Of a stretch of DNA of 56,380 nucleotides, positions 1 through 56,380 are shown piece after piece (positions within the stretch are counted from its first letter, which is position 1; each line of letters opens with the position of its first letter). The notes beneath the pieces are model-generated. The model saw nothing but the letters and a program-made list of their open reading frames with translations. It was not told the origin of the DNA and searched no databases. Location: the NCBI GenBank assembly GCA_035765895.1, contig DASTWL010000051.1:1-56380 (forward strand), in the 5' to 3' direction. Source of the DNA: Verrucomicrobiia bacterium. Lineage in GTDB: Bacteria; Verrucomicrobiota; Verrucomicrobiia; Limisphaerales; DSYF01. The translations under genes and the position numbers were made by a program.

Positions 1-82
1 AGGCGTCATCGTAGCGTTTGGCTTGTGGCACCGGCGTCGCCGCAGTCGTGTGCTTGGGTTCAGCAGTCTTGAGCTTGTTCAT
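1..82 (-). CDS. Partial hypothetical protein (N-terminus only)
   Basis: An ATG at 82-80 on the minus strand opens a frame with no stop up to the window edge. It gives about 27 residues rich in Lys, Thr, Ala and Pro (MNKLKTAEPKHTT...). No convincing Shine-Dalgarno sequence lies upstream. It could be the start of a real gene that continues outside the window or a chance open frame. No function can be assigned. Confidence 0.3.
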   Translation of the reverse strand, partial: MNKLKTAEPKHTTAATPVPQAKRYDDA

Positions 83-113
83 GTGCGCTTTCTGTTAGCG
101 CACCGCCCCCAAG

Positions 114-953
114 GTGTCCATCAAACCGGGTGAGGCCCACACCAATTTGCACCAAACAACAGACGCCACTTTGTTTCCGTCTGGCGAAACACCTTGGGTG
201 CTTCCACTGCTAGATTTGCGGGTAATCGCTGAGGCTACAGAATTTCCTTCTCAGTTGATTCACTATTTCCGACGCAGACTCCGCATAAATCGCATCAAGA
301 AGTTGGAAGCGCACGATGAGTTGGATTGGTTCGGGTGTTACCTATCTGACGGCCTCATTTTTGATCCGTATGAACATGCCGGCCCTGACTCTCTGAGATT
401 GGGATCTTTCACATCCGAATTCGACGACTACTACTTCCACGAAAGAGGTCTCCGAAAAACACCAACCGAGATGCCACGGCAGAAAATGCCCGACTTATTT
501 CGAAAGGTGGTATTAGAAGTCGACGCTTCCAAAATCAACGGTCACTCCGAAGCAGTTTGCATGTTGCTAGATTTTGACGACGCTGGAAAAAATCAGTTCG
601 CTGAAACGCTCGCACGTCAACTTGCGGAGGCTAACAACAGTGGCAGAATAAATAATTTCAGCGCGAAGCTTCCGAACGCCGGATTTGGTGCCACATGCTT
701 TGTCTGCCCGCCGCATCGCGTCCAGGAGGCTTCCTTTGAATTCAGTTCTTTCGTCGAGTTAATGAAATACGATGCAAAAGCTGACAGATGGCTCGGCATA
801 TTATGCATTTCTGGTCAGTCGCAGATTGTTGGCTCTTGGTTTTTCCTGAATTCACCGTGGCGTGAGGATGCAGCGCTGGCTGCCGAACTGGCTAAATTGA
901 ATCGTAAATCTTCATCGCAGTGGCAAAAGGTGAGTAGTCGCAAATTTGATTGA
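114..953 (+). CDS. Hypothetical protein, probably a truncated C-terminal fragment
   Basis: This 279-residue protein starts at a GTG. An in-frame TAG at 96-98 prevents a longer start. The segment around residues 30-80 (LLDLRVIAEATEFPSQLIHY... then HDELDWFGCYLSDGL) reads like the inside of a larger soluble protein: from memory, similar segments occur in the C-terminal half of longer bacterial hypothetical proteins. No signal peptide, membrane helix or catalytic motif is visible. Its stop codon lies one base before the rtcB ATG, so the two may be co-transcribed. Base composition is lower in GC than in rtcB, which fits acquired or decaying DNA. It could also be a complete small protein; function is unknown. 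Confidence 0.6.
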   Translation: MSIKPGEAHTNLHQTTDATLFPSGETPWVLPLLDLRVIAEATEFPSQLIHYFRRRLRINRIKKLEAHDELDWFGCYLSDGLIFDPYEHAGPDSLRLGSFTSEFDDYYFHERGLRKTPTEMPRQKMPDLFRKVVLEVDASKINGHSEAVCMLLDFDDAGKNQFAETLARQLAEANNSGRINNFSAKLPNAGFGATCFVCPPHRVQEASFEFSSFVELMKYDAKADRWLGILCISGQSQIVGSWFFLNSPWREDAALAAELAKLNRKSSSQWQKVSSRKFD

Positions 954-954
954 T

Positions 955-2379
955 ATGAATACGAAAGATTTTCTCCGTCTCGGCGTGCCGTTGGGAGAAG
1001 CCACGCGGCGGGCGACAGATTTTGTTTCCAAGTTCATCCTCGACGACGGCGACAAGTCGCGGTTGGACGAGGAGGTTGCGGCCATTGTGGCGAACCCCGG
1101 CGCTTTCCTTGACGACGCGCTGCGGAAGGATTTTGCGAAGGCGTTGTTGAATGCGCCGCCGCCACCCCGCGCCGAGCCGGTGAAATATCATCAGTGGGGC
1201 ACCGGGCTGGAGCACGAGGCGGTGATTCAGATGGAGAAGGCGTGTCTGTTGCCGGTGTCGGTGGCGGGCGCGTTAATGCCGGATGCGCACGTGGGCTATG
1301 GCCTGCCCATCGGCGGTGTGCTGGCCACGGAGAACGCCGTGATTCCTTACGCCGTGGGCGTGGACATCGCCTGCCGCATGAAGATGACGGTGCTGGACAT
1401 CCCGGTGCGTGATCTGGAGCAGCGGCAGGAGCGGCTTACGCGCGCCATCGAGGCGGAGACGCGCTTCGGCGTGGGCGCGTCGTTCCGCGAGCGTCGTCGG
1501 CATGAGGTGCTGGATGCGGATTGGTCGGTCAGTCCGATCACGAAGCTGAACAAGGACAAGGCGTGGTCGCAACTTGGCACGAGCGGCAGCGGGAATCATT
1601 TCGTGGAGTTCGGGCTGTTCACGGCGCACGGGGAAATTGTGAGTCCAACTGGACAGGCTGGAAGCACTGTCCCACTACCCGCCGGCACCTATGTAGCGCT
1701 GCTCTCGCACAGCGGCAGCCGCGGCACGGGAGCAGCGGTGTGCGATTATTACAGCAAGCTCGCTTTCAGCCAATTTCCCGATTTGCCGAGTGAATTGAAA
1801 CGGCTCGCGTGGCTGTCGCTGGATTCACAGGAAGGCCAAGAATACTGGGCCGCCATGGAACTGATGGGACGTTACGCGGCGGCGAACCACGCGTGCATCC
1901 ACCGCCACATCGCGGAACACCTGGGCGCCCAGGTGCTGCTTGATTTGGAGAATCATCACAATTTCGCGTGGCGGGAACGGCATGTCATCGGCGGCGTGGA
2001 GCGCGAGGTCATCGTGCATCGCAAGGGCGCGACGCCGGCGGGATCCGGCGTGCTGGGCATCATCCCGGGTTCGATGGCGGCGCCGGGATTCGTGGTCAGC
2101 GGCAAGGGCAATCCGGAATCGCTGAACTCGTGCTCGCACGGCGCGGGCCGCGCCATGAGCCGCAAGGCCGCCAACGAGAAGTTCAACTGGAAGGACGTGA
2201 ACCGCCTGCTCAAGCAGCAGGGCGTGACGCTCATCAGTGCCGGCCTGGACGAAGTGCCGATGGCCTACAAAAACATCCGCGACGTCATGGCGGCGCAGCG
2301 GGATTTGGTCACCGTGCTGGGCGAGTTCCTGCCCAAGCTGGTGAAGATGGCGCCCGCCGGCGAGCGCCCGGAGGATTGA
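955..2379 (+). CDS. rtcB: RtcB family RNA-splicing ligase
   Basis: RtcB joins RNA 2',3'-cyclic phosphate or 3'-phosphate ends to 5'-OH ends in a GTP- and Mn2+-dependent reaction. All family hallmarks are present in order: GVDIACRMKM (metal-binding Asp and Cys), GTSGSGNHFVEFG, LSHSGSRGTG, LENHHNFAWRE, HRKGATPAGSG, PGSMAAPGFVVSG, SCSHGAGRAMSRKAA with the His that is guanylylated in known enzymes, and DEVPMAYKNI near the C-terminus. The length of 474 residues is normal. I chose the ATG at 955, one base after the upstream stop, over the TTG at 946. No archease or RtcA gene is visible nearby, so the physiological RNA target (tRNA repair or stress RNA healing) is not shown. Confidence 0.95.
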   Translation: MNTKDFLRLGVPLGEATRRATDFVSKFILDDGDKSRLDEEVAAIVANPGAFLDDALRKDFAKALLNAPPPPRAEPVKYHQWGTGLEHEAVIQMEKACLLPVSVAGALMPDAHVGYGLPIGGVLATENAVIPYAVGVDIACRMKMTVLDIPVRDLEQRQERLTRAIEAETRFGVGASFRERRRHEVLDADWSVSPITKLNKDKAWSQLGTSGSGNHFVEFGLFTAHGEIVSPTGQAGSTVPLPAGTYVALLSHSGSRGTGAAVCDYYSKLAFSQFPDLPSELKRLAWLSLDSQEGQEYWAAMELMGRYAAANHACIHRHIAEHLGAQVLLDLENHHNFAWRERHVIGGVEREVIVHRKGATPAGSGVLGIIPGSMAAPGFVVSGKGNPESLNSCSHGAGRAMSRKAANEKFNWKDVNRLLKQQGVTLISAGLDEVPMAYKNIRDVMAAQRDLVTVLGEFLPKLVKMAPAGERPED

Positions 2380-2479
2380 CCGCCGGCACGCTCCGACGGC
2401 AGATGTCAGACAGTCCGCGCGCGCGTTGCGCGTCGGTCTTGATTTTTTGGTCTGGGACAAACCATGCTGGGCGCGCTCC

Positions 2480-3142
2480 ATGCGCCGCCTCGTCCAACCC
2501 GATGTTTCCCGCCAGGCCGTCATCGCCGCATGCCTCACGGCGGCGTTGTGCTATCCCCGGTTCGCGTTGTGGACGCAACGGACGCACCCCATCTGGTATC
2601 TGGAAGCCGTCACGTTCTGCGGCAGCTTTGTGCTGTGGGCGTTTGTTTTCGCCTGGCACACGGCCTACACGCAGCGGCCGGTGTTCACGTGGCGGATCCG
2701 CACCGGGGCGTGGCTGGCCGCCACCGGCGCGGGCGTGCTGGCGGCCTTGATTCTGCACCAGTTTCTCGATCCCGCGCTGCACCGGGCCACGCCGGAAGAT
2801 TATCCGGCCAGCCTCGCGCAATGGGGGGCGATGACACTGTTCAGCCTCAGCTTGAACCAGCTCTTCCTCGTGTTTGCCCCGTTCGCGTGGCTCATCCGCC
2901 TAAGCCGGCGGCAGGCGGTGGCGGTGGCGCTCACGGTGCTGTTCGACGTGAGCCTGCTCCTGTTGAAGTCACATTGGTCTGCGGACCCCTTCCCGCTCAC
3001 GCTGCTCGCGACGCTGGTGGCGGTGCGGCTGGGGCTGGCCGGGCTGGCGGTCGGCTTTTATCTCCACGGCGGCGTGTGGCTCGCCACCTGGCTGGCGTTG
3101 CTGGTGCAGGCGCGCCATCTGCTGGGCCCGTTGGGGCCCTGA
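2480..3142 (+). CDS. Multi-pass inner-membrane protein of unknown function
   Basis: About 220 residues with roughly six hydrophobic segments, for example around AVIAACLTAALCY, FCGSFVLWAFVFAW, LAATGAGVLAALIL, LFSLSLNQLFLVFAPF and VALTVLFDVSLLLL. It most resembles a small polytopic membrane protein. The protease motifs of CAAX/CPBP proteins (EExxxR, HxxxN) are not seen. The ATG at 2480 was preferred because the frame upstream of it is charged and starts in the rtcB-gene_2480 spacer. It is convergent with the GH2 gene, with only 13 bases between the stops. Function unknown. Confidence 0.65.
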   Translation: MRRLVQPDVSRQAVIAACLTAALCYPRFALWTQRTHPIWYLEAVTFCGSFVLWAFVFAWHTAYTQRPVFTWRIRTGAWLAATGAGVLAALILHQFLDPALHRATPEDYPASLAQWGAMTLFSLSLNQLFLVFAPFAWLIRLSRRQAVAVALTVLFDVSLLLLKSHWSADPFPLTLLATLVAVRLGLAGLAVGFYLHGGVWLATWLALLVQARHLLGPLGP

Positions 3143-3155
3143 GAACGCCCGCCGC

Positions 3156-5729
3156 TTATGCGCTGAGGTCGAAGAGCGACCGGATGCGCAACGCGCGAAC
3201 CAGCCCGGCCCGGTCCAATGGATGTTGCGGACGAACCACCACCGTCACGGGCCGGTCCGGCTGGACGTGCAGGAAATTGTCCGAGAATGCAGCATCCACG
3301 TCCTCCACATCCAGCCAGGCCCACAACGCGGGATGTTCGGACCGCAACGTGACGTGGTGTTCGGCGCCGGCGGCCTGGACCGTGAAGGAGAGCCTGGGAT
3401 CGGGCAGCGCGACTTCCTTGGGCCGCACGAGCAGCACGAGGTTTTCCGAAACGACCCGGCCGCCGACTTCGAGGCGCAGCCAGGTCAGGAGGTTCGCCGG
3501 GCCGTGGCGCTGCGCCTCGCGGCCGAGTTGCAGCACCTGAACGCGCCGGCTCGTCCGCGCCGGAATGTCCAACGGCAAGGCGTCGCGCAACAGCACCGTC
3601 CCCTGCGGATTGGTGACCTCCCAGACCAACTGGCCGCGCGTGTCCGCGAGCTGGTCGCTGGTCACGAAGATTTCAATCGATGCGTCCGCGGGGTGCTCCA
3701 GCCCGCTCACGAGCAGCGGCGCGTAGAACCGGCGTGCCAGAAAATGCAGCGCCTTCCAGCGGCCGAAATAATCCACCGACGACCAGCTGACGACCGGCCA
3801 GCAATCATTGTATTGCCAGTAAACGCACCCCATCGACTTGGGCATGGATTGCCGCCAGTGTTCCGCGCCCATCTTGATGCCGTAGCCCTGCAAAATCTGG
3901 CTGAGCCACACGGTGCTTTCAAAATCCTTGGGCGCCTTGAAGTAGTTCGGGATCATCGCGACAATTTTCTCATTGCCGTCGTTGTTCGAGCGCTGGTGCC
4001 ATTTCATGACGGGCGACAGCACCGAGGCGCGATCGGCTTCGGTGGTGAACGCACGAATCGTCCGCGGATGCGGGAAGGATTGGAAACCGAACTCGCTCAT
4101 GAACCCGTCCAGCGTGCGGTAAATCTCAAACTGTTCGCCACCGTGCCAGACCTTCCAAAAATGCACGTCGCCGCAGTCGGGGCTGCCGGAAACGTAATTC
4201 GCCTGCGGCGCGAGCGCCTTCACTTCCGCGCCCAGCAATTCCTTGAACAGCTTGTCGTAATCCGCCTGTCCCATGCTCTGGTCCGACCATTTTTCCTTGG
4301 TCATGAGGCCGATTTCATTGTTGCCGCACCACACGGCGATGCACGCGTGATGCCGGAGGCGGAGCAGGTTGTCCCGTGCCTCCTGCCGCACGTTGGCCAG
4401 GAACGCGTCGTCAAACGCCGGATACGCCGAGCACGCGAACTTGAAGTCCAGCCAGACGCAGACGCCCAGTTCGTCGCACGCGTCAAACAGCGCGTCCTCC
4501 TCATAATAGCCACCGCCCCAGAACCGCAGCGAATTCATGTTCACCGCCACCGCGTCGGCCACGTAACGCCGCAGCCGCTCCGGCGTCACACGCGTGGCGA
4601 ACACATCGGTGGGAATGAAATTCGCGCCCTTGGCGAAAAACGGCACGCCGTTGACGGCGAACCGCAGCGGCAGCGCACCTTCCGGCGGCAACAGCTCGAG
4701 CCGGCGCAGTCCGAGGCGCTTGGTCATCCGGCCGAGCACCTGGCCATCCGGATTCAACAGTTCCACGGTGACCTCGTAAAGCGGCTGCCGGCCCATGCCC
4801 GCCGGCCACCACAACTGCGGATTCTTGATTTCGAGGGCCACCCGCCCCTGCCCGCCGGGACACGGCATCGTGGCCTTCGCCACCAAGTGTCCCGCGTGTT
4901 GCACCGTGACGCGCGCGGACGCGGAAACGGGCCGCACCAGCTCCGCTTCAACCGCCACCTCCAGCCCGACCCGGCCGGGCTGGGAATGATCCTGCAACAC
5001 GAGAAAACTGTGCAGCCGGCCTTCGTCGTAGCCGAGGATTTCGATGGGCCGCCAGATGCCACACGAAGGCAGCACGGCCCCCCAATCCCAGCCGAAGCTG
5101 CACGGTTCCTTGCGCACCCACGCCCGCCCCTTGGGCTCGTGCGAGCCGATCCATTCATACAACGGCCGTTCGGCGTTGCGCCGGGCCATCACCGGATACG
5201 GCGAGGCAAAGGTGATTTCGATTTCGTTCGCGCCGTCGGTCAGGAGCAGCTTCACGTCAAATTCCCACCCGCGAAACATGTTGTCGGTCGAACCCAGGAC
5301 ATGTCCGTTGAGTTTGAGCGTTGCCAGCGTATCCAGCCCCTCGCACCGCAGCAGCACACGGTCGCGCTGCCGCACCCCGGCCGGAACCTGGAAGGTGCGG
5401 CGATAACGCCAGTCGGACTGCCCGATCCACTGCAACGACGCTTCATTGTCCCGGTAAAACGGATCCGGAATCCGGCCGGCCGCCAGCAAATCCGTGTGCA
5501 CACAGCCCGGCACGGTGGCCGGCAGCCAGTCGTCTTTGTCCACCGGCGCCACCTCCCACGCGCCATCCAGCGGGAATCGTTCGGCGGCCAGCGCATTGGC
5601 CGGGTCGCGTTGAAAGGTCGCGCAGCCCGCGAGTGTGGTGGCGCCGGCGGCCACCGTGGTTAACGCCAGAAAATGGCGGCGGCTCATGCCGGAGCCGCCA
5701 TCGCCTTGAGCGACAGATGAAGGTGACAT
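3156..5729 (-). CDS. GH2 beta-mannosidase-like glycosidase, Tat-exported lipoprotein
   Basis: The protein has about 857 residues. The N-terminus carries a twin-arginine signal with lipobox (SRRHFLALTTVAAGATTLAGC), so it is probably exported folded and lipid-anchored. The GH2 layout follows: jelly-roll sugar-binding domain (VPGCVHTDLLAAGRIPDPFY, typical of beta-mannosidases), immunoglobulin-like domain, then a TIM barrel with WCGNNEIG carrying the acid/base Glu and FMSEFGFQSFP carrying the nucleophile Glu. The family hydrolyses terminal beta-mannosides (EC 3.2.1.25-like). Starts at 5729 and 5687 both keep the Tat signal; I give the longer. It diverges from gene_5866 over a 136-bp spacer and belongs with the other sugar-degrading genes at 7-15.7 kb. 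Other GH2 specificities cannot be excluded. Confidence 0.9.
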   Translation of the reverse strand: MSPSSVAQGDGGSGMSRRHFLALTTVAAGATTLAGCATFQRDPANALAAERFPLDGAWEVAPVDKDDWLPATVPGCVHTDLLAAGRIPDPFYRDNEASLQWIGQSDWRYRRTFQVPAGVRQRDRVLLRCEGLDTLATLKLNGHVLGSTDNMFRGWEFDVKLLLTDGANEIEITFASPYPVMARRNAERPLYEWIGSHEPKGRAWVRKEPCSFGWDWGAVLPSCGIWRPIEILGYDEGRLHSFLVLQDHSQPGRVGLEVAVEAELVRPVSASARVTVQHAGHLVAKATMPCPGGQGRVALEIKNPQLWWPAGMGRQPLYEVTVELLNPDGQVLGRMTKRLGLRRLELLPPEGALPLRFAVNGVPFFAKGANFIPTDVFATRVTPERLRRYVADAVAVNMNSLRFWGGGYYEEDALFDACDELGVCVWLDFKFACSAYPAFDDAFLANVRQEARDNLLRLRHHACIAVWCGNNEIGLMTKEKWSDQSMGQADYDKLFKELLGAEVKALAPQANYVSGSPDCGDVHFWKVWHGGEQFEIYRTLDGFMSEFGFQSFPHPRTIRAFTTEADRASVLSPVMKWHQRSNNDGNEKIVAMIPNYFKAPKDFESTVWLSQILQGYGIKMGAEHWRQSMPKSMGCVYWQYNDCWPVVSWSSVDYFGRWKALHFLARRFYAPLLVSGLEHPADASIEIFVTSDQLADTRGQLVWEVTNPQGTVLLRDALPLDIPARTSRRVQVLQLGREAQRHGPANLLTWLRLEVGGRVVSENLVLLVRPKEVALPDPRLSFTVQAAGAEHHVTLRSEHPALWAWLDVEDVDAAFSDNFLHVQPDRPVTVVVRPQHPLDRAGLVRALRIRSLFDLSA

Positions 5730-5865
5730 GTTGAGAGCAGGGTTCGGCGGGAAGGAATCACGGAACGTCCCATCCCGCAAGACGGAACCGGTTCGGTCCG
5801 CGCGCGGGCCAGCCGGAATTTCCTCCAGCGAAACGCCGTCACCTGTGCTAAACTGCGCGCGTTTG

Positions 5866-6324
5866 ATGAACATGGACAACTCCGCCTCTCTTATCCCGGA
5901 AAACATTCCGCCCCAGGAACACCTGGCCCGACTTCGCAACGCGCTGCTCGCCCTGCACAAGGCGCTCGTGGATTCGGAGCGGGTCAGCTACGAGAAAACC
6001 GTCGCCCCGATTCCGTCGCCAAACCACTTTCTGCAGCTGCTCACGCGGGATCCGTGGTTCGCCTGGCTGCAACCCTTTTCGCAATTGATCGTGGCCATGG
6101 ATGAAACGCTGGAAGCGAAGGAACCGCCCACCCGCAAGACGGCGGCGGCGTTGATGCAACAAGCGGCGGGACTGCTCGTCGCGGCGGAGAACGGGAACGG
6201 CTTTGCCGGCCACTACGACGCCGCGCTCCAACGAGATCCGGACGTGGTGATGGCGCACGCCGCCGTGGCCCAAATCATCAATCCACGCCCCACGCCACCC
6301 GCCTCACCGACAACACCGCGGTGA
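5866..6324 (+). CDS. Conserved hypothetical protein, about 152 residues
   Basis: A soluble protein starting at an ATG (5866; a second ATG is at 5872). The central block, LHKALVDSERVSYEKTVAPI followed by a NHFLQLLTRDPWFAWLQPFS segment and a LIVAMDE helix, looks like a small helical family that I recall as annotated only as hypothetical in several phyla. There are no membrane segments or catalytic motifs. The last 20 residues are Pro/Thr-rich and probably disordered. It diverges from the GH2 gene and converges with the response regulator. Function unknown. Confidence 0.7.
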   Translation: MNMDNSASLIPENIPPQEHLARLRNALLALHKALVDSERVSYEKTVAPIPSPNHFLQLLTRDPWFAWLQPFSQLIVAMDETLEAKEPPTRKTAAALMQQAAGLLVAAENGNGFAGHYDAALQRDPDVVMAHAAVAQIINPRPTPPASPTTPR

Positions 6325-6352
6325 AGCGGCGCCGGGCGGCGGACGAACGAAG

Positions 6353-6970
6353 CTACTTGGATTGCGCCGACAAACATGCGGCGCAGATCTCCCGCAGAAT
6401 GCTGGTTTCAACGTGGTCCGCGAGGTAGGTCTCCAGGCCGACCCACCGGCCATCGACGCCGTGGGTCCGGTGACACCATGGGCAATACCGCAAGTGCCCG
6501 ATGGGCGGCGCGTAAACCGGCAGTGGAGGCGAAGCGGCGGGCAGGCCCAGTTCCAGTTCCGGATGCGGGAGTGACTCCGGCGCCGGGATGTCTTCCGGCT
6601 GGGGCTCAAGCGCGTGACGCACTGCCGGCCCCAAATCGTGAATGTCGTGCTTGAAGACGTAGTCGGTTGCCCCGCGATCAAACATGTCCATCACCATTTG
6701 CTGGTCATTGGACCCGCTGACAAAGATGAACGGCAGTTCCGGCCGGGATGCCCGCACGATGGCCAGCGCCTTGAAGCCGTCGAACGAGGGCAGTCCGTGG
6801 TCAGACAGGATGACGTCGGGCTGTTGCGCCTCCAGGGCGTGACGCAATTCGGGCTCGGACTCGATGCGCGTCAGGCGAAACGCGAGCCGGGCGGACTTCA
6901 AGGTGCGCGCAATCAATTCAGCATCGATCTCGCTGTCCTCGATCAGCAGGATTTGTAACGAAGCACTCAC
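6353..6970 (-). CDS. Single-domain response regulator with C-terminal CxxC zinc-like tail
   Basis: Residues 1-125 form a CheY-like receiver: acidic pair in LLIEDSEID, phospho-acceptor Asp in VILSDHGLPSFDG, switch Ser in FIFVSGS, and the conserved Lys in DYVFKHD. No DNA-binding output domain follows. The tail contains YCPWCHRTHGVDGRW and, near the end, ICAACL. That is a degenerate form of the short CxWC...CPxC module often attached to receiver or PAS proteins and probably binds a metal. The start is a GTG at 6970. No cognate histidine kinase is nearby, so it is an orphan regulator that may act through protein contacts. Confidence 0.85.
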   Translation of the reverse strand: MSASLQILLIEDSEIDAELIARTLKSARLAFRLTRIESEPELRHALEAQQPDVILSDHGLPSFDGFKALAIVRASRPELPFIFVSGSNDQQMVMDMFDRGATDYVFKHDIHDLGPAVRHALEPQPEDIPAPESLPHPELELGLPAASPPLPVYAPPIGHLRYCPWCHRTHGVDGRWVGLETYLADHVETSILREICAACLSAQSK

Positions 6971-7030
6971 AGGCTCGGTGCCTTGCTCCGAGCTAAGCCC
7001 CGTTGGCCGGAAAATTCAAGCAGGGGTTAT

Positions 7031-9259
7031 TCACCGGCAGCGCACCAGGACGCGGAGCCGCATCGCCCGGTAACCGCCCGCGTTGCCCGCAAACGTCCAG
7101 TCGGAATTGTTCCGCGGCTGATTGCCGATGCCGACGTCGGCATGCGCGCCGTCACGCCAGTGGTTGATGGCGAACAACGTCTGCCGGGCCGCGTGATTGT
7201 GCACCTGCATGCAGCCGTAGCCGTCCGCGGGATCCGTCGGCTGGTCGCCGAAATCGAACACGTCGCCCGAGGCGTTCGGGACGTTGGCGCCGTTCTGCTG
7301 GGTGTAGTTGTTCGGCCAGAATTCGATGTTCCCGCCGGCCAGGTTCGTGCCGGTCTTGAGGCCGTTGACGTTGGCAAACACGTTGAGGTTTTTGACGGGC
7401 TGCTGGAAGTGGGCGCCGGAGCCGAACCCCGGCACGCCGAGCTTGCCCGGGTCGTCAGTGAACGCGTCCATCGAGACATACACATCCTGGGTGTTCCAAT
7501 TCGCGTCCGTCAGTTCGACGAAATAGGCCACGCGGTCGAAGGGCTGATGGAGGTTCCGGTGATTGTCCACGTCATACCGGATGTTGGCGCCCAATTTCGT
7601 CAGATCGAGGTCATAAACGAGCTGGTAATCCCTGGCCTCCGGCACGTGCAGCCCCATCCAGTCGCGCTTGGGCATGTCGCCCGCGCGGAAGGCGCCCGCG
7701 GGCAGCCCTTCGGCGTTGATCAAGTTGGGTTCGGCCAGGCCGCTCCAGGCAAAGCGCAGGGCCACCGGATGTTTCACTTCCGGCGCGGAAAGCACCACCG
7801 CGTCGCCAGCGATGCGGGCGTCGGCCTTCACAAAGCCGCCTTCATCGGCGTCAATGATTTCAAACCAGTCCAGCGGCTTGCCATCACGGCTTTTCAGGCC
7901 GCCGCCCACGTGATTGAACGTAACGCGCAGTTTGTCACCATCGATGGCCATCGACTTGTAGGTCGGACCGGAGAACACGAGATTCTTCTGGCCGTAGGTG
8001 CCGGCGAGAGCCAGCAACGCCAGCCGATGACCAACGTCCTGTTTGTTCTGCGGATGAATGTCCGTGAGGTTGCCAATGTCATTGATGACGGCCATGCCGG
8101 TGTTGGGAATGGTGTTGGCGGCGACCGTCTGCGCCTCCCACAGTTCGGCCAGTTTTTCGGGATTGTCCCCGTAGTTGAAGGGCGCAATCTGCACGAAGTA
8201 GAACGGGAAATCGCCCTCGCCCCACAGTGCGCGCCAGCCGCCCACCAGCGCCCGCATCCGGTCGGCATACCGCATGCCTTCGGATTCATTGGCCTCGCCT
8301 TGATACCAGATGGCGCCGCGCAACGCGAAGGGCACCAGCGGATGAATCATGCCGTTGTAAAGGGCCGTGGCCTGCTGCAAATCATGCGGCGCGCGCAGTT
8401 CTTCGGGATACGCCGGCACGGCGGGCACCAGCTCCTGGCCCGCCAGCGCGGTGCGCGCCGAATGCAGCCATTGATCAAACTGGTCGAGGGTCTGCCGCAG
8501 GCGCTCCTGATGAAGCGGGGTGCTCGGGTCACCGAGCTGGACGCGTTCGTATTCCTCCTTCAGCGCCGGCACCGCGGCGAAGCCTTCCGGCGGCGTCCAT
8601 GATTCGATGCGCGTCCCGCCCCAGTCGGCTTCGATCAGGCCGACCGTCACGCCGAGCTTCTCGTTGAGTTCGCGGCCGAAAAAGTAGCCGGCGGCCGAAA
8701 ACCCGTCCCAGCCGCCCGCAGCGACGGATTCCGGTGTGCAAACTTTCCACGTGCCTTCCATGTCACTCTGCGGCTGCGGGGTCCAGCGATTGTTCACCAT
8801 CAACAGCCGCAGGCCCGGATGATTGGCGGCGGCGATCTCTGCCTTGCCATTGATGCCGCGGCCGAGACCAAATTCCATGTTCGACTGCCCGGAGCACAGC
8901 CAGACCTCGCCGATCATGACATCCTCGCAGGTCACCGTGCTCGAACCGCTCACCGTGAGCGTGTAGGGCCCGCCGGCCGGCAGGGCGGGCAGAACGGTTT
9001 TCCATTCTCCGCGGGCATTGGCCACCGCGGTCTGGTTCGCGTCCCCGAGTTTGACGGTGACAGTTTCGCCGGGATTGGCCCAACCCCAAATGGTGAGCGG
9101 CTTTTGCTGCTGCAACACCATGTGGCTGCCAAAAACGTGCGGCAGGCGCACCTCGGCGCGCGCGGTGGCCGGCACCGCCAGACCGCCCCCCAGCAACAAC
9201 CCCATCAGCCAACCGGCCACGACGAACGGCGAGCGAAGCATGCGACTTGAATGTTTCAT
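7031..9259 (-). CDS. Secreted sialate O-acetylesterase (SGNH hydrolase) with C-terminal extension
   Basis: About 742 residues with an N-terminal Sec signal (VVAGWLMGLLLGGGLAVPATARA). The early VFGSHMVLQQ segment and the GQSNMEFG nucleophile-serine block are typical of the sialate O-acetylesterase family (former DUF303). Further catalytic blocks are IWYQGEANESE and DIHPQNKQDVGHRLA with the Asp-x-x-His dyad. Such enzymes remove O-acetyl groups from sialic acids or other acetylated glycans. After residue 530 there is an extra beta-rich domain of about 200 residues that could bind carbohydrate. I chose the ATG at 9259; 9241 is a possible later start. It diverges from the sulfatase gene across 141 bp, suggesting joint control of glycan removal. 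Confidence 0.9.
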   Translation of the reverse strand: MKHSSRMLRSPFVVAGWLMGLLLGGGLAVPATARAEVRLPHVFGSHMVLQQQKPLTIWGWANPGETVTVKLGDANQTAVANARGEWKTVLPALPAGGPYTLTVSGSSTVTCEDVMIGEVWLCSGQSNMEFGLGRGINGKAEIAAANHPGLRLLMVNNRWTPQPQSDMEGTWKVCTPESVAAGGWDGFSAAGYFFGRELNEKLGVTVGLIEADWGGTRIESWTPPEGFAAVPALKEEYERVQLGDPSTPLHQERLRQTLDQFDQWLHSARTALAGQELVPAVPAYPEELRAPHDLQQATALYNGMIHPLVPFALRGAIWYQGEANESEGMRYADRMRALVGGWRALWGEGDFPFYFVQIAPFNYGDNPEKLAELWEAQTVAANTIPNTGMAVINDIGNLTDIHPQNKQDVGHRLALLALAGTYGQKNLVFSGPTYKSMAIDGDKLRVTFNHVGGGLKSRDGKPLDWFEIIDADEGGFVKADARIAGDAVVLSAPEVKHPVALRFAWSGLAEPNLINAEGLPAGAFRAGDMPKRDWMGLHVPEARDYQLVYDLDLTKLGANIRYDVDNHRNLHQPFDRVAYFVELTDANWNTQDVYVSMDAFTDDPGKLGVPGFGSGAHFQQPVKNLNVFANVNGLKTGTNLAGGNIEFWPNNYTQQNGANVPNASGDVFDFGDQPTDPADGYGCMQVHNHAARQTLFAINHWRDGAHADVGIGNQPRNNSDWTFAGNAGGYRAMRLRVLVRCR

Positions 9260-9400
9260 AAGCTTGGAATGTTCCGGCAGCGTAACGGGAACCGGACATG
9301 AACACCATGCCCGAATGCAGCGCGATGAAAATGGTCCGTCGCGCACCGGCCTGGATGATTGTCTCCGCACCGCGGGTTTCCTACCTTGTGAACCTTGATT
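9260..9400. promoter_or_regulatory. Divergent intergenic region between esterase and sulfatase genes
   Basis: This 141-bp spacer must hold the promoters for both divergent glycan-degradation genes. I could not identify convincing -35/-10 boxes or an operator by eye. The assignment rests on gene layout only. Confidence 0.4.
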
Positions 9401-11113
9401 ATGAACCTGCCTTCCTCCTTCGGACCGGCGCGCCTTGCGACGCGGCTGGCGCTGCTGCTGGGCGCCTTTGCCATCCTCGGTGCCACCGCCCGCGCGAAAA
9501 CCCGGGCCTCACGGCCGAACATCGTGCTCATTCTGGCCGACGACCTGGGCTATTCGGACCTGGGCTGCTTCGGCTCGGAAATCTCCACCCCGAACATTGA
9601 CCGGCTGGCGGCGGGCGGTTTGCAGATGACGCAGTTCTACACGACGCCGCGCTGCTGTCCGACGCGCGCCGCGCTGTTGATCGGCGTGTATCCGCAGCAG
9701 GCCGGCATCGGCGGCATGATGGAAGACCGCGGCCTGCCCGGCTACCGCGGCGAACTGAGCCACAACTGCCTGACCATCGCCGAGGAATTGCGCCGCGCGA
9801 ATTATCACACGTCGATGGTCGGCAAATGGCACGTGTCCCACATCCATTTCGAGGGCAAGACACAACTCAACTTCGAATCCAACGTTCCGTTCTGGGATTA
9901 TCAGGACGGCTGGCCGCTGCAGCGCGGCTTCCAGGACTACTTCGGCACGATTCACGGCGTGTGCAGCTACTTCGACCCGTTCTCCCTCGTGCGCGGCAAC
10001 ACGCCCATCCGCGCCGAAGGCACGAACTTTTATTACACCGACGTGATCACCGACCACGCCGTGGCTGACATCGAAAAAAACGCCGACGGCGACCAGCCGT
10101 TCTTCCTTTACGTGGCCTACACCGCGCCGCACTGGCCGTTGCAGGCGCCGGAGGCCGACATCGAAAAAAACCGCCAACGCTATCTCGTCGGCTGGGACGT
10201 CATCCGCACCAACCGTTATCAGCGGCAGATCAAACTGGGGCTGATTGACAAGAGCTGGCCGTTGTCGCCGCGGGATCCGCGCGTGGTGCCTTGGGAAAAA
10301 GTGCGCGACAAGGCATGGGAGGCCAATCGCATGGCGACTTACGCCGCGATGGTCGAACACCTGGACGACGGCGTCGGGCGCATCGTCGCGGCGCTGAAGG
10401 CGGCGCACATCGACCAAAACACGCTGGTCCTCTTCCTCTCGGACAACGGTGCCTGCGCGGAGATTGTGGAACCGGGCTGGTATGACGTGCCCAGCCGCAC
10501 ACGGGACGGCCAGCCCGTCAAGGTGGGCAACGCCAATCACACGGTCTTCGCGGGCCCGAACGATGTCTGGCAAAGTTATGGCATCCCGTGGGCCAATGTG
10601 AGCGACACACCATTCCTGCTCTACAAGCATTTCACGCACGAGGGCGGCATCTCGACACCGTTCATCGCGCGCTGGCCGGCGGTCATCAAGGACCACGGTC
10701 GCAAGACCCGTGAGGTCGGCCACGTCACCGACATCATGGCCACGTTGGTGGACGTGGCGGGCGCGCAGCATCCGGACGAAGTGGACGGCCGGCCGATTCT
10801 GCCGCTCGAAGGAGAAAGTCTGCTGCCGATTTTTGCGGGCCGGACGCGCCCAAGCCTCCATCCCATTTTCTGGGAGCACGAGGGCAACCGCGCCGTCCGG
10901 CAAGGCCCGTGGAAACTGGTCGCCCGGCACAACCAACCCTGGGAATTATACAACGTCGAGACGGACCGCACGGAGCACCACAATCTCGCGGCGCAAGAAC
11001 CGGAACGCGTCCAGGCCATGGCCGCATTGTATGAGGCGTGGGCCAAACGCTGCCACGTGGTGCCGCCCGAGCAGCTCCCGCGCGAGCGGCCAATTCCCGC
11101 CGCCGGCACGTAA
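9401..11113 (+). CDS. Secreted arylsulfatase-type sulfatase
   Basis: A 570-residue sulfatase with an N-terminal signal peptide (LALLLGAFAILGATARA). PNIVLILADDLGYSDLGCFG supplies metal-binding Asp residues, and TTPRCCPTRAALL contains the Cys-x-Pro-x-Arg signature in which Cys is converted to formylglycine. VGKWHVSH, LFLSDNGA and a C-terminal WKLVARHNQPWELYN segment complete the usual alkaline-phosphatase-like fold. The enzyme would hydrolyse sulfate esters on a glycan in the periplasm or outside the cell. No sulfatase-maturing enzyme is in the window. The ATG at 9401 was preferred to an upstream TTG. It is followed by the repeat array at 11.1 kb. The sulfated substrate is unknown. Confidence 0.93.
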   Translation: MNLPSSFGPARLATRLALLLGAFAILGATARAKTRASRPNIVLILADDLGYSDLGCFGSEISTPNIDRLAAGGLQMTQFYTTPRCCPTRAALLIGVYPQQAGIGGMMEDRGLPGYRGELSHNCLTIAEELRRANYHTSMVGKWHVSHIHFEGKTQLNFESNVPFWDYQDGWPLQRGFQDYFGTIHGVCSYFDPFSLVRGNTPIRAEGTNFYYTDVITDHAVADIEKNADGDQPFFLYVAYTAPHWPLQAPEADIEKNRQRYLVGWDVIRTNRYQRQIKLGLIDKSWPLSPRDPRVVPWEKVRDKAWEANRMATYAAMVEHLDDGVGRIVAALKAAHIDQNTLVLFLSDNGACAEIVEPGWYDVPSRTRDGQPVKVGNANHTVFAGPNDVWQSYGIPWANVSDTPFLLYKHFTHEGGISTPFIARWPAVIKDHGRKTREVGHVTDIMATLVDVAGAQHPDEVDGRPILPLEGESLLPIFAGRTRPSLHPIFWEHEGNRAVRQGPWKLVARHNQPWELYNVETDRTEHHNLAAQEPERVQAMAALYEAWAKRCHVVPPEQLPRERPIPAAGT

Positions 11114-11148
11114 TGCGGCGCCGCCGCTGCCCGGTTACCCCGCTTCGA

Positions 11149-11359
11149 GCCCGCCGCTCCGGTTCGGGCGCGGATTGACGCTGGACTCGCTGGACCTCGC
11201 GGAGTAGAAGGTCTCCATGGTCGCGGAACCTCATTCCGTTGATGTCCGGGCCGTGCGTCCCACCACCGGTGCCTCGGCGCCGCACCCGCGGCGCAACACA
11301 CGTGTGAACCGGAGAGCAGACACCGCTTTCACTTTCACCGAAAGCCAAACTGGCTAGGC
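11149..11359 (+). repeat. Structured dispersed repeat, copy A
   Basis: This is the first of four related elements (A, B, C, D). Positions 11149-11246 are identical to 13339-13436 in copy D (98 bp). The 3' half holds two small hairpins: GGG...CCC around 11248-11261, then CGGTGC-CTCG-GCGCCG near 11267-11282. The element ends in an AAAGCCAAACTGGCTAGGC motif shared with copy B, four bases before the ATG of gene_11364. See the finding on the array for interpretation. Confidence 0.85.
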
Positions 11360-11363
11360 CGAT

Positions 11364-11588
11364 ATGACCATCACTCCCATGCTCGCCCACGGTGGCCCTC
11401 TGACGCTGATAGCTTTGGGAGCGTTTGGTGGAGGCGGTGCGTGCATTATTGCAGGAGCAGTTCTTTTTCGTTCAGCTTCTGCCGGGAGTCGAGATCGCCG
11501 GACTGGCGTTATTCTTTGTGCAGTTGGTTTTGTGCTGATTACGGCTCTCTTTGTTTTTTGGAAGGCACTATACGATAATTTGAGCTAG
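11364..11588 (+). CDS. Small two-helix membrane protein
   Basis: A 74-residue protein with two hydrophobic helices (LTLIALGAFGGGGACIIAGAV and VILCAVGFVLITALFVFW) joined by a basic Ser/Arg loop. The ATG lies immediately downstream of repeat copy A, the position that every small gene of this array takes relative to its repeat. No Shine-Dalgarno sequence is visible in the few bases between repeat and start. Function unknown; it resembles the small membrane cargo often carried by gene cassettes. Confidence 0.6.
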   Translation: MTITPMLAHGGPLTLIALGAFGGGGACIIAGAVLFRSASAGSRDRRTGVILCAVGFVLITALFVFWKALYDNLS

Positions 11589-11626
11589 CCACCATGAGTT
11601 CACACGACAAACGGCCAACGAACCAA

Positions 11627-11674
11627 GATAGCTTTGGCCGGAGGGGGCAGCGGGGGCGGAGCGCCAAAGCTATC
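11627..11674. repeat. Perfect 12-bp inverted repeat in the array
   Basis: GATAGCTTTGGC at 11627-11638 is the exact reverse complement of GCCAAAGCTATC at 11663-11674, with a 24-bp G-rich loop. It follows gene_11364 by 38 bp. There is no T-run after it, so it is not a typical terminator. It may be a recombination or folding signal belonging to this cassette. The rest of 11589-11774 contains only a dubious 29-codon frame starting at 11594. Confidence 0.7.
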
Positions 11675-11774
11675 AGCGGTTGAACGAGCCCGGCAAATTT
11701 CCCGCAGACTTCCCGCCTCCTTGCCTTTTCCTTTTGCCGACGGTCCGCTCCCCAGTCAACTGTTCAGGTCACCG

Positions 11775-11984
11775 GCCCGCCACCCCAGCGCGGCTGGATT
11801 GGCGCTGGACGGACGGGGCCGGGCGGAGTAGATAGGTCTGCATGGTGGCTGCCGTTCGTCGCTGCGTTGTCTGGGGCGTGTGCCCCACAACCTGTGGCCC
11901 GGCACCGCTCGCACGGCGCAACTCACGTGTGCACCGGAAAACAAACACCTCTTCCACTTTCAACCAAAGCCATACCGGCTAGGC
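11775..11984 (+). repeat. Structured dispersed repeat, copy B
   Basis: This copy aligns with A and D over its whole length but is more diverged in the 5' half (shared words include GCCCGCC, GGATTG.CGCTGGAC, CGGAGTAG, TGCATGGT). Its first hairpin is the best formed: GTTGT-ct-GGGGC-GTGT-GCCCC-ACAAC. It ends in CAACCAAAGCCATACCGGCT, 22 bp before the ATG of gene_12006. Confidence 0.85.
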
Positions 11985-12005
11985 GCTTGGCGAAAGGAGC
12001 AATAC

Positions 12006-12188
12006 ATGCAAAGCATCCTACACTACCTTCTGTTCTTCGCAGCCGTCTTTGCCATCGTGCTGGTGGGCATGTTTATTTATATCAAGTTCGCCCATGGGCG
12101 TGTGCTGCCAAGCCCTGACGAGCAGCGCAAGAAGGCCAAGTATATGGAGGGGGCTCCCTCTGGCTTGAACGGTTCTGAAGGTTTGTAG
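12006..12188 (+). CDS. Small single-pass membrane protein
   Basis: 60 residues with one N-terminal transmembrane helix (YLLFFAAVFAIVLVGMFIYI) and a basic cytoplasmic tail (EQRKKAKYMEG). The start is well supported by AAAGGAG ending seven bases before the ATG, downstream of repeat copy B. Function unknown. It may form a cassette with the two small genes that follow. Confidence 0.7.
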   Translation: MQSILHYLLFFAAVFAIVLVGMFIYIKFAHGRVLPSPDEQRKKAKYMEGAPSGLNGSEGL

Positions 12189-12263
12189 TTTTGCAAGAAT
12201 TTGTCCGGCCCACATTACGCGCATGAAGATTGTCATGATTTTTTGTGCCCTTCGGGCTTCAAA

Positions 12264-12389
12264 ATGGGTAAAGGCCCACGAGATTTGCCCGCCGACCGGC
12301 CGAAATCTTTGGCCGAGTTGCACAAGCGGGGATTGATCACGGAGGAGGAGTTTCAGTCCAAGCGCAAGTCACTGCTTGGTGAGCTTTGA
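12264..12389 (+). CDS. Minimal SHOCT-domain protein
   Basis: The C-terminal stretch KSLAELHKRGLITEEEFQSK followed by RKSLLGEL is a textbook SHOCT (short C-terminal) domain, a two-helix oligomerisation module. I place the start at the ATG 12264 (41 residues); a TTG at 12201 would add 21 residues without clear coding character. A SHOCT domain alone, without its usual membrane domain, suggests that it either partners with the membrane protein just upstream or is a remnant. The stop overlaps the beginning of the next open frame. Confidence 0.55.
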   Translation: MGKGPRDLPADRPKSLAELHKRGLITEEEFQSKRKSLLGEL

Positions 12390-12442
12390 ATCGTTTGCAG
12401 CCTCTTGAGAAAACCATACTGTTCAGGCCGCTGCGCACACTA

Positions 12443-12670
12443 ATGAAGAACCCACACCAATCATCGGCCAGGACACCCCAAATTGTTCCCAGAGGCTACT
12501 GGACATTCTGGTGCTTGTTCTCAGTTCTGGGTGGTGTTGGCGGCATCGTTGTGGCGTTTGTCTCCGAGACGGAGCACAAGGTTGTTTTCGCCACGATTTC
12601 CGTCGCATGGAGCCTTGCTTGGGCGGTAGTTTATTGGAGGATCCGACGTGAATCGAACGCGACTTCTTGA
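12443..12670 (+). CDS. Small two-helix membrane protein
   Basis: 75 residues from the ATG at 12443. Two hydrophobic helices (WTFWCLFSVLGGVGGIVVAF and VVFATISVAWSLAWAVVYW) are separated by SETEHK, with a basic C-terminus. It lies between the SHOCT gene and repeat copy C and has no repeat of its own. A start at TTG 12386 is possible. Function unknown. Confidence 0.55.
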   Translation: MKNPHQSSARTPQIVPRGYWTFWCLFSVLGGVGGIVVAFVSETEHKVVFATISVAWSLAWAVVYWRIRRESNATS

Positions 12671-12685
12671 GAATCAAAATTCCGG

Positions 12686-12852
12686 GCGGTTGCGAGGAAG
12701 AGAAGCTGCATCCGTGGCTGGTGTTCGTATCACGGTTGTCCGGGGCGTGAGTTCCACGACCGGTGGCCCGGCACCGGTCGCACGGCACGACCCACGTTCG
12801 CTCCGGAGAGTAAACAGCGCCTTCACTTTCAACAAAGGTCACTGGCCAGGTC
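12686..12852 (+). repeat. Structured dispersed repeat, copy C
   Basis: The shortest and most diverged copy, aligning to the 3' two thirds of B. It contains a perfect 9-bp stem, CGACCGGTG-GCCCGG-CACCGGTCG, at the place where A and D have their second hairpin, and GTTGTCCGGGGCGTGA at the first. It ends one base before the ATG of gene_12854. Structure is retained although sequence differs. Confidence 0.8.
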
Positions 12853-12853
12853 T

Positions 12854-13162
12854 ATGTCCTTGACTCCCGAAGTGCCAATTCCGAACCCGCCCATTTCAGC
12901 CGAAGAGCAGGCGGCTGCCGATTTGCTTGGCGAGCAGGACCTCGAAGCAATTGACGCGTGTATTTTGAGTCATTGCACCGATCGATTCTACAAGGTTGCG
13001 CGTATCATGGGACAGACACAGGATGAGCTTGCGCACCAATTCCCAAAGTTGTCATACGTCTTTTACACATACCGTCTCAAGCATCTGGTGGATGCCGGCC
13101 GTTTGATTGCGGCGGGAGATGTGTTCAAGATGCGATTTAGTGAAGTGCGTCTTGCACACTAA
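12854..13162 (+). CDS. DUF3658-like small protein
   Basis: 102 residues. The pattern LEAIDACILSHCTDRFYKVA, then a YRLKHLVDAGRLIAAGDVFK segment and a closing MRFSEVRL, matches my recollection of the DUF3658 C-terminal domain, which is found alone or behind DUF1835 in proteins of unknown function. It looks like a small winged-helix fold. The ATG lies directly after repeat copy C. It is the only protein of this array with a recognisable larger family besides the SHOCT peptide. Confidence 0.65.
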   Translation: MSLTPEVPIPNPPISAEEQAAADLLGEQDLEAIDACILSHCTDRFYKVARIMGQTQDELAHQFPKLSYVFYTYRLKHLVDAGRLIAAGDVFKMRFSEVRLAH

Positions 13163-13338
13163 TTGAGAAACAAACTCGCCAAGTGGTTTGGTTGTGAGGG
13201 AGACGAGTGGTAATCCGCAGGTGACGGCACTTTGGTTGAGGTGCTTGGCCTTCAGTTTTTTCTCCGCCGCGGCGCAAACGTTCGGGTTATAGCTTCCCGG
13301 TATTTGATTAGGTGCCACCGGCAAGCGGGCAGTTCCAT

Positions 13339-13549
13339 GCCCGCCGCTCCGGTTCGGGCGCGGATTGACGCTGGACTCGCTGGACCTCGCGGAGTAGAAG
13401 GTCTCCATGGTCGCGGAACCTCATTCCGTTGATGTCTGGGACGTGCATCCCACCACCGGCGCCTCGGCGCTACACCGGCGGCGGAACCCACGTTTACTCC
13501 GGAGAGCAAGCACCTCTTCCACTTTCAACCAAAGCCATACTGTCTGAGC
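13339..13549 (+). repeat. Structured dispersed repeat, copy D
   Basis: The 5' 98 bp are identical to copy A, which implies recent duplication or gene conversion. The 3' half has diverged but keeps hairpins GGGA-CGTGCA-TCCC and GCGC-CTCG-GCGC. It ends in CAACCAAAGCCATACTG, 12 bp before the ATG of gene_13562. A small hairpin, GCGGGCA-gttcca-TGCCCGC, straddles its 5' border (13325-13344). Confidence 0.85.
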
Positions 13550-13561
13550 GAGTCCACTCGC

Positions 13562-14047
13562 ATGAGCACATTATCCATCGCACTGCCTTGCGAGATTACC
13601 TACGAGTGGTCACCAGACCTCGTGAAACTGGGAGCGCGCCGGTTCATCCTTCGCCAAGCAGGACGGAGACTGGTGGTTTTCCTCTGCATCATGGCTGTCC
13701 TTGTTGCAGCACTCGCTTTCATGGGCGAGGCGTCTTGGTGGCTGCTCGCGATTGTCGCAGTGTTTCCGCCATTCCTTTGGTTGGTTTACCATTTCAGAGT
13801 CACGCGGATTCGCCATGAGATGTCGGACCGCCGAGTTATTGTGCGAGTTCAGCCGGGGAGCAGTGCGAAAGGCGGCTGCAACTTGTATCACGGGTGCGTG
13901 ACCTCATTCCGAACGATGATGCGGTCGAGCAATGGCGCCCACGCGTCGTCATTTTCGAAGCGGATGGCATTGGTTTCTCCGGCCCGGAGCGGAACTTCAA
14001 CGCTGACCGTGCCGCGGACGTTTTCGCCGTGGGTGTCGGGAAAGTGA
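13562..14047 (+). pseudogene. Truncated YcxB-like two-helix membrane protein
   Basis: The N-terminal ~110 residues are sensible: a short cytoplasmic start, then two transmembrane helices (LVVFLCIMAVLVAALAF and WWLLAIVAVFPPFLWLVY) and the beginning of a domain (HEMSDRRVIVRVQPG). This resembles the YcxB-like family. From about 13,880 the frame runs antisense into the 3' end of the GH27 gene and becomes low-complexity Ser/Arg/Thr, so the natural C-terminal domain is missing. The junction probably marks the end of the cassette-like insert. A functional short protein remains possible. Confidence 0.5.
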
Positions 14048-15738
14048 AGGGTTACGCTCGCCGCGCCATTCACGCTCATCTTGGCCATGTGATTGCCGGC
14101 GGCCGCGTAGTCAATATCGAGCCGGCAGGTGCCGGCGCCGGGCGCGGCGATGCGGTTGAATTGCAGGGTGTTGGTGGCGCCCCGGCCGATTCCTTCCACG
14201 GCGGCCACGCCGGAGAATCCGTCAAGTCTGCAGCGGACATGAGCGAGCCCGGAGAAGGTGTTGTAGGCCGATTCGGCTTCGTAAGAGCGCGGGCGGGACC
14301 AATCATACGCGCCCTGCACCGACAACATCACGACGCCGTGCGAGGGCACGTTCCTTGCCCTGTAGCCGTCGAGCACCTCGCCGAGGTTCTCGTGTGCCCA
14401 CAGGTCACTCACGGTTGCGACCCCGGCTTGCAGCCCCAAATCTGTCCACCGCACCGGAATGTCCAGGGCCTGGTCGGTCCGATTGAGAAGGAGAACCGCG
14501 ATCCGGCCGGAGGTGAAGCTGCCCAGCGGCTTGGCATAGACCTCCCCCGCACCGTCACACGGCACACGGCGGCCGCTGGCGCCAAGAGGATCTTGGTCAA
14601 CAGTGATCACCTCCCGATTCTTGAGGATTTCCAATTGAGCCTTGTTGATCACCGGAACCGGCCCGGAGGAACCCAGGTAAGGTGGACGGATGTCGCAGCC
14701 GAGGATCAGCGGCGCGCCACGAATGGCCCACATGCTGAAATGCGACTTGGCCTCCTCGTTGGAGATGCCGAACAACCCCACGACCATCATGTCGAGATCA
14801 TTCCAATGACCGGGCGCCTGGGCCCACCAGTAGGGTTCAGCCGTGTCGAATTCACGCAGGATGTCGGCCCACGTGCCATGCCCCAGACGCAACGTGATGT
14901 CACCGCCCACACGCCAAAGGTTGGCCATGCGGGGGGCGAAATCGAAAGGGAAGGTTTCGGGCGTGGAAAGACTGATGACGATCGGTCGCCGCGAGGCGTT
15001 GTTGGCCAGCGCATGGCAGATGGCCAGGAAGTTGCCCGGCCCATGGTCGTCGACCTTGATATAGTCCCATCCCCATGCCGCATACTGGTTGGCGTCGGAC
15101 TGTTCGTGGTGAAATGCCCCGTATTGGGCCGGCTGGCAGTAGCCAAGCTCGCCGATGTCGGTGTAGCCGGCCACCTTGAGTCCTTTTGAATGGATATAAT
15201 CGCAGACGCTCTGGATGCCATTGGGCCACCGTTGGGCATCCTCGATGATCCGGCCCCGCGCATCCCGACCGGGAGTCGTCGAAGCATTCCACCATGCCCC
15301 ATCAAAGGCGAGGAGGTAAACGTAGCCGCAATCTTTGAGCCCAGTGCTGACCAACGCGTCGGCGATTTGGCGGGCCAGCGCGTCGCTCGAACCGGGGTGG
15401 TCGCCGAAGACATTCCAGCCGGACCAACCCATCGGGGGAAGCGGAGCGTTCTGGGCAACGTTCTGGGCCGGCACCGGCCAGGCATCCAGCCCGTTGAAAT
15501 GCCGGTTCGCATCATGATACGCGGGAATCTTGAATGGGTATCCCTCCGCGGCGCAGGCCGTCCGATTTGCCACGATCCAACCCGCCGCCACCAGCATGAA
15601 CAGGCTGCGGCCAATTCGGCGCCATCTCGCACGGCCCATCGGGCGGGATGCGCCCCCCGATACTTCAGCCCGACTTTTCAGAGGCCGGCCTTTTGCCGGC
15701 GCATTGCGGATCATAAAAAAGGTCCTCACTTTTGACAT
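13888..15738 (-). CDS. GH27 alpha-galactosidase-like enzyme with CBM35-like domain
   Basis: About 616 residues. A long basic N-terminus precedes a signal-like helix ending ANRTACAAEG. The GH27 barrel shows PPMGWSGWNVFG, LKDCGYVYLLAFDGAWW, nucleophile Asp in WDYIKVDDHG, the likely acid/base Asp in LWRVGGDIT, and GHWNDLDMM. The C-terminal 140 residues (YEAESAYNTFSGLAHV...) look like a CBM35/CBM6-type sugar-binding domain. It would release alpha-galactosyl (or related) residues outside the cytoplasm. The ATG at 15738 has GAGG at a good distance. It lies downstream of a Gfo/Idh gene, separated by a terminator. Confidence 0.9.
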   Translation of the reverse strand: MSKVRTFFMIRNAPAKGRPLKSRAEVSGGASRPMGRARWRRIGRSLFMLVAAGWIVANRTACAAEGYPFKIPAYHDANRHFNGLDAWPVPAQNVAQNAPLPPMGWSGWNVFGDHPGSSDALARQIADALVSTGLKDCGYVYLLAFDGAWWNASTTPGRDARGRIIEDAQRWPNGIQSVCDYIHSKGLKVAGYTDIGELGYCQPAQYGAFHHEQSDANQYAAWGWDYIKVDDHGPGNFLAICHALANNASRRPIVISLSTPETFPFDFAPRMANLWRVGGDITLRLGHGTWADILREFDTAEPYWWAQAPGHWNDLDMMVVGLFGISNEEAKSHFSMWAIRGAPLILGCDIRPPYLGSSGPVPVINKAQLEILKNREVITVDQDPLGASGRRVPCDGAGEVYAKPLGSFTSGRIAVLLLNRTDQALDIPVRWTDLGLQAGVATVSDLWAHENLGEVLDGYRARNVPSHGVVMLSVQGAYDWSRPRSYEAESAYNTFSGLAHVRCRLDGFSGVAAVEGIGRGATNTLQFNRIAAPGAGTCRLDIDYAAAGNHMAKMSVNGAASVTLHFPDTHGENVRGTVSVEVPLRAGETNAIRFENDDAWAPLLDRIIVRNEVTHP

Positions 15739-15964
15739 GTTCAAGCCTCGCGTTTTTTACACCAATTCCAGGAATGCTGTGGCCAAGGGAGATGAGGTTT
15801 CCCGTCACTCCGTTCCTGCGCTCTGATGGGAGAGCGAGGGTGGCCGCCAGCTGGGTGAAGGGCTGCGGATACGGCGGCGACATGATTAATTGCATTGCGC
15901 CAACGGTCCCTCCCGAGCGCACAGTTGCCGACGGTGAAAGCATCAAATTCACTCAGACAAAAAT

Positions 15965-15992
15965 GCCGCCAGCCCATTCACGGGCTGGCGGC
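15965..15992 (-). terminator. Rho-independent terminator after the Gfo/Idh gene
   Basis: An 11-bp perfect stem (GCCGCCAGCCC / GGGCTGGCGGC) with a 6-nt loop is followed on the minus strand by ATTTTTG. It lies 26 bases downstream of the stop of the gene at 16019-17362, so GH27 expression should need its own promoter in 15739-15964. Confidence 0.85.
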
Positions 15993-16018
15993 CTGACGGT
16001 TCAAAGCGCTCAAGGCGT

Positions 16019-17362
16019 TCAAAGCACTTCCGTTTGTCCCGGCAGCGGAATCTTGTAGAGGCCGTTGGCGTCGGGCAGTGATTTCGGCAGCGCATCCCAC
16101 GCGAGCCGGTCCGGGAACAGGTTCACCTTGGAGTTGATGGCCGCGTCCCACTCGATCATCTGGCCGGAGTAGGTCGCCATGCGGCCGAGAATCGCGGTCA
16201 TCGTGCTCTTGGCGCCATACTCGGCGTTGTTGATGGGTTTGTTGTTGCGGATGCAGTCGAAGAGCACGTCGTGCTCGACCTGTTGCGGATCTTTCTGCCG
16301 TTCGCGGTAGGCCCATTCGGCGCCGCCGGCCGGCCGGATGACGTGGCTGCTGATGGTGGCGGTGCCCTTGGTGCCGGTCACGTGTTCGGACACACTGTTC
16401 CAGCAGTCCGGAATGTGGCGGCACTGGCTGAAGAGCCGCGAGCCGTCGGCGTATTCGAACTCCACGAAGTGGTGGTCGAAGATTTCGCCGTAGTCCAGCC
16501 CCTTGCGAACCTGGCAGCCGCCCTGCCCCTGCGCGCGCACCGGATAGCCGCCCTTGACCCAGTTGATGACGTCGATGTTGTGGATGTGCTGCTCCAGAAT
16601 GTGGTCGCCGCAGATCCAGGTGAAGTAATACCAGTTGCGCATCTGGTATTCCATTTCGGTGAGCTTGCGGCCCGCCTGCTTTTCCAAATCCGCCCGCCGG
16701 TGCAGCCACGGCGTCTGACCGTCCCAATAAGCGCGCGCCGCCACGATGTCGCCGATGGCGCCATCCTGGATGCGCTTGACGGTTTCGAGGTAGCCGGCCT
16801 GGTAGCGGCGTTGCAGGCCGACCACGATCTTGAGGTTCTTCGGCTTCGCCGCTTCCGCCGCCGCAAGCACCCGCCGCACGCCGGGCGCGTCCGTTGCCAC
16901 CGGCTTTTCCATGAAAACGTGTTTGCCTTGATTGACCGCCTCCTCGAACTGCATTGGCCGGAACCCCGGGGGCGTGGCCAGAATCACCACGTCGGCCAGG
17001 GCGATGGCCTGCTTGTAGGCGTCGAAGCCGATGAACTGGCGGTCCGCCGGCACATCGACCTTGTCACCATGCCGGTCAGCCAGCCCCTTCAAGCTGCCGC
17101 TCAACCGGTCTTCAAACGCATCCGCCATGGCGACCAGTTTGACGGGGCCGTCGGTGCTCAGTGCCTGGCCCGCCGCCGCCGTGCCCCGGCCGCCACAGCC
17201 GATCAGGGCAATTTTGAGGGTGTTGTCTTCCGCGGCGAAGGCGGAGCGCTCCACCGACAGCGCGCCCAGAACGGAGGCGCCGGCCAGCGCGGCCGACGTG
17301 GTGCGCAAAAATTCCCGGCGGGTGACGTGTGATTCCGTCGTTTCGTTAGGCTTTGGATTCAT
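16019..17362 (-). CDS. Gfo/Idh/MocA family oxidoreductase, Tat-exported
   Basis: A 447-residue NAD(P)-dependent oxidoreductase. A Tat signal (TRREFLRTTSAALAGASVLG) precedes the Rossmann motif LKIALIGCGGRGTAA, and HVFMEKPVA carries the family's conserved Glu-Lys-Pro. The second half has the alpha/beta substrate domain with WICGDHILEQHIHNIDVINW. Tat-exported members of this family are abundant in Planctomycetes and Verrucomicrobia and act on sugars or inositols. The specific substrate is unknown. It is transcribed toward the GH27 gene and ends in a strong terminator. Confidence 0.9.
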   Translation of the reverse strand: MNPKPNETTESHVTRREFLRTTSAALAGASVLGALSVERSAFAAEDNTLKIALIGCGGRGTAAAGQALSTDGPVKLVAMADAFEDRLSGSLKGLADRHGDKVDVPADRQFIGFDAYKQAIALADVVILATPPGFRPMQFEEAVNQGKHVFMEKPVATDAPGVRRVLAAAEAAKPKNLKIVVGLQRRYQAGYLETVKRIQDGAIGDIVAARAYWDGQTPWLHRRADLEKQAGRKLTEMEYQMRNWYYFTWICGDHILEQHIHNIDVINWVKGGYPVRAQGQGGCQVRKGLDYGEIFDHHFVEFEYADGSRLFSQCRHIPDCWNSVSEHVTGTKGTATISSHVIRPAGGAEWAYRERQKDPQQVEHDVLFDCIRNNKPINNAEYGAKSTMTAILGRMATYSGQMIEWDAAINSKVNLFPDRLAWDALPKSLPDANGLYKIPLPGQTEVL

Positions 17363-17540
17363 GATGACTTTCTGGTTTTAAGGATCGCAAACCGCGTTCC
17401 GCATGGCTCTTGGGGTCGCCGCCAATACACCCTGCCGCCGCGAATAAAGCAAGCCGCGACACGCGTCCCGCAAGGAGCGGCACCCCAACACACGGATGCG
17501 CCATCAGACTCCGGCCGGCGGAGAAAAATTCAGGCGAATT

Positions 17541-17903
17541 TCACTCCCCGCGATACACGCAGCGCGCCGTGCAGGTCTCGGCCACGACGATTTCCGTCAG
17601 CAACGGCAGCTTGGGTCGGAGCCGGCGCCAGATCCAGGCGGCGACGTTTTCGCTGGTGGGATTTTCGAGACCGGGAATCTCGTTCAAATAGTAGTGGTCG
17701 AGCCGGGCCCAAATCGGTTTAAACGCGGCGGAAATATCCGCGTAATCCATCACCCAGCCGAGCTGGGGGTCGCATTCGCCGGCGACAACAATTTCCACCT
17801 GGAAACTGTGGCCGTGCAGGCGGCGGCACTTGTGCGTCTTCGGCAGGCCGGGCAACAAGTGGGCGGCCTCGAATTGAAACGACTTGCGCAATTCCATCTT
17901 CAT
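17541..17903 (-). CDS. queD: 6-carboxy-5,6,7,8-tetrahydropterin synthase (QueD/PTPS family)
   Basis: 120 residues, the family's usual length. It shows FQFEAAHLLPG with the first zinc His, the catalytic Cys in HKCRRLHGHSF (two zinc His in HGH), LDHYYLNEI, and PTSENVAAW with the conserved Glu. QueD converts dihydroneopterin triphosphate into carboxytetrahydropterin, the first specific step to queuosine and other 7-deazaguanines. It is the last gene of the minus-strand series, four bases after the LuxC-like gene. No other queuosine gene is in the window. Confidence 0.9.
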   Translation of the reverse strand: MKMELRKSFQFEAAHLLPGLPKTHKCRRLHGHSFQVEIVVAGECDPQLGWVMDYADISAAFKPIWARLDHYYLNEIPGLENPTSENVAAWIWRRLRPKLPLLTEIVVAETCTARCVYRGE

Positions 17904-17907
17904 AAAT

Positions 17908-19278
17908 TCACAGCTCCAAATCCGTCCAAGTCACCAAATCCGCCAACGCGGGCCGGCCGTCGTGATGCCAGGCCAGGGACGGCTCCTGCATCCGGCCCAC
18001 GGGACAGACGCGCGTCGCGCCCCACCGTGCCAAGGTGGTGGCCACATCGGTCATGGTGTGTTCCGGCACGGCCACGCCGATCGTGGAAACCTGCTCACGC
18101 ACCGCGTCCGCCGCGTGCAGAGCCTCGCCGAGATTGGCCACCGGCTTCACGTAAACGAAGCGGTTGAGGCAGGACAATTGGAAGCGCGGATCGGCCTCAT
18201 ACACCACTGTCCACGCCGTGGAATCGGGGCTGGCCCACTGGCGCGTCGCCGCCGAATTGGCCGCGCGAATTTCATAAATGCCCCGCCGCGACGCGATGGC
18301 GGCCGCGGATTCGGCGGACGTCGCTCCGCGCGGCTCGGTCGTTTCGCGCCCGGCCAGTTCCGCCGCCAGGAGCTCCGCAAAGCGTTCGCCGTCCACTTCG
18401 CCGCCTTGCTCGACGTAAATGACGTGCGGCGACAGGCAGCCCAGTTGATTCCACGCGGTCACATCCGCCGCGGCCCGGCCGACCACGCGGCCCAGGTGCA
18501 GGCCGGTCAACACGGATGCCGCAACGAACGCAAAGCTGACCCGATGGCCATAACCGAGAAAGCGCCGCCCGGCCGGCAGGCGCTGGCGGATCAGGGCAAG
18601 CGTTTCATCGGTGCCGGTGGCCGTGACGCAACTGGCCTCCGCAAACAACCGCTCCTCCAGCGGCAGATTGCCGCCCCGCCATATGGCCAGTTCAAGACAG
18701 GCGGCCAGTTTGGGCTCCGTCTCACGCAGCGAATGAGCGAAGAGCCGCGGCAGCAACGCCGTGCCCGAGGCGCATTTGACAAATTGCGCCGAGCGCACCA
18801 GCAGGCCCAAAACCATGCTCATGAGCGCCGGGCTCGGCAAATTTCCCGCCGTCACGTGCACCAGCAATTCCGGCCCCGCCGCCCAAGCGGCCCGCCCATG
18901 GCGCATTTCGTGGTCGGTCGCACAAAACGCGTCCAGCCGCGAGCCGTGTCCCAGTTCGGTCACCACGAGCGCATTCAGCTTTTCCGTGGTTAGTTCGCCA
19001 AAGAACGCGTCCAGGCCGCGCGCCAATGTTTCACGGGAAAAGCCCAGTTCGGCCGGGCCGGCTTCCAGCGCGAGACGACGAAACTGGTTTTCCGGCTTCA
19101 GCCAGTCCGCAGCCAGGGCGCTCAGGGCATTGATCACGCTCGCCGTGTTGCGGTGCGCGAGGTATTGCGCGCGATTCTTTTTCAACGTCTGGCACGCCTC
19201 GGTGATCATCCCCGGCGTCAGCGCGGCTTCCGGCGGCAGGTCGGCAAGGAAGTAATTGGGCAGATTCACTGTTCGCAA
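17908..19278 (-). CDS. LuxC-family acyl-CoA reductase
   Basis: About 456 residues with the LuxC/aldehyde-dehydrogenase-like fold: VTAGNLPSPALMSMVLGLLV, KCASGTALLPRLFA, and the presumed catalytic Cys in NQLGCLSPHVIYVEQGG. LuxC proteins reduce fatty acyl groups to aldehydes. It is adjacent to a LuxE-like gene (stop to start 14 bp), forming a potential fatty-acid reductase pair, but no luciferase genes are present. The given start is TTG; a GTG at 19269 is also possible. The aldehyde could feed a surface lipid or secondary metabolite; that is inference. Confidence 0.85.
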   Translation of the reverse strand: MRTVNLPNYFLADLPPEAALTPGMITEACQTLKKNRAQYLAHRNTASVINALSALAADWLKPENQFRRLALEAGPAELGFSRETLARGLDAFFGELTTEKLNALVVTELGHGSRLDAFCATDHEMRHGRAAWAAGPELLVHVTAGNLPSPALMSMVLGLLVRSAQFVKCASGTALLPRLFAHSLRETEPKLAACLELAIWRGGNLPLEERLFAEASCVTATGTDETLALIRQRLPAGRRFLGYGHRVSFAFVAASVLTGLHLGRVVGRAAADVTAWNQLGCLSPHVIYVEQGGEVDGERFAELLAAELAGRETTEPRGATSAESAAAIASRRGIYEIRAANSAATRQWASPDSTAWTVVYEADPRFQLSCLNRFVYVKPVANLGEALHAADAVREQVSTIGVAVPEHTMTDVATTLARWGATRVCPVGRMQEPSLAWHHDGRPALADLVTWTDLEL

Positions 19279-19292
19279 CGGTTGATGCTGAT

Positions 19293-20429
19293 TTAGTGCA
19301 CGTCCGCCGGCATCAAGGAACAGCCGCGCGGTTCCGCCGCCACGGCGCGGCCAATCAGTTCAAAACCCGCGGCGCGGCGGATGGCCAGGTCCTCCGTTTG
19401 CAGGGCGAGCACCGAGTAAACATTGGCGAGGTCGAAAATGCGAACCAGGCCGGATTCGCCCGGTGCGACGTCGCGGCCGGTTTCCGGTGAGACAACCTGG
19501 ACGCGCGTCCACGACGGAAAGGCAAAGGCGCGCGCCGCCGCGAGCTGATCGTCCGTCGCCGCGCCCGCCACACCATCGTAAGCCTGGGAACTGAGTTCGC
19601 TCATGCCGTATTCGCAGACGATATGAGAACACGGGACGCCCAATCGCTCCGTGATGAGCGCGTGCAGCCCGGCTTTGGGCAGTTCCCGCGAACGGCCCTT
19701 GTAACCGCCCGTTTCCATCACCCGCGAACCGGCGGGCAAAACCAGCTTCAATCCGCGCGCGGTCAGGGCGTCGAGCAGATGCACGAACGAAAAAGCCGTG
19801 CCGAGCAAAACAACGGGACGCGCAACGCTCACCGCATCCTGGACCGTGTCGATGACACGTTGGCTGTCCAGCAGCCAGCTCCCGTCCGCAGCAACCGTGC
19901 CGCAAAACATCGTTGGGCTTGCGCCAACCCGCTGGCGAATCGTTTCAAACATGTGCACCAGCGAAGAACGCGGCACGCTCGCCAGCGGCGGCGTCAGGGC
20001 CAGCAACTGCCACCCGCCCACGGTTGGCGCCAGACCGGCCAGGAGGTGTGCCCCAAAACCCGCCCACAACGACGCCTCATAAAGCGCCAGCGATTCGGCA
20101 CAATGAAAATGCCGGCTGCGTTGCGTGCTGGTCGTGCCGCTGGACTGGAAGAACATCGTGCGGGCGGACGCCGGCAGACAGGTCAGCTCGAATTCCTTGA
20201 ACGCAACCGCGGGCAAGGCGGGAATCTGCGACCAATGATGCACAGACTGAGGTTCCACTCCGCGCGCCTCACATGTGCGGCGCAGGACTCCGTTGTGCGC
20301 GAACTGCAGCCGGAACAGTTCCAGCGCCAGCTCGTTGAACGGCGCATCGGTCAAGACCGTCGCACCGGAGGATTGGAGCCGGATGGCTTCGCGCACACGC
20401 GCGGCAAAGCTGTGGAGGTCGTTTAGCAT
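19293..20429 (-). CDS. LuxE-family acyl-protein synthetase (adenylating enzyme)
   Basis: 378 residues of the LuxE/acyl-protein synthetase family, related to AMP-forming ligases. FFQSSGTTSTQRSRHF is the phosphate-binding Ser/Thr/Gly motif, followed by VVLLGTAFSFVHLLDAL, VMETGGYKGRSRE and CEYGMSELSSQAYD. It would activate a fatty acid as acyl-AMP and pass it to the LuxC-like partner encoded next. The ATG at 20429 is clear. A 91-bp spacer separates it from the GspF-like gene. Confidence 0.85.
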   Translation of the reverse strand: MLNDLHSFAARVREAIRLQSSGATVLTDAPFNELALELFRLQFAHNGVLRRTCEARGVEPQSVHHWSQIPALPAVAFKEFELTCLPASARTMFFQSSGTTSTQRSRHFHCAESLALYEASLWAGFGAHLLAGLAPTVGGWQLLALTPPLASVPRSSLVHMFETIRQRVGASPTMFCGTVAADGSWLLDSQRVIDTVQDAVSVARPVVLLGTAFSFVHLLDALTARGLKLVLPAGSRVMETGGYKGRSRELPKAGLHALITERLGVPCSHIVCEYGMSELSSQAYDGVAGAATDDQLAAARAFAFPSWTRVQVVSPETGRDVAPGESGLVRIFDLANVYSVLALQTEDLAIRRAAGFELIGRAVAAEPRGCSLMPADVH

Positions 20430-20520
20430 GCGGTTTTTGGTTTGAGAAGGGCTGGTTTTCCGCCACAGCCCGGAAAAGGAGTATGATTTTGCCGGCCTCG
20501 AAGCAAGCCCGCGTCCGGCT

Positions 20521-21516
20521 TCAACCGCCCATGACCTGGTTGACTTGGTTGAAGTAACCGGTCCAAAACTTGATCACCTGCCACGCGATGTAGGCCGCGA
20601 CCAGTCCGTAAAGAATCGCCGGCCCAACGCGCGCGGCCATTTGCAACTGACTGGTGCCCTCGTCCGCATAATACCGATGCAGGCGATGCAGCGTTTCGTC
20701 CAATGAACCGCTGATTTCACCGCTCGTGTAGAGATTGGCGAACGTCTCCGGAAACAGGGCTGACGCCTGCACCAACTCGGCCGGCGTCTGTCCCATGGCA
20801 AGACCCGGACGCCACGTTTCGACCGTGCGTTCCAAGGCCGGTGAGCCGCTGGCCGCCGCGGCCAGCGGCCACGCCTCATCAATGGTTTCGCCCGCATTGA
20901 TCATCGCTTCCAAGGCCGCAGCGGTGCGCGCCAGCGCCAGTTTGCGCCGACCCGCGCCGACCAGCGGAATCCACGTGATGATTTTTTCGAACGTGCTGCG
21001 CCAGGCCCGCCCGCGTTTGCCCTGCGACAAAAAGACGGCCAGCAGCGCCAGCACATACAACGGCGCCAGCACGCCGACGGTCTTCAAGAGGTAGGCCGGG
21101 AAATTGCCCGTCAGGAACAGCTCGGGAAACGGCAGGATGAAAATGGCCCCGTGCAACAGGAAGACCGGATACGCCAGCGCGCCCAGAATCCGCCGGGCCA
21201 GGGTAGCCCGCCCCTGGTAAAAATCCGTGAGCATCGTGAACGTCTGCACAAGCCGTCCGCTGCGCTCGCCTGCATGGAGCAACGCGATGTCAAACTCCGG
21301 CAGCAGATCGCGTCGCCGGCCAAAGCTTTCACTGACCGTTGCCCCCGCCTCCAAATCCACCAGCATCTGCCCGATGAAGGGCTTGAAGGCGCGGGAGGGT
21401 GGTGCCCGGTGCAGTTGCCGCAGCGCAACAGGCAGCGGCAGCCCGGCAGCGGTAAGCTGCCCAAGCTGATGATAAAAATTCGCCCGGCGCGCGAATTGGC
21501 CGGGCGTGAAGAGCAT
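20521..21516 (-). CDS. GspF/PilC-like type II secretion or pilus inner-membrane protein
   Basis: 331 residues with two T2SF domains. The first begins with FYHQLGQLTAAGLPLPVALR and has LLHAGERSGRLVQTFTMLTD; the second has ALEAMINAGETIDEAW and LYTSGEISGSLDETLHRLHRYY. Membrane helices lie near residues 115-165 and at the C-terminus. In full systems GspF/PilC is the inner-membrane platform, but no ATPase or pilin gene is adjacent. It is somewhat shorter than the ~400-residue classical proteins. It lies 35 bp from trxA in the same operon. Confidence 0.85.
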   Translation of the reverse strand: MLFTPGQFARRANFYHQLGQLTAAGLPLPVALRQLHRAPPSRAFKPFIGQMLVDLEAGATVSESFGRRRDLLPEFDIALLHAGERSGRLVQTFTMLTDFYQGRATLARRILGALAYPVFLLHGAIFILPFPELFLTGNFPAYLLKTVGVLAPLYVLALLAVFLSQGKRGRAWRSTFEKIITWIPLVGAGRRKLALARTAAALEAMINAGETIDEAWPLAAAASGSPALERTVETWRPGLAMGQTPAELVQASALFPETFANLYTSGEISGSLDETLHRLHRYYADEGTSQLQMAARVGPAILYGLVAAYIAWQVIKFWTGYFNQVNQVMGG

Positions 21517-21551
21517 GGGAGGAAGGCGCGCCCCAAGGACGCGGATGAGCT

Positions 21552-21887
21552 TCAGGCCAGCGCGCCGTCAATCAACGACTTCAGCTTGGGCTTGCCGCCG
21601 GACGCGCCGAGATGCTGGGCAACAACCTGGCCGCCTTTGAAGACGAGAAACATCGGAATGGAACTTACCCGAAACTGGGCGGCCAAATCCTGGTGCTCAT
21701 CCACGTTGAGTTTGGCGACCTTCGCCTTGCCGGCGTATTCGCCCGCCACTTCATCGAGCGCAGGGGCGATCATTTTGCAGGGACCGCACCACTCGGCCCA
21801 AAAGTCCACAAGCACCGGGACGCTGGACTTGAGAACTTCCGTTTCAAAATTTTCCGAGGACAGAGTGACAATGTTTGGAGAGGCCAT
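21552..21887 (-). CDS. trxA: Thioredoxin
   Basis: 111 residues with the canonical active site [16 protein letters not shown], the cis-Pro motif [13 protein letters not shown] and the usual ending LIDGALA. It is a cytoplasmic general disulfide reductase and has no signal peptide. It is located between the Ala/Pro-rich membrane protein and the gspF-like gene. Confidence 0.95.
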
Positions 21888-21959
21888 GATTCGTTTGACA
21901 GTTGACGTTTGAAAAATAAAAGGCGGAGCTTGCGCCCCGCCCGGGAAAGCGATCCGTGA

Positions 21960-22388
21960 TCAGAGCAACCAGCCGAGGTAAACCGTGCTGCCAACGGCAA
22001 TCAAACCAACCACCGCCGCGGCGATGGCCAGAATGGAATCGACAGGGCTCAACCTGGCCGCAGCGGCCGGAGCCGGAGCGCGGCGCGGGGCCGCAGCCGC
22101 AGCGGGAGCTGCCGCCGGAGCGGCGGTCGGACGGCCCGCCGTTGGTGCCGCTGTTGCACGCAGAGCCACCGAAGGCGCGGGCGCGGCGGCCGGCGCACTG
22201 AACGACGGCGCGGGAGCCGCCCCACCGGCCGGCCCGCCCGGAGGCAAAGTCGGCAATTTGATGGTCGGCGCCGCCGAGGGCTTGGGCGGAAGATTAATGC
22301 GAACGGTTTCCTTCTTCGGCTGGACCTTGCCGGTTTCCTTCTTGGGCGGCACCGCGCCCGCCGGCACGTTGGGAATGTTCTCTGCCAT
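21960..22388 (-). CDS. Ala/Pro-rich protein with C-terminal membrane anchor
   Basis: 142 residues. The N-terminus has paired basic PKKE motifs (VPPKKETGKVQPKKETVRI). A long Ala/Pro-rich, probably disordered linker follows, and then one transmembrane helix (ILAIAAAVVGLIAVGSTVYL) at the very C-terminus. This is the layout of a tail-anchored protein with its bulk in the cytoplasm. It lies between accC and trxA on the same strand. Function unknown; the layout is typical of small proteins in Verrucomicrobia annotated as hypothetical. Confidence 0.75.
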   Translation of the reverse strand: MAENIPNVPAGAVPPKKETGKVQPKKETVRINLPPKPSAAPTIKLPTLPPGGPAGGAAPAPSFSAPAAAPAPSVALRATAAPTAGRPTAAPAAAPAAAAAPRRAPAPAAAARLSPVDSILAIAAAVVGLIAVGSTVYLGWLL

Positions 22389-22459
22389 AGTGATTTTGTG
22401 AGAGGAAGCTAGGTTCCGCCTTTCCGGGTGTCAAATGCTTATTCGGCCGCCGAAACGGG

Positions 22460-23842
22460 TCAGGCCTTCTCTTCAATCAATTCCCGCCGGGCGCCCGTAA
22501 GCAGCTGTTCGACGAAGGCCGTTGAATACACGCCGCGGCGGAAATTGGGATCCTGCATGATCGCCTGTTGGAAGGAGATGGTCGTCTTGATGCCCGAGAT
22601 CATGTATTCGCCAAGGGCGCGGCTCATCTTGTCCATGGCTTCGCGCCGGTCGCGACCGTAGGTGATGAGCTTGCTGATCATTGAATCATACGTGGGCGGG
22701 ATCGTGTAACCGGCATAAGTGTGGGTATCCACCCGCACGCCGCGGCCGCCCGGTTGATAATACATTTCGATGCGCCCAGGACTGGGCCGAAATTCGTCGA
22801 AGGGATCCTCGGCGTTGATGCGGCACTCGATCGCATGCCCCTTGAACTGGATGTCGCTCTGCGTGTGTTTCAACGGCTCGCCCATTGCGATCATGATCTG
22901 GTAACGCACCAAATCGATGCCGGTGACTTCTTCAGTGATCGGATGCTCGACCTGAATGCGCTTGTTGACCTCAAGGAAATAGTAATTGCCCTGTTCATCC
23001 ACGATGAACTCGACCGTGCCAGCATTGGTGTAATTCGCCACCTCGGCGATTTTGACGGCCGCCTTGCCCATCTTCTCCCGGAGCTTCCGGAATTTGTTCT
23101 CGATCAGCGGCGAGGGCGTCTCTTCCACCACCTTTTGGTTGCGGCGCTGAATGGAGCAATCGCGTTCCCCAAGATGAATGATGTGCCCCTTTTGATCGGC
23201 GAGAATCTGAAACTCAATGTGGTGGGGATTCTCGATGAATTTTTCGATGTAAACACCCGAATTACCGAAGGCCTTTTCCGCCTCGGTGCGCGCCGTGTGA
23301 AAACCTTTCACCAGCGAAATATCGTTGTGCGCCGCGCGCATGCCGCGACCGCCACCGCCGGCCACCGCTTTGATCATGACCGGATAGCCAATGCGTTTGG
23401 CGACAGTCAGCGCATCCTGCTCGCTCTCGACCAACCCTTCAGAACCCGGAGGCAACGGCACGCCGGCCTTCTTGGCCAGGGCGCGGCTGATCGCCTTGTC
23501 CTCCAAGGCATTCATGGCCCTCGGTCCCGGTCCGATGAAGCGAATGTTGCAACTTTCGCAAACCTCCGCGAAGTGGGCATTCTCCGACAAGAAACCGTAA
23601 CCGGGATGAATCGCGTCCACGTCGGCGATTTCCGCCGCGCTGATGATGCGATCAATGCGCAGGTAGCTCTCGCTGGCCGGCGCTTTGCCGATGCAAATCG
23701 CCTCGTCAGCAAGCTGGACGTGCATCGAGTTGACATCCGCCTCGGAATAGACGGCGACCGTGCGGATGTTCAACTCCTTGCAGGCACGGATGATGCGGAC
23801 GGCAATCTCGCCACGATTGGCGACTAGAACCTTTTCAAACAT
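22460..23842 (-). CDS. accC: Acetyl-CoA carboxylase, biotin carboxylase subunit
   Basis: 460 residues starting [23 protein letters not shown]-grasp features are complete: the glycine-rich [14 protein letters not shown] loop, [21 protein letters not shown], and [16 protein letters not shown] with the catalytic Arg and Glu. It carboxylates biotin on AccB with bicarbonate and ATP, the first half reaction of malonyl-CoA synthesis. The ATG at 23842 is the canonical start, 46 bp after accB. The gene pair follows a terminator behind aroQ. Confidence 0.96.
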
Positions 23843-23888
23843 TCGGTTTGCCTGGGCTTTGGTGATCTGAGGTTGCGAAAGGCCGGGG

Positions 23889-24347
23889 TCAGAGGGGGCG
23901 CACTTTGAACATCGGCTGCCCAAATTCGACGGGCTTGGCGTTATCGATCAGGATTTCCGTGATGACGCCTTTCACTTCGGCTTTGATTTCGTTCATCACC
24001 TTCATGGCTTCGATGATGCAAACCACTGTGTCCGGCCCCACTTCCGTTCCGACTTCAACATAAGCGGCGGATTCCGGCGAAGGTGAACGATAAAACGTGC
24101 CAATCATCGGCGACTTGATCTCAATCCCGCTGCTGACCGGGGCGGGTGCCGCCGCGGCCGCACCGGGCGCAGCCGCGACCACTTGGGGCACGTAAGAGAT
24201 TTGCGGGACATCGTCCCCCACCGCGACAGGCGCAGAGCCGCCGCTTCGCTTGAGTCGGATCTTGAAGCCTTCCTTTTCCATTTCGAACTCCGCAACGGAG
24301 TTCTTCTTCATCAAATCAATAATGGCTTTAATGTCCTTAAGGTCCAC
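23889..24347 (-). CDS. accB: Acetyl-CoA carboxylase, biotin carboxyl carrier protein
   Basis: 152 residues. An N-terminal helical domain ([20 protein letters not shown]) and an Ala/Pro linker precede the biotinyl domain, whose hammerhead shows [13 protein letters not shown] with the biotinylated Lys. GTG start at 24347 with GAGGAA a few bases upstream. It delivers carboxybiotin to the carboxyltransferase and forms the standard accB-accC pair. Confidence 0.95.
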
Positions 24348-24397
24348 AGCGATTCCTCAAAGTTGGTTTTTTTGCCACAAATGTCCCCCAAGCAAAA

Positions 24398-24424
24398 AAG
24401 CAGAAGCCGAATTCGACTCTGCTT
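24398..24424 (-). terminator. Rho-independent terminator between aroQ and accB
   Basis: On the minus strand AAGCAGAG pairs with TTCTGCTT (8 bp including one G-T) around an AT-rich loop, followed by TTTTTG. It lies 112 bases past the aroQ stop and 51 bases before the accB start, so accBC should have a promoter between it and 24347 or inside the hairpin region. Confidence 0.75.
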
Positions 24425-24535
24425 GGACACTTGTTTCAATTCGGGAGGAGTGTAACGGAGGCAAAACCGGCAGGTCAAGCTCGGCGTGAGGCGGCACCCT
24501 CACCAAATCGAAGGCATATAATCCCAAAAAACCTC

Positions 24536-24976
24536 TCACTTTGACTTTTCGATAACGATAACAGCCGCAAAAAGCCCTAAAACGTAAGATTCGGCCCCAA
24601 ACCCACCAATCACTCCGCGACACACGGGAGCAATCAACGATTCCCGGCGAAACTCCTCCCGGGCATGGACGTTGGACAAATGAATTTCAATCGTCGGCAC
24701 AGCGACCGCCGTGATCGCATCACGAATGGCGACGCTAGTGTGGGTGTAAGCCGCAGCATTGAAAACGATAACGTCAAAGCTACCCTTGGATTGCTGAATC
24801 CACGTGACCAATTCCCCTTCAATATTCGACTGACGGAACTCAATTTCGACCCCCCTTTCAGCCGCCACCCGCCGCACTTTGGCCTCAATGTCCGCCAAAG
24901 TCAGACTGCCATAGACCCCGGGCTCGCGTTGCCCGAGCAGATTCAAGTTTGGCCCGTTTAGAAAGAGAACTTTCAT
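24536..24976 (-). CDS. aroQ: 3-dehydroquinate dehydratase, type II
   Basis: 146 residues, the usual dodecameric type II enzyme. [20 protein letters not shown] includes the flexible-loop Arg and catalytic Tyr region. [46 protein letters not shown] with the catalytic His, and [15 protein letters not shown] follow. It dehydrates 3-dehydroquinate in the shikimate pathway. It is 9 bases after the O-antigen-ligase-like gene and ends before a terminator. Confidence 0.96.
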
Positions 24977-24985
24977 GGCAAAATG

Positions 24986-26323
24986 CTAGGTGTCGGCGTT
25001 CGGGTTGTCGAACCTTAAGCCGGCTTGGGCCAGGAGCCATCCCGCCAAGGCAAACCAACACCAGGCGGTTGCTGGAATGTAAAACCCGAACTCCAACGTG
25101 GCTTGGACTGCAAACCCCAGCAGCCCCAGCCACGTTCCAAAAACCAGCCAATCCCGAGACGCCCAAGCGGTCCGGGTCTTGAACAACACACCAACCACCA
25201 AAGCGGTGAACAACAAGCCGGCCAAAATGCCCGAGTCCGACGCCTGTTGGAGATAATCGTTGTGAACCAGGCGGGTCATTTCGGCATCGGGCGGTTTCAC
25301 CGCTTCATATACGGTTGCAAAGGTTCCCGGCCCGCTACCCAGCAGGGGATGATCCCGGATGTTTAGCCATGCCGCCCGTGCGTAGTCGGCGCGCGCCACC
25401 ACGCTGGTCGCGCCGCGCTGGAAAAAGCCCAGATAACGCGCCAGGAAGCCGGTCAGCCCCAAAACCAGAAAACCGGAGGCAATCATGATTTTAATCCGCC
25501 GCGACGTTGGCAGGCGAAACATGGCAATGACGGACAGAAACAAAGCAATCAGCCAACCGCCCTTTGACCCGGACCAAACGAGGCAGCCAAGCGCACCCAA
25601 ACCGACGACGCCGGCCAGAAACCAACGGGCACCCGCCGTGATCCGGTTCTTTGCGACGGCAATCGCCCCAAGGACCACTGGCGTCAACAACAGCAACGCT
25701 CCCGCCAGGGAATTCGGATAAAACAGCGTCGCAAAAATACGATCGCTGTTCATCTTCTTCAAAAGGTCGGGCGACACCTCCTTCAACGTGGGATAAATGT
25801 AGGTGAAGAAATACACCCGTGACTCCTGAAGCCCGCCCCAACGTTGTTGCCATCCAGCCGCCAGCACGACCACGAACGCGCCGATGAGCCCCAGGAAAAA
25901 TGGCCACGGTTTGCTCACCCGCCCCAGCACCAGCAGCCCCGCATAAAAGCAGCCCACACACGCAACAAGATGCAGCCAGGTGGGGTTGCTGACTTTGGCG
26001 TTCAAGGTCCAGACGACTGACAGCGTAACCCAGACCAACCAGGCCAACGGCAAAAGCAGCAACGGCAACGGCAAGCGTGCCGGACGACGGACTAAAAAAA
26101 TGCCAATCAGCCCGATCACACAAAGCAATCCACGTCCGTAACGCGCTGGCCATGCCGTCAGGATCCATTCCCAGAAGCCGGTGGGGGTTGTCACCAGTTG
26201 CTCCAACACCGGCGGGTTGGGAAACTTCAACAACGCGAGCCCCAAAACCACGCCAAACAAGGCCAGGAAAAGGCGCAACACAACGGCATCGTCGATCTTG
26301 CCCGGGTTGTGAGAGGGCGCCAT
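24986..26323 (-). CDS. O-antigen ligase / Wzy-like polytopic membrane protein
   Basis: 445 residues with about a dozen transmembrane helices. The segment ARAAWLNIRDHPLLGSGPGTF, then a large loop ending VHNDYLQQASDSGILAG, is the signature of the Wzy_C/O-antigen ligase superfamily, whose His is catalytic in WaaL. Such proteins transfer or polymerise lipid-linked glycans in the periplasm. No glycosyltransferase cluster is adjacent, so the substrate is unknown. It overlaps neither neighbour; spacers are 9 bp on both sides, implying an operon with holB and aroQ. Confidence 0.85.
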   Translation of the reverse strand: MAPSHNPGKIDDAVVLRLFLALFGVVLGLALLKFPNPPVLEQLVTTPTGFWEWILTAWPARYGRGLLCVIGLIGIFLVRRPARLPLPLLLLPLAWLVWVTLSVVWTLNAKVSNPTWLHLVACVGCFYAGLLVLGRVSKPWPFFLGLIGAFVVVLAAGWQQRWGGLQESRVYFFTYIYPTLKEVSPDLLKKMNSDRIFATLFYPNSLAGALLLLTPVVLGAIAVAKNRITAGARWFLAGVVGLGALGCLVWSGSKGGWLIALFLSVIAMFRLPTSRRIKIMIASGFLVLGLTGFLARYLGFFQRGATSVVARADYARAAWLNIRDHPLLGSGPGTFATVYEAVKPPDAEMTRLVHNDYLQQASDSGILAGLLFTALVVGVLFKTRTAWASRDWLVFGTWLGLLGFAVQATLEFGFYIPATAWCWFALAGWLLAQAGLRFDNPNADT

Positions 26324-26332
26324 GGGCTCAGG

Positions 26333-27364
26333 TCAGAAGCTTAGTTCCAGCAACCCCACCTCCAACGCCAAGGCCTCCTGAACATTCGTGTGGAGCAGCC
26401 GTTGCGTGCGCTCGACCACGTGCAAATTATCCATGGATTGCGTGCTCGTCAGGCGCGCCGCCACCTCCTGCGACGCCAGGACCTGAGGAAAACTGAGCAG
26501 TTCCTTTTCCGCCCCCAAGGTCAGCAGCCATACGTCCCGAAGCCACCATTGCAAGACGCCCAGCCAGTCGTTGCGTTGTCGGCGGTATTCGGCTTCGACG
26601 GCGGCATTGAGTTCATCTTCCCACTTTTCGCGCAGCGCCTTGTCCGCATCGGCGTATTTTCCCAACGGCGATCTCGCCGAGACGGTTTCTTTGACCGTTT
26701 CCCGCATGACATTCAATTCCTGCAAGAGCGAGCCCAGCAATTGATAGCGGGCCAGCAGGCTCTTCTGCTCGCGCGCCGCCAGTTGGGCAAACCGCTCCAG
26801 CCAGTCCATTTGCGCCGGCCCAAAGCGCTTCGTCCCATCACCGCCGAAGTTCAAACGCAGACAGCGGGACTCAATCGTTTCCAGAATTCGATCCGGTTCG
26901 GTGGTGGTCAGGATGATGATGGAACGCGCCGGTGGCTCCTCCAGTGTTTTTAGAAATGCGTTGGCGGAACCGGTGTTCAGGCGGTCGGCGGCGACAACCA
27001 CCGCGACTTTCCAGACAGCCTCGGTCGGCTTGAGATTGATTTGGTGCATCAGATCGCGCATCTGCTCCACGCCGATGAGACGCGATTTTGATTCCGGCCG
27101 CACCCAGTGCACATCGGGGTGATTTCCATCCTCAATTTTGCGGCACGCCAGGCAGGCATCGCAGCAATCCAGCGCCGCCCCGTTCGCCGCGCGCTGAACC
27201 GGTTGCTGGCAGTTGAGGGTTTTGGCCAGTTGCCGGGCCAGGGCTTCGAGATCATCAAGCTCCGTCCCGCCGAACAAATAGCCATGCGCCAAACGGCCGC
27301 GCTCAAGCGAGCGCTGCAACAGTTCAACTCCATGTCTGCCCTGTGGATAATCCTTAAATGCCAT
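26333..27364 (-). CDS. holB: DNA polymerase III delta-prime subunit (HolB/DnaX-like)
   Basis: 343 residues. Clamp-loader features: LAHGYLFGGTELDDLE where a P-loop would be but without GKT, a zinc module with CCDACLACRKI, ADRLNTGSANAFLKTLEEPP, IIILTTTEP, and the ESRCLRLNF sensor with the SRC motif. Lack of an intact P-loop fits delta-prime rather than tau/gamma. It loads the sliding clamp as part of the replication holoenzyme. The C-terminal half is less conserved. It is transcribed with the O-antigen-ligase gene. Confidence 0.88.
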   Translation of the reverse strand: MAFKDYPQGRHGVELLQRSLERGRLAHGYLFGGTELDDLEALARQLAKTLNCQQPVQRAANGAALDCCDACLACRKIEDGNHPDVHWVRPESKSRLIGVEQMRDLMHQINLKPTEAVWKVAVVVAADRLNTGSANAFLKTLEEPPARSIIILTTTEPDRILETIESRCLRLNFGGDGTKRFGPAQMDWLERFAQLAAREQKSLLARYQLLGSLLQELNVMRETVKETVSARSPLGKYADADKALREKWEDELNAAVEAEYRRQRNDWLGVLQWWLRDVWLLTLGAEKELLSFPQVLASQEVAARLTSTQSMDNLHVVERTQRLLHTNVQEALALEVGLLELSF

Positions 27365-27427
27365 AACTAAACTGAAATCGACCAGCGCGCCGCCGCGCTT
27401 TTCCCGACCGCGGAATCCGTTGCCACT

Positions 27428-28582
27428 TCAGCGCTTGAACGAACGGGCAACATCACCCGCAACCGGGCGCCCCACCTTCTTCGCTGCCGTTGAACCGGCG
27501 GTCAACCTGTCAAGTTGCGCCGCCCAAGCTGCGGCATCCAGCGGCAATTCAACGGTTCGGTCTTGCAAGGACGAATACACAATCGCGTTCGCCAGTTCCA
27601 CCGCGTGAATCCCGTCCTCGCCCGGCGCCATCAGTGGCTCGCCGTGCAGGATGGCGTTGACGAAGTTCTGGAGCAACACCGCATGCGGTTGGGGCGCGTT
27701 TGCAAACGGCACCTCCCGGGTTGTGGCCCCCGGCCGGCCAAATGCCTGGTCGGTGGACCGGCTGAATGCAACCGCATCGCAATCATTCTCCGTCAACCAC
27801 AGCTTGTCCTCCTCCAAGCGCAGGCGCCCGCAGGTGCCGGAGATTTCGAGCCGGTTCGTTCCCGGCGCTTCGCCCGTGCTGGCGACAAAGGTTCCCGTCG
27901 CGCCGTCGGCCCACTCCAGGCAAGCCGTAACGTCGTCCTCCACTTCAATGTCATGAAAACGGCCAAAGTGGCAAAAGCCACGGACGCGGGCGGGCATGCC
28001 AACCAGCCACTGAAGCAGGTCGAGGTTGTGCAGCGACTGGTTCAACAGCACCCCGCCCCCTTCTCCGCGCCAGGTGGCCCGCCACGCACTGCTTTGGTAA
28101 TAGGCTTCAGGCCGGAACCAGTCAGTGTTGATCCAGCTCACGCGCACCAACGAGCCGAGCGCACCGGATTGCAGCAATTCGCGAATCGCCTGATAACGCG
28201 GCTCGGCGCGCAATTGTGACATCACGCTGAATACACATCGGGAGTTTTTTTGATGCGCGGTGATGAAGCGTTCGGCGTCCGCCTTGTGCGCGGCGACCGG
28301 CTTTTCCACCATTACATGCAACCCTGCCGCCAGCGCGGCCATTCCGATTTCGGAATGCTGCCAGTGCGGGGTGGCAATCAAGACCGCGTCCACCAGCCCG
28401 GAATGAATCAGCTGGTCCGCGTCGTCGAACGCGGCGGCTGTTTTGAAATCCGCGCGCACGGCTGGCTGGCGCGAACAAATCGCCACCAGCTCACACTGCG
28501 AAACCCGGCCCGCGCGCACGTTACCGGCGTGAAACCGGCCGATATTGCCCATCCCAATGATGCCCAAACGAACGGTTTTCAT
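27428..28582 (-). CDS. Gfo/Idh/MocA family oxidoreductase, cytoplasmic
   Basis: 384 residues. RLGIIGMGNIGRFHAGN is the Rossmann motif, VDAVLIATPHWQH follows, and LHVMVEKPVAAHKAD contains the conserved Glu-Lys-Pro. GGGVLLNQSLHNLDLLQWL is the substrate-domain helix with the His. No signal peptide, unlike the family member at 16.0 kb. It lies 4 bases after the DUF554 gene and 63 bases before holB. The sugar substrate is not predictable. Confidence 0.9.
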   Translation of the reverse strand: MKTVRLGIIGMGNIGRFHAGNVRAGRVSQCELVAICSRQPAVRADFKTAAAFDDADQLIHSGLVDAVLIATPHWQHSEIGMAALAAGLHVMVEKPVAAHKADAERFITAHQKNSRCVFSVMSQLRAEPRYQAIRELLQSGALGSLVRVSWINTDWFRPEAYYQSSAWRATWRGEGGGVLLNQSLHNLDLLQWLVGMPARVRGFCHFGRFHDIEVEDDVTACLEWADGATGTFVASTGEAPGTNRLEISGTCGRLRLEEDKLWLTENDCDAVAFSRSTDQAFGRPGATTREVPFANAPQPHAVLLQNFVNAILHGEPLMAPGEDGIHAVELANAIVYSSLQDRTVELPLDAAAWAAQLDRLTAGSTAAKKVGRPVAGDVARSFKR

Positions 28583-28586
28583 TGCT

Positions 28587-29324
28587 TCAAGCCAGCCACA
28601 AGGTCAGCAGCGGCGCCCAAATCAAGCTTGGCAGGTAATCTGCCACTTCGACCCGCCTCACTTCGAAGATGAGCAACGACACGGCAAAGATCAGCAAGCC
28701 GACCGTCGCGTTGACCGGATCAACCAAATGATGCGCGCTCAACCAAGGCAACGCCAACAACCCGACCGCCAGGGAAATCGTCCCTTGAAATGCCAGCACG
28801 GGTAAAGCGGATAAAGCAACGGTCCACCCGAACAATGCGACGAAGCTGAACGCAGCCAGCCCGTCCATCACCGCCTTGATCAACAACGGCAGCGGTCCCG
28901 CACCAAGCGACTCGGAAATGGCGCCAAGGATTCCCAACGGTGCCGCGCAAAACAATGCGGAACAAACGTTGACCCCGTCGGAATACCCCCCTCCCCGACC
29001 AGGGGTCGCGGCCGCAATCCGACGACGAGCGAACTGACCCAGACGATTGGAAAGCTTTTGAAGCTGCAAAAGACGCCCGACCACTTTGCCAAGCACCATC
29101 GCGAGCAGAACGACGGCAAGTTGCCACAGGATATGTCCCGGTGTGCCGTTAAGGCTCTTCCATGTCAACCACACCCCAGCAAAAGCCGCGGCCGCCCCCA
29201 AAACCGCCTTCAGGAAGAACTGATTCTCCACCGAAAACGGCCGCTTCCGCAGGCACCCCACACCCGTCCCGAGAACAATTGCCCCCGAATTGATGAGGGT
29301 CCCCAGCAAGAGCAACGCATTCAC
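28587..29324 (-). CDS. DUF554 family membrane protein
   Basis: 245 residues with about seven hydrophobic helices. LGTLINSGAIVLGTGVGCL at the start and GVNVCSALFCAAPLGILGAI in the middle match the DUF554 (YdfK-like) family of putative transporters. The start is a GTG at 29324. It is the first gene of the long minus-strand series and the last host gene before the tRNA-Pro and the island. Function unknown. Confidence 0.85.
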   Translation of the reverse strand: MNALLLLGTLINSGAIVLGTGVGCLRKRPFSVENQFFLKAVLGAAAAFAGVWLTWKSLNGTPGHILWQLAVVLLAMVLGKVVGRLLQLQKLSNRLGQFARRRIAAATPGRGGGYSDGVNVCSALFCAAPLGILGAISESLGAGPLPLLIKAVMDGLAAFSFVALFGWTVALSALPVLAFQGTISLAVGLLALPWLSAHHLVDPVNATVGLLIFAVSLLIFEVRRVEVADYLPSLIWAPLLTLWLA

Positions 29325-29448
29325 GAACCTACTGAAGCAATACCAAGTGTCGGTTCAAAGCGTAAAATGATTTTGTCCTGAATGCGATTCGGGGAAATTT
29401 CGCCATTGCATTTCTAGCCAACCACCGGCAATGTTTCCGCCCCTCGGT

Positions 29449-29526
29449 CGGGGCGTAGCGTAGCCTGGCTAGCGCGCTTGTTTCGGGTACAAGAGGTCGT
29501 GAGTTCGAATCTCACCGCCCCGACCA
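29449..29526 (+). tRNA. tRNA-Pro (anticodon CGG)
   Basis: A 78-nt cloverleaf. Acceptor CGGGGCG pairs with CGCCCCG, followed by A and an encoded CCA. The anticodon stem CTTGT/ACAAG encloses the loop TTCGGGT, giving CGG at the anticodon position. The T arm is GTGAG-TTCGAAT-CTCAC. C1-G72 is usual for bacterial tRNA-Pro. The integrase gene begins 64 bp downstream, so the 3' end is the likely attachment site of the island. Confidence 0.95.
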
Positions 29527-29556
29527 TTTTTCCCTAGGGTTTTCGAGAAAACGCTA

Positions 29557-29578
29557 GAAATCCTCACGAAATCCTCAC
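29557..29578. repeat. Tandem 11-bp direct repeats upstream of the integrase
   Basis: GAAATCCTCAC occurs at 29557-29567 and again at 29568-29578 without spacing, ending 12 bp before the integrase ATG. A GTTTTC-ga-GAAAAC inverted repeat lies just before. The position fits integrase arm-type binding sites or an operator for the integrase gene. Function is inferred. Confidence 0.7.
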
Positions 29579-29590
29579 ACAATAGCCGAC

Positions 29591-31102
29591 ATGAGCAAGA
29601 AGCGCATGTCGTTCCCCATGGACGTGCCGAGCGGGTCGGTCACGGTCAAGATCTACAAGGTCCGCAACAAGGTTTACCTCAAGAAATCCAAGTCGGGCCG
29701 GGTTGTGAAGGCGAAACGGTTCGGCTACACGGTGTCGTATTTCGCAGGCAACAAGCGGTGCTGGAAAATGTTCGCAGACTTCCAAGACGCTTACAATCAT
29801 GCCAAATCACAGGCGGACAAACTTTCCCAAGGCGAGCATGACGCCCTCCGGCTCGGCGCAGAGGAGGCGCGGGCCTACGTCAATTGTGAGATGCTGGCCA
29901 AGGCGACCGGCCTCCCGCTCGAAGTGCTGGTGAAGGATTACATCGAGGCGTGGACCGTCCTCGGCGGGCGCGCCACCCTGCCGGAAGCCGCCCGGGAATA
30001 CGTGCAGCGCCACGGGCATATCAAGGTGAAGAAGACCGTGCCGCAGGCCGTGGAGGAAATGATCGCCCAGCGCGAAAAGGACGGCACGAGCGACGCCTAC
30101 CTGAAGGTGCTCAAGGTTTACCTCGGTCAGTTCAAGGAGAAGATCGCATGCAACGTGGGGTCGGTGACGACCGCCATGCTGACGGGATACTTCCGCGAGC
30201 TGCCGGTGTCGCCGCGCAGCAAGAATAACGCACGGGCGACCATCGGGGCGTTCTTCAAGTTCTGCAAGGAGAACGGCTGGCTGCCGCGTGACCATGAGGG
30301 CATCGCCAACGTGCCGAAGTTCAAGGACCGGGGCTCGGAGGTCATCGAGATTTATGCGCCGAAGGAACTGGTGGAAATCCTCACGGTAGCGCGTGAGGAA
30401 ATGATGCCCTTCCTGACCATCGGGGCGTTCGCAGGGCTGCGGACGGCGGAGATCGAGCGGCTGGACTGGTCGGAAGTGCATCTGAAAGACAAAGAGCCGT
30501 TCATCGAGATCAAGGCGGCGAAGGCGAAGACGGCGAGCCGGCGGCTCGTGCCGGTCTCGGCGAATCTGGCGGCGTGGCTGGATAAACGGCAGAAGGAACA
30601 CGGCCGCGTGTGGGGCTATGAGAACTCTGCCAAGCAGATTGCCTGGCTGATGGAGGATGTGACGGAGGCGCGGGCGATGGCGGCCATCCATAGGGCCGCG
30701 GAAAAGGCCGGCGGCAAGCGCTGGACGCAGGAGGAACTGGACGCAGCCCACAAGGCGCGGCGCAAGACGGAGCGGGCCGCGTTCGCGGAGCGCCGGGAGA
30801 AGGCGATTGCTGAGGGGCACAAGCCGCCGGATGAACCGCTGGAACAAGTCACGGCGCTGCCAGACGGGACGGAAGTGAAATACCAGCGGGCCGAGTGGAA
30901 GAAGAACGCGCTCCGCCATTCGTATATTTCCTATCGCCTGGCGGAGATCCATGACGTGGCCAAGGTGGCGTTGGAGGCGGGCAATTCGTCGCAAATCATT
31001 TTCCAGCACTACCGGGAACTGGTGCGGGAAAAGGATGCGAAGGCGTGGTTTGGCATCGTGCCGGGTGGTGACAAAGGACAAAAAAATGAAAGAACCAAAT
31101 GA
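29591..31102 (+). CDS. Tyrosine recombinase / integrase
   Basis: 503 residues. The N-terminal 145 residues hold an AP2-like/arm-binding region with many Lys. The core-binding SAM-like domain spans about 150-245. The catalytic domain has box I Arg in FAGLRTAEIERLDW (R284), the Lys near KAKTASRRLVPV, box II NALRHSYISYR (R442) and the nucleophile in FQHYREL (Y474). The positions usually held by His in HxxR and GH are Asn here (N439, N465), as I recall for a group of integrases with NALRHS. Between the Lys strand and box II there is a charged stretch of roughly 100 residues, longer than usual. It should integrate the island at the adjacent tRNA-Pro. Confidence 0.9.
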   Translation: MSKKRMSFPMDVPSGSVTVKIYKVRNKVYLKKSKSGRVVKAKRFGYTVSYFAGNKRCWKMFADFQDAYNHAKSQADKLSQGEHDALRLGAEEARAYVNCEMLAKATGLPLEVLVKDYIEAWTVLGGRATLPEAAREYVQRHGHIKVKKTVPQAVEEMIAQREKDGTSDAYLKVLKVYLGQFKEKIACNVGSVTTAMLTGYFRELPVSPRSKNNARATIGAFFKFCKENGWLPRDHEGIANVPKFKDRGSEVIEIYAPKELVEILTVAREEMMPFLTIGAFAGLRTAEIERLDWSEVHLKDKEPFIEIKAAKAKTASRRLVPVSANLAAWLDKRQKEHGRVWGYENSAKQIAWLMEDVTEARAMAAIHRAAEKAGGKRWTQEELDAAHKARRKTERAAFAERREKAIAEGHKPPDEPLEQVTALPDGTEVKYQRAEWKKNALRHSYISYRLAEIHDVAKVALEAGNSSQIIFQHYRELVREKDAKAWFGIVPGGDKGQKNERTK

Positions 31103-31823
31103 TGGCAAGGCGGGCGATCAGGAGGTCGCGAGATTGCGGGGACAGTTAAAAGAAGCGAGTGCTTTGCTCTCCGCGATCGCGGGCGCGGCGTTCCAACCCA
31201 GCGGAGAGGGAAGCAAGAAGGACGCGGTGAAGGCATTCATCTCGCGGCATGCTTGGAACATCCACGCCCGCGGAGAGGATATCATAACCATGTCGGGTGC
31301 GGGCCGAACTGGCGCTTTGCCAATCATCAACAGGGCCGCACTGGAGAGTTTGTTCTTCCTGGCGGCGGCGGCAATGAGGCCGGAATATGTATTCCAGAAA
31401 ATCCTCCACGAAATTGCGGAATACAAAACACGCTACGCGTATCTCGAGGATAACAGCCATCAATTAGACGAGGCGGTGCGGCGCGAGTTGGACGAATTTG
31501 AACAGGGGGTGCGAGCTACAGCCCAACGCACCGTCACGGAAGCGATAGCCCCACGGAAATGCTCGGCGTTGGACGCGGCGCAACAGGCCGGCATGGAGGA
31601 GCTTTATCGAATGCACTACTGGGGAACCAGCAACACCGTTCACGCAAACATTTTCGGATTGCAGACGGAAGAAGACAGAGAGGCGGAAGATGTTGCGCAA
31701 GACCTGGTGTTCTGCGTGTTTATGCAAATCAAGACCGGTGAAATATTGAACAGCGCCTACTGCGGACGTGATGATTTCAAAAAACGGATAGCGGCTATCA
31801 ATGGTGGCGGTTTTACGGAGTGA
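31086..31823 (+). CDS. DUF5677-like protein
   Basis: 245 residues starting at the ATG 31086, overlapping the integrase end by 17 bases, so probably translationally coupled. Mostly helical: a short coiled N-terminus (EVARLRGQLKEASALLSAIA), then ALPIINRAALESLFFLAAAA and a later MHYWGTSNTVHANIFGLQ segment. The pattern resembles the DUF5677 family (function unknown, seen in accessory and defence regions). No catalytic residues can be named. Membership is moderately sure. Confidence 0.65.
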   Translation: MKEPNDGKAGDQEVARLRGQLKEASALLSAIAGAAFQPSGEGSKKDAVKAFISRHAWNIHARGEDIITMSGAGRTGALPIINRAALESLFFLAAAAMRPEYVFQKILHEIAEYKTRYAYLEDNSHQLDEAVRRELDEFEQGVRATAQRTVTEAIAPRKCSALDAAQQAGMEELYRMHYWGTSNTVHANIFGLQTEEDREAEDVAQDLVFCVFMQIKTGEILNSAYCGRDDFKKRIAAINGGGFTE

Positions 31824-31982
31824 ATTGAAACCTTGGCGTGCTACCAACGATGAAGGTTGGCGAAGTGTCTCCGCGGGCTGCGACCGATAAGCGGGTGTTC
31901 CGACCGCCATCAGCGGAGCGGGCGGAACATTGCGGTGACGTTCAACACTATGCCGGCGGATCGGGCGGTCGCCGGGGTGTGC

Positions 31983-33368
31983 TCACCTAGAGTGCGAAGT
32001 GGCGGCCAAGGTCATTTTCGCGAGGTAGCGTTGAACACTGCCAGCGGTGATTCGTAGTGTCTTTTCGTCGAGTTGAAGGCCGGTGATCTTGCGGGTTTTA
32101 ATCAGGTCGAGGACAAACGTGTCGTCCACGCTTAGAAGTTCGGCAACCTTGGAAACGGTGTAGAGGGGTTGCACGCCGGCTTCGTCTTCGACGAGGCTCA
32201 ACTTCTTATCAATGTGCAACTCCATCAGATGAACCAGATGGCTGCGGTCTTTCAGCCGGGCGAGTTCGATCGGTGTAGTTCCGGAGGCATCAGGAATGTC
32301 AGGATCAGCACCGTGAGCCAACAAAAGTTTTACCATCTTGGCCGAACCTTTGAGCACTGCTTCATGAAGGGCTGTGTCGCCACCGACCATCCCGTGTTGG
32401 GCTTGGTGGCTTTCATCGGGGCGGTTTGGGTCAGCGCCGAACTCAAGGAGAAGCGTGACCATTTCAGCGGAGTCGCGCCAAACGGCCATTGCCAAAGGGG
32501 TGTTGTAGTAAGGAAGGTCTTCCTCCTTGTGAACATCTGCACCTGCGTTCAGGAGTTGGCGCGCACGTGCGAGGTGGTTGCAGGCGATTGCTTGATGCAG
32601 GGTGCATTTGCCTCCCCGGTCAATCAAGAGCGAGGCCAATTCCGTGTGGTCGCGAATGAGCGCACAGTAAACAGGCGCAGAACTGCCGACGTGGCCGTGT
32701 GTGACGTTTGCGCCGTGGTCGAGCAACCATTGAACGATCTCGGTGTGACCGGCTTCTGCGGCGTGACAGAGGGGAGTGCGCTCACATTCGTCCAACGCAT
32801 CAACTTCAGCTCCCAGTTTAACCAGTTTGGCAATGATTTCGATGGGAGCACCAGAAGCGGCAGCGACATGAAGTGGCGTCGTGTGCCAACGCTGCGGCAA
32901 TTTTACGTTGGCGTTTTTCTTGATCAGGTAGCTGGCGATAGGCCAGTGACGATGGTGGAGGGCGATGCAAAGTGGCGTTTCGCCGTCGAAAATTTCCTGA
33001 ATATTCTCCCCAGCAGCCACGTGCGATTTAACGGCCACCAAATCACCGGCGGCAGCCGCCGCATGTAGCGACAACTTTGCGGCTGAGTGACCGCCTTTTT
33101 TGGAGAGGAGATTCGCGATCTGGCGGTGGTTGTGTTTCATGGCAATGTCAAAAGGGGTTTGCCACAAGTCGGTGACGGCGTTGACTGCCGCTCCAGTTGC
33201 GAGAATGGCGGAGGCGACGTCCGGATTGCCGCACTTGGCGGCGACGTGGAGCGGCGTCCAACCGTGGTAGAAAACGACTTTCTCCTTCGGTGAAGTCCGC
33301 AAGATTTCAGCGACTTGTTTGGCGTCGCCTGTTTTGATGGCCTGGCGAAGTTGTTTGGAATTCATCAT
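31983..33368 (-). CDS. Ankyrin-repeat protein with C-terminal excisionase-like HTH
   Basis: 461 residues. About a dozen ankyrin repeats cover residues 1-395, with clear motifs such as GWTPLHVAAKCGNPDVASAI, TPLCHAAEAGHTEIVQWLL and DTALHEAVLKGSAKMVKLLL. The last 60 residues (VSKVAELLSVDDTFVLDLIK... ending SVQRYLAKM) form a MerR/excisionase-type helix-turn-helix (HTH_17). Ankyrins bind proteins and the HTH binds DNA, so it may bridge a protein partner and a DNA site. It is the only larger gene on the minus strand of the island. Start: ATG at 33368 or 33365. Confidence 0.85.
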   Translation of the reverse strand: MMNSKQLRQAIKTGDAKQVAEILRTSPKEKVVFYHGWTPLHVAAKCGNPDVASAILATGAAVNAVTDLWQTPFDIAMKHNHRQIANLLSKKGGHSAAKLSLHAAAAAGDLVAVKSHVAAGENIQEIFDGETPLCIALHHRHWPIASYLIKKNANVKLPQRWHTTPLHVAAASGAPIEIIAKLVKLGAEVDALDECERTPLCHAAEAGHTEIVQWLLDHGANVTHGHVGSSAPVYCALIRDHTELASLLIDRGGKCTLHQAIACNHLARARQLLNAGADVHKEEDLPYYNTPLAMAVWRDSAEMVTLLLEFGADPNRPDESHQAQHGMVGGDTALHEAVLKGSAKMVKLLLAHGADPDIPDASGTTPIELARLKDRSHLVHLMELHIDKKLSLVEDEAGVQPLYTVSKVAELLSVDDTFVLDLIKTRKITGLQLDEKTLRITAGSVQRYLAKMTLAATSHSR

Positions 33369-33466
33369 ACGCCAACAATTTATCACAGCGGCAACGCTGG
33401 GAGCGGCTGTGTGCGGTGTGGGCGATAAGAGCCGGGCCGGAGGCTGCGGTCCGATGGAGTGGTCAA

Positions 33467-33580
33467 TTAGCGGTAACGGGCGGCGAGTTTGCCGGAGCGC
33501 GTGAGGATGCCGGTGTCGATTAACGACTGCACGAGTTCCTGGTGTGACATGCGCCGGACGCGCTGAACCGTGCGGCGCAT
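33467..33580 (-). CDS. Possible small basic protein or gene remnant
   Basis: A 37-codon frame from the ATG at 33580. It reads as a basic helix (MRRTVQRVRRMSHQELVQSL) followed by IDTGILTRSGKLAARYR. The amino-acid pattern is plausible for a short DNA- or RNA-associated protein. The same frame is open further upstream without a start codon (to an in-frame TGA near 33695), so it may be the tail of a decayed gene. The rest of 33369-33755 shows nothing else convincing. Confidence 0.3.
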   Translation of the reverse strand: MRRTVQRVRRMSHQELVQSLIDTGILTRSGKLAARYR

Positions 33581-33755
33581 GGCGGCGACGATTGCTTCCG
33601 GGGTCGGCGGCAAGGACGGGCGAATTGGTTTGGCAGCGTTGCGCTTCGTGGGGTCAGTGTGATCCGGACGGCGGGAGCGTCAACCGGAAATCTGCTGACG
33701 CGGTAAAGCCAGGGCTGGGCGAGGGACTGGCGTTTGTGTATTTTTGCGGGCGACC

Positions 33756-34682
33756 ATGAAAGCAGAACTGGCGAAGAAATGGCTGGGGAAGCTGACGAAG
33801 CTGAACGCGGCGGCCGGGCGCGGCAAGTGCCGCGGCAAAGCGCCGCACAAGCCGCTGCTGCTGCTTTGCCTGCTCGACATGGCCGAGGCCGGCGAGTTCA
33901 CCGGGCGGAATTTCACGCGCACGGCCGGACTGGTGCTGCGGTTCAAATCCTACGGGGCGCTGGTGTCGGAGCGGTGGCCGACGCGGCTGGATTTGCGGAT
34001 GCCATTCTTCTATCTGCGCACGCAAGGATTCTGGCAGGCGTTCACGCTGGAGATGACGGCAGCGCAGTCGCCGGAATCGTGCTTCGTTTGCAAGTTGCAC
34101 GAGGAATTCTTCGATCTGCTCGGTGATGCCGATTTCCGTTTGAAGGCGCGACTGTTGCTGGTGTCGCGATATTTCGAGGCGCGCGAACGGGTGGCGTTGC
34201 TTGAAAGCCTCGGACTGTGCGCCGATGGCGTGGCGAAAGCGGAACATCGTATCGCGGCGTTGAATGAGGAGGCGGAGGATGCAGCTCGGAAGAAGGGACG
34301 AAGCGCGCGATTCGCGGTGCAAGTCGTTTCGCGTTACAAGTTCACCTGTGCGCTGACGGGCCTGTGCTGCCTCACGACGGATGGCGCGGCGATTGTGGAT
34401 GCGGCGCATATCGAGCCGTTCGCAGATTCGCAGAATGACGACATTGAGAACGGACTGGCCCTGTGCAAGAACGCGCACTGGATGTTTGATGAAGGGCTGT
34501 GGTCGGTGCGCAACGACGGGCGCGTGATCCTGTCAACGCAGCGATTCACGGAAAACGGGCCAGAGGGATTGCGCCTGCAACCGTATGCCGGGCGGCTGTT
34601 GCAATTTGCCGCAGGTGTCACATTGAGGCCAAAGCCAGAGTATTTTGCGCGCCATCGAGCCGCGCATTTGATTACGCCATAA
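33756..34682 (+). CDS. HNH endonuclease (COG3440-like restriction nuclease)
   Basis: 308 residues from the ATG at 33756. The N-terminal part (GKAPHKPLLLLCLLDMAEAG) is the helical domain typical of COG3440/HNH_2 restriction-type proteins. The HNH core at about residues 192-250 reads YKFTCALTGLCCLTT, then IVDAAHIEPFADSQ, NGLALCKNAHWMFDEGLW; the paired His and Asn/Asp residues of the beta-beta-alpha-metal site are present. Likely a DNA-cleaving or modification-dependent nuclease. It is 22 bases upstream of the CoiA-like gene, so it may be the first gene of operon 1 or an independent nuclease. Confidence 0.85.
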   Translation: MKAELAKKWLGKLTKLNAAAGRGKCRGKAPHKPLLLLCLLDMAEAGEFTGRNFTRTAGLVLRFKSYGALVSERWPTRLDLRMPFFYLRTQGFWQAFTLEMTAAQSPESCFVCKLHEEFFDLLGDADFRLKARLLLVSRYFEARERVALLESLGLCADGVAKAEHRIAALNEEAEDAARKKGRSARFAVQVVSRYKFTCALTGLCCLTTDGAAIVDAAHIEPFADSQNDDIENGLALCKNAHWMFDEGLWSVRNDGRVILSTQRFTENGPEGLRLQPYAGRLLQFAAGVTLRPKPEYFARHRAAHLITP

Positions 34683-34704
34683 TTTTTGACTGCATTGGGC
34701 GGGA

Positions 34705-36219
34705 TTGTCGTGCATCCTTTACGTCCGGGTGGACGACGCATTCGATACAATCCGAAATCAGCGTGTCCGGGCTGCGAGCGCCTCCGCAGGCCGGTTTCCC
34801 GACAGGTATCTCTGTCCGGTGTGCCAATCGGAGGTGTTTTATGCTGCTGGGGCATTTCAGTCTCCCCATTTTCGTCATCGTCCAGGCAGTGACGATGACG
34901 AATGTGAGCGCCGTGCGAACAACTTTCACAGGGATGTTCCTCTTTCACAGCATGAATATGAACATTTGGATGCTGTCTTGGTGGCCACACAGTCACCTCA
35001 TGCCCAAGAAACTTCGGTTGCATTTGCGGTGAGGTTTCGGCCGGCGTATCAGGCTGGCTTTGTCCATTTCATTGCAGGGGAGAGTTCGGTTCCTTACACA
35101 ATCCATCCCAATCTCCGACAGCAGTATTTTCAAATTACCACAGCGGAAAAAAACTATCTCGTCAAAGCGCATCTGAACGGAAGACAACACGAATTGCACA
35201 TTGTCGAAGGCTTCGAAGAAGAACCTGCGGTGTTCCGGGCTTCCGATCGTGAAGCTGTTCGTATCCCGAAACACCGGATTCTCAAGCCGGGCGCATACAT
35301 CGTCGTAAGCAGAAAGGTCATTTCCAATTTCCACCCGCTGGTGCAGCCAAAATCCATAAAAACGATTCGCGGGGTATACGCAACGCTGATTCAGATCCCT
35401 GAAGATCCAAGTTGGCAAGTGCGGCAAAATCTTCAGGCAATTCTTCATTTTGAAATTGCAGCCAAGATTGCCGACTACGGTTTCTTTGCTCCATTTAGTG
35501 CGTATGAATTGGCTCCAGACTGTTGGGAAATCTCCAAGGATGCTGAGGTTGCGATCCGCATCCGAGTCTCAAGAAATCTCGTGCCACGATACACCCAATT
35601 GTTGGTGCAGGAGCGGCGGTCCGGTCATTTGACAACGAATTACCTGTCGTTGAAAGACGACGCGGATACGTTCACGATTCAGAGTCCAACAGGTAAATTG
35701 AGGCCCGACATAATTCGTGTCGGCCTCGCGCATCCGGTTCGATTTCTATTTGAAATTCGCTTTTCAAATGACTGCGCTTTGCCTCAGAGCGCAAACATTG
35801 TGTTCAAATTCGGCAAATCTCCCGACACCCGCATGCGCCTGACTTGGACGGCGCATGAGTTGGCATCGACGCTGATCAATGCAAGTCGGGGTAATGGGGA
35901 ATTGCTGTCAGTCGTCTTTCCGAAAGCCATCCAACTCAGCATTAGTGACCGGGGTGGCCGCCGGCTGAAAATTACGCAAGACGACACTGCGAGGCAGATT
36001 GTCTCGTTTCTTCGAAGTGGAAAGTTTCCCTGTTGTTTGTCGGCGTTGGGCTATCCCGATGTTGTTCTGAAGCGTCAGCGCACAGTGCGCCAGCGCCCCT
36101 TCATCACGAAGCAGTCCACAAATGTAAAACCTCGCTCACATTACCAGGCGCGGCTTTTGAACGCTTTTAATCGTGGCCGGGTTTCTGCATACTCAATCAG
36201 ATCCATTGCTTATGAGTGA
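34705..36219 (+). CDS. CoiA-like zinc-ribbon protein, first gene of candidate defence operon 1
   Basis: 504 residues with a start at TTG 34705 (a GTG at 34729 is also possible). Near the N-terminus DRYLCPVCQSEVFYAAGAFQ and SPHFRHRPGSDDDECERR place C37, C40, H55, H58 and C67 like the metal site of competence protein CoiA-family proteins, which carry a restriction-nuclease-like fold. The remaining ~400 residues are beta-rich and unrecognised (e.g. SVPYTIHPNLRQQYFQ, RSHYQARLLNAFNRGRVSAY). Classical CoiA catalytic residues could not be confirmed. The end overlaps the next gene by 8 bases (ATGAGTGA), implying coupled translation. Composition is more AT-rich than the host genes. Role: probably DNA or nucleotide sensing in the helicase operon (inference). 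Confidence 0.6.
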   Translation: MSCILYVRVDDAFDTIRNQRVRAASASAGRFPDRYLCPVCQSEVFYAAGAFQSPHFRHRPGSDDDECERRANNFHRDVPLSQHEYEHLDAVLVATQSPHAQETSVAFAVRFRPAYQAGFVHFIAGESSVPYTIHPNLRQQYFQITTAEKNYLVKAHLNGRQHELHIVEGFEEEPAVFRASDREAVRIPKHRILKPGAYIVVSRKVISNFHPLVQPKSIKTIRGVYATLIQIPEDPSWQVRQNLQAILHFEIAAKIADYGFFAPFSAYELAPDCWEISKDAEVAIRIRVSRNLVPRYTQLLVQERRSGHLTTNYLSLKDDADTFTIQSPTGKLRPDIIRVGLAHPVRFLFEIRFSNDCALPQSANIVFKFGKSPDTRMRLTWTAHELASTLINASRGNGELLSVVFPKAIQLSISDRGGRRLKITQDDTARQIVSFLRSGKFPCCLSALGYPDVVLKRQRTVRQRPFITKQSTNVKPRSHYQARLLNAFNRGRVSAYSIRSIAYE

Positions 36220-38203
36220 AATCCGAAAAGTGATAGGCGTTTTTGATCAACTTGTGGCAAACAAGAATGGAATCGCCTTTCCATCGGTTCGCGTGTGGAT
36301 CAGGGGGGCTAACGATTACGAGACGCGCGGTTTGGAGCAATTGTTTCCAGAGCGTGGGACAGTATACTTGCACGTTTCAGCTTGTGAAAATCAACACCCC
36401 CTGCGGAATCAAGTGGGCCTTTTCAACTGCGTTGAATCGCCAGGGCAAAGTGCCGCATGGAAGGTAAATACCACATCGAAGCATCTTGCGAAAGTAGTGG
36501 ATTATCCCGCGTGGGAGAGTAAACCGGGGCACCTGGCTTTTTGGGAGTGGTTGGCGGGATACAAAGAATCGCTACCTTGCAACATTTTGTTGAGTCAAGG
36601 CATTGCCTATGTGCGCCGAGGAAAGCGAGAACTTATAGGGCCGTTTGCCGCCACAAGCGAAGGCAGGCTCTCCCCGCGAGAACAAACATTCATTTTTGAC
36701 GGAGTGGACATCGTTCAGACTGAGATTTCTGGCAGGAAGTATGGATTCATAGACACGGAAAGTCTGCCCAAAGGCAAACCGATATTGCTAGACCCCAAAG
36801 AAGCAATTCATCGACGGTTGAAGATACTAAGCCGGACGGGCCATTTGGAATGGCTCTCCCGAACCAAGGTGCAGGAATTGTCGAATGCTCTGGCTGGCAT
36901 CACGGTTGCCGATGGTTCCGAATGGGTAATGGAACATTTGCCCGGAGCGTTAGAGAATATCAGTCAGGTGGGGCGGCTTGATGAGAATACTGTCGAGTCA
37001 ATACTTCAGATCAAAACTGTGGAGGAAGCGCTGGCACTCATGTGGAAACGCCAACACGCAGAAACCACGAGCAAAGCAGAGAAGGAAATTGATGAACTGA
37101 AGAAAGCAGCGGGAAACATTCAAAAGGCAATCGAGGATAAGAACGGAGAACTGGCCCAGTTGCAGAGCGAAAGGAATTCGCTTGAAAACGAATTGCGGAG
37201 GCTCAACCAAAACATCGAGGCGGCACGGACTGATGCGCGAAAAGTGTTTGATGAAGAATTGAAGCGGCTCGCATCGTCGCCCGAGAGTCTTGCCCTATTT
37301 GCGGCCTGGAGCAGTTCGGGCAATAAAGGGCTTGGGACGAACTCGGGCCTCAAAATCAAAGTTCAGCAATTGGATGCGAATCGCCAAAAGGCAGCCAATC
37401 TCTCGGATGCCTTCAGCAACAACCTTAGAAGGATTGGGCTTTCGCCCGCGAGTGCGAGTGAGGTGGCGATTGTTTGTGCCGCTGCGATGCTAAGTGGACA
37501 GCCAGTTGCATTTCGGTCTCTTCATTCCGACATGCTTGCGGATGCAGTCGTTAGTGCGCTCGGACAACCACAAGCGTTGTGGGTGGATTTGCCCGCTGGA
37601 CTGCTCGACCCTGTTGACTGGGAATCGTTGATTCCAGACGACCAGAAAACGCTCCCCCTAATCCTTCAAGGAGTCAACCGATCTGATGTTTCAATGGTTT
37701 TGGGATCGAAACGAATGGCTGTTTCGAGACAGGCGTTGGGGTGTCAGAAGCCCGAAGGCATGTTGCTTGTTACCCTAGAGCAAACCAGAGAGATGCAAGT
37801 CCAAGAGGATATTGAATTCGGCGCGATTGTAGATGATCGAATGTTGAAATTTGGTGCCGCAAAGGTGGCGGCTGCAATTCACAGTTTCAGTGCCCAATCG
37901 GCCAATCTCGCTGACATTGAATTAATTTCAGACGAAGAGTTGATCGAGGTGGTCGGTGATGAGTTTGCCCAACTCGCGTTGTTTAGAACCTCAGCCAAGA
38001 GAATCTTATATCGGCGGGCGATTAGCGCGCTAAAACTCGCCAAAATCAGCAACCAAGAAATTTGCCGATTGCTTTACAAATACTGGATTCTTCCCCGGCT
38101 GGCGGCAAATGATATGAGCAGCGTCTTAGAGTCCTACAGGGAGAAATGGAAACAGGATGCGAACTTAAGCGATCTGGCCAAAGCAACGACGGGAAATGAG
38201 TAA
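36212..38203 (+). CDS. Large coiled-coil protein of candidate defence operon 1
   Basis: 663 residues from ATG 36212. Residues ~1-270 are an unrecognised mixed domain. A strong coiled coil lies at ~283-353 (AEKEIDELKKAAGNIQKAIE and onward). The C-terminal half (VAIVCAAAMLSGQPVAFRSL... ALWVDLPAGLLD... LPLILQGVNRSDVSMVLG) has the rhythm of an AAA-type ATPase core in which the P-loop Gly-Lys-Thr has been lost. That is a by-eye impression, not a proven homology. ATGAGTGA and ATGAGTAA overlaps link it to both neighbours. Probably a structural or adaptor subunit of the helicase complex. Confidence 0.55.
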   Translation: MSEIRKVIGVFDQLVANKNGIAFPSVRVWIRGANDYETRGLEQLFPERGTVYLHVSACENQHPLRNQVGLFNCVESPGQSAAWKVNTTSKHLAKVVDYPAWESKPGHLAFWEWLAGYKESLPCNILLSQGIAYVRRGKRELIGPFAATSEGRLSPREQTFIFDGVDIVQTEISGRKYGFIDTESLPKGKPILLDPKEAIHRRLKILSRTGHLEWLSRTKVQELSNALAGITVADGSEWVMEHLPGALENISQVGRLDENTVESILQIKTVEEALALMWKRQHAETTSKAEKEIDELKKAAGNIQKAIEDKNGELAQLQSERNSLENELRRLNQNIEAARTDARKVFDEELKRLASSPESLALFAAWSSSGNKGLGTNSGLKIKVQQLDANRQKAANLSDAFSNNLRRIGLSPASASEVAIVCAAAMLSGQPVAFRSLHSDMLADAVVSALGQPQALWVDLPAGLLDPVDWESLIPDDQKTLPLILQGVNRSDVSMVLGSKRMAVSRQALGCQKPEGMLLVTLEQTREMQVQEDIEFGAIVDDRMLKFGAAKVAAAIHSFSAQSANLADIELISDEELIEVVGDEFAQLALFRTSAKRILYRRAISALKLAKISNQEICRLLYKYWILPRLAANDMSSVLESYREKWKQDANLSDLAKATTGNE

Positions 38204-39218
38204 ACTCGCGCCAACGCCGAAATCGGGAAGTGTTCAAATCACGAATACCTACGAAACCTGGCGTGCCTCACAAACATGGTTGGCTGAGATGGTGCGTGCG
38301 GTGGCAAGCAGACTATTTGCCCAAGCAAACGGTGAGTTCATAGAAACGGGGGACAAATCGTCATTTGCAGTGCATTGGAGTGCGCTCACAGCGCAGGTTG
38401 CAAAGTTGTTCGGTGCATTGTTCGATGAAAGTGATCCAGAATTGTCGATTTCATGGGTGATCGATTTGCTAGTGCACCTGGAAGATCTCGGAGACATCGG
38501 TCGCGGCTACTGCTTGCCTCGTGAATCACGGGTCGTGCGGATAACCGAGGACTGGGGACGGATTGCAGGCGGCTTGCCACTGGAATTGAGCGAACACTGC
38601 GAAGATGGAATTGACATTGTGCCATGCGAATCTATCGGGCGAGTAGTGAAATTGGCAAAGCACTTTAGTCAGCACGATGACGGCGCTGAACACTCTGACG
38701 TATTCCGTTGGGTAGGGCGAAGTGCTGAAAGTCTGTTTGCAGAGTTGTGCGATGAGTTGCCGGAACGCCCTGCTTCTCCTCCCCCCGAAGGAACAGTCTA
38801 TTACAACTCCCAACTTCAGCGATTACGCACTCGTGGTGAGCGTTGGCAAAGCAAATTTCCGGGCGGCGAGTTTGTGGTGGCTCGCACTGGGGCTTTCCCG
38901 GCGCATTACAGTGTTCACATTCGCAGACAGGAAAACCGAGCGCCTGCCTGGTATGAGGTAACACGAAACGAAGCCAGACGATGGGTGCTTCTCGCCGAGA
39001 AAATTGCGGGAACGATGAACCGAATCCCGATGAGAGCCGAGGAGCACGGTATTGTCGTGTTTTTGCCAGATATGCTTCCAAAGGCGTGGACGACCGCACT
39101 TTTCACGTGCGCGTCGTCCGTCGTTCCAGCCGAAAAGGGGTGGACGCTGAAAATTCAAGATGGAGGCAAAGGTCTGGCAGAGGCCGTTCTCAGGAGCGCG
39201 AACATTCAAATGATATGA
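38196..39218 (+). CDS. Unknown protein of candidate defence operon 1
   Basis: 340 residues, start ATG 38196 inside ATGAGTAA (8-base overlap with the upstream stop). The end overlaps the helicase start as ATGA. An N-terminal helical region is followed by SISWVIDLLVHLEDLGDIGR and GYCLPRESRVVRI, which could be a winged-helix-like unit. Later segments such as GEFVVARTGAFPAHYSVHIR are beta-rich. No enzyme motif is visible. The tight coupling to the helicase gene suggests a stoichiometric partner. Confidence 0.6.
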   Translation: MSKLAPTPKSGSVQITNTYETWRASQTWLAEMVRAVASRLFAQANGEFIETGDKSSFAVHWSALTAQVAKLFGALFDESDPELSISWVIDLLVHLEDLGDIGRGYCLPRESRVVRITEDWGRIAGGLPLELSEHCEDGIDIVPCESIGRVVKLAKHFSQHDDGAEHSDVFRWVGRSAESLFAELCDELPERPASPPPEGTVYYNSQLQRLRTRGERWQSKFPGGEFVVARTGAFPAHYSVHIRRQENRAPAWYEVTRNEARRWVLLAEKIAGTMNRIPMRAEEHGIVVFLPDMLPKAWTTALFTCASSVVPAEKGWTLKIQDGGKGLAEAVLRSANIQMI

Positions 39219-42200
39219 ACAATCAGCAAACCATTCAAAGCGTCATTGAAGGACTGGGTGATGACCTGCGCGCTTACCTTGAGGCGCAATATCATGTGCG
39301 TGACGCATCTGTGCTCCACGAGCGTAAGTTGCTGTTGAAGGATGGAGCGACCATTGCACAGAAGCCATACTTGGAAGCTACTCCTGCGTATGTCCTATCA
39401 GACGAATATGCGCAACTCGATTTGCCGGCGGCCGCAAAGACCCTTCTGACTTCCCTAGCCAAGATACCCAAAAGCGGAATTTTTCCCAGACCCTACGGCC
39501 ACCAGGCTCATGCGTTAAAGGCATTCCTCAAAGAGCAAAGGGATGTGCTGGCAGCAACGGGCACAGGTTCTGGTAAAACGGAAATCTTCTTGTTGTCCAT
39601 TCTTGGGAGTCTGGCTGAAGAATGCACGCTTGGGCCAAAAGCGACCAAAATGACTGGTTGCAGAGCTCTGATTCTTTATCCGATGAACGCACTGGTTTCG
39701 GATCAACTGGCGCGAATGCGCAGGGTGCTCGGAAACAAAGATGTCGCAGCACTGTTGCATGGCATGCGTGGTCGGCATGTGCGATTTGGCATGTATACCA
39801 GCCGAACGCCATTCCCGGGGGAAATCTCATCTGATCTGAACAAAGGGCGGTGCCGCGATCTGTTGCAAAACTTCTATCGCCCCATACTCGGAAACGAAAA
39901 ACTGCTGGCTGAACTGAAAGCGCGTGGCAAGTGGCCCGCGAAGGATGTCCAAGCCTTTTTCGGACAGGACGGGCAGCGGTGGGATGATCGGCTTAAAACC
40001 GGGTCGCAAGATGTTGAACTCCTGATGCGACACGAGATTCAGGAGGCATGTCCCGATATCCTGATCACCAACTATTCGATGCTCGAATACATGATGCTGC
40101 GGCCAATCGAGAGGAGCATTTTCGAGCAAACAGCGAAGTGGCTTGAGAACAAGGGCACGTTTCTGACGATTGTGCTTGATGAGGCACATATGTATCGGGG
40201 AGCGACAGGAGCGGAAGTGGCTTTTTTGTTGCGACGTCTTTTCGCCCGGCTGGGAATCAAACGTGATCGGATTCGATTTATTCTGACAACCGCCAGTGTT
40301 GGCAGCAGTGCAGATGACGAATCCTCAGCGCGCGACTTTGCATGCGACCTCACCGGACTTCCGCGGACCAAACGAAATGATATTGCCTTTGTCCGAGGAA
40401 CAAAAGAGGAGTGGAGCAAGCCGTCACCAGCATCCAAGGCAGAGGCGGTTGCGCTTGCAGAATTTGATGGCGGTAGTTTTGCCGCTGTAATGCATGATGC
40501 AGAAAAGGTGGCGATAGCATTGAATCAGTTGGGGAAGAAACTCGGATGGGCAAACGTGTCAGCAGCGAATCCAGGCAACGACCTCTATGCTGCGGTTGCG
40601 CAGTTCGGTCCGGCAAAGTTGCTGGTGACGGAGGTTAGTGGAAATGCGCTCGTGCTGGATCAAGTGGCTCTGAAGTTGTTTCCGAACGTGCCCGATGAAG
40701 CGACGCGAGTCAGAGCCATGGACGCCCTATTGCGGCTCTGCAATTACGCGAGAGATGCCAAGACGGAAAAAGTATTCCTGCCAGCGCGGCTTCACTTGTT
40801 TTTTCGAGGCTTATCGGGCCTCTATGCGTGCGCTAATCCCAAGTGTTCTGGAAAACGTGACCCTAAAAAAACAACTTTGCTTGGAAGGCTGTATCCCGAG
40901 CCTCGTGTTGCTTGTGAATGTGGCGCGCGGGTTTTTGAAATCCTAACGCACCGTGATTGTGGGGCGGTGTTCCTGAAGGGCTATGTGCCGAGAGAACTGC
41001 GCCCCTCTTTCCTTTGGCACGAGCCGACCACCGGCATCGGGGATGAATCGTCAGGATCGGAATTGGCTCTGCAAGAAATGGAGTTACTGGTTACGCCGGA
41101 GGCATCAAATCTCCCCAAACAAGCAGTCTGGCTGAACATCACTTCCGGCCAATTGTTGTGGAGCGAGCCAGCGACAAAAGATGGCTGGATACTGACTTAT
41201 GCTGCCGACGGTTCTGGAACGCTAACAGCGCAGATTTCACATGTGTTCAGCAATTGTCCCCAGTGTGGTGGCCGAACCCGAAATGGCCCAAATGAGCCGA
41301 GCAGAATAATGGACCTGCGGACGAAGGGTGAGCAGCCCTTTGGTCAGTTGATTAAGCGGCAATTGTTCGCCCAGCCGCCTGACGGTTCTAAAGGTGTGGA
41401 TGATTACCCCAACCAGGGCCGGAAGGTGTTGATCTTTTAAGATGGTCGCCAGAAGGCAGCTCGTCTTGCAAAAGCGATTCCGGACGAGGTTGAAGCGGAT
41501 GCCTTCCGAGAATTGCTGGCACATGGATATGCCATGCTTGAGTCAGGCCGGAGGGAGAGACTTCAACTGCTGAAGGCTTATGCGCCATTTGTTGCAGCGT
41601 GTGCAGCGGCACATGTGAGCCCATTTTCTGGAGATGATGCTCAGAAATTGAGAGAAGCCGTGCGGTCGTTCAAGGGAGTATATGCAAGTGACATCAATGA
41701 TTTTATCGAAGATCTTCCCGCGCCCCCATTGGCCTTCAGAACGCAACTGTATCGCCAGGCCTGTGGCGGGCTTTACTCCATGCGATTCATTTGCGCGGGC
41801 TGGTTGACGCCATTGCCGAGGGTCATCAAGCAGCTAGCGGAGAAATTTCCCGAGGAAAAGCGCCAGGCTGTTGAAGAAATGGCCCTTACCTGGGTGCAGT
41901 GGTTGGCTTGGGATACTGCTATCGACAAAGATTTTGAGAGGCGGAGGAGGGCGGAAATTGCAGGTTTCGACAAACCCACTTGGGCACACAAGGGGACCTA
42001 CCGCAAAGAGATCGCCAAAGTGATATCAGACAAGGGGTTTGATCCCAGTGCAATTGAGGGAATGTTGCAGGAATCATTTGCGTTTTTTGACTCTGGCGAA
42101 GGAGGGTATTACCTCAAGCCAGAAACACTTGTCTTGAACATTGCCCTAGAGCACAAGTGGTTCAGGTGCCAATCTTGTTTTACTGACTCGCCACACTTGC

Positions 42201-44650
42201 TGCTCGGACATTGTCCGCGATGTGGGGGACATGAGATCACCGAGTTCGATCCAAACGTAGATCCCTACGTGCAAAGCCGCAAAGGCTTCTGGCGGAAACC
42301 CGTCAAGGCAGCTCATGACGGAAAGACAACTCCGCGGCTTCTCTCGGCGGAGGAACACACGGCACAATTATCACACAAAGAGGCAACAAGCGGTTGGGTG
42401 AAGACCGAGGAATATGAACTGCGATTCCAGGACGTTCTCGCTGATCCGGTCAACAAGCCGGCAGTTGATGTCCTGAGTTGCACAACCACGATGGAGGTCG
42501 GTATCGACATCGGATCGTTGGTTGCGGTGGGGCTGAGAAACGTGCCGCCGCAGCGGGAGAATTATCAACAACGCGCAGGACGTGCGGGTCGTCGAGGCTC
42601 GGCAGTCTCCACCGTCGTGACTTACTGCCAGGGGGGGGCGCACGACAATCATTATTATGCGCACGTGGATGAAATCTCATCTGGCGCACCGCGAAAGCTC
42701 ACGGTGAAAGTGAATAATGCCAAGATTGCCCGGCGGCATGTCAGGTCGTTCCTGCTGCAGGAGTATTTTGGCGAACGCGAGGCGGCTTCTTCGCCCGATA
42801 TATTGAGCAGTTTGGGAACTTTGCAGGGGTTTTTTGAGGGCACTGGCGAAGGCACGCTGGCGGATTTTTGCGAGTGGATGAAGCAGAAAGTGGCGGCCGG
42901 AATCGGCAAGAAAGTGCAAGCGTGGTTGGGAAACAATTTGGAGGATGTCAAAGATGTCGCGGAGTGGGCGACCACAGAGGCGAAGGATTTTGCCGCTAAG
43001 TTGAGCGGACTCAAACCGAAAGCTCAGGAGATGATCGCTCGTGAGGCGGGAATGAATGACGCAGAGCGGACGAAGCTGCTGGAATTTCTGCTCTCTGAAG
43101 CGATTCTGCCAACCTATGCCTTTCCGACAGACCTATCGACGTTTCGCGTTGAAGAGTGGGATACGGATGTGTCGAATCTGGTTGCCCGGTATGCCCCGCA
43201 ACAGGCGATTTCACGGGCGCTTTCTGAATATGCGCCGGGGCGGCTGATCACCATTGATAAACGGACCTACAAGTCGGCTGCGGTGACGGCCAATGTCTCC
43301 CTGACCGAACCGAAGCGGGCACGTCCCTTGTTCACAAATCCGCATCGCAAGCCGTATGTGTTCTGCGACCAAAAACACTGCTGTTACGTGGAGGATGTTG
43401 GCGACCAAAACGGGGCGACGCGAGAGAACGCAGATTGTCCGCTCTGCGGAATTGGCAAACTGCGGGTCGTCGAAATGATTACGCCAGAAGTGTTCCTGCC
43501 AGATGACGGTCGCGAGGTTAGCGCGCTCGATGACGACTCTGATTATTCCTACGCAACCCCAGCCCAGTTCCCAGTGCCGTTACATCAAAGCGGGGACAAA
43601 CAGCAATTAGTTCGAAAATTAAGTGACCGGTTGGAAGTGTTCCGGCGAGCTGACGCGCAACTCGTTGTCGTCAACAAGGGCGATCCGGATGATCAATCTG
43701 GATTCCATGTTTGCGATGCCTGTGGACGGGCCACGCTCGCAAAGGTGGGAGCCCCACCAACGTCGCATCGGACGCCTTACAAGGTGTTGGCGAGCAATCG
43801 AAGCCATGCCAGGGCCGTGGCCAGATGTGAAGGGGAAATCAAAGGGCCAGTATTTCTCGGCAATCGATTTGTTACCGATCTTGTAATTCTGCGAATCCAA
43901 ATCACCAAACCGCTGTGTCAATCGCCGCGTGCGATGGCGGCTGAGTATTGTGCCTTACAGGATGCCTTGCAGACGCTGGCGGACGCGCTCCCGCTGGCAG
44001 CAGGGAGAATGTTTGATGTGGATTTCACCGAGTTCAGCGCCGGATACCGGCTGATCAACCAGAGTGGCGAGGGTGCTTCCATCGCGGCTGAAATCTACAT
44101 GTTTGATACTTTGTCCGGCGGCGCGGGCTATTCCGAGCGGGTGGGCGATGCAATGGAGGAGTTGCTTAAAGATTATGTCCGCAAGGTGTTGTCATGTGAC
44201 GATGAACACGGTGAGGGATGCGACCGTTCCTGTTATCGCTGTCTGCGGCACTACTATAACCAGTTTTATCACTCGCGTCTCGACCGGCATCTTGCTCTGG
44301 ACCTGCTCGATTTGATTCTGGACGGCAAGTCCCCTGCAGACGGTCCGGTGGCAGAACAAGAGCAACAATTGCAGGGATTGCAGGTCATGCTCGACCTGGA
44401 TGGCATCACGACACAGATGGGGGGATCGGTTGATGGCATCAAGGTGCCACTCCTTGCCAAGCACAAAGGAAAGAGTGTCGCGGTGTGCGTCACGCATGCC
44501 TTGGTGGCAGAACAATTCCGGTCAGGGCTAGTTGATGATCTGGATGGCAGTTCGGTGCCGCTGCGTCCGCTGAACGCCTACCAACTCACGCGGAATCTTC
44601 CGTCGTGCCACCTTGCAATCAGAAAATGCCTGGGCCTCCGACCTTCATAA
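39215..44650 (+). pseudogene. COG1205/DruE-like DUF1998 helicase with one in-frame TAA
   Basis: Read through, the gene encodes 1811 codons, the size I recall for DruE-type helicases. Motifs: GHQAHALKAF (Q-like), Walker A ATGTGSGKTE (residues 114-123), DEAH in IVLDEAHMYRGATG (322-325), TTAS (358-361); later TTMEVGIDIG and QRAGRAGRRGS, several zinc-ribbon Cys pairs (CANPKC/CECG, CQSC/CPRC, CPLC, CDAC) and a C-terminal DUF1998 module (SGGAGYSERV, then GCDRSCYRCLRHYYNQ). A TAA at 41438-41440 falls in helicase motif IV: the frame reads GRKVLIF-stop-DGRQKAARLA, where relatives have FSD. There is no frameshift; a single C-to-A change from TCA would explain it. Alternatives: two separate proteins (restart near TTG 41513), a sequencing error, or readthrough. 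Confidence 0.85.
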
Positions 44651-45732
44651 TTGGCGAGTTTACGATTCGACCGAAGCCGCCTGAGACCTGGTCGTTTTCG
44701 GCACTCCGGGGATTTGAGGAATGCCCGATGCGCTGGGCACTATCTCGGACAGTTTTTCCATGCTTCGGTGGACCTATTCCACAAAAGCCCAACAGGGGCA
44801 GTCTGGAAGGCGCACTTCTCCACGAATTGATTGAACAGTATGAGCACTACACAAGGAATCCTAGCGACGGGAATTTTCGTCCTCGCCGAACCTTATTGGA
44901 ATTGGTCGCAGCGTGGGAGAAAAAGAACGAATCCAACCCGAGAATTGACAGCAAGGCGCTGGCAGGACAGGTGCGTCTCGAAGAAATCCTGAGAGCATTC
45001 GGTGAAGCGTCTAGCCACGTTAAAGTATCGCAGCACCAATTGAACACCGACACACGCCCAGTCGGAAACGGCCCGGGAGTTTTCAACGGCGCGGAAAGCT
45101 GGCTGAAAGATCCAAAGTCAAAGTTGTGTGGCCGCGCAGATTTAATTACGACGGGTGAGATTGTTGATTTCAAGAGTGGAGAAAAGCATGAACACCACGC
45201 CGAACAGGTTGTGTTCTACGCTGCGCTCTATTTGGCAACAGCCGGGAAGTCGCCGACTGCGCTACGCCTGATTTACACCGAGAAAAACGAGGTGCTGGAA
45301 GTGCCGGTGCCGATGTTGAATCAACTTGAAAACGTGTTGGGCGAGTTGCGGCTTCGTGCATCAAGAGCTGACGGGCAAGTGGACACCGGTGAACTGCCGG
45401 CGAAGCCAGAACCAACAAAATGCGCGTATTGCCATGTCCGCGGAGTCTGCAGCAAGTATTGGGAATCGCTCGCCAACAGCACAGCAAAAGAAGCGACGGT
45501 GGTTGACTATGTTCCGACCACCGCAGCCGTCGTGGAATCAGCCGCACTCGGGATTTACATCCGGGACGATTTGTTTGGGGTTCAATCTCTCCTGCATCTA
45601 CCGCAGGAAGTAGCTGAAAAGGTGGCTGATGGCTCTCGCCGTATCCGGTGTCTTGCACTCAGGGCCAATACGGGACCAGCCGGTATCCGGTTTTCTTTTA
45701 CACAAAACAGCGAGGTGTATTTCGCGCCTTAG
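44626..45732 (+). CDS. Cas4/AddB-like PD-(D/E)XK nuclease with probable Fe-S cluster
   Basis: 368 residues. WSFSALRGFEECPMRWALSR gives the first cluster Cys and the RecB-type N-terminal motif. LEGALLHELIEQ supplies the conserved His. KLCGRADLI, then EIVDFKSGEKH carry the active-site Asp and D-x-K; HAEQVVFYAALYLA is the QxxxY motif. CAYCHVRGVCSKYW ends the domain with three more Cys, so a 4Fe-4S cluster like that of AddB/Cas4 is likely. The ATG at 44626 overlaps the helicase end by 25 bases. The partnership of a RecB-family nuclease with a DUF1998 helicase suggests coupled unwinding and degradation of DNA. Confidence 0.85.
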   Translation: MPGPPTFIIGEFTIRPKPPETWSFSALRGFEECPMRWALSRTVFPCFGGPIPQKPNRGSLEGALLHELIEQYEHYTRNPSDGNFRPRRTLLELVAAWEKKNESNPRIDSKALAGQVRLEEILRAFGEASSHVKVSQHQLNTDTRPVGNGPGVFNGAESWLKDPKSKLCGRADLITTGEIVDFKSGEKHEHHAEQVVFYAALYLATAGKSPTALRLIYTEKNEVLEVPVPMLNQLENVLGELRLRASRADGQVDTGELPAKPEPTKCAYCHVRGVCSKYWESLANSTAKEATVVDYVPTTAAVVESAALGIYIRDDLFGVQSLLHLPQEVAEKVADGSRRIRCLALRANTGPAGIRFSFTQNSEVYFAP

Positions 45733-46020
45733 GATCAACCGCCTAACAAGCATCAACGATTTTATGGTTTCGTAAAAAATCGCGATCAGGGGGTTAACGG
45801 GTGGCGGTGTTTTGGTATGTAGGTCTTGACGCTGGTGCTCTGGCACTGGTTCACAGTAGCAGCAGACTGCTGACTTGACGGTGTTGCCACTGTAGTTGTA
45901 AAAATAATCCAGTCACGCGAGAGGTTCGTTCTGTGGGCCCTATATGGCTCCGTTAAGTTCGAATGCTTGGTTCGGGCCTTCCGCATAGTCCGTAAACAAC
46001 TATGACGACAGGTCTGAACT

Positions 46021-46665
46021 ATGAACGAATCGAACGCTGACTCATCCTCGGGCTTCGGCCCATTTCCCCAATCCACCAACGGCCACGTAAATCGTGCCGA
46101 CACGCCCCGCGATGAAATCGAAGTCGCCCGGCGGTTTGAATCGCAAATCAATCGCCTCGCCTGGCATTACGCTCGCGGCAACCGCTGCCTGCAACAAGAT
46201 CTGGCCCAGGAAGGAATGATTGGGCTGGTCAATGCGCACCGCAACTTTAAGCGTGAGGGCGGCGCGTCTTTCGCCACCTACGCCGACCGACACATTCGCG
46301 GTCGAATGAAAAACTTCGTGCGTTCGGAGTGCCGCCATAATTGCTGTATGTCTTGGGCGGAGTATCACGGCACAGAATCGGAAGCCGATGACGCGGGCGA
46401 GGAATCGCCGAGACTCCACGCCCACGAAGCGATTGAAGCGGTCGGCCAATTTCTGTTCACCGTTGAAGTGCAACTCATGCGCCAGTTCTTGAGCAGCGCG
46501 ACAGAGGTGTTCACCGCCAAGCAGCAGTTCATCTTCCGACTGCGCTTCTTGCATGGATTGACGGTCGGCGAGATTGCACAGGAAACAAATGTGTCGCCGG
46601 CGCGTGTTTCGCAAGTGCTGGCAGAGGCGTTGAGAAAGTTGCAAGCGAGTTTCATCCGTAATTGA
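46021..46665 (+). CDS. RNA polymerase sigma factor encoded in the island
   Basis: 214 residues. Region 2 at ~55-105 shows RLAWHYARG, then LQQDLAQEGMIGLVNAHRNF and FATYADRHIRGRMKNFVRSE, the pattern of group 3 sigma-70 factors (FliA/SigB/SigF type). Region 4 at ~165-212 shows AKQQFIFRLRFLHGLTVGEI and VSPARVSQVLAEALRKL with a clear helix-turn-helix. There is no anti-sigma gene beside it. It stands at the head of operon 2, 105 bp before the first GHKL gene, after a 288-bp spacer following operon 1 in which I see no gene or strong terminator. It may direct transcription of the downstream operon (inference). Confidence 0.88.
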   Translation: MNESNADSSSGFGPFPQSTNGHVNRADTPRDEIEVARRFESQINRLAWHYARGNRCLQQDLAQEGMIGLVNAHRNFKREGGASFATYADRHIRGRMKNFVRSECRHNCCMSWAEYHGTESEADDAGEESPRLHAHEAIEAVGQFLFTVEVQLMRQFLSSATEVFTAKQQFIFRLRFLHGLTVGEIAQETNVSPARVSQVLAEALRKLQASFIRN

Positions 46666-46685
46666 TTCGGCATTAAGTCAAATTG

Positions 46686-46755
46686 GTGCCGGCGTTCGGG
46701 CGTCGCTGACACCGGTGAAAACAAGCCCAAAAACCAGAGGCCCGAATATGGGCAC
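46686..46755 (+). promoter_or_regulatory. Possible structured leader before the first GHKL gene
   Basis: GTGCC at 46686-46690 and TTCGGG at 46695-46700 pair with CCCGAA at 46741-46746 and GGCAC at 46751-46755, separated by a 4x4 internal loop and a 40-nt apical region. The structure lies just before the ATG at 46771. There is no T-run, so it is not a terminator. It may be a translational or transcriptional control element. Confidence 0.35.
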
Positions 46756-46770
46756 AAGAAGTTGAGAGTT

Positions 46771-48594
46771 ATGAAAATCAAGAAACCAGCAGTTCAGAGC
46801 ACGAAAGAAGCGGCCTCCATGCCGACGTTGGATTTGGAGGCGCAGCACAAGTATGTCCAGTCTTTGAAAAAGACCGGCGAACGGAGTTTCCAACTTATCG
46901 CGACATCCGCATTTGTGGAATCCATGCGTGACAGCGGCTACAAATCCACCGCCACGGCAGTTGACGAGTTTGTGGACAACGCCGATCAGGCAGGGGCGAC
47001 GCGAGTCGACCTCCTGTATCAGGTCGTCAACGGCGACGGAAACCAGCACGACATCGGCGCGATCGCTGTCGTTGACGACGGCCACGGCATGGAGCCGGAC
47101 ATGATCCGTGCCGCCGTGTTGTGGGGTGGCACGCATCGGCACAACGACCGCAGCGGCCTCGGTCGGTTCGGTTTTGGCCTACCCTCCGCTGCCGTCAGTA
47201 TCACGCGCCGTTTCGAGGTGTATTCCAAAGTGAAAGGCGGCGAATGGTATCGCGTGTGCGTTGACCTGAACGACGTTTGCGCCGGTAAGCACACGAACAA
47301 CGAAGGGCTTGTGATTGCTCCCGATTCCGAGAAAGCAACATTGCCTGCCTGGGTTCAGAAGAGCCTTGGCAAGCGGACACTCGACCAAGGCACGGTGGTT
47401 CTGCTCGTCGCCCCCGACCGTTTGACCACGGGCTTTCGCAAGCCAAACGCGTTTCACAGAAACATGATGGAGCATTTTGGTCTGATTTACCGCGGAATCT
47501 TAAATCGGTGCGCCTTGTTTGTGGGTGATCAGCGGGTCGATGCCGTTGACCCCTTGTTCCTCGATCCGAGCGCACGCTTTTACGACGTAGGCAACGATGT
47601 GATTGCCGAGGGGCGCGAGCCGCTCCAGTTCGCAATGAAGAACGGGCGCACGGGAGCAGAGGGTATTGTAAGGTTGCGCTTTTCATACATGCCTCCGACG
47701 TTCCAGCGCAACGCTGATGGGACGGAAAACAAGGAACGCCTTTCCATAATGAAGGAGAACAACGCTTACTTCATTGTCACCCGAGCTGGGCGGCAGATTG
47801 ATCTGGTCACGCGGACGGCCTACCCGAAAGACGACCTCAACACCGGCAACCTGAACATTTTCGACCGTAACTGGGCGATTGAACTCGATTTCGACCCGAT
47901 CCTTGACGAGGAGTTCGGCATCACGGTGAACAAACAGCAGGTGAACTTGAGCGAACGCACGTGGCAGGCACTCATGGACAACGGCGTGCCAGGCATTGTG
48001 AAGAATGATCTGCGCGCGAAATTCGCGAAGGCGCGTGACGACAAGAAGGCCAAAGCCGATGAGAACGCACCCAAGCAGTCGGAAAAGGTGATGGCGGAGG
48101 CAGAGAAGTTCGCCAAGAAGCGGCCTCAACTGCCTGACAGCAAACTGGAACAGGCCCGCAAGAAGATTGAGGCAGAGGCCGAGAAGGAGGCGAAGGAAAA
48201 AGACAAGCCGAAGGCGGAAGTTGAGAAGAAGTTGCTGGAAGAGGCCCACGCAAACAAATACGTCGTGCTCTTTGAGGCATTGGAGGGCGCGCCGTTCTAC
48301 CGCCCGGACATGTTTGGCCCGCAGACACAGGTTCGAATCAACACCCGGCATCGGTTTTACAGCGAGGTTTACGATGGGCTCAAGACCATGCCTCGCGTCC
48401 GAGCCGCCGTTGAACTGCTGCTGTTCACTCTGGCTGCGGAAGAATTGACCGCCGATGGCAACCGCGAGCTGTTTTACAAGCAGGAGCGCAAGCAGTGGTC
48501 TGACCGGCTGGAATTGCTCCTGCAATTGTTGGATCGGAAATCATCGTTGGAGGAAGAGCAGTCGGCAGAAGCCGAATCAAAAGAAGTTGCGTGA
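46771..48594 (+). CDS. GHKL (Hsp90/MutL/MORC-like) ATPase 1
   Basis: 607 residues. The Bergerat ATP-binding fold lies at the N-terminus: N-box AVDEFVDNADQAGATRV (~62-78), GI box VVDDGHGM (~99-106), lid GLGRFGFGLPSAAVS (~129-143). The transducer region follows. Residues ~413-500 are a highly charged Lys/Glu/Ala helix, probably a coiled coil, and a helical C-terminus ends EEEQSAEAESKEVA. GHKL ATPases dimerise on ATP binding and often act on DNA, as in MutL, MORC and topoisomerases. The ATG at 46771 was chosen over a TTG at 46762. It shares the lead-in S/T-x-x-F[VI]E-[SA]-x-RDSGYKS with the next gene, so the two are paralogues. Confidence 0.88.
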   Translation: MKIKKPAVQSTKEAASMPTLDLEAQHKYVQSLKKTGERSFQLIATSAFVESMRDSGYKSTATAVDEFVDNADQAGATRVDLLYQVVNGDGNQHDIGAIAVVDDGHGMEPDMIRAAVLWGGTHRHNDRSGLGRFGFGLPSAAVSITRRFEVYSKVKGGEWYRVCVDLNDVCAGKHTNNEGLVIAPDSEKATLPAWVQKSLGKRTLDQGTVVLLVAPDRLTTGFRKPNAFHRNMMEHFGLIYRGILNRCALFVGDQRVDAVDPLFLDPSARFYDVGNDVIAEGREPLQFAMKNGRTGAEGIVRLRFSYMPPTFQRNADGTENKERLSIMKENNAYFIVTRAGRQIDLVTRTAYPKDDLNTGNLNIFDRNWAIELDFDPILDEEFGITVNKQQVNLSERTWQALMDNGVPGIVKNDLRAKFAKARDDKKAKADENAPKQSEKVMAEAEKFAKKRPQLPDSKLEQARKKIEAEAEKEAKEKDKPKAEVEKKLLEEAHANKYVVLFEALEGAPFYRPDMFGPQTQVRINTRHRFYSEVYDGLKTMPRVRAAVELLLFTLAAEELTADGNRELFYKQERKQWSDRLELLLQLLDRKSSLEEEQSAEAESKEVA

Positions 48595-48675
48595 TCCAAT
48601 CGGGTGCGGCGGGCGATTGGCTGGCGGCTTTAACCCTGGCCAATTCGCCGTTGCGACCCAGTGCAACCCAATATT

Positions 48676-50208
48676 ATGGCAAGGCACGCATCTTCTCTGG
48701 TGGTGGCCTCGCATTTCATCGAGGCGACGCGAGACTCCGGCTACAAGAGCCTCGGCTCTGCGCTGGCGGAGTTGATTGACAATTCATTCGAGGCCAAAGC
48801 GACGCGGGTGGCGGTCGTGATTGGGCGAGTCGAGGGAGCGAACCCACCGGAATCGCATCTGCGGGTGTCGGACAACGGTTCGGGCATGGACGCCAACACT
48901 TGCAGCAACGCGATGCGATTCGGGTGGAGTTCGCGGTTCAACCAGCGGAACAGCCACGGGCGTTACGGCATGGGATTGCCCAACGCATCTCTTAGCCACG
49001 CCCGGCGCATCGAAATCCTTACAAGCTGTGATGGTAAGTCGGCGCGGGCAACGTATCTCGACGCCGATGAGTTTAGTTCGGGTGGGCGTGAAAGCGTTCC
49101 CGCCGCGAACGAGATCGCAGTCGCGGAGTTCCGCAAGGTGCATCCGTTCAAGCATGGAACAACCGTGGTCTGGCGGAAGTGTGACCGGCTGGAAAACCGA
49201 TACCTCGGCCCGCTCGTGAAGCGATTGGGATTAGAACTTGGGCGGTTGTTCAGGTTTCAACTGTGGGCGGGCAAGCATATCACGTTGAACGGCGATCCGC
49301 TCAGACCGCTCGACCCGCTGTTTGAACGGCAAGGCTGTGGGCTGACCGGGGCGAACGCATTCGGGCCGGAGTTGACCTATGAAGTGGCGTCCACCGATGG
49401 CAACGGCAAGGCAGCGTCCTCGGTGGTGAAAGTTCGGTTCACCGAACTGCCCGTGGAAAAGTGGCATGTGCTGTCGAACCGGGAAAAGAACGTCACCGGG
49501 ATCGCAAAGGGCGCGGGGGTGTCCATTGTCCGTGCCGGACGAGAAATTGACCGGGGCTGGTTTTTTATGGGGCAGAAGCGCCGTGAGAATTACGACGACT
49601 GGTGGCGTTGCGAGGTCTGTTTCGAACCAGATGTGGATGAGTTGTTTGGCGTGACCCACACCAAGCAAGAAATCCATCCCACGGAAAAACTGAACGCCAT
49701 TCTCACGCCGGACATGGAGCGGACGGCGCGGGAACTCAACGGTCGGGCGCGAAAAGCATTCGTGATGGCGAAATCAAACGGGCACATCGCGCGGGATTCC
49801 GAACGCCTGGCCGAACGGTTTGACAACTTGATCGAGCCACCGACTCAAGCGACACGAGTTGTCCAAAAGGCGGTGGTGTTGCGGCGCGGCGGTCGTGGGC
49901 GAGTTGGTGGATTGGAGTATCGGTTTCATTGGGAAAAACTCGACCAACTCGCGTTCTACCTGCCGTCGCTGGATGGCGCGTGTCTCAAGGTCGTTCTGAA
50001 TGAGCAACACCCGTTCGTCAGACAAGCATGTGCCGCGACAACGACGCAAGGCGACGATCAGGCTGGTGAAGCGCGGCGGAATTTGGAACTGGCAATCCTC
50101 GCCGCAGCTCGGGCGGAAGTATCGCTCGCGAAGAACAAGCAAGCGCGCGGCTGGTCAAAAACATTTCGAGAATCATGGAGCAACATTCTAGCAACATTTC
50201 TGAGTTAA
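48676..50208 (+). CDS. GHKL (Hsp90/MutL/MORC-like) ATPase 2
   Basis: 510 residues. FIEATRDSGYKSLGSALAEL, then IDNSFEAKATRV form the N-box; VSDNGSGMD the GI box; HGRYGMGLPNASLSHAR the lid. It lacks the long charged coiled coil of its neighbour and continues into a transducer-like region with REIDRGWFFMG and EVCFEPDVDELFGVTHTKQE, also similar in order to ATPase 1 (IVTRAGRQIDLV, LDFDPILDEEFGITVNKQ). The ATG at 48676 lies 81 bp after the first gene; GTG 48661 is possible. Its end overlaps the next gene by 34 bases. A heterodimer with ATPase 1 is likely by analogy with other paired GHKL proteins. Confidence 0.88.
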   Translation: MARHASSLVVASHFIEATRDSGYKSLGSALAELIDNSFEAKATRVAVVIGRVEGANPPESHLRVSDNGSGMDANTCSNAMRFGWSSRFNQRNSHGRYGMGLPNASLSHARRIEILTSCDGKSARATYLDADEFSSGGRESVPAANEIAVAEFRKVHPFKHGTTVVWRKCDRLENRYLGPLVKRLGLELGRLFRFQLWAGKHITLNGDPLRPLDPLFERQGCGLTGANAFGPELTYEVASTDGNGKAASSVVKVRFTELPVEKWHVLSNREKNVTGIAKGAGVSIVRAGREIDRGWFFMGQKRRENYDDWWRCEVCFEPDVDELFGVTHTKQEIHPTEKLNAILTPDMERTARELNGRARKAFVMAKSNGHIARDSERLAERFDNLIEPPTQATRVVQKAVVLRRGGRGRVGGLEYRFHWEKLDQLAFYLPSLDGACLKVVLNEQHPFVRQACAATTTQGDDQAGEARRNLELAILAAARAEVSLAKNKQARGWSKTFRESWSNILATFLS

Positions 50209-52229
50209 AGACGCGGTTGGTCGCCCTCGAACCAAAGCTTGGCAACAAGCGCGAAACGTTTCGCAAATTCTGCCGCCAACTGGCGCGGCGAGTTGAGAAA
50301 GCGGGCAACATCGCCACGCCGGAGGTCATCGCACAGGCACGCGAGGACGTGGCCGCGCTTGTGAGCGGCCCGGCGTCAAGCGCGAGCCTCACGCTGCAAT
50401 TCTGCGCGAGCGTAGTCGTGGACATTGTCGCGCAAGGGTGGACGCTCAAACCACGGCGGCAAAAGATCACCCTCGAAGAACCGAAGACGGAAGGCGCGAC
50501 GCCGATGGACATCAAGCAGCGCATCCGTGCGGGACATCTTTTCGAGCGTGACGCACAACTGCGAGAGCCAGCGGTTGTGGAGTTCGTCAAAAACATGGAG
50601 CAACGCCGGCTCGGCCCGAACGGGTGGGTTTCAATCTTCTCGCTCATGCGCGACGGTCGTGAGCTTGCAAGCAAACTCAAGACGGCGGCAGCCGAAGCCG
50701 ACGAAACGAAGCGCGTCGAGTTATTGGCCGAAACAGTTTCGCCGTATGTGCAAGCCGTCGAGACTGACGCCGTGTGTTCGTTGACTGGTTTGCGGCTGAC
50801 GGACATCTGGCGTTACTTCCGACATACCTGGGTAAGCACCTACAAGTCCCTGCCGGGCCGTTCCATGCTGGTGCTGATTCGGGATGCAGCCGCGCCGAAT
50901 CATCCAGTCATCGGTATTGCCGCGCTCGGCAGTTCGATGGCGCAGCAAACGGAGCGTGACCAGTGGATCGGATGGGACTCGGATGTATTTATCAAGAAAT
51001 TGCACGAGCATCCGACGGCCAAGTGGTGTCGTTGGGTGCATGAATCAGTCGAACGCCTGCTCGACGCGATTTACAAAGCGGATTTGATTGCCGACGGCAA
51101 TCTGCAAAAGCGCCACCTGACGAATCCGACTCCAGAGGTCATTGAAAAACTTACAGCGGAATCCGTCAAAGCGGCGAAGATGCACCAGTTGGATGCCGCT
51201 GCGGCCGAGCACAAGCGCAACTCGACCGGGGAAGCCGGTGGCACGGTGGACTGGAAGAAGCAGGCCCTTACATGGCTGTTCCGGTCAAAGCGGGCAAAAA
51301 CGCTGGCGCTTTTGCTGGGTGTCCGCCGCAACCTGCGGGAAGCGGGACTGACGGATGAATCGGCAGCGGCGCTGAAAACGACGCTCGAATCCCCGCACGG
51401 CAAGCACGCTATTCGCCAACTTGTGCGGCTCGTCAAGGCGGAGCATGTCGGCGTGGATATGATGGACATCATCATCTGCGGCGCGGTTGCGCCCTACAAC
51501 ACACTGCTGGGCGGCAAACTTGTTTGCATGATGCTGACCAGCCCGGAAGTGGTGAGGTTCTACCGCACCCGTTATGGCGAACAGGCCAGCATCATCGCTT
51601 CATCCATGAAGGGCGACACGGTGATCCGCTCACCGAATCTCGTGTTGCTCGCCACGACCAGTCTCTACGGGGTGGGGTCGAGCCAATACAACCGCGTGCG
51701 TGTGCCGGTGGCCGAAGCCGGTGGCAAGGGCGACGCGGTGATTGAATACGAGGAGTTGGGAATGAGCCGGGGCTACGGTTCTTACCATTTCAGCAAGGCG
51801 TCCATTGATTACTTGGAGACCCTGATGCCGCGTGGCGGAGTGGGGCGCAAAGTGAACAGCATTTTTGGAGAAGGTGTGAACCCGCTCATGCGAAAGTTGC
51901 GCGACGGTCTCGCGCATGTCGGCTTGCCCGCCGAGGATTTGCTGATGCACGGCAATCCTCGTGTGGTTTACGGCATCCCGATTGCCGAGAACTTTCGGGA
52001 AGTCCTGCTCGGTGTTGACTCCAAGCCGAAATACTTCCTCGCGCTCGCCAATGCAAACGAGCACACCGCCAAGTTGGGAGCGTTCTGGCGAAAGCGATGG
52101 CTTGCGGGGCGGATTGCGCGTCCAGGCATTCTCGATGAAGTCGAGAAACACACGCTATCGTATCCAGTCACGCATGGAGCGCGTGTGCGGCTGCCTTCCG
52201 ATGAGGATGAGGCCAACCTGTTTCAATAG
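50175..52229 (+). CDS. DruA-like (DUF4338-type) protein
   Basis: 684 residues. After an N-terminal helical region (~1-100), the segments IGIAALGSSMAQQTERDQWI-GW (~248-266), AVAPYNTLLGGKLVCMML (~436-453), FYRTRYGEQASIIASSMKG and LATTSLYGVGSSQYNRVRVP follow the order of landmarks I recall for DUF4338/DruA proteins (RDxWIGW, a conserved LxSxxL helix, RYG, a Tyr-rich GTxY block). The match is by eye and this would be a divergent, longer member. DruA is a component of Druantia type I anti-phage systems; its biochemical activity is not established to my knowledge. ATG 50175 overlaps the GHKL-2 gene. Confidence 0.6.
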   Translation: MEQHSSNISELKTRLVALEPKLGNKRETFRKFCRQLARRVEKAGNIATPEVIAQAREDVAALVSGPASSASLTLQFCASVVVDIVAQGWTLKPRRQKITLEEPKTEGATPMDIKQRIRAGHLFERDAQLREPAVVEFVKNMEQRRLGPNGWVSIFSLMRDGRELASKLKTAAAEADETKRVELLAETVSPYVQAVETDAVCSLTGLRLTDIWRYFRHTWVSTYKSLPGRSMLVLIRDAAAPNHPVIGIAALGSSMAQQTERDQWIGWDSDVFIKKLHEHPTAKWCRWVHESVERLLDAIYKADLIADGNLQKRHLTNPTPEVIEKLTAESVKAAKMHQLDAAAAEHKRNSTGEAGGTVDWKKQALTWLFRSKRAKTLALLLGVRRNLREAGLTDESAAALKTTLESPHGKHAIRQLVRLVKAEHVGVDMMDIIICGAVAPYNTLLGGKLVCMMLTSPEVVRFYRTRYGEQASIIASSMKGDTVIRSPNLVLLATTSLYGVGSSQYNRVRVPVAEAGGKGDAVIEYEELGMSRGYGSYHFSKASIDYLETLMPRGGVGRKVNSIFGEGVNPLMRKLRDGLAHVGLPAEDLLMHGNPRVVYGIPIAENFREVLLGVDSKPKYFLALANANEHTAKLGAFWRKRWLAGRIARPGILDEVEKHTLSYPVTHGARVRLPSDEDEANLFQ

Positions 52230-52258
52230 AACGAACCAAAGAAAGTGAGGCAACCAAT

Positions 52259-53443
52259 ATGGCAAATCTAAATCTGTTCACACATCCGGGAACATTTCGC
52301 CGGATGAAGCCGGACTATTTGATTACCTGGCTTACGCCAGCACGCGAGTATCTGGCCGGGCGCGGGTTCGTGCTGCCATCGTCTGCAGCGGACGGACAGA
52401 TTGATTACGAACGGCTGGCGGCAATCTTCATGGAGCCGGATGCGGATATGCCGCGCGAATTGATGCACTCGGCCTCGCTGATCCATGAAATGGCCACCGA
52501 GGCCGGGATGTATGACCTGCTCGACGGATTGCGTCATGTGGGCATTGAAATGGAAGTAGGCGACGACCCCGACCCCGTGGACGTTGCGGTGCAGGTCTGG
52601 AATCAGCATCCGAAGGTGCTGGAGGAAATGCACCAGATACACCAGTTGGACCGCCCGCGTGGTTTTGTCCACTTCGTCACGGACCGCCGTCCGATCCCGG
52701 CCTTCGATGAGCCGACGCCTGATCAGACGAAGGACTTGGAAGCGGAACTCGCGGACTGGTTTTTCAAGGCGAAACGCGGTCGGCACGCCCGCGTGTGGAT
52801 GTATCGGCGTCCGGGTGAGTATTGGTTTTTGGTGCGGCACGGGCTGACGAGCAAGCGCCAGGAAGTCGTTTCGGCGACCGGGTCAGAGACTTTGCTGTTT
52901 CGGCCCGGTGAATACGATGTGTTGGTTTACAATCGCAAGCGCGGCGAGTTGCGGATTCACGGATGCAATCCACGCGAAGTGGAAATGCTGCGAACGGTAT
53001 TCGGCAAGCATGTGTTCCATGACAAGGAGTTCTTCCCTGGCGGTGCTAGGTTCACGCTCGCGCCGCTGGTGGAGAGCGGCCGGGCCTGCCTCGCTTGCGC
53101 GGACGTGCCAGGAATTGAAGATGTCACGCTCGTGGAGGTTCAGTCCTACTCCGGTGGAAAAGACTGGCTGCGGACGCTGTATCAAGCGCCGGACGTGTTC
53201 ACGATGGTGGAACACGAACGTGTGGTTTTGCCCGATCCAGACTTCCTCGTGCGCGCAAGTTTTCTGGTGCGGTTTAGCGATTCCAAGAAACGCCGGACGA
53301 TCAAGATTTTGGGCACGAACAAACTAAGCGTGGTGCGCGACGGCGACACGGCACTCATGGAAAAGTGGCTGGACGCACGCGGATTCATCATCAAGCGGAC
53401 AGAGAATGAGCAAGAACCAGAAGGGGTTTTGGCGGGCGCTTGA
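52259..53443 (+). CDS. Unknown protein of candidate defence operon 2
   Basis: 394 residues, start ATG 52259 preceded by GTGAGG. The N-terminus (LFTHPGTFRRMKPDYLITWL, then PAREYLAGRGFVLP) and the middle (KAKRGRHARVWMYRRPGEYW, LVRHGLTSKRQEVV) look like a mixed alpha/beta, possibly nucleic-acid-binding protein. No known catalytic motif is visible. The end overlaps the next gene by 38 bases. It lies between the DruA-like gene and the HTH gene, and is probably a dedicated subunit. Confidence 0.6.
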   Translation: MANLNLFTHPGTFRRMKPDYLITWLTPAREYLAGRGFVLPSSAADGQIDYERLAAIFMEPDADMPRELMHSASLIHEMATEAGMYDLLDGLRHVGIEMEVGDDPDPVDVAVQVWNQHPKVLEEMHQIHQLDRPRGFVHFVTDRRPIPAFDEPTPDQTKDLEAELADWFFKAKRGRHARVWMYRRPGEYWFLVRHGLTSKRQEVVSATGSETLLFRPGEYDVLVYNRKRGELRIHGCNPREVEMLRTVFGKHVFHDKEFFPGGARFTLAPLVESGRACLACADVPGIEDVTLVEVQSYSGGKDWLRTLYQAPDVFTMVEHERVVLPDPDFLVRASFLVRFSDSKKRRTIKILGTNKLSVVRDGDTALMEKWLDARGFIIKRTENEQEPEGVLAGA

Positions 53444-54623
53444 AAAGCTCGCCACTGGCGCGGTCATGGCGGAGTGGAATCGTGAACTCGGCCATGATAC
53501 GGCACGCGCACGCCCCTATCTGGCGCTGGCGAACGGACTGGCGGAAACTTATCCGTGCCAGAATGCCTTTGGCTGCGGGTTTCCGCATCGCGTCGAGCAA
53601 CATAAGCCGGGGCAATGGGTGGCGTTTTGCGAAACAGAGGACTCATGTCCGCCGTTCCAGGTCGCGAATACAGAGTTGTTCGTCTTTGCGGCAGACACAT
53701 CGAAGCTATGCAGTGGCATAGCACGGGCACTTGGATTGGATGCGAGCGTTAGCCGACAAGTTGGCGGCGTCCGCGCCCTGCCGGTCGGAACTTATGGAGC
53801 GGCACGCGCCAACGTGTATTTGATGTTCCCGACGGATGCTTCCCGGATGGCGCGTGAAGTTGAGCGGCTATTCGGAATCCAGCCTGATCCGTTCCTATTA
53901 CTTACGCCGACAGGAATGCACTGTTCGGCGGAAGTGGAATCGGCGTTGCGGCGGCAGTCGTGCTTGCACATTCCAATGTCGGCGGCTTTGCTGCTTGGTG
54001 ACAAAGGTTCACTCGCGCCAAGTTCTGCCGCTGACTCGCTGCTAAAAGAATTTCAGCGGCGACAGGCGGATGGCCGGTTGCTGGTCAAGACGGTGGAGCG
54101 GATCGACCGGAATGTTGATGCGGTAGCGCGCAATCAATATGAACTTCGCAAGGAGAACGACGAACTGCGACAGTTGCATACCGAGGGATATTTCAAGTTT
54201 GCATTGAAGGTGGACGCCGCCGACTTCCAAGCTTTTGCGGTCATCATTGCATTAGGAAATCGGAAAGCGGCAGCAGAGCATTTGCAGATCCCGCACCGAA
54301 GCTTCTATGATCGCGTGGACAAGTGGCCGCAGCGCGGGAGGGAGTATCAGTTGATGTGGCGTTTCATCGAATGGCGCAAGCGCAGTGGGCGGCACATAAA
54401 AGTCCGGCTGGATGAGTCTTTACAGTCGGGTGAATCCGGCGGGCAAGCCGAGAACCCGGAAACCCTCCGTGAAACGCTGGAGTCTGTGAAAGCATCCGAG
54501 TCCACCAATTATCCTGACTTACTGGCAGACATCTTTGGGGCGCTGCAGCGGCAGAATGCCGCGAACTGGTCGAGCGTGAAAACCGAACTTCTCAAACTCA
54601 TCCGCGAAGAACTTCCGCAATAA
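53406..54623 (+). CDS. Cys-rich protein with coiled coil and Fis-like HTH
   Basis: 405 residues. C51/C57 (PCQNAFGCGFPH) and C75/C81 (FCETEDSCPP) could form a metal site near the N-terminus. A coiled coil (~205-255, RIDRNVDAVARNQYELRKEN) precedes a Fis/NtrC-type helix-turn-helix at ~273-311 (FAVIIALGNRKAAAEHLQIP, then HRSFYDRVDKWP). The tail is acidic and helical. It could be the DNA-recognition or regulatory subunit of operon 2. It is the last gene before the terminator at 54666. Confidence 0.65.
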   Translation: MSKNQKGFWRALEKLATGAVMAEWNRELGHDTARARPYLALANGLAETYPCQNAFGCGFPHRVEQHKPGQWVAFCETEDSCPPFQVANTELFVFAADTSKLCSGIARALGLDASVSRQVGGVRALPVGTYGAARANVYLMFPTDASRMAREVERLFGIQPDPFLLLTPTGMHCSAEVESALRRQSCLHIPMSAALLLGDKGSLAPSSAADSLLKEFQRRQADGRLLVKTVERIDRNVDAVARNQYELRKENDELRQLHTEGYFKFALKVDAADFQAFAVIIALGNRKAAAEHLQIPHRSFYDRVDKWPQRGREYQLMWRFIEWRKRSGRHIKVRLDESLQSGESGGQAENPETLRETLESVKASESTNYPDLLADIFGALQRQNAANWSSVKTELLKLIREELPQ

Positions 54624-54665
54624 TCTCCGCAACTCGCCACAAGAGTTGCAATTCACTCATCCACA

Positions 54666-54695
54666 GGGGTTAGCGTAATCGCTAACCCCATTTTT
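54666..54695 (+). terminator. Rho-independent terminator closing operon 2
   Basis: A perfect 10-bp stem, GGGGTTAGCG (54666-54675) with CGCTAACCCC (54680-54689), a TAAT loop, then ATTTTT. It lies 42 bases after the stop at 54623. It is the clearest terminator in the window and sets the end of the sigma/GHKL/DruA-like transcription unit. Confidence 0.92.
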
Positions 54696-54772
54696 GTGCC
54701 CCAATCACGCCATTTTCGCCCCCTTCTGAACGGTGCGCGCTAACTGCCACCGTCACGACGGAGAAAGCAAAT

Positions 54773-54967
54773 ATGGCAGCGAACAATCGAATGAAAGCGG
54801 CGCGGGTGCTGAAAGGGATGACCCAACTGCAACTCGCGGACAAGGTCGGCACGAAAGAGATCGAGATTTCCCGAATCGAAACCGGTCGGGCCGTGCCGGA
54901 AGCGAGCCTTAAGCAACGCATCGCCGATGCGTTGGGCAAACCCACGTTTGAACTCTTCGACGCTTAA
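54773..54967 (+). CDS. XRE-family transcriptional regulator
   Basis: 64 residues, a single Cro/CI-type helix-turn-helix: MKAARVLKGMTQLQLADKVG, then TKEIEISRIETGRAVPEASL and QRIADALGKPTFELF. GAGAAAGC upstream may serve as a ribosome site. Such minimal regulators control phage or plasmid modules. It follows the operon 2 terminator and starts a new unit, 18 bases ahead of the next gene. Confidence 0.88.
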   Translation: MAANNRMKAARVLKGMTQLQLADKVGTKEIEISRIETGRAVPEASLKQRIADALGKPTFELFDA

Positions 54968-54985
54968 CCCTTGGAGGAATCACAC

Positions 54986-55276
54986 ATGATGACCGAATCA
55001 AGCAATGTCTGCACCCCGCCAGCGCCGCTGGCAACTCAACCGCGTCGTCCCCGTCCGCTCGGCGATGGCTACGACGAGATGCTCACCAAGAAGGAACTGG
55101 CCGCCAAGTTAAAGGTAACGTTGCGCACAATCGAGAACTGGCAGCGCGCCGGCCATCTGCCGTTCATCAAAATTTCCTCCGTGGTGCTTTTTGATTGGGC
55201 CGAAGTCCGCGAAAGCCTTCACACGAATTTCAAAGTCTGCCGGCGCGGTGCGATTCGTCCGCGGCTGGGGACTTAA
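54986..55276 (+). CDS. Excisionase/AlpA-like HTH_17 protein
   Basis: 96 residues from ATG 54986, with a strong GGAGG at 54973-54977 (a second ATG is adjacent at 54989). LTKKELAAKLKVTLRTIENW, then QRAGHLPFIKISSVVLFDWA is a MerR-like winged helix of the excisionase/AlpA type, followed by a basic tail. It may be the recombination directionality factor for the island integrase or a regulator of the phage-like module. Confidence 0.8.
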   Translation: MMTESSNVCTPPAPLATQPRRPRPLGDGYDEMLTKKELAAKLKVTLRTIENWQRAGHLPFIKISSVVLFDWAEVRESLHTNFKVCRRGAIRPRLGT

Positions 55277-55310
55277 CCAAACACAACGAATCAGATCCAA
55301 AAGCAAAACT

Positions 55311-55466
55311 ATGACACTAATCGAAACGTTCCTGAACCTGATGGTCATCGGCTGGCTGCTGTTCCTCGGCTACGTCCTCGGGAAAGCGCTGGAGGAATAC
55401 ATCGAGGATCGGGCCAAGAAAGCCGCCAGACGTGAACTGCAAAACAAGGAGGGCGGCAGCAAGTGA
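55311..55466 (+). CDS. Small membrane protein of the phage-like module
   Basis: 51 residues: one transmembrane helix (FLNLMVIGWLLFLGYVLGKA) followed by a charged amphipathic tail (EEYIEDRAKKAARRELQNKE). The ATG at 55311 was chosen; its stop overlaps the GTG start of the next gene (GTGA). Function unknown. Confidence 0.6.
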   Translation: MTLIETFLNLMVIGWLLFLGYVLGKALEEYIEDRAKKAARRELQNKEGGSK

Positions 55467-55828
55467 ATAGCCGGCGCAAAGGCAAGGTGGGTGAACGCGA
55501 GTTCGCTGCGTTGCTCCGTGAAAGCGGATTCGACGCCCGACGCGGCCAGCAGTTCAGCGGCTCGCCGGATTCGCCCGACGTGGTCAGCGACGCGCTGGCG
55601 TGGCTGCACGTCGAGGTGAAGCGGGTGCAAAACCTAAACCTCACCGACGCCTGCGTGCAGGCCGAGGGCGATTGCGGCGGCAAACCGTGGGTCGTGGCCC
55701 ACCGCCGCAATCACGCCCCCTGGCTGATCACGATGCGCGCCGAAACCTTCTTCAATTTCCTCCGCGGCGTGTTGCCGCCGGAGGGGAAACAACAACATCA
55801 ACAAAACAAAACGGAGATACACACATGA
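55463..55828 (+). CDS. Phage-type resolvase-like PD-(D/E)XK nuclease
   Basis: 121 residues, start GTG 55463. RRKGKVGEREFAALLRESGF supplies the first conserved Glu, SGSPDSPDVVSD the Asp, and LHVEVKRVQNLNL the E-x-K; together these form a small restriction-endonuclease-like or Holliday-junction-resolvase-like core typical of phage and plasmid genes. The stop overlaps the next ATG (ATGA). Likely role: processing of recombination or replication intermediates of the element. Confidence 0.78.
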   Translation: MNSRRKGKVGEREFAALLRESGFDARRGQQFSGSPDSPDVVSDALAWLHVEVKRVQNLNLTDACVQAEGDCGGKPWVVAHRRNHAPWLITMRAETFFNFLRGVLPPEGKQQHQQNKTEIHT

Positions 55829-56380
55829 GTAATCTGACACTGACAAGCAAAGACGGCGGCGACTTTAAGCCGCATCCGGAAGGCATCCATCCCGCCGTGT
55901 GCGTGGATGTGATGGATATGGGCCTCGTTGAAACGGAGTTTCAAGGGGTCAAAAAGATGGTCAACAAGGTGAAGCTCGTGTTCGAGAGCGAGCAGAAGAC
56001 CGAAGATGGGAAACCCTGCACCGTGTCGAAAAACTTCACGGCGTCGCTGCATCCGAAGGCGAAGCTCGCGGAATTTTTGGGCAAGTGGCGCGGGCGGCTG
56101 GTGACACCGGGCGAGACCATTGATCTCGCCAAGCTCATCGGCGCGAGCTGCACGCTGGTCATCAGTCACCAGCAAAACATGAGCGGCAAAACTTACGCCG
56201 CGATTGATGCGGTGTCGAAGCCGACCAAGAAGGTGACGCCCAGCGGCACTTACGATCCGGCGTCGACGCGCCAGCGTTACGCCGAATGGAAGGCGAAACA
56301 GGCAGCGCCTGTGGCCAATGCGCCTGCGGCCCGCACCTCACCCCAACCCTCTCCCCAGCGCGGAGAGGGAGTGGACTCCA
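55825..56380 (+). CDS. DUF669-like phage protein, partial at window end
   Basis: An open frame of 185 codons from ATG 55825 with no stop before the edge. HPEGIHPAVCVDVMDMGLVE, then KVKLVFESEQKTEDGKP and SKNFTASLHPKAKLAEFLGK, WRGRLVTPGE and LIGASCTLVISHQQ resemble phage proteins near DUF669, which are thought to take part in ssDNA or recombination metabolism. From about residue 135 it becomes Pro/Ala-rich and runs into a REP-like palindrome. ACGGAGATA upstream gives a good ribosome site. Confidence 0.75.
   Translation, partial: MSNLTLTSKDGGDFKPHPEGIHPAVCVDVMDMGLVETEFQGVKKMVNKVKLVFESEQKTEDGKPCTVSKNFTASLHPKAKLAEFLGKWRGRLVTPGETIDLAKLIGASCTLVISHQQNMSGKTYAAIDAVSKPTKKVTPSGTYDPASTRQRYAEWKAKQAAPVANAPAARTSPQPSPQRGEGVDS
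56335..56372. repeat. REP-like palindrome inside a coding region
   Basis: CCCTCTCC at 56347-56354 and GGAGAGGG at 56362-56369 form an 8-bp inverted repeat within the familiar CTCACCCCAACCCTCTCCCC type of dispersed repeat known from many genomes. It is in frame in the partial DUF669-like gene. Only one copy is in the window, so dispersal in this genome is not shown. Confidence 0.6.

What the first reader, a model, noticed from the sequence alone, without database searches (positions are those of the whole stretch)
46021..54695. Candidate undescribed system: sigma factor, paired GHKL ATPases, DruA-like protein and two unknowns
Six same-strand genes with short spacers or overlaps run from an island-encoded sigma factor to a strong terminator. 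Two paralogous Bergerat-fold ATPases precede a DruA-like protein, an unknown protein and a Cys-rich HTH protein. I know no described anti-phage system with this set. DruA is known from Druantia type I, but two MORC/MutL-like ATPases and a dedicated sigma factor are not part of what I recall. The setting (tRNA island, nuclease and helicase neighbours) supports a defence role.
Basis: partly seen in the sequence, partly recalled or inferred. Interest (0 to 1): 0.88.

Follow-up and report, generated by a model that had tools for sequence, protein, structure and literature searches.

The report
Druantia-like defence locus with MORC ATPases
The stretch is the second half of a bacterial anti-phage gene cluster related to Druantia type I. 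Its DruA-like protein travels with one or two MORC-like ATPases, relatives of enzymes that silence DNA in animals and plants, and this partnership recurs in many unrelated bacteria but is in none of the defence catalogues or papers checked.

Summary
A sigma-70 gene, two GHKL ATPases, a long DruA and two further genes lie on one strand at 46021-54623, followed by a terminator.

They are not a stand-alone undescribed system. Directly upstream (34705-45732) lie DruB/C/D-like genes, a full DruE1 helicase interrupted by one in-frame stop (41438), and a Cas4/DruK-like nuclease. Together this is a Druantia type I-related locus.

The new part is the MORC-DruA coupling. In 76 of 81 long-DruA genes with enough upstream sequence, a MORC-like GHKL gene lies directly 5', usually overlapping, across eight phyla; at 29 generic DUF4338 genes it was never found. 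The two ATPases are old paralogues: all ten upstream copies fall in one clade. A sigma-70-like gene accompanies all ten paired loci and none of the single-ATPase loci.

The ATPase folds like MORC2/3/4 and SMCHD1. DruA looks like a GNAT acyltransferase. The last two genes form a separate cassette also found beside restriction systems. No catalogue or paper held describes this set.

Best reading: a new variant of Druantia type I, with a MORC clamp and DruA as recognition module and DruE plus nuclease as effector. No function was tested.

The parts
29449..29526 (+). tRNA-Pro (cgg), probable integration site of the island
   Evidence: ARAGORN
29591..31102 (+). tyrosine-integrase-like protein
   Evidence: Pfam Phage_integrase 1.2e-5, just under its cut-off
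34705..36219 (+). DruB-like protein (CoiA_N-type N-terminal domain)
   Evidence: PADLOC DruB1 1.1e-9 and Pfam CoiA_N 2.3e-6, N-terminal part only
36173..38203 (+). DruC-like coiled-coil protein
   Evidence: PADLOC DruC1 7.3e-16 over residues 293-534, largely coiled coil
38196..39218 (+). DruD in position, weak in sequence
   Evidence: PADLOC DruD1 0.008; BLASTP 3e-5 to the gene in the DruD position of L048
39215..44650 (+). druE (YprA/DUF1998 helicase), one reading frame interrupted by a TAA at 41438-41440
   Evidence: PADLOC DruE1 5e-261 and 3e-273 for the two halves, profile 2-734 and 761-1772 of 1776; same frame, 314 of 381 near-invariant columns kept, motifs GTGSGKT and DEAH present
44605..45732 (+). 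PD-(D/E)XK nuclease, Cas4/DruK-like
   Evidence: Pfam PDDEXK_1 2.9e-20; PADLOC DruK 7.5e-17
46021..46665 (+). sigma-70 family factor
   Evidence: Pfam r2 2e-11 and r4 2e-10; TIGR02937 6e-24
46774..48594 (+). GHKL-1, MORC-like ATPase of the 'distal' clade (a start at 46762 is also possible)
   Evidence: HATPase_c_3 1.6e-16; clade with the upstream copies of nine other paired loci
48661..50208 (+). GHKL-2, MORC-like ATPase adjacent to DruA
   Evidence: HATPase_c_3 4.6e-24; predicted fold matches MORC2/3/4 and SMCHD1
50175..52229 (+). long DruA (DUF4338), predicted GNAT-like fold
   Evidence: PADLOC DruA1 3.4e-183; model pLDDT 89.5; nearly all top fold rows are GNAT
52259..53443 (+). unknown protein 1 of a separate portable two-gene cassette
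   Evidence: homologues in 25 of 289 phylum genomes, usually followed by the next gene, without DruA or GHKL
53406..54623 (+). unknown protein 2 of that cassette (weak HTH)
   Evidence: overlaps its partner here and in 11 of 12 other pairs
54666..54689 (+). intrinsic-terminator-like stem with T-rich tail

Best explanation
This is a Druantia type I-related anti-phage locus in two operons. Operon 1 (34705-45732) encodes DruB/C/D-like proteins, the DruE helicase and a PD-(D/E)XK nuclease. Operon 2 (46021-54623) encodes a dedicated sigma factor, two MORC-like GHKL ATPases and a long DruA, with an unrelated two-gene cassette at its end. Shown: the gene content, the conserved MORC-DruA coupling, the age of the two MORC clades and the link between sigma and the second MORC. 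Inferred: the MORC proteins dimerise on ATP and close round incoming or replicating DNA; DruA, a GNAT-like protein made next to the proximal MORC, forms a complex with it and either acylates a partner or target or uses CoA binding as a switch; the engaged complex brings in DruE, which unwinds the DNA for the nuclease; the sigma factor raises expression of its own operon on infection. In this genome the interrupted druE means the pathway is probably broken at the effector step, unless the stop is an assembly error.
For: DruA and DruE match PADLOC Druantia type I models over almost their whole length. In 76 of 81 long-DruA ORFs with at least 1.2 kb upstream, a GHKL gene lies directly 5' on the same strand, mostly with 40- or 4-bp overlaps; 0 of 29 generic DUF4338 loci have one (Fisher p about 1e-21). 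DruE lies in the held DNA of 56 of 85. The GHKL tree places the ten distal copies in one clade and the proximal copies of eight of the ten pairs, with nearly all single copies, in another; the two clades span several phyla. Sigma-like genes were found at all ten paired loci (sigma-70 annotation of L024) and in none of 107 flanking ORFs of single-GHKL loci. The GHKL model matches MORC/SMCHD1 at Z 22-24. DruA's top fold rows are nearly all GNATs, in line with PMC10853773, which calls DUF4338 a GNAT. PMC13192584 describes DruE of Druantia III as a helicase-nuclease effector (abstract); PMC12458937 predicts an inactivated nuclease domain in type I DruE, which would give the separate nuclease a role. 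MORC2 compacts DNA (title and abstract of PMC12216690).
Against: No activity was tested. druE is interrupted here. DruB, DruC and DruD matches are weak or partial. Seven of the ten paired-MORC loci show no DruE in the DNA held, so operon 2 may act alone. Most homologous loci have a single MORC and no sigma, so those two parts are optional. The DruA fold match is moderate (best Z 8.4) and no CoA binding was tested. The loci were found by similarity to four DruA proteins that all had MORC neighbours, which favours that clade.
Confidence: 0.55

Rival explanations
1. The MORC-DruA cassette (with sigma and a second MORC in some lineages) is an independent defence module that often sits beside Druantia or other helicase systems but works without DruE.
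For: Roseivivax plasmids carry GHKL-GHKL-DruA-sigma beside catabolic genes with no DruE; L028, L031, L032, L036, L037 and L098 also lack DruE within the DNA held; in L045, L046, L050, L052 and L053 two genes of about 1000 aa follow DruA, the second a SNF2-type helicase in L046, the one scanned.
Against: 56 of 85 long-DruA loci do hold DruE, in fixed positions (3' of DruA or convergent with it); flanks of 10 kb can miss a more distant DruE.
Confidence: 0.25
2. The GHKL proteins are regulators of the sigma factor (anti-sigma kinases of the SpoIIAB/RsbW kind), so operon 2 is a signalling cascade.
For: GHKL and sigma genes are neighbours, and sigma occurs only where a second GHKL occurs.
Against: The proteins are 515-610 aa HATPase_c_3 proteins with an S5-type transducer region; sequence and fold matches are MORC, SMCHD1, topoisomerase VI-B, Hsp90 and MutL, not small anti-sigma kinases; 66 homologues in the tree come from single-GHKL loci.
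Confidence: 0.08
3. The locus is an MZA-type system (sigma MzaA, MutL-like MzaB) placed next to a Druantia locus by chance.
For: Best named matches of the sigma and the GHKL proteins outside general families are MzaA and MzaB.
Against: Scores are 37 bits against a cut-off of 800 and 54-75 against 850; no MzaC, MzaD or MzaE match in any protein scanned.
Confidence: 0.04

Closest known systems
Druantia type I (DruA-DruB-DruC-DruD-DruE)
   Same: Full-length DruA1 and DruE1 matches; DruB/C/D-like genes before DruE; island setting
   Different: DruA is last and in a second operon, long (684 aa) and overlapping a MORC-like ATPase gene; extra sigma, second MORC and nuclease; DruB-D weakly matched; druE interrupted
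Prokaryotic MORC/paraMORC ATPases in restriction systems (Iyer et al. 2008, PMC2292703)
   Same: GHKL plus S5-type ATPase next to SFII helicases and PD-(D/E)XK nucleases
   Different: That paper's text as searched mentions no sigma factor, acetyltransferase or YprA helicase; its helicases are Rad25-like, SNF2-like or a distinct SFII type
MZA (MzaABCDE)
   Same: Sigma factor beside a MutL-like ATPase
   Different: Far below the curated cut-offs for MzaA and MzaB; MzaC, MzaD and MzaE absent
DndF with a fused DUF4338/GNAT domain (PMC10853773)
   Same: Same DruA/GNAT domain used as a module by another DNA-targeting system
   Different: There DruA is fused to a P-loop ATPase; here its partner is a MORC-like ATPase

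Membership tests
Druantia type I | DruA (DUF4338) present | tested here: met
   PADLOC DruA1 3.4e-183, 57-668 of 675
Druantia type I | DruE (YprA/DUF1998 helicase) present | tested here: met
   PADLOC DruE1 over the full profile, but interrupted by a stop at 41438
Druantia type I | DruB, DruC and DruD present | tested here: inconclusive
   Right place and order, weak or partial matches: 1e-9, 7e-16 (coiled coil), 0.008; no profile match to the DruD family of the other loci
Druantia type I | DruA-DruE in one operon with DruA first (canonical order as I recall it) | tested here: not met
   DruA lies in a second operon 3' of DruE; gene order alone is not decisive for membership
Druantia type I | Protects against phage | not testable with these tools
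   Needs plaque assays
MORC-like GHKL ATPase | Bergerat-fold ATP-binding motifs intact | tested here: met
   Invariant D40-N41, D71-G73-G75, G100-G105 and near-invariant E37 in 45 sequences
MORC-like GHKL ATPase | GHKL plus S5-type transducer with catalytic Lys; MORC-like fold | tested here: met
   Invariant K335-Q336; Z 22-24 to MORC2/3/4 and SMCHD1
MORC-like GHKL ATPase | MORC-specific sequence motif of Iyer et al. (MORC versus paraMORC) | not tested
   The motif was not checked against these sequences
GNAT acyltransferase (DruA) | GNAT fold | tested here: inconclusive
   Nearly all of the top 50 rows are GNAT-type but best Z is 8.4 and Foldseek alone gives nothing significant; PMC10853773 assigns GNAT independently
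GNAT acyltransferase (DruA) | Binds acyl-CoA and transfers the acyl group | not testable with these tools
   Conserved GGKL loop only
MZA | MzaA and MzaB above curated cut-offs | tested here: not met
   36.8 of 800 bits; 54.3 and 74.9 of 850 bits
MZA | MzaC, MzaD and MzaE present | tested here: not met
   No such match among the window proteins scanned, E up to 0.1 or 1

The most novel reading that the evidence does not exclude
A MORC-type DNA clamp plus a GNAT-like DruA is a portable recognition module of bacterial immunity that plugs into different helicase effectors (DruE, SNF2) and, in one branch, has its own sigma factor and a second MORC. This would make bacterial MORCs, the likely ancestors of eukaryotic silencing MORCs, directly testable as immune factors.
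Probability: 0.35. Interest if true: 0.78.

Novelty: new variant of a known kind. Interest (0 to 1): 0.6.

Why it matters
Druantia type I has no known mechanism in the papers I could search, and its DruA has no assigned role. A near-constant MORC partner gives DruA a likely binding partner and suggests an ATP-gated DNA-clamp step that can be tested with single point mutations. Bacterial MORCs were predicted in 2008 to serve restriction systems; this gives a large, well-defined family in which to test that, and a link to MORC proteins that silence invading DNA in eukaryotes.

Tried and rejected
Recent tandem duplication of the two ATPases: rejected, the copies fall in two old clades, except in the Roseobacter plasmids where both fall in the distal clade. 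Idea that the 1211-1264-aa DruA ORFs of L103/L104/L106 are GHKL-DruA fusions: rejected, the C-terminal half shows no GHKL match and carries a P-loop. Unknown 5 and HTH as Druantia parts: rejected. Unknown 5 and HTH in plasmids or viral contigs: no relatives. Sigma factor at single-MORC loci: not found. Right-hand attachment repeat: none convincing; the window is the whole contig and ends inside the island. Promoter scan: one site on the other strand, below chance expectation. Literature: no paper found that joins Druantia or DUF4338 with GHKL or MORC; the library lacks most subscription papers, and the original 2018 report was not among the hits.
Full report
WHAT IS THERE. The six genes of the finding are real and in the stated order, with gaps of 108, 66, -34, 29 and -38 bp and a terminator-like stem at 54666-54689. 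Family scans give a sigma-70 factor, two HATPase_c_3 (GHKL) proteins, and a DruA that matches PADLOC's DruA1 model over its whole length at 3.4e-183; the last two proteins match nothing useful. The next genes upstream, on the same strand and mostly overlapping, are a PD-(D/E)XK nuclease (DruK/Cas4-like), the DruE1 helicase and DruB/C/D-like genes from 34705. A 288-bp gap separates the two halves, so I read them as two operons. DruE starts at 39215, where its ATG overlaps the druD stop (from the sequence). Its two listed ORFs are in one frame and are separated by one TAA at 41438-41440 inside the second RecA domain; the rest is well kept. Intact copies exist in related genomes.

IS THE SET RECURRENT? 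One scan of 84,980 genomes with a DruA alignment gave 80 loci. Of 85 long DruA ORFs there and in plasmid and viral records, 81 had room upstream and 76 of these have a GHKL gene directly 5' on the same strand; 40-bp and 4-bp overlaps dominate. The tree display names eight phyla: Actinomycetota, Acidobacteriota, Pseudomonadota, Bacteroidota, Verrucomicrobiota, Gemmatimonadota, Myxococcota and Thermodesulfobacteriota. As a control, 29 loci with generic DUF4338 genes from the window's phylum (up to 1.5 kb on each side of the domain match) have no GHKL neighbour. Fisher's test gives about 1e-21; relatedness makes the true figure weaker, but the pattern holds across phyla. DruE lies in the held DNA of 56 of the 85, either 3' of DruA or convergent with it, and DruD matches PADLOC at full length in loci such as L038 and L063. 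A viral contig (L108) also carries GHKL-DruA-DruE.

THE PAIRED FORM. Ten loci, counting two near-identical pairs (L031/L032 and L023/L024), carry two GHKL genes: the window, L023, L024, L028, L031, L032, L033, L036, L037 and L098. All ten upstream copies fall in one clade (SH-aLRT 99), while the proximal copies of eight loci fall with the single copies. So the pair is an old combination of two subfamilies. Each paired locus also has a sigma-70-like gene: upstream of GHKL-1, between the two GHKL genes, or on the other strand after DruA. Pfam, NCBIfam or RefSeq annotation supports the assignment for the window, L024, L028, L031 (and its near-copy L032), L037 and L098; L036 is weak, and L023 and L033 rest on my own profile. 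Of 107 small ORFs flanking single-GHKL loci none matched sigma models, while the positive controls did.

WHAT THE PROTEINS ARE. A profile of the GHKL family finds MORC2 first among solved structures (4e-15), then MORC4, MORC3 and MutL. The predicted GHKL-2 structure (pLDDT 86.8) matches SMCHD1 and MORC3, MORC4 and MORC2 at Z 22-24 and by Foldseek at 4e-14. ATP-binding residues and the KQ motif are invariant in 45 sequences of both clades, so both copies are probably active. DruA was predicted well (pLDDT 89.5). Foldseek finds nothing significant, but the re-alignment ranks GNAT acyltransferases in nearly all top rows, best Z 8.4. That is moderate evidence, and a published analysis calls DUF4338 a GNAT domain on independent grounds (PMC10853773). 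The conserved GGKL loop sits where GNATs bind CoA; this is inference.

THE LAST TWO GENES. Homologues of 52259-53443 and 53406-54623 occur in 25 and 18 of 289 genomes of the phylum. In twelve loci read out they lie side by side, overlapping in all but one, without DruA or GHKL. Their neighbours include a type III restriction enzyme (L168), a type I methyltransferase (L175) and a type IIG enzyme (L177). They look like a portable accessory or regulatory pair of defence operons and not a Druantia part.

HOW IT MOST LIKELY WORKS. Shown: gene content, coupling, clades, fold matches. Inferred: MORC proteins close round DNA on ATP binding (MORC2 compacts DNA, PMC12216690; GHKL modules were proposed to loop DNA in restriction systems, PMC2292703); DruA works in a complex with the proximal MORC; DruE, an effector helicase in Druantia III (PMC13192584), is brought to the marked DNA; the separate nuclease cuts, since type I DruE is predicted to carry an inactive nuclease domain (PMC12458937); the sigma factor raises operon-2 expression. 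In this genome the interrupted druE makes a working system doubtful.

NOVELTY. PADLOC has no Druantia model for the GHKL genes; their best named match is MzaB, far below the curated cut-off. Text searches of 5.39 million papers found no link between Druantia or DUF4338 and GHKL or MORC. The original 2018 Druantia paper was not among the papers found, so earlier notice cannot be excluded. I file it as a new variant of Druantia type I and not as a new kind of system. The variable partners of long DruA (MORC; DndF-like fusion in L103, L104 and L106; FtsK/HerA-type genes on archaeal plasmids L186, L188 and L189) suggest that DruA is a module shared by several DNA-targeting systems.

LIMITS. The loci were chosen by similarity to four DruA proteins with MORC neighbours; 71 further relatives were not kept by the tool. 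Gene calls outside annotated records are mechanical. The window's phylum is inferred (nearest DruA is from a Verrucomicrobia MAG, 65% identical).

Noticed in passing
window 41438-41440: In-frame TAA interrupts druE inside the second RecA domain; the rest of the gene is well conserved, so this is a recent break or an assembly error.
   Followed up: yes
window 52259-54623; L168-L180: Two-gene cassette with no known family, beside or divergent from type I, type III and type IIG restriction genes and Druantia in Verrucomicrobiota; a possible shared regulator or accessory of defence operons.
   Followed up: partly
L103:9674-13465, L104, L106: Long DruA fused to a P-loop ATPase; in L103 and L106 followed by a gene of 495-737 aa and one of about 1570 aa (HerA-type in L103): a DndFGH-like system with a DruA domain.
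   Followed up: partly
L186, L188, L189 (haloarchaeal plasmids): Long DruA followed by two genes of about 500 aa and an FtsK-annotated gene, divergent from a DruE-like helicase, with no GHKL gene.
   Followed up: partly
L045, L046, L050, L052, L053: GHKL-DruA followed by two genes of about 1000 aa in place of DruE; in L046 the second is a SNF2-type helicase and a NERD-UvrD protein lies nearby.
   Followed up: partly
G048: Several near-identical copies of a 467-aa generic DUF4338 gene in one genome, which suggests a transposable-element association of short DUF4338 genes.
   Followed up: no
window 31983-33386 (-): Ankyrin-repeat protein with a C-terminal HTH_17 domain inside the island.
   Followed up: no
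window 54971-55276 and 55463-55828: After the terminator: an excisionase-like HTH_17 protein (also PADLOC mad1, 1e-7) and a weak Hjc-like resolvase, probably mobile-element genes.
   Followed up: no
L066:12151-13904 (-): In L066 (Streptomyces) the nuclease position next to druE holds a PADLOC candidate family PDC-M02B gene plus a DUF4365 gene.
   Followed up: no
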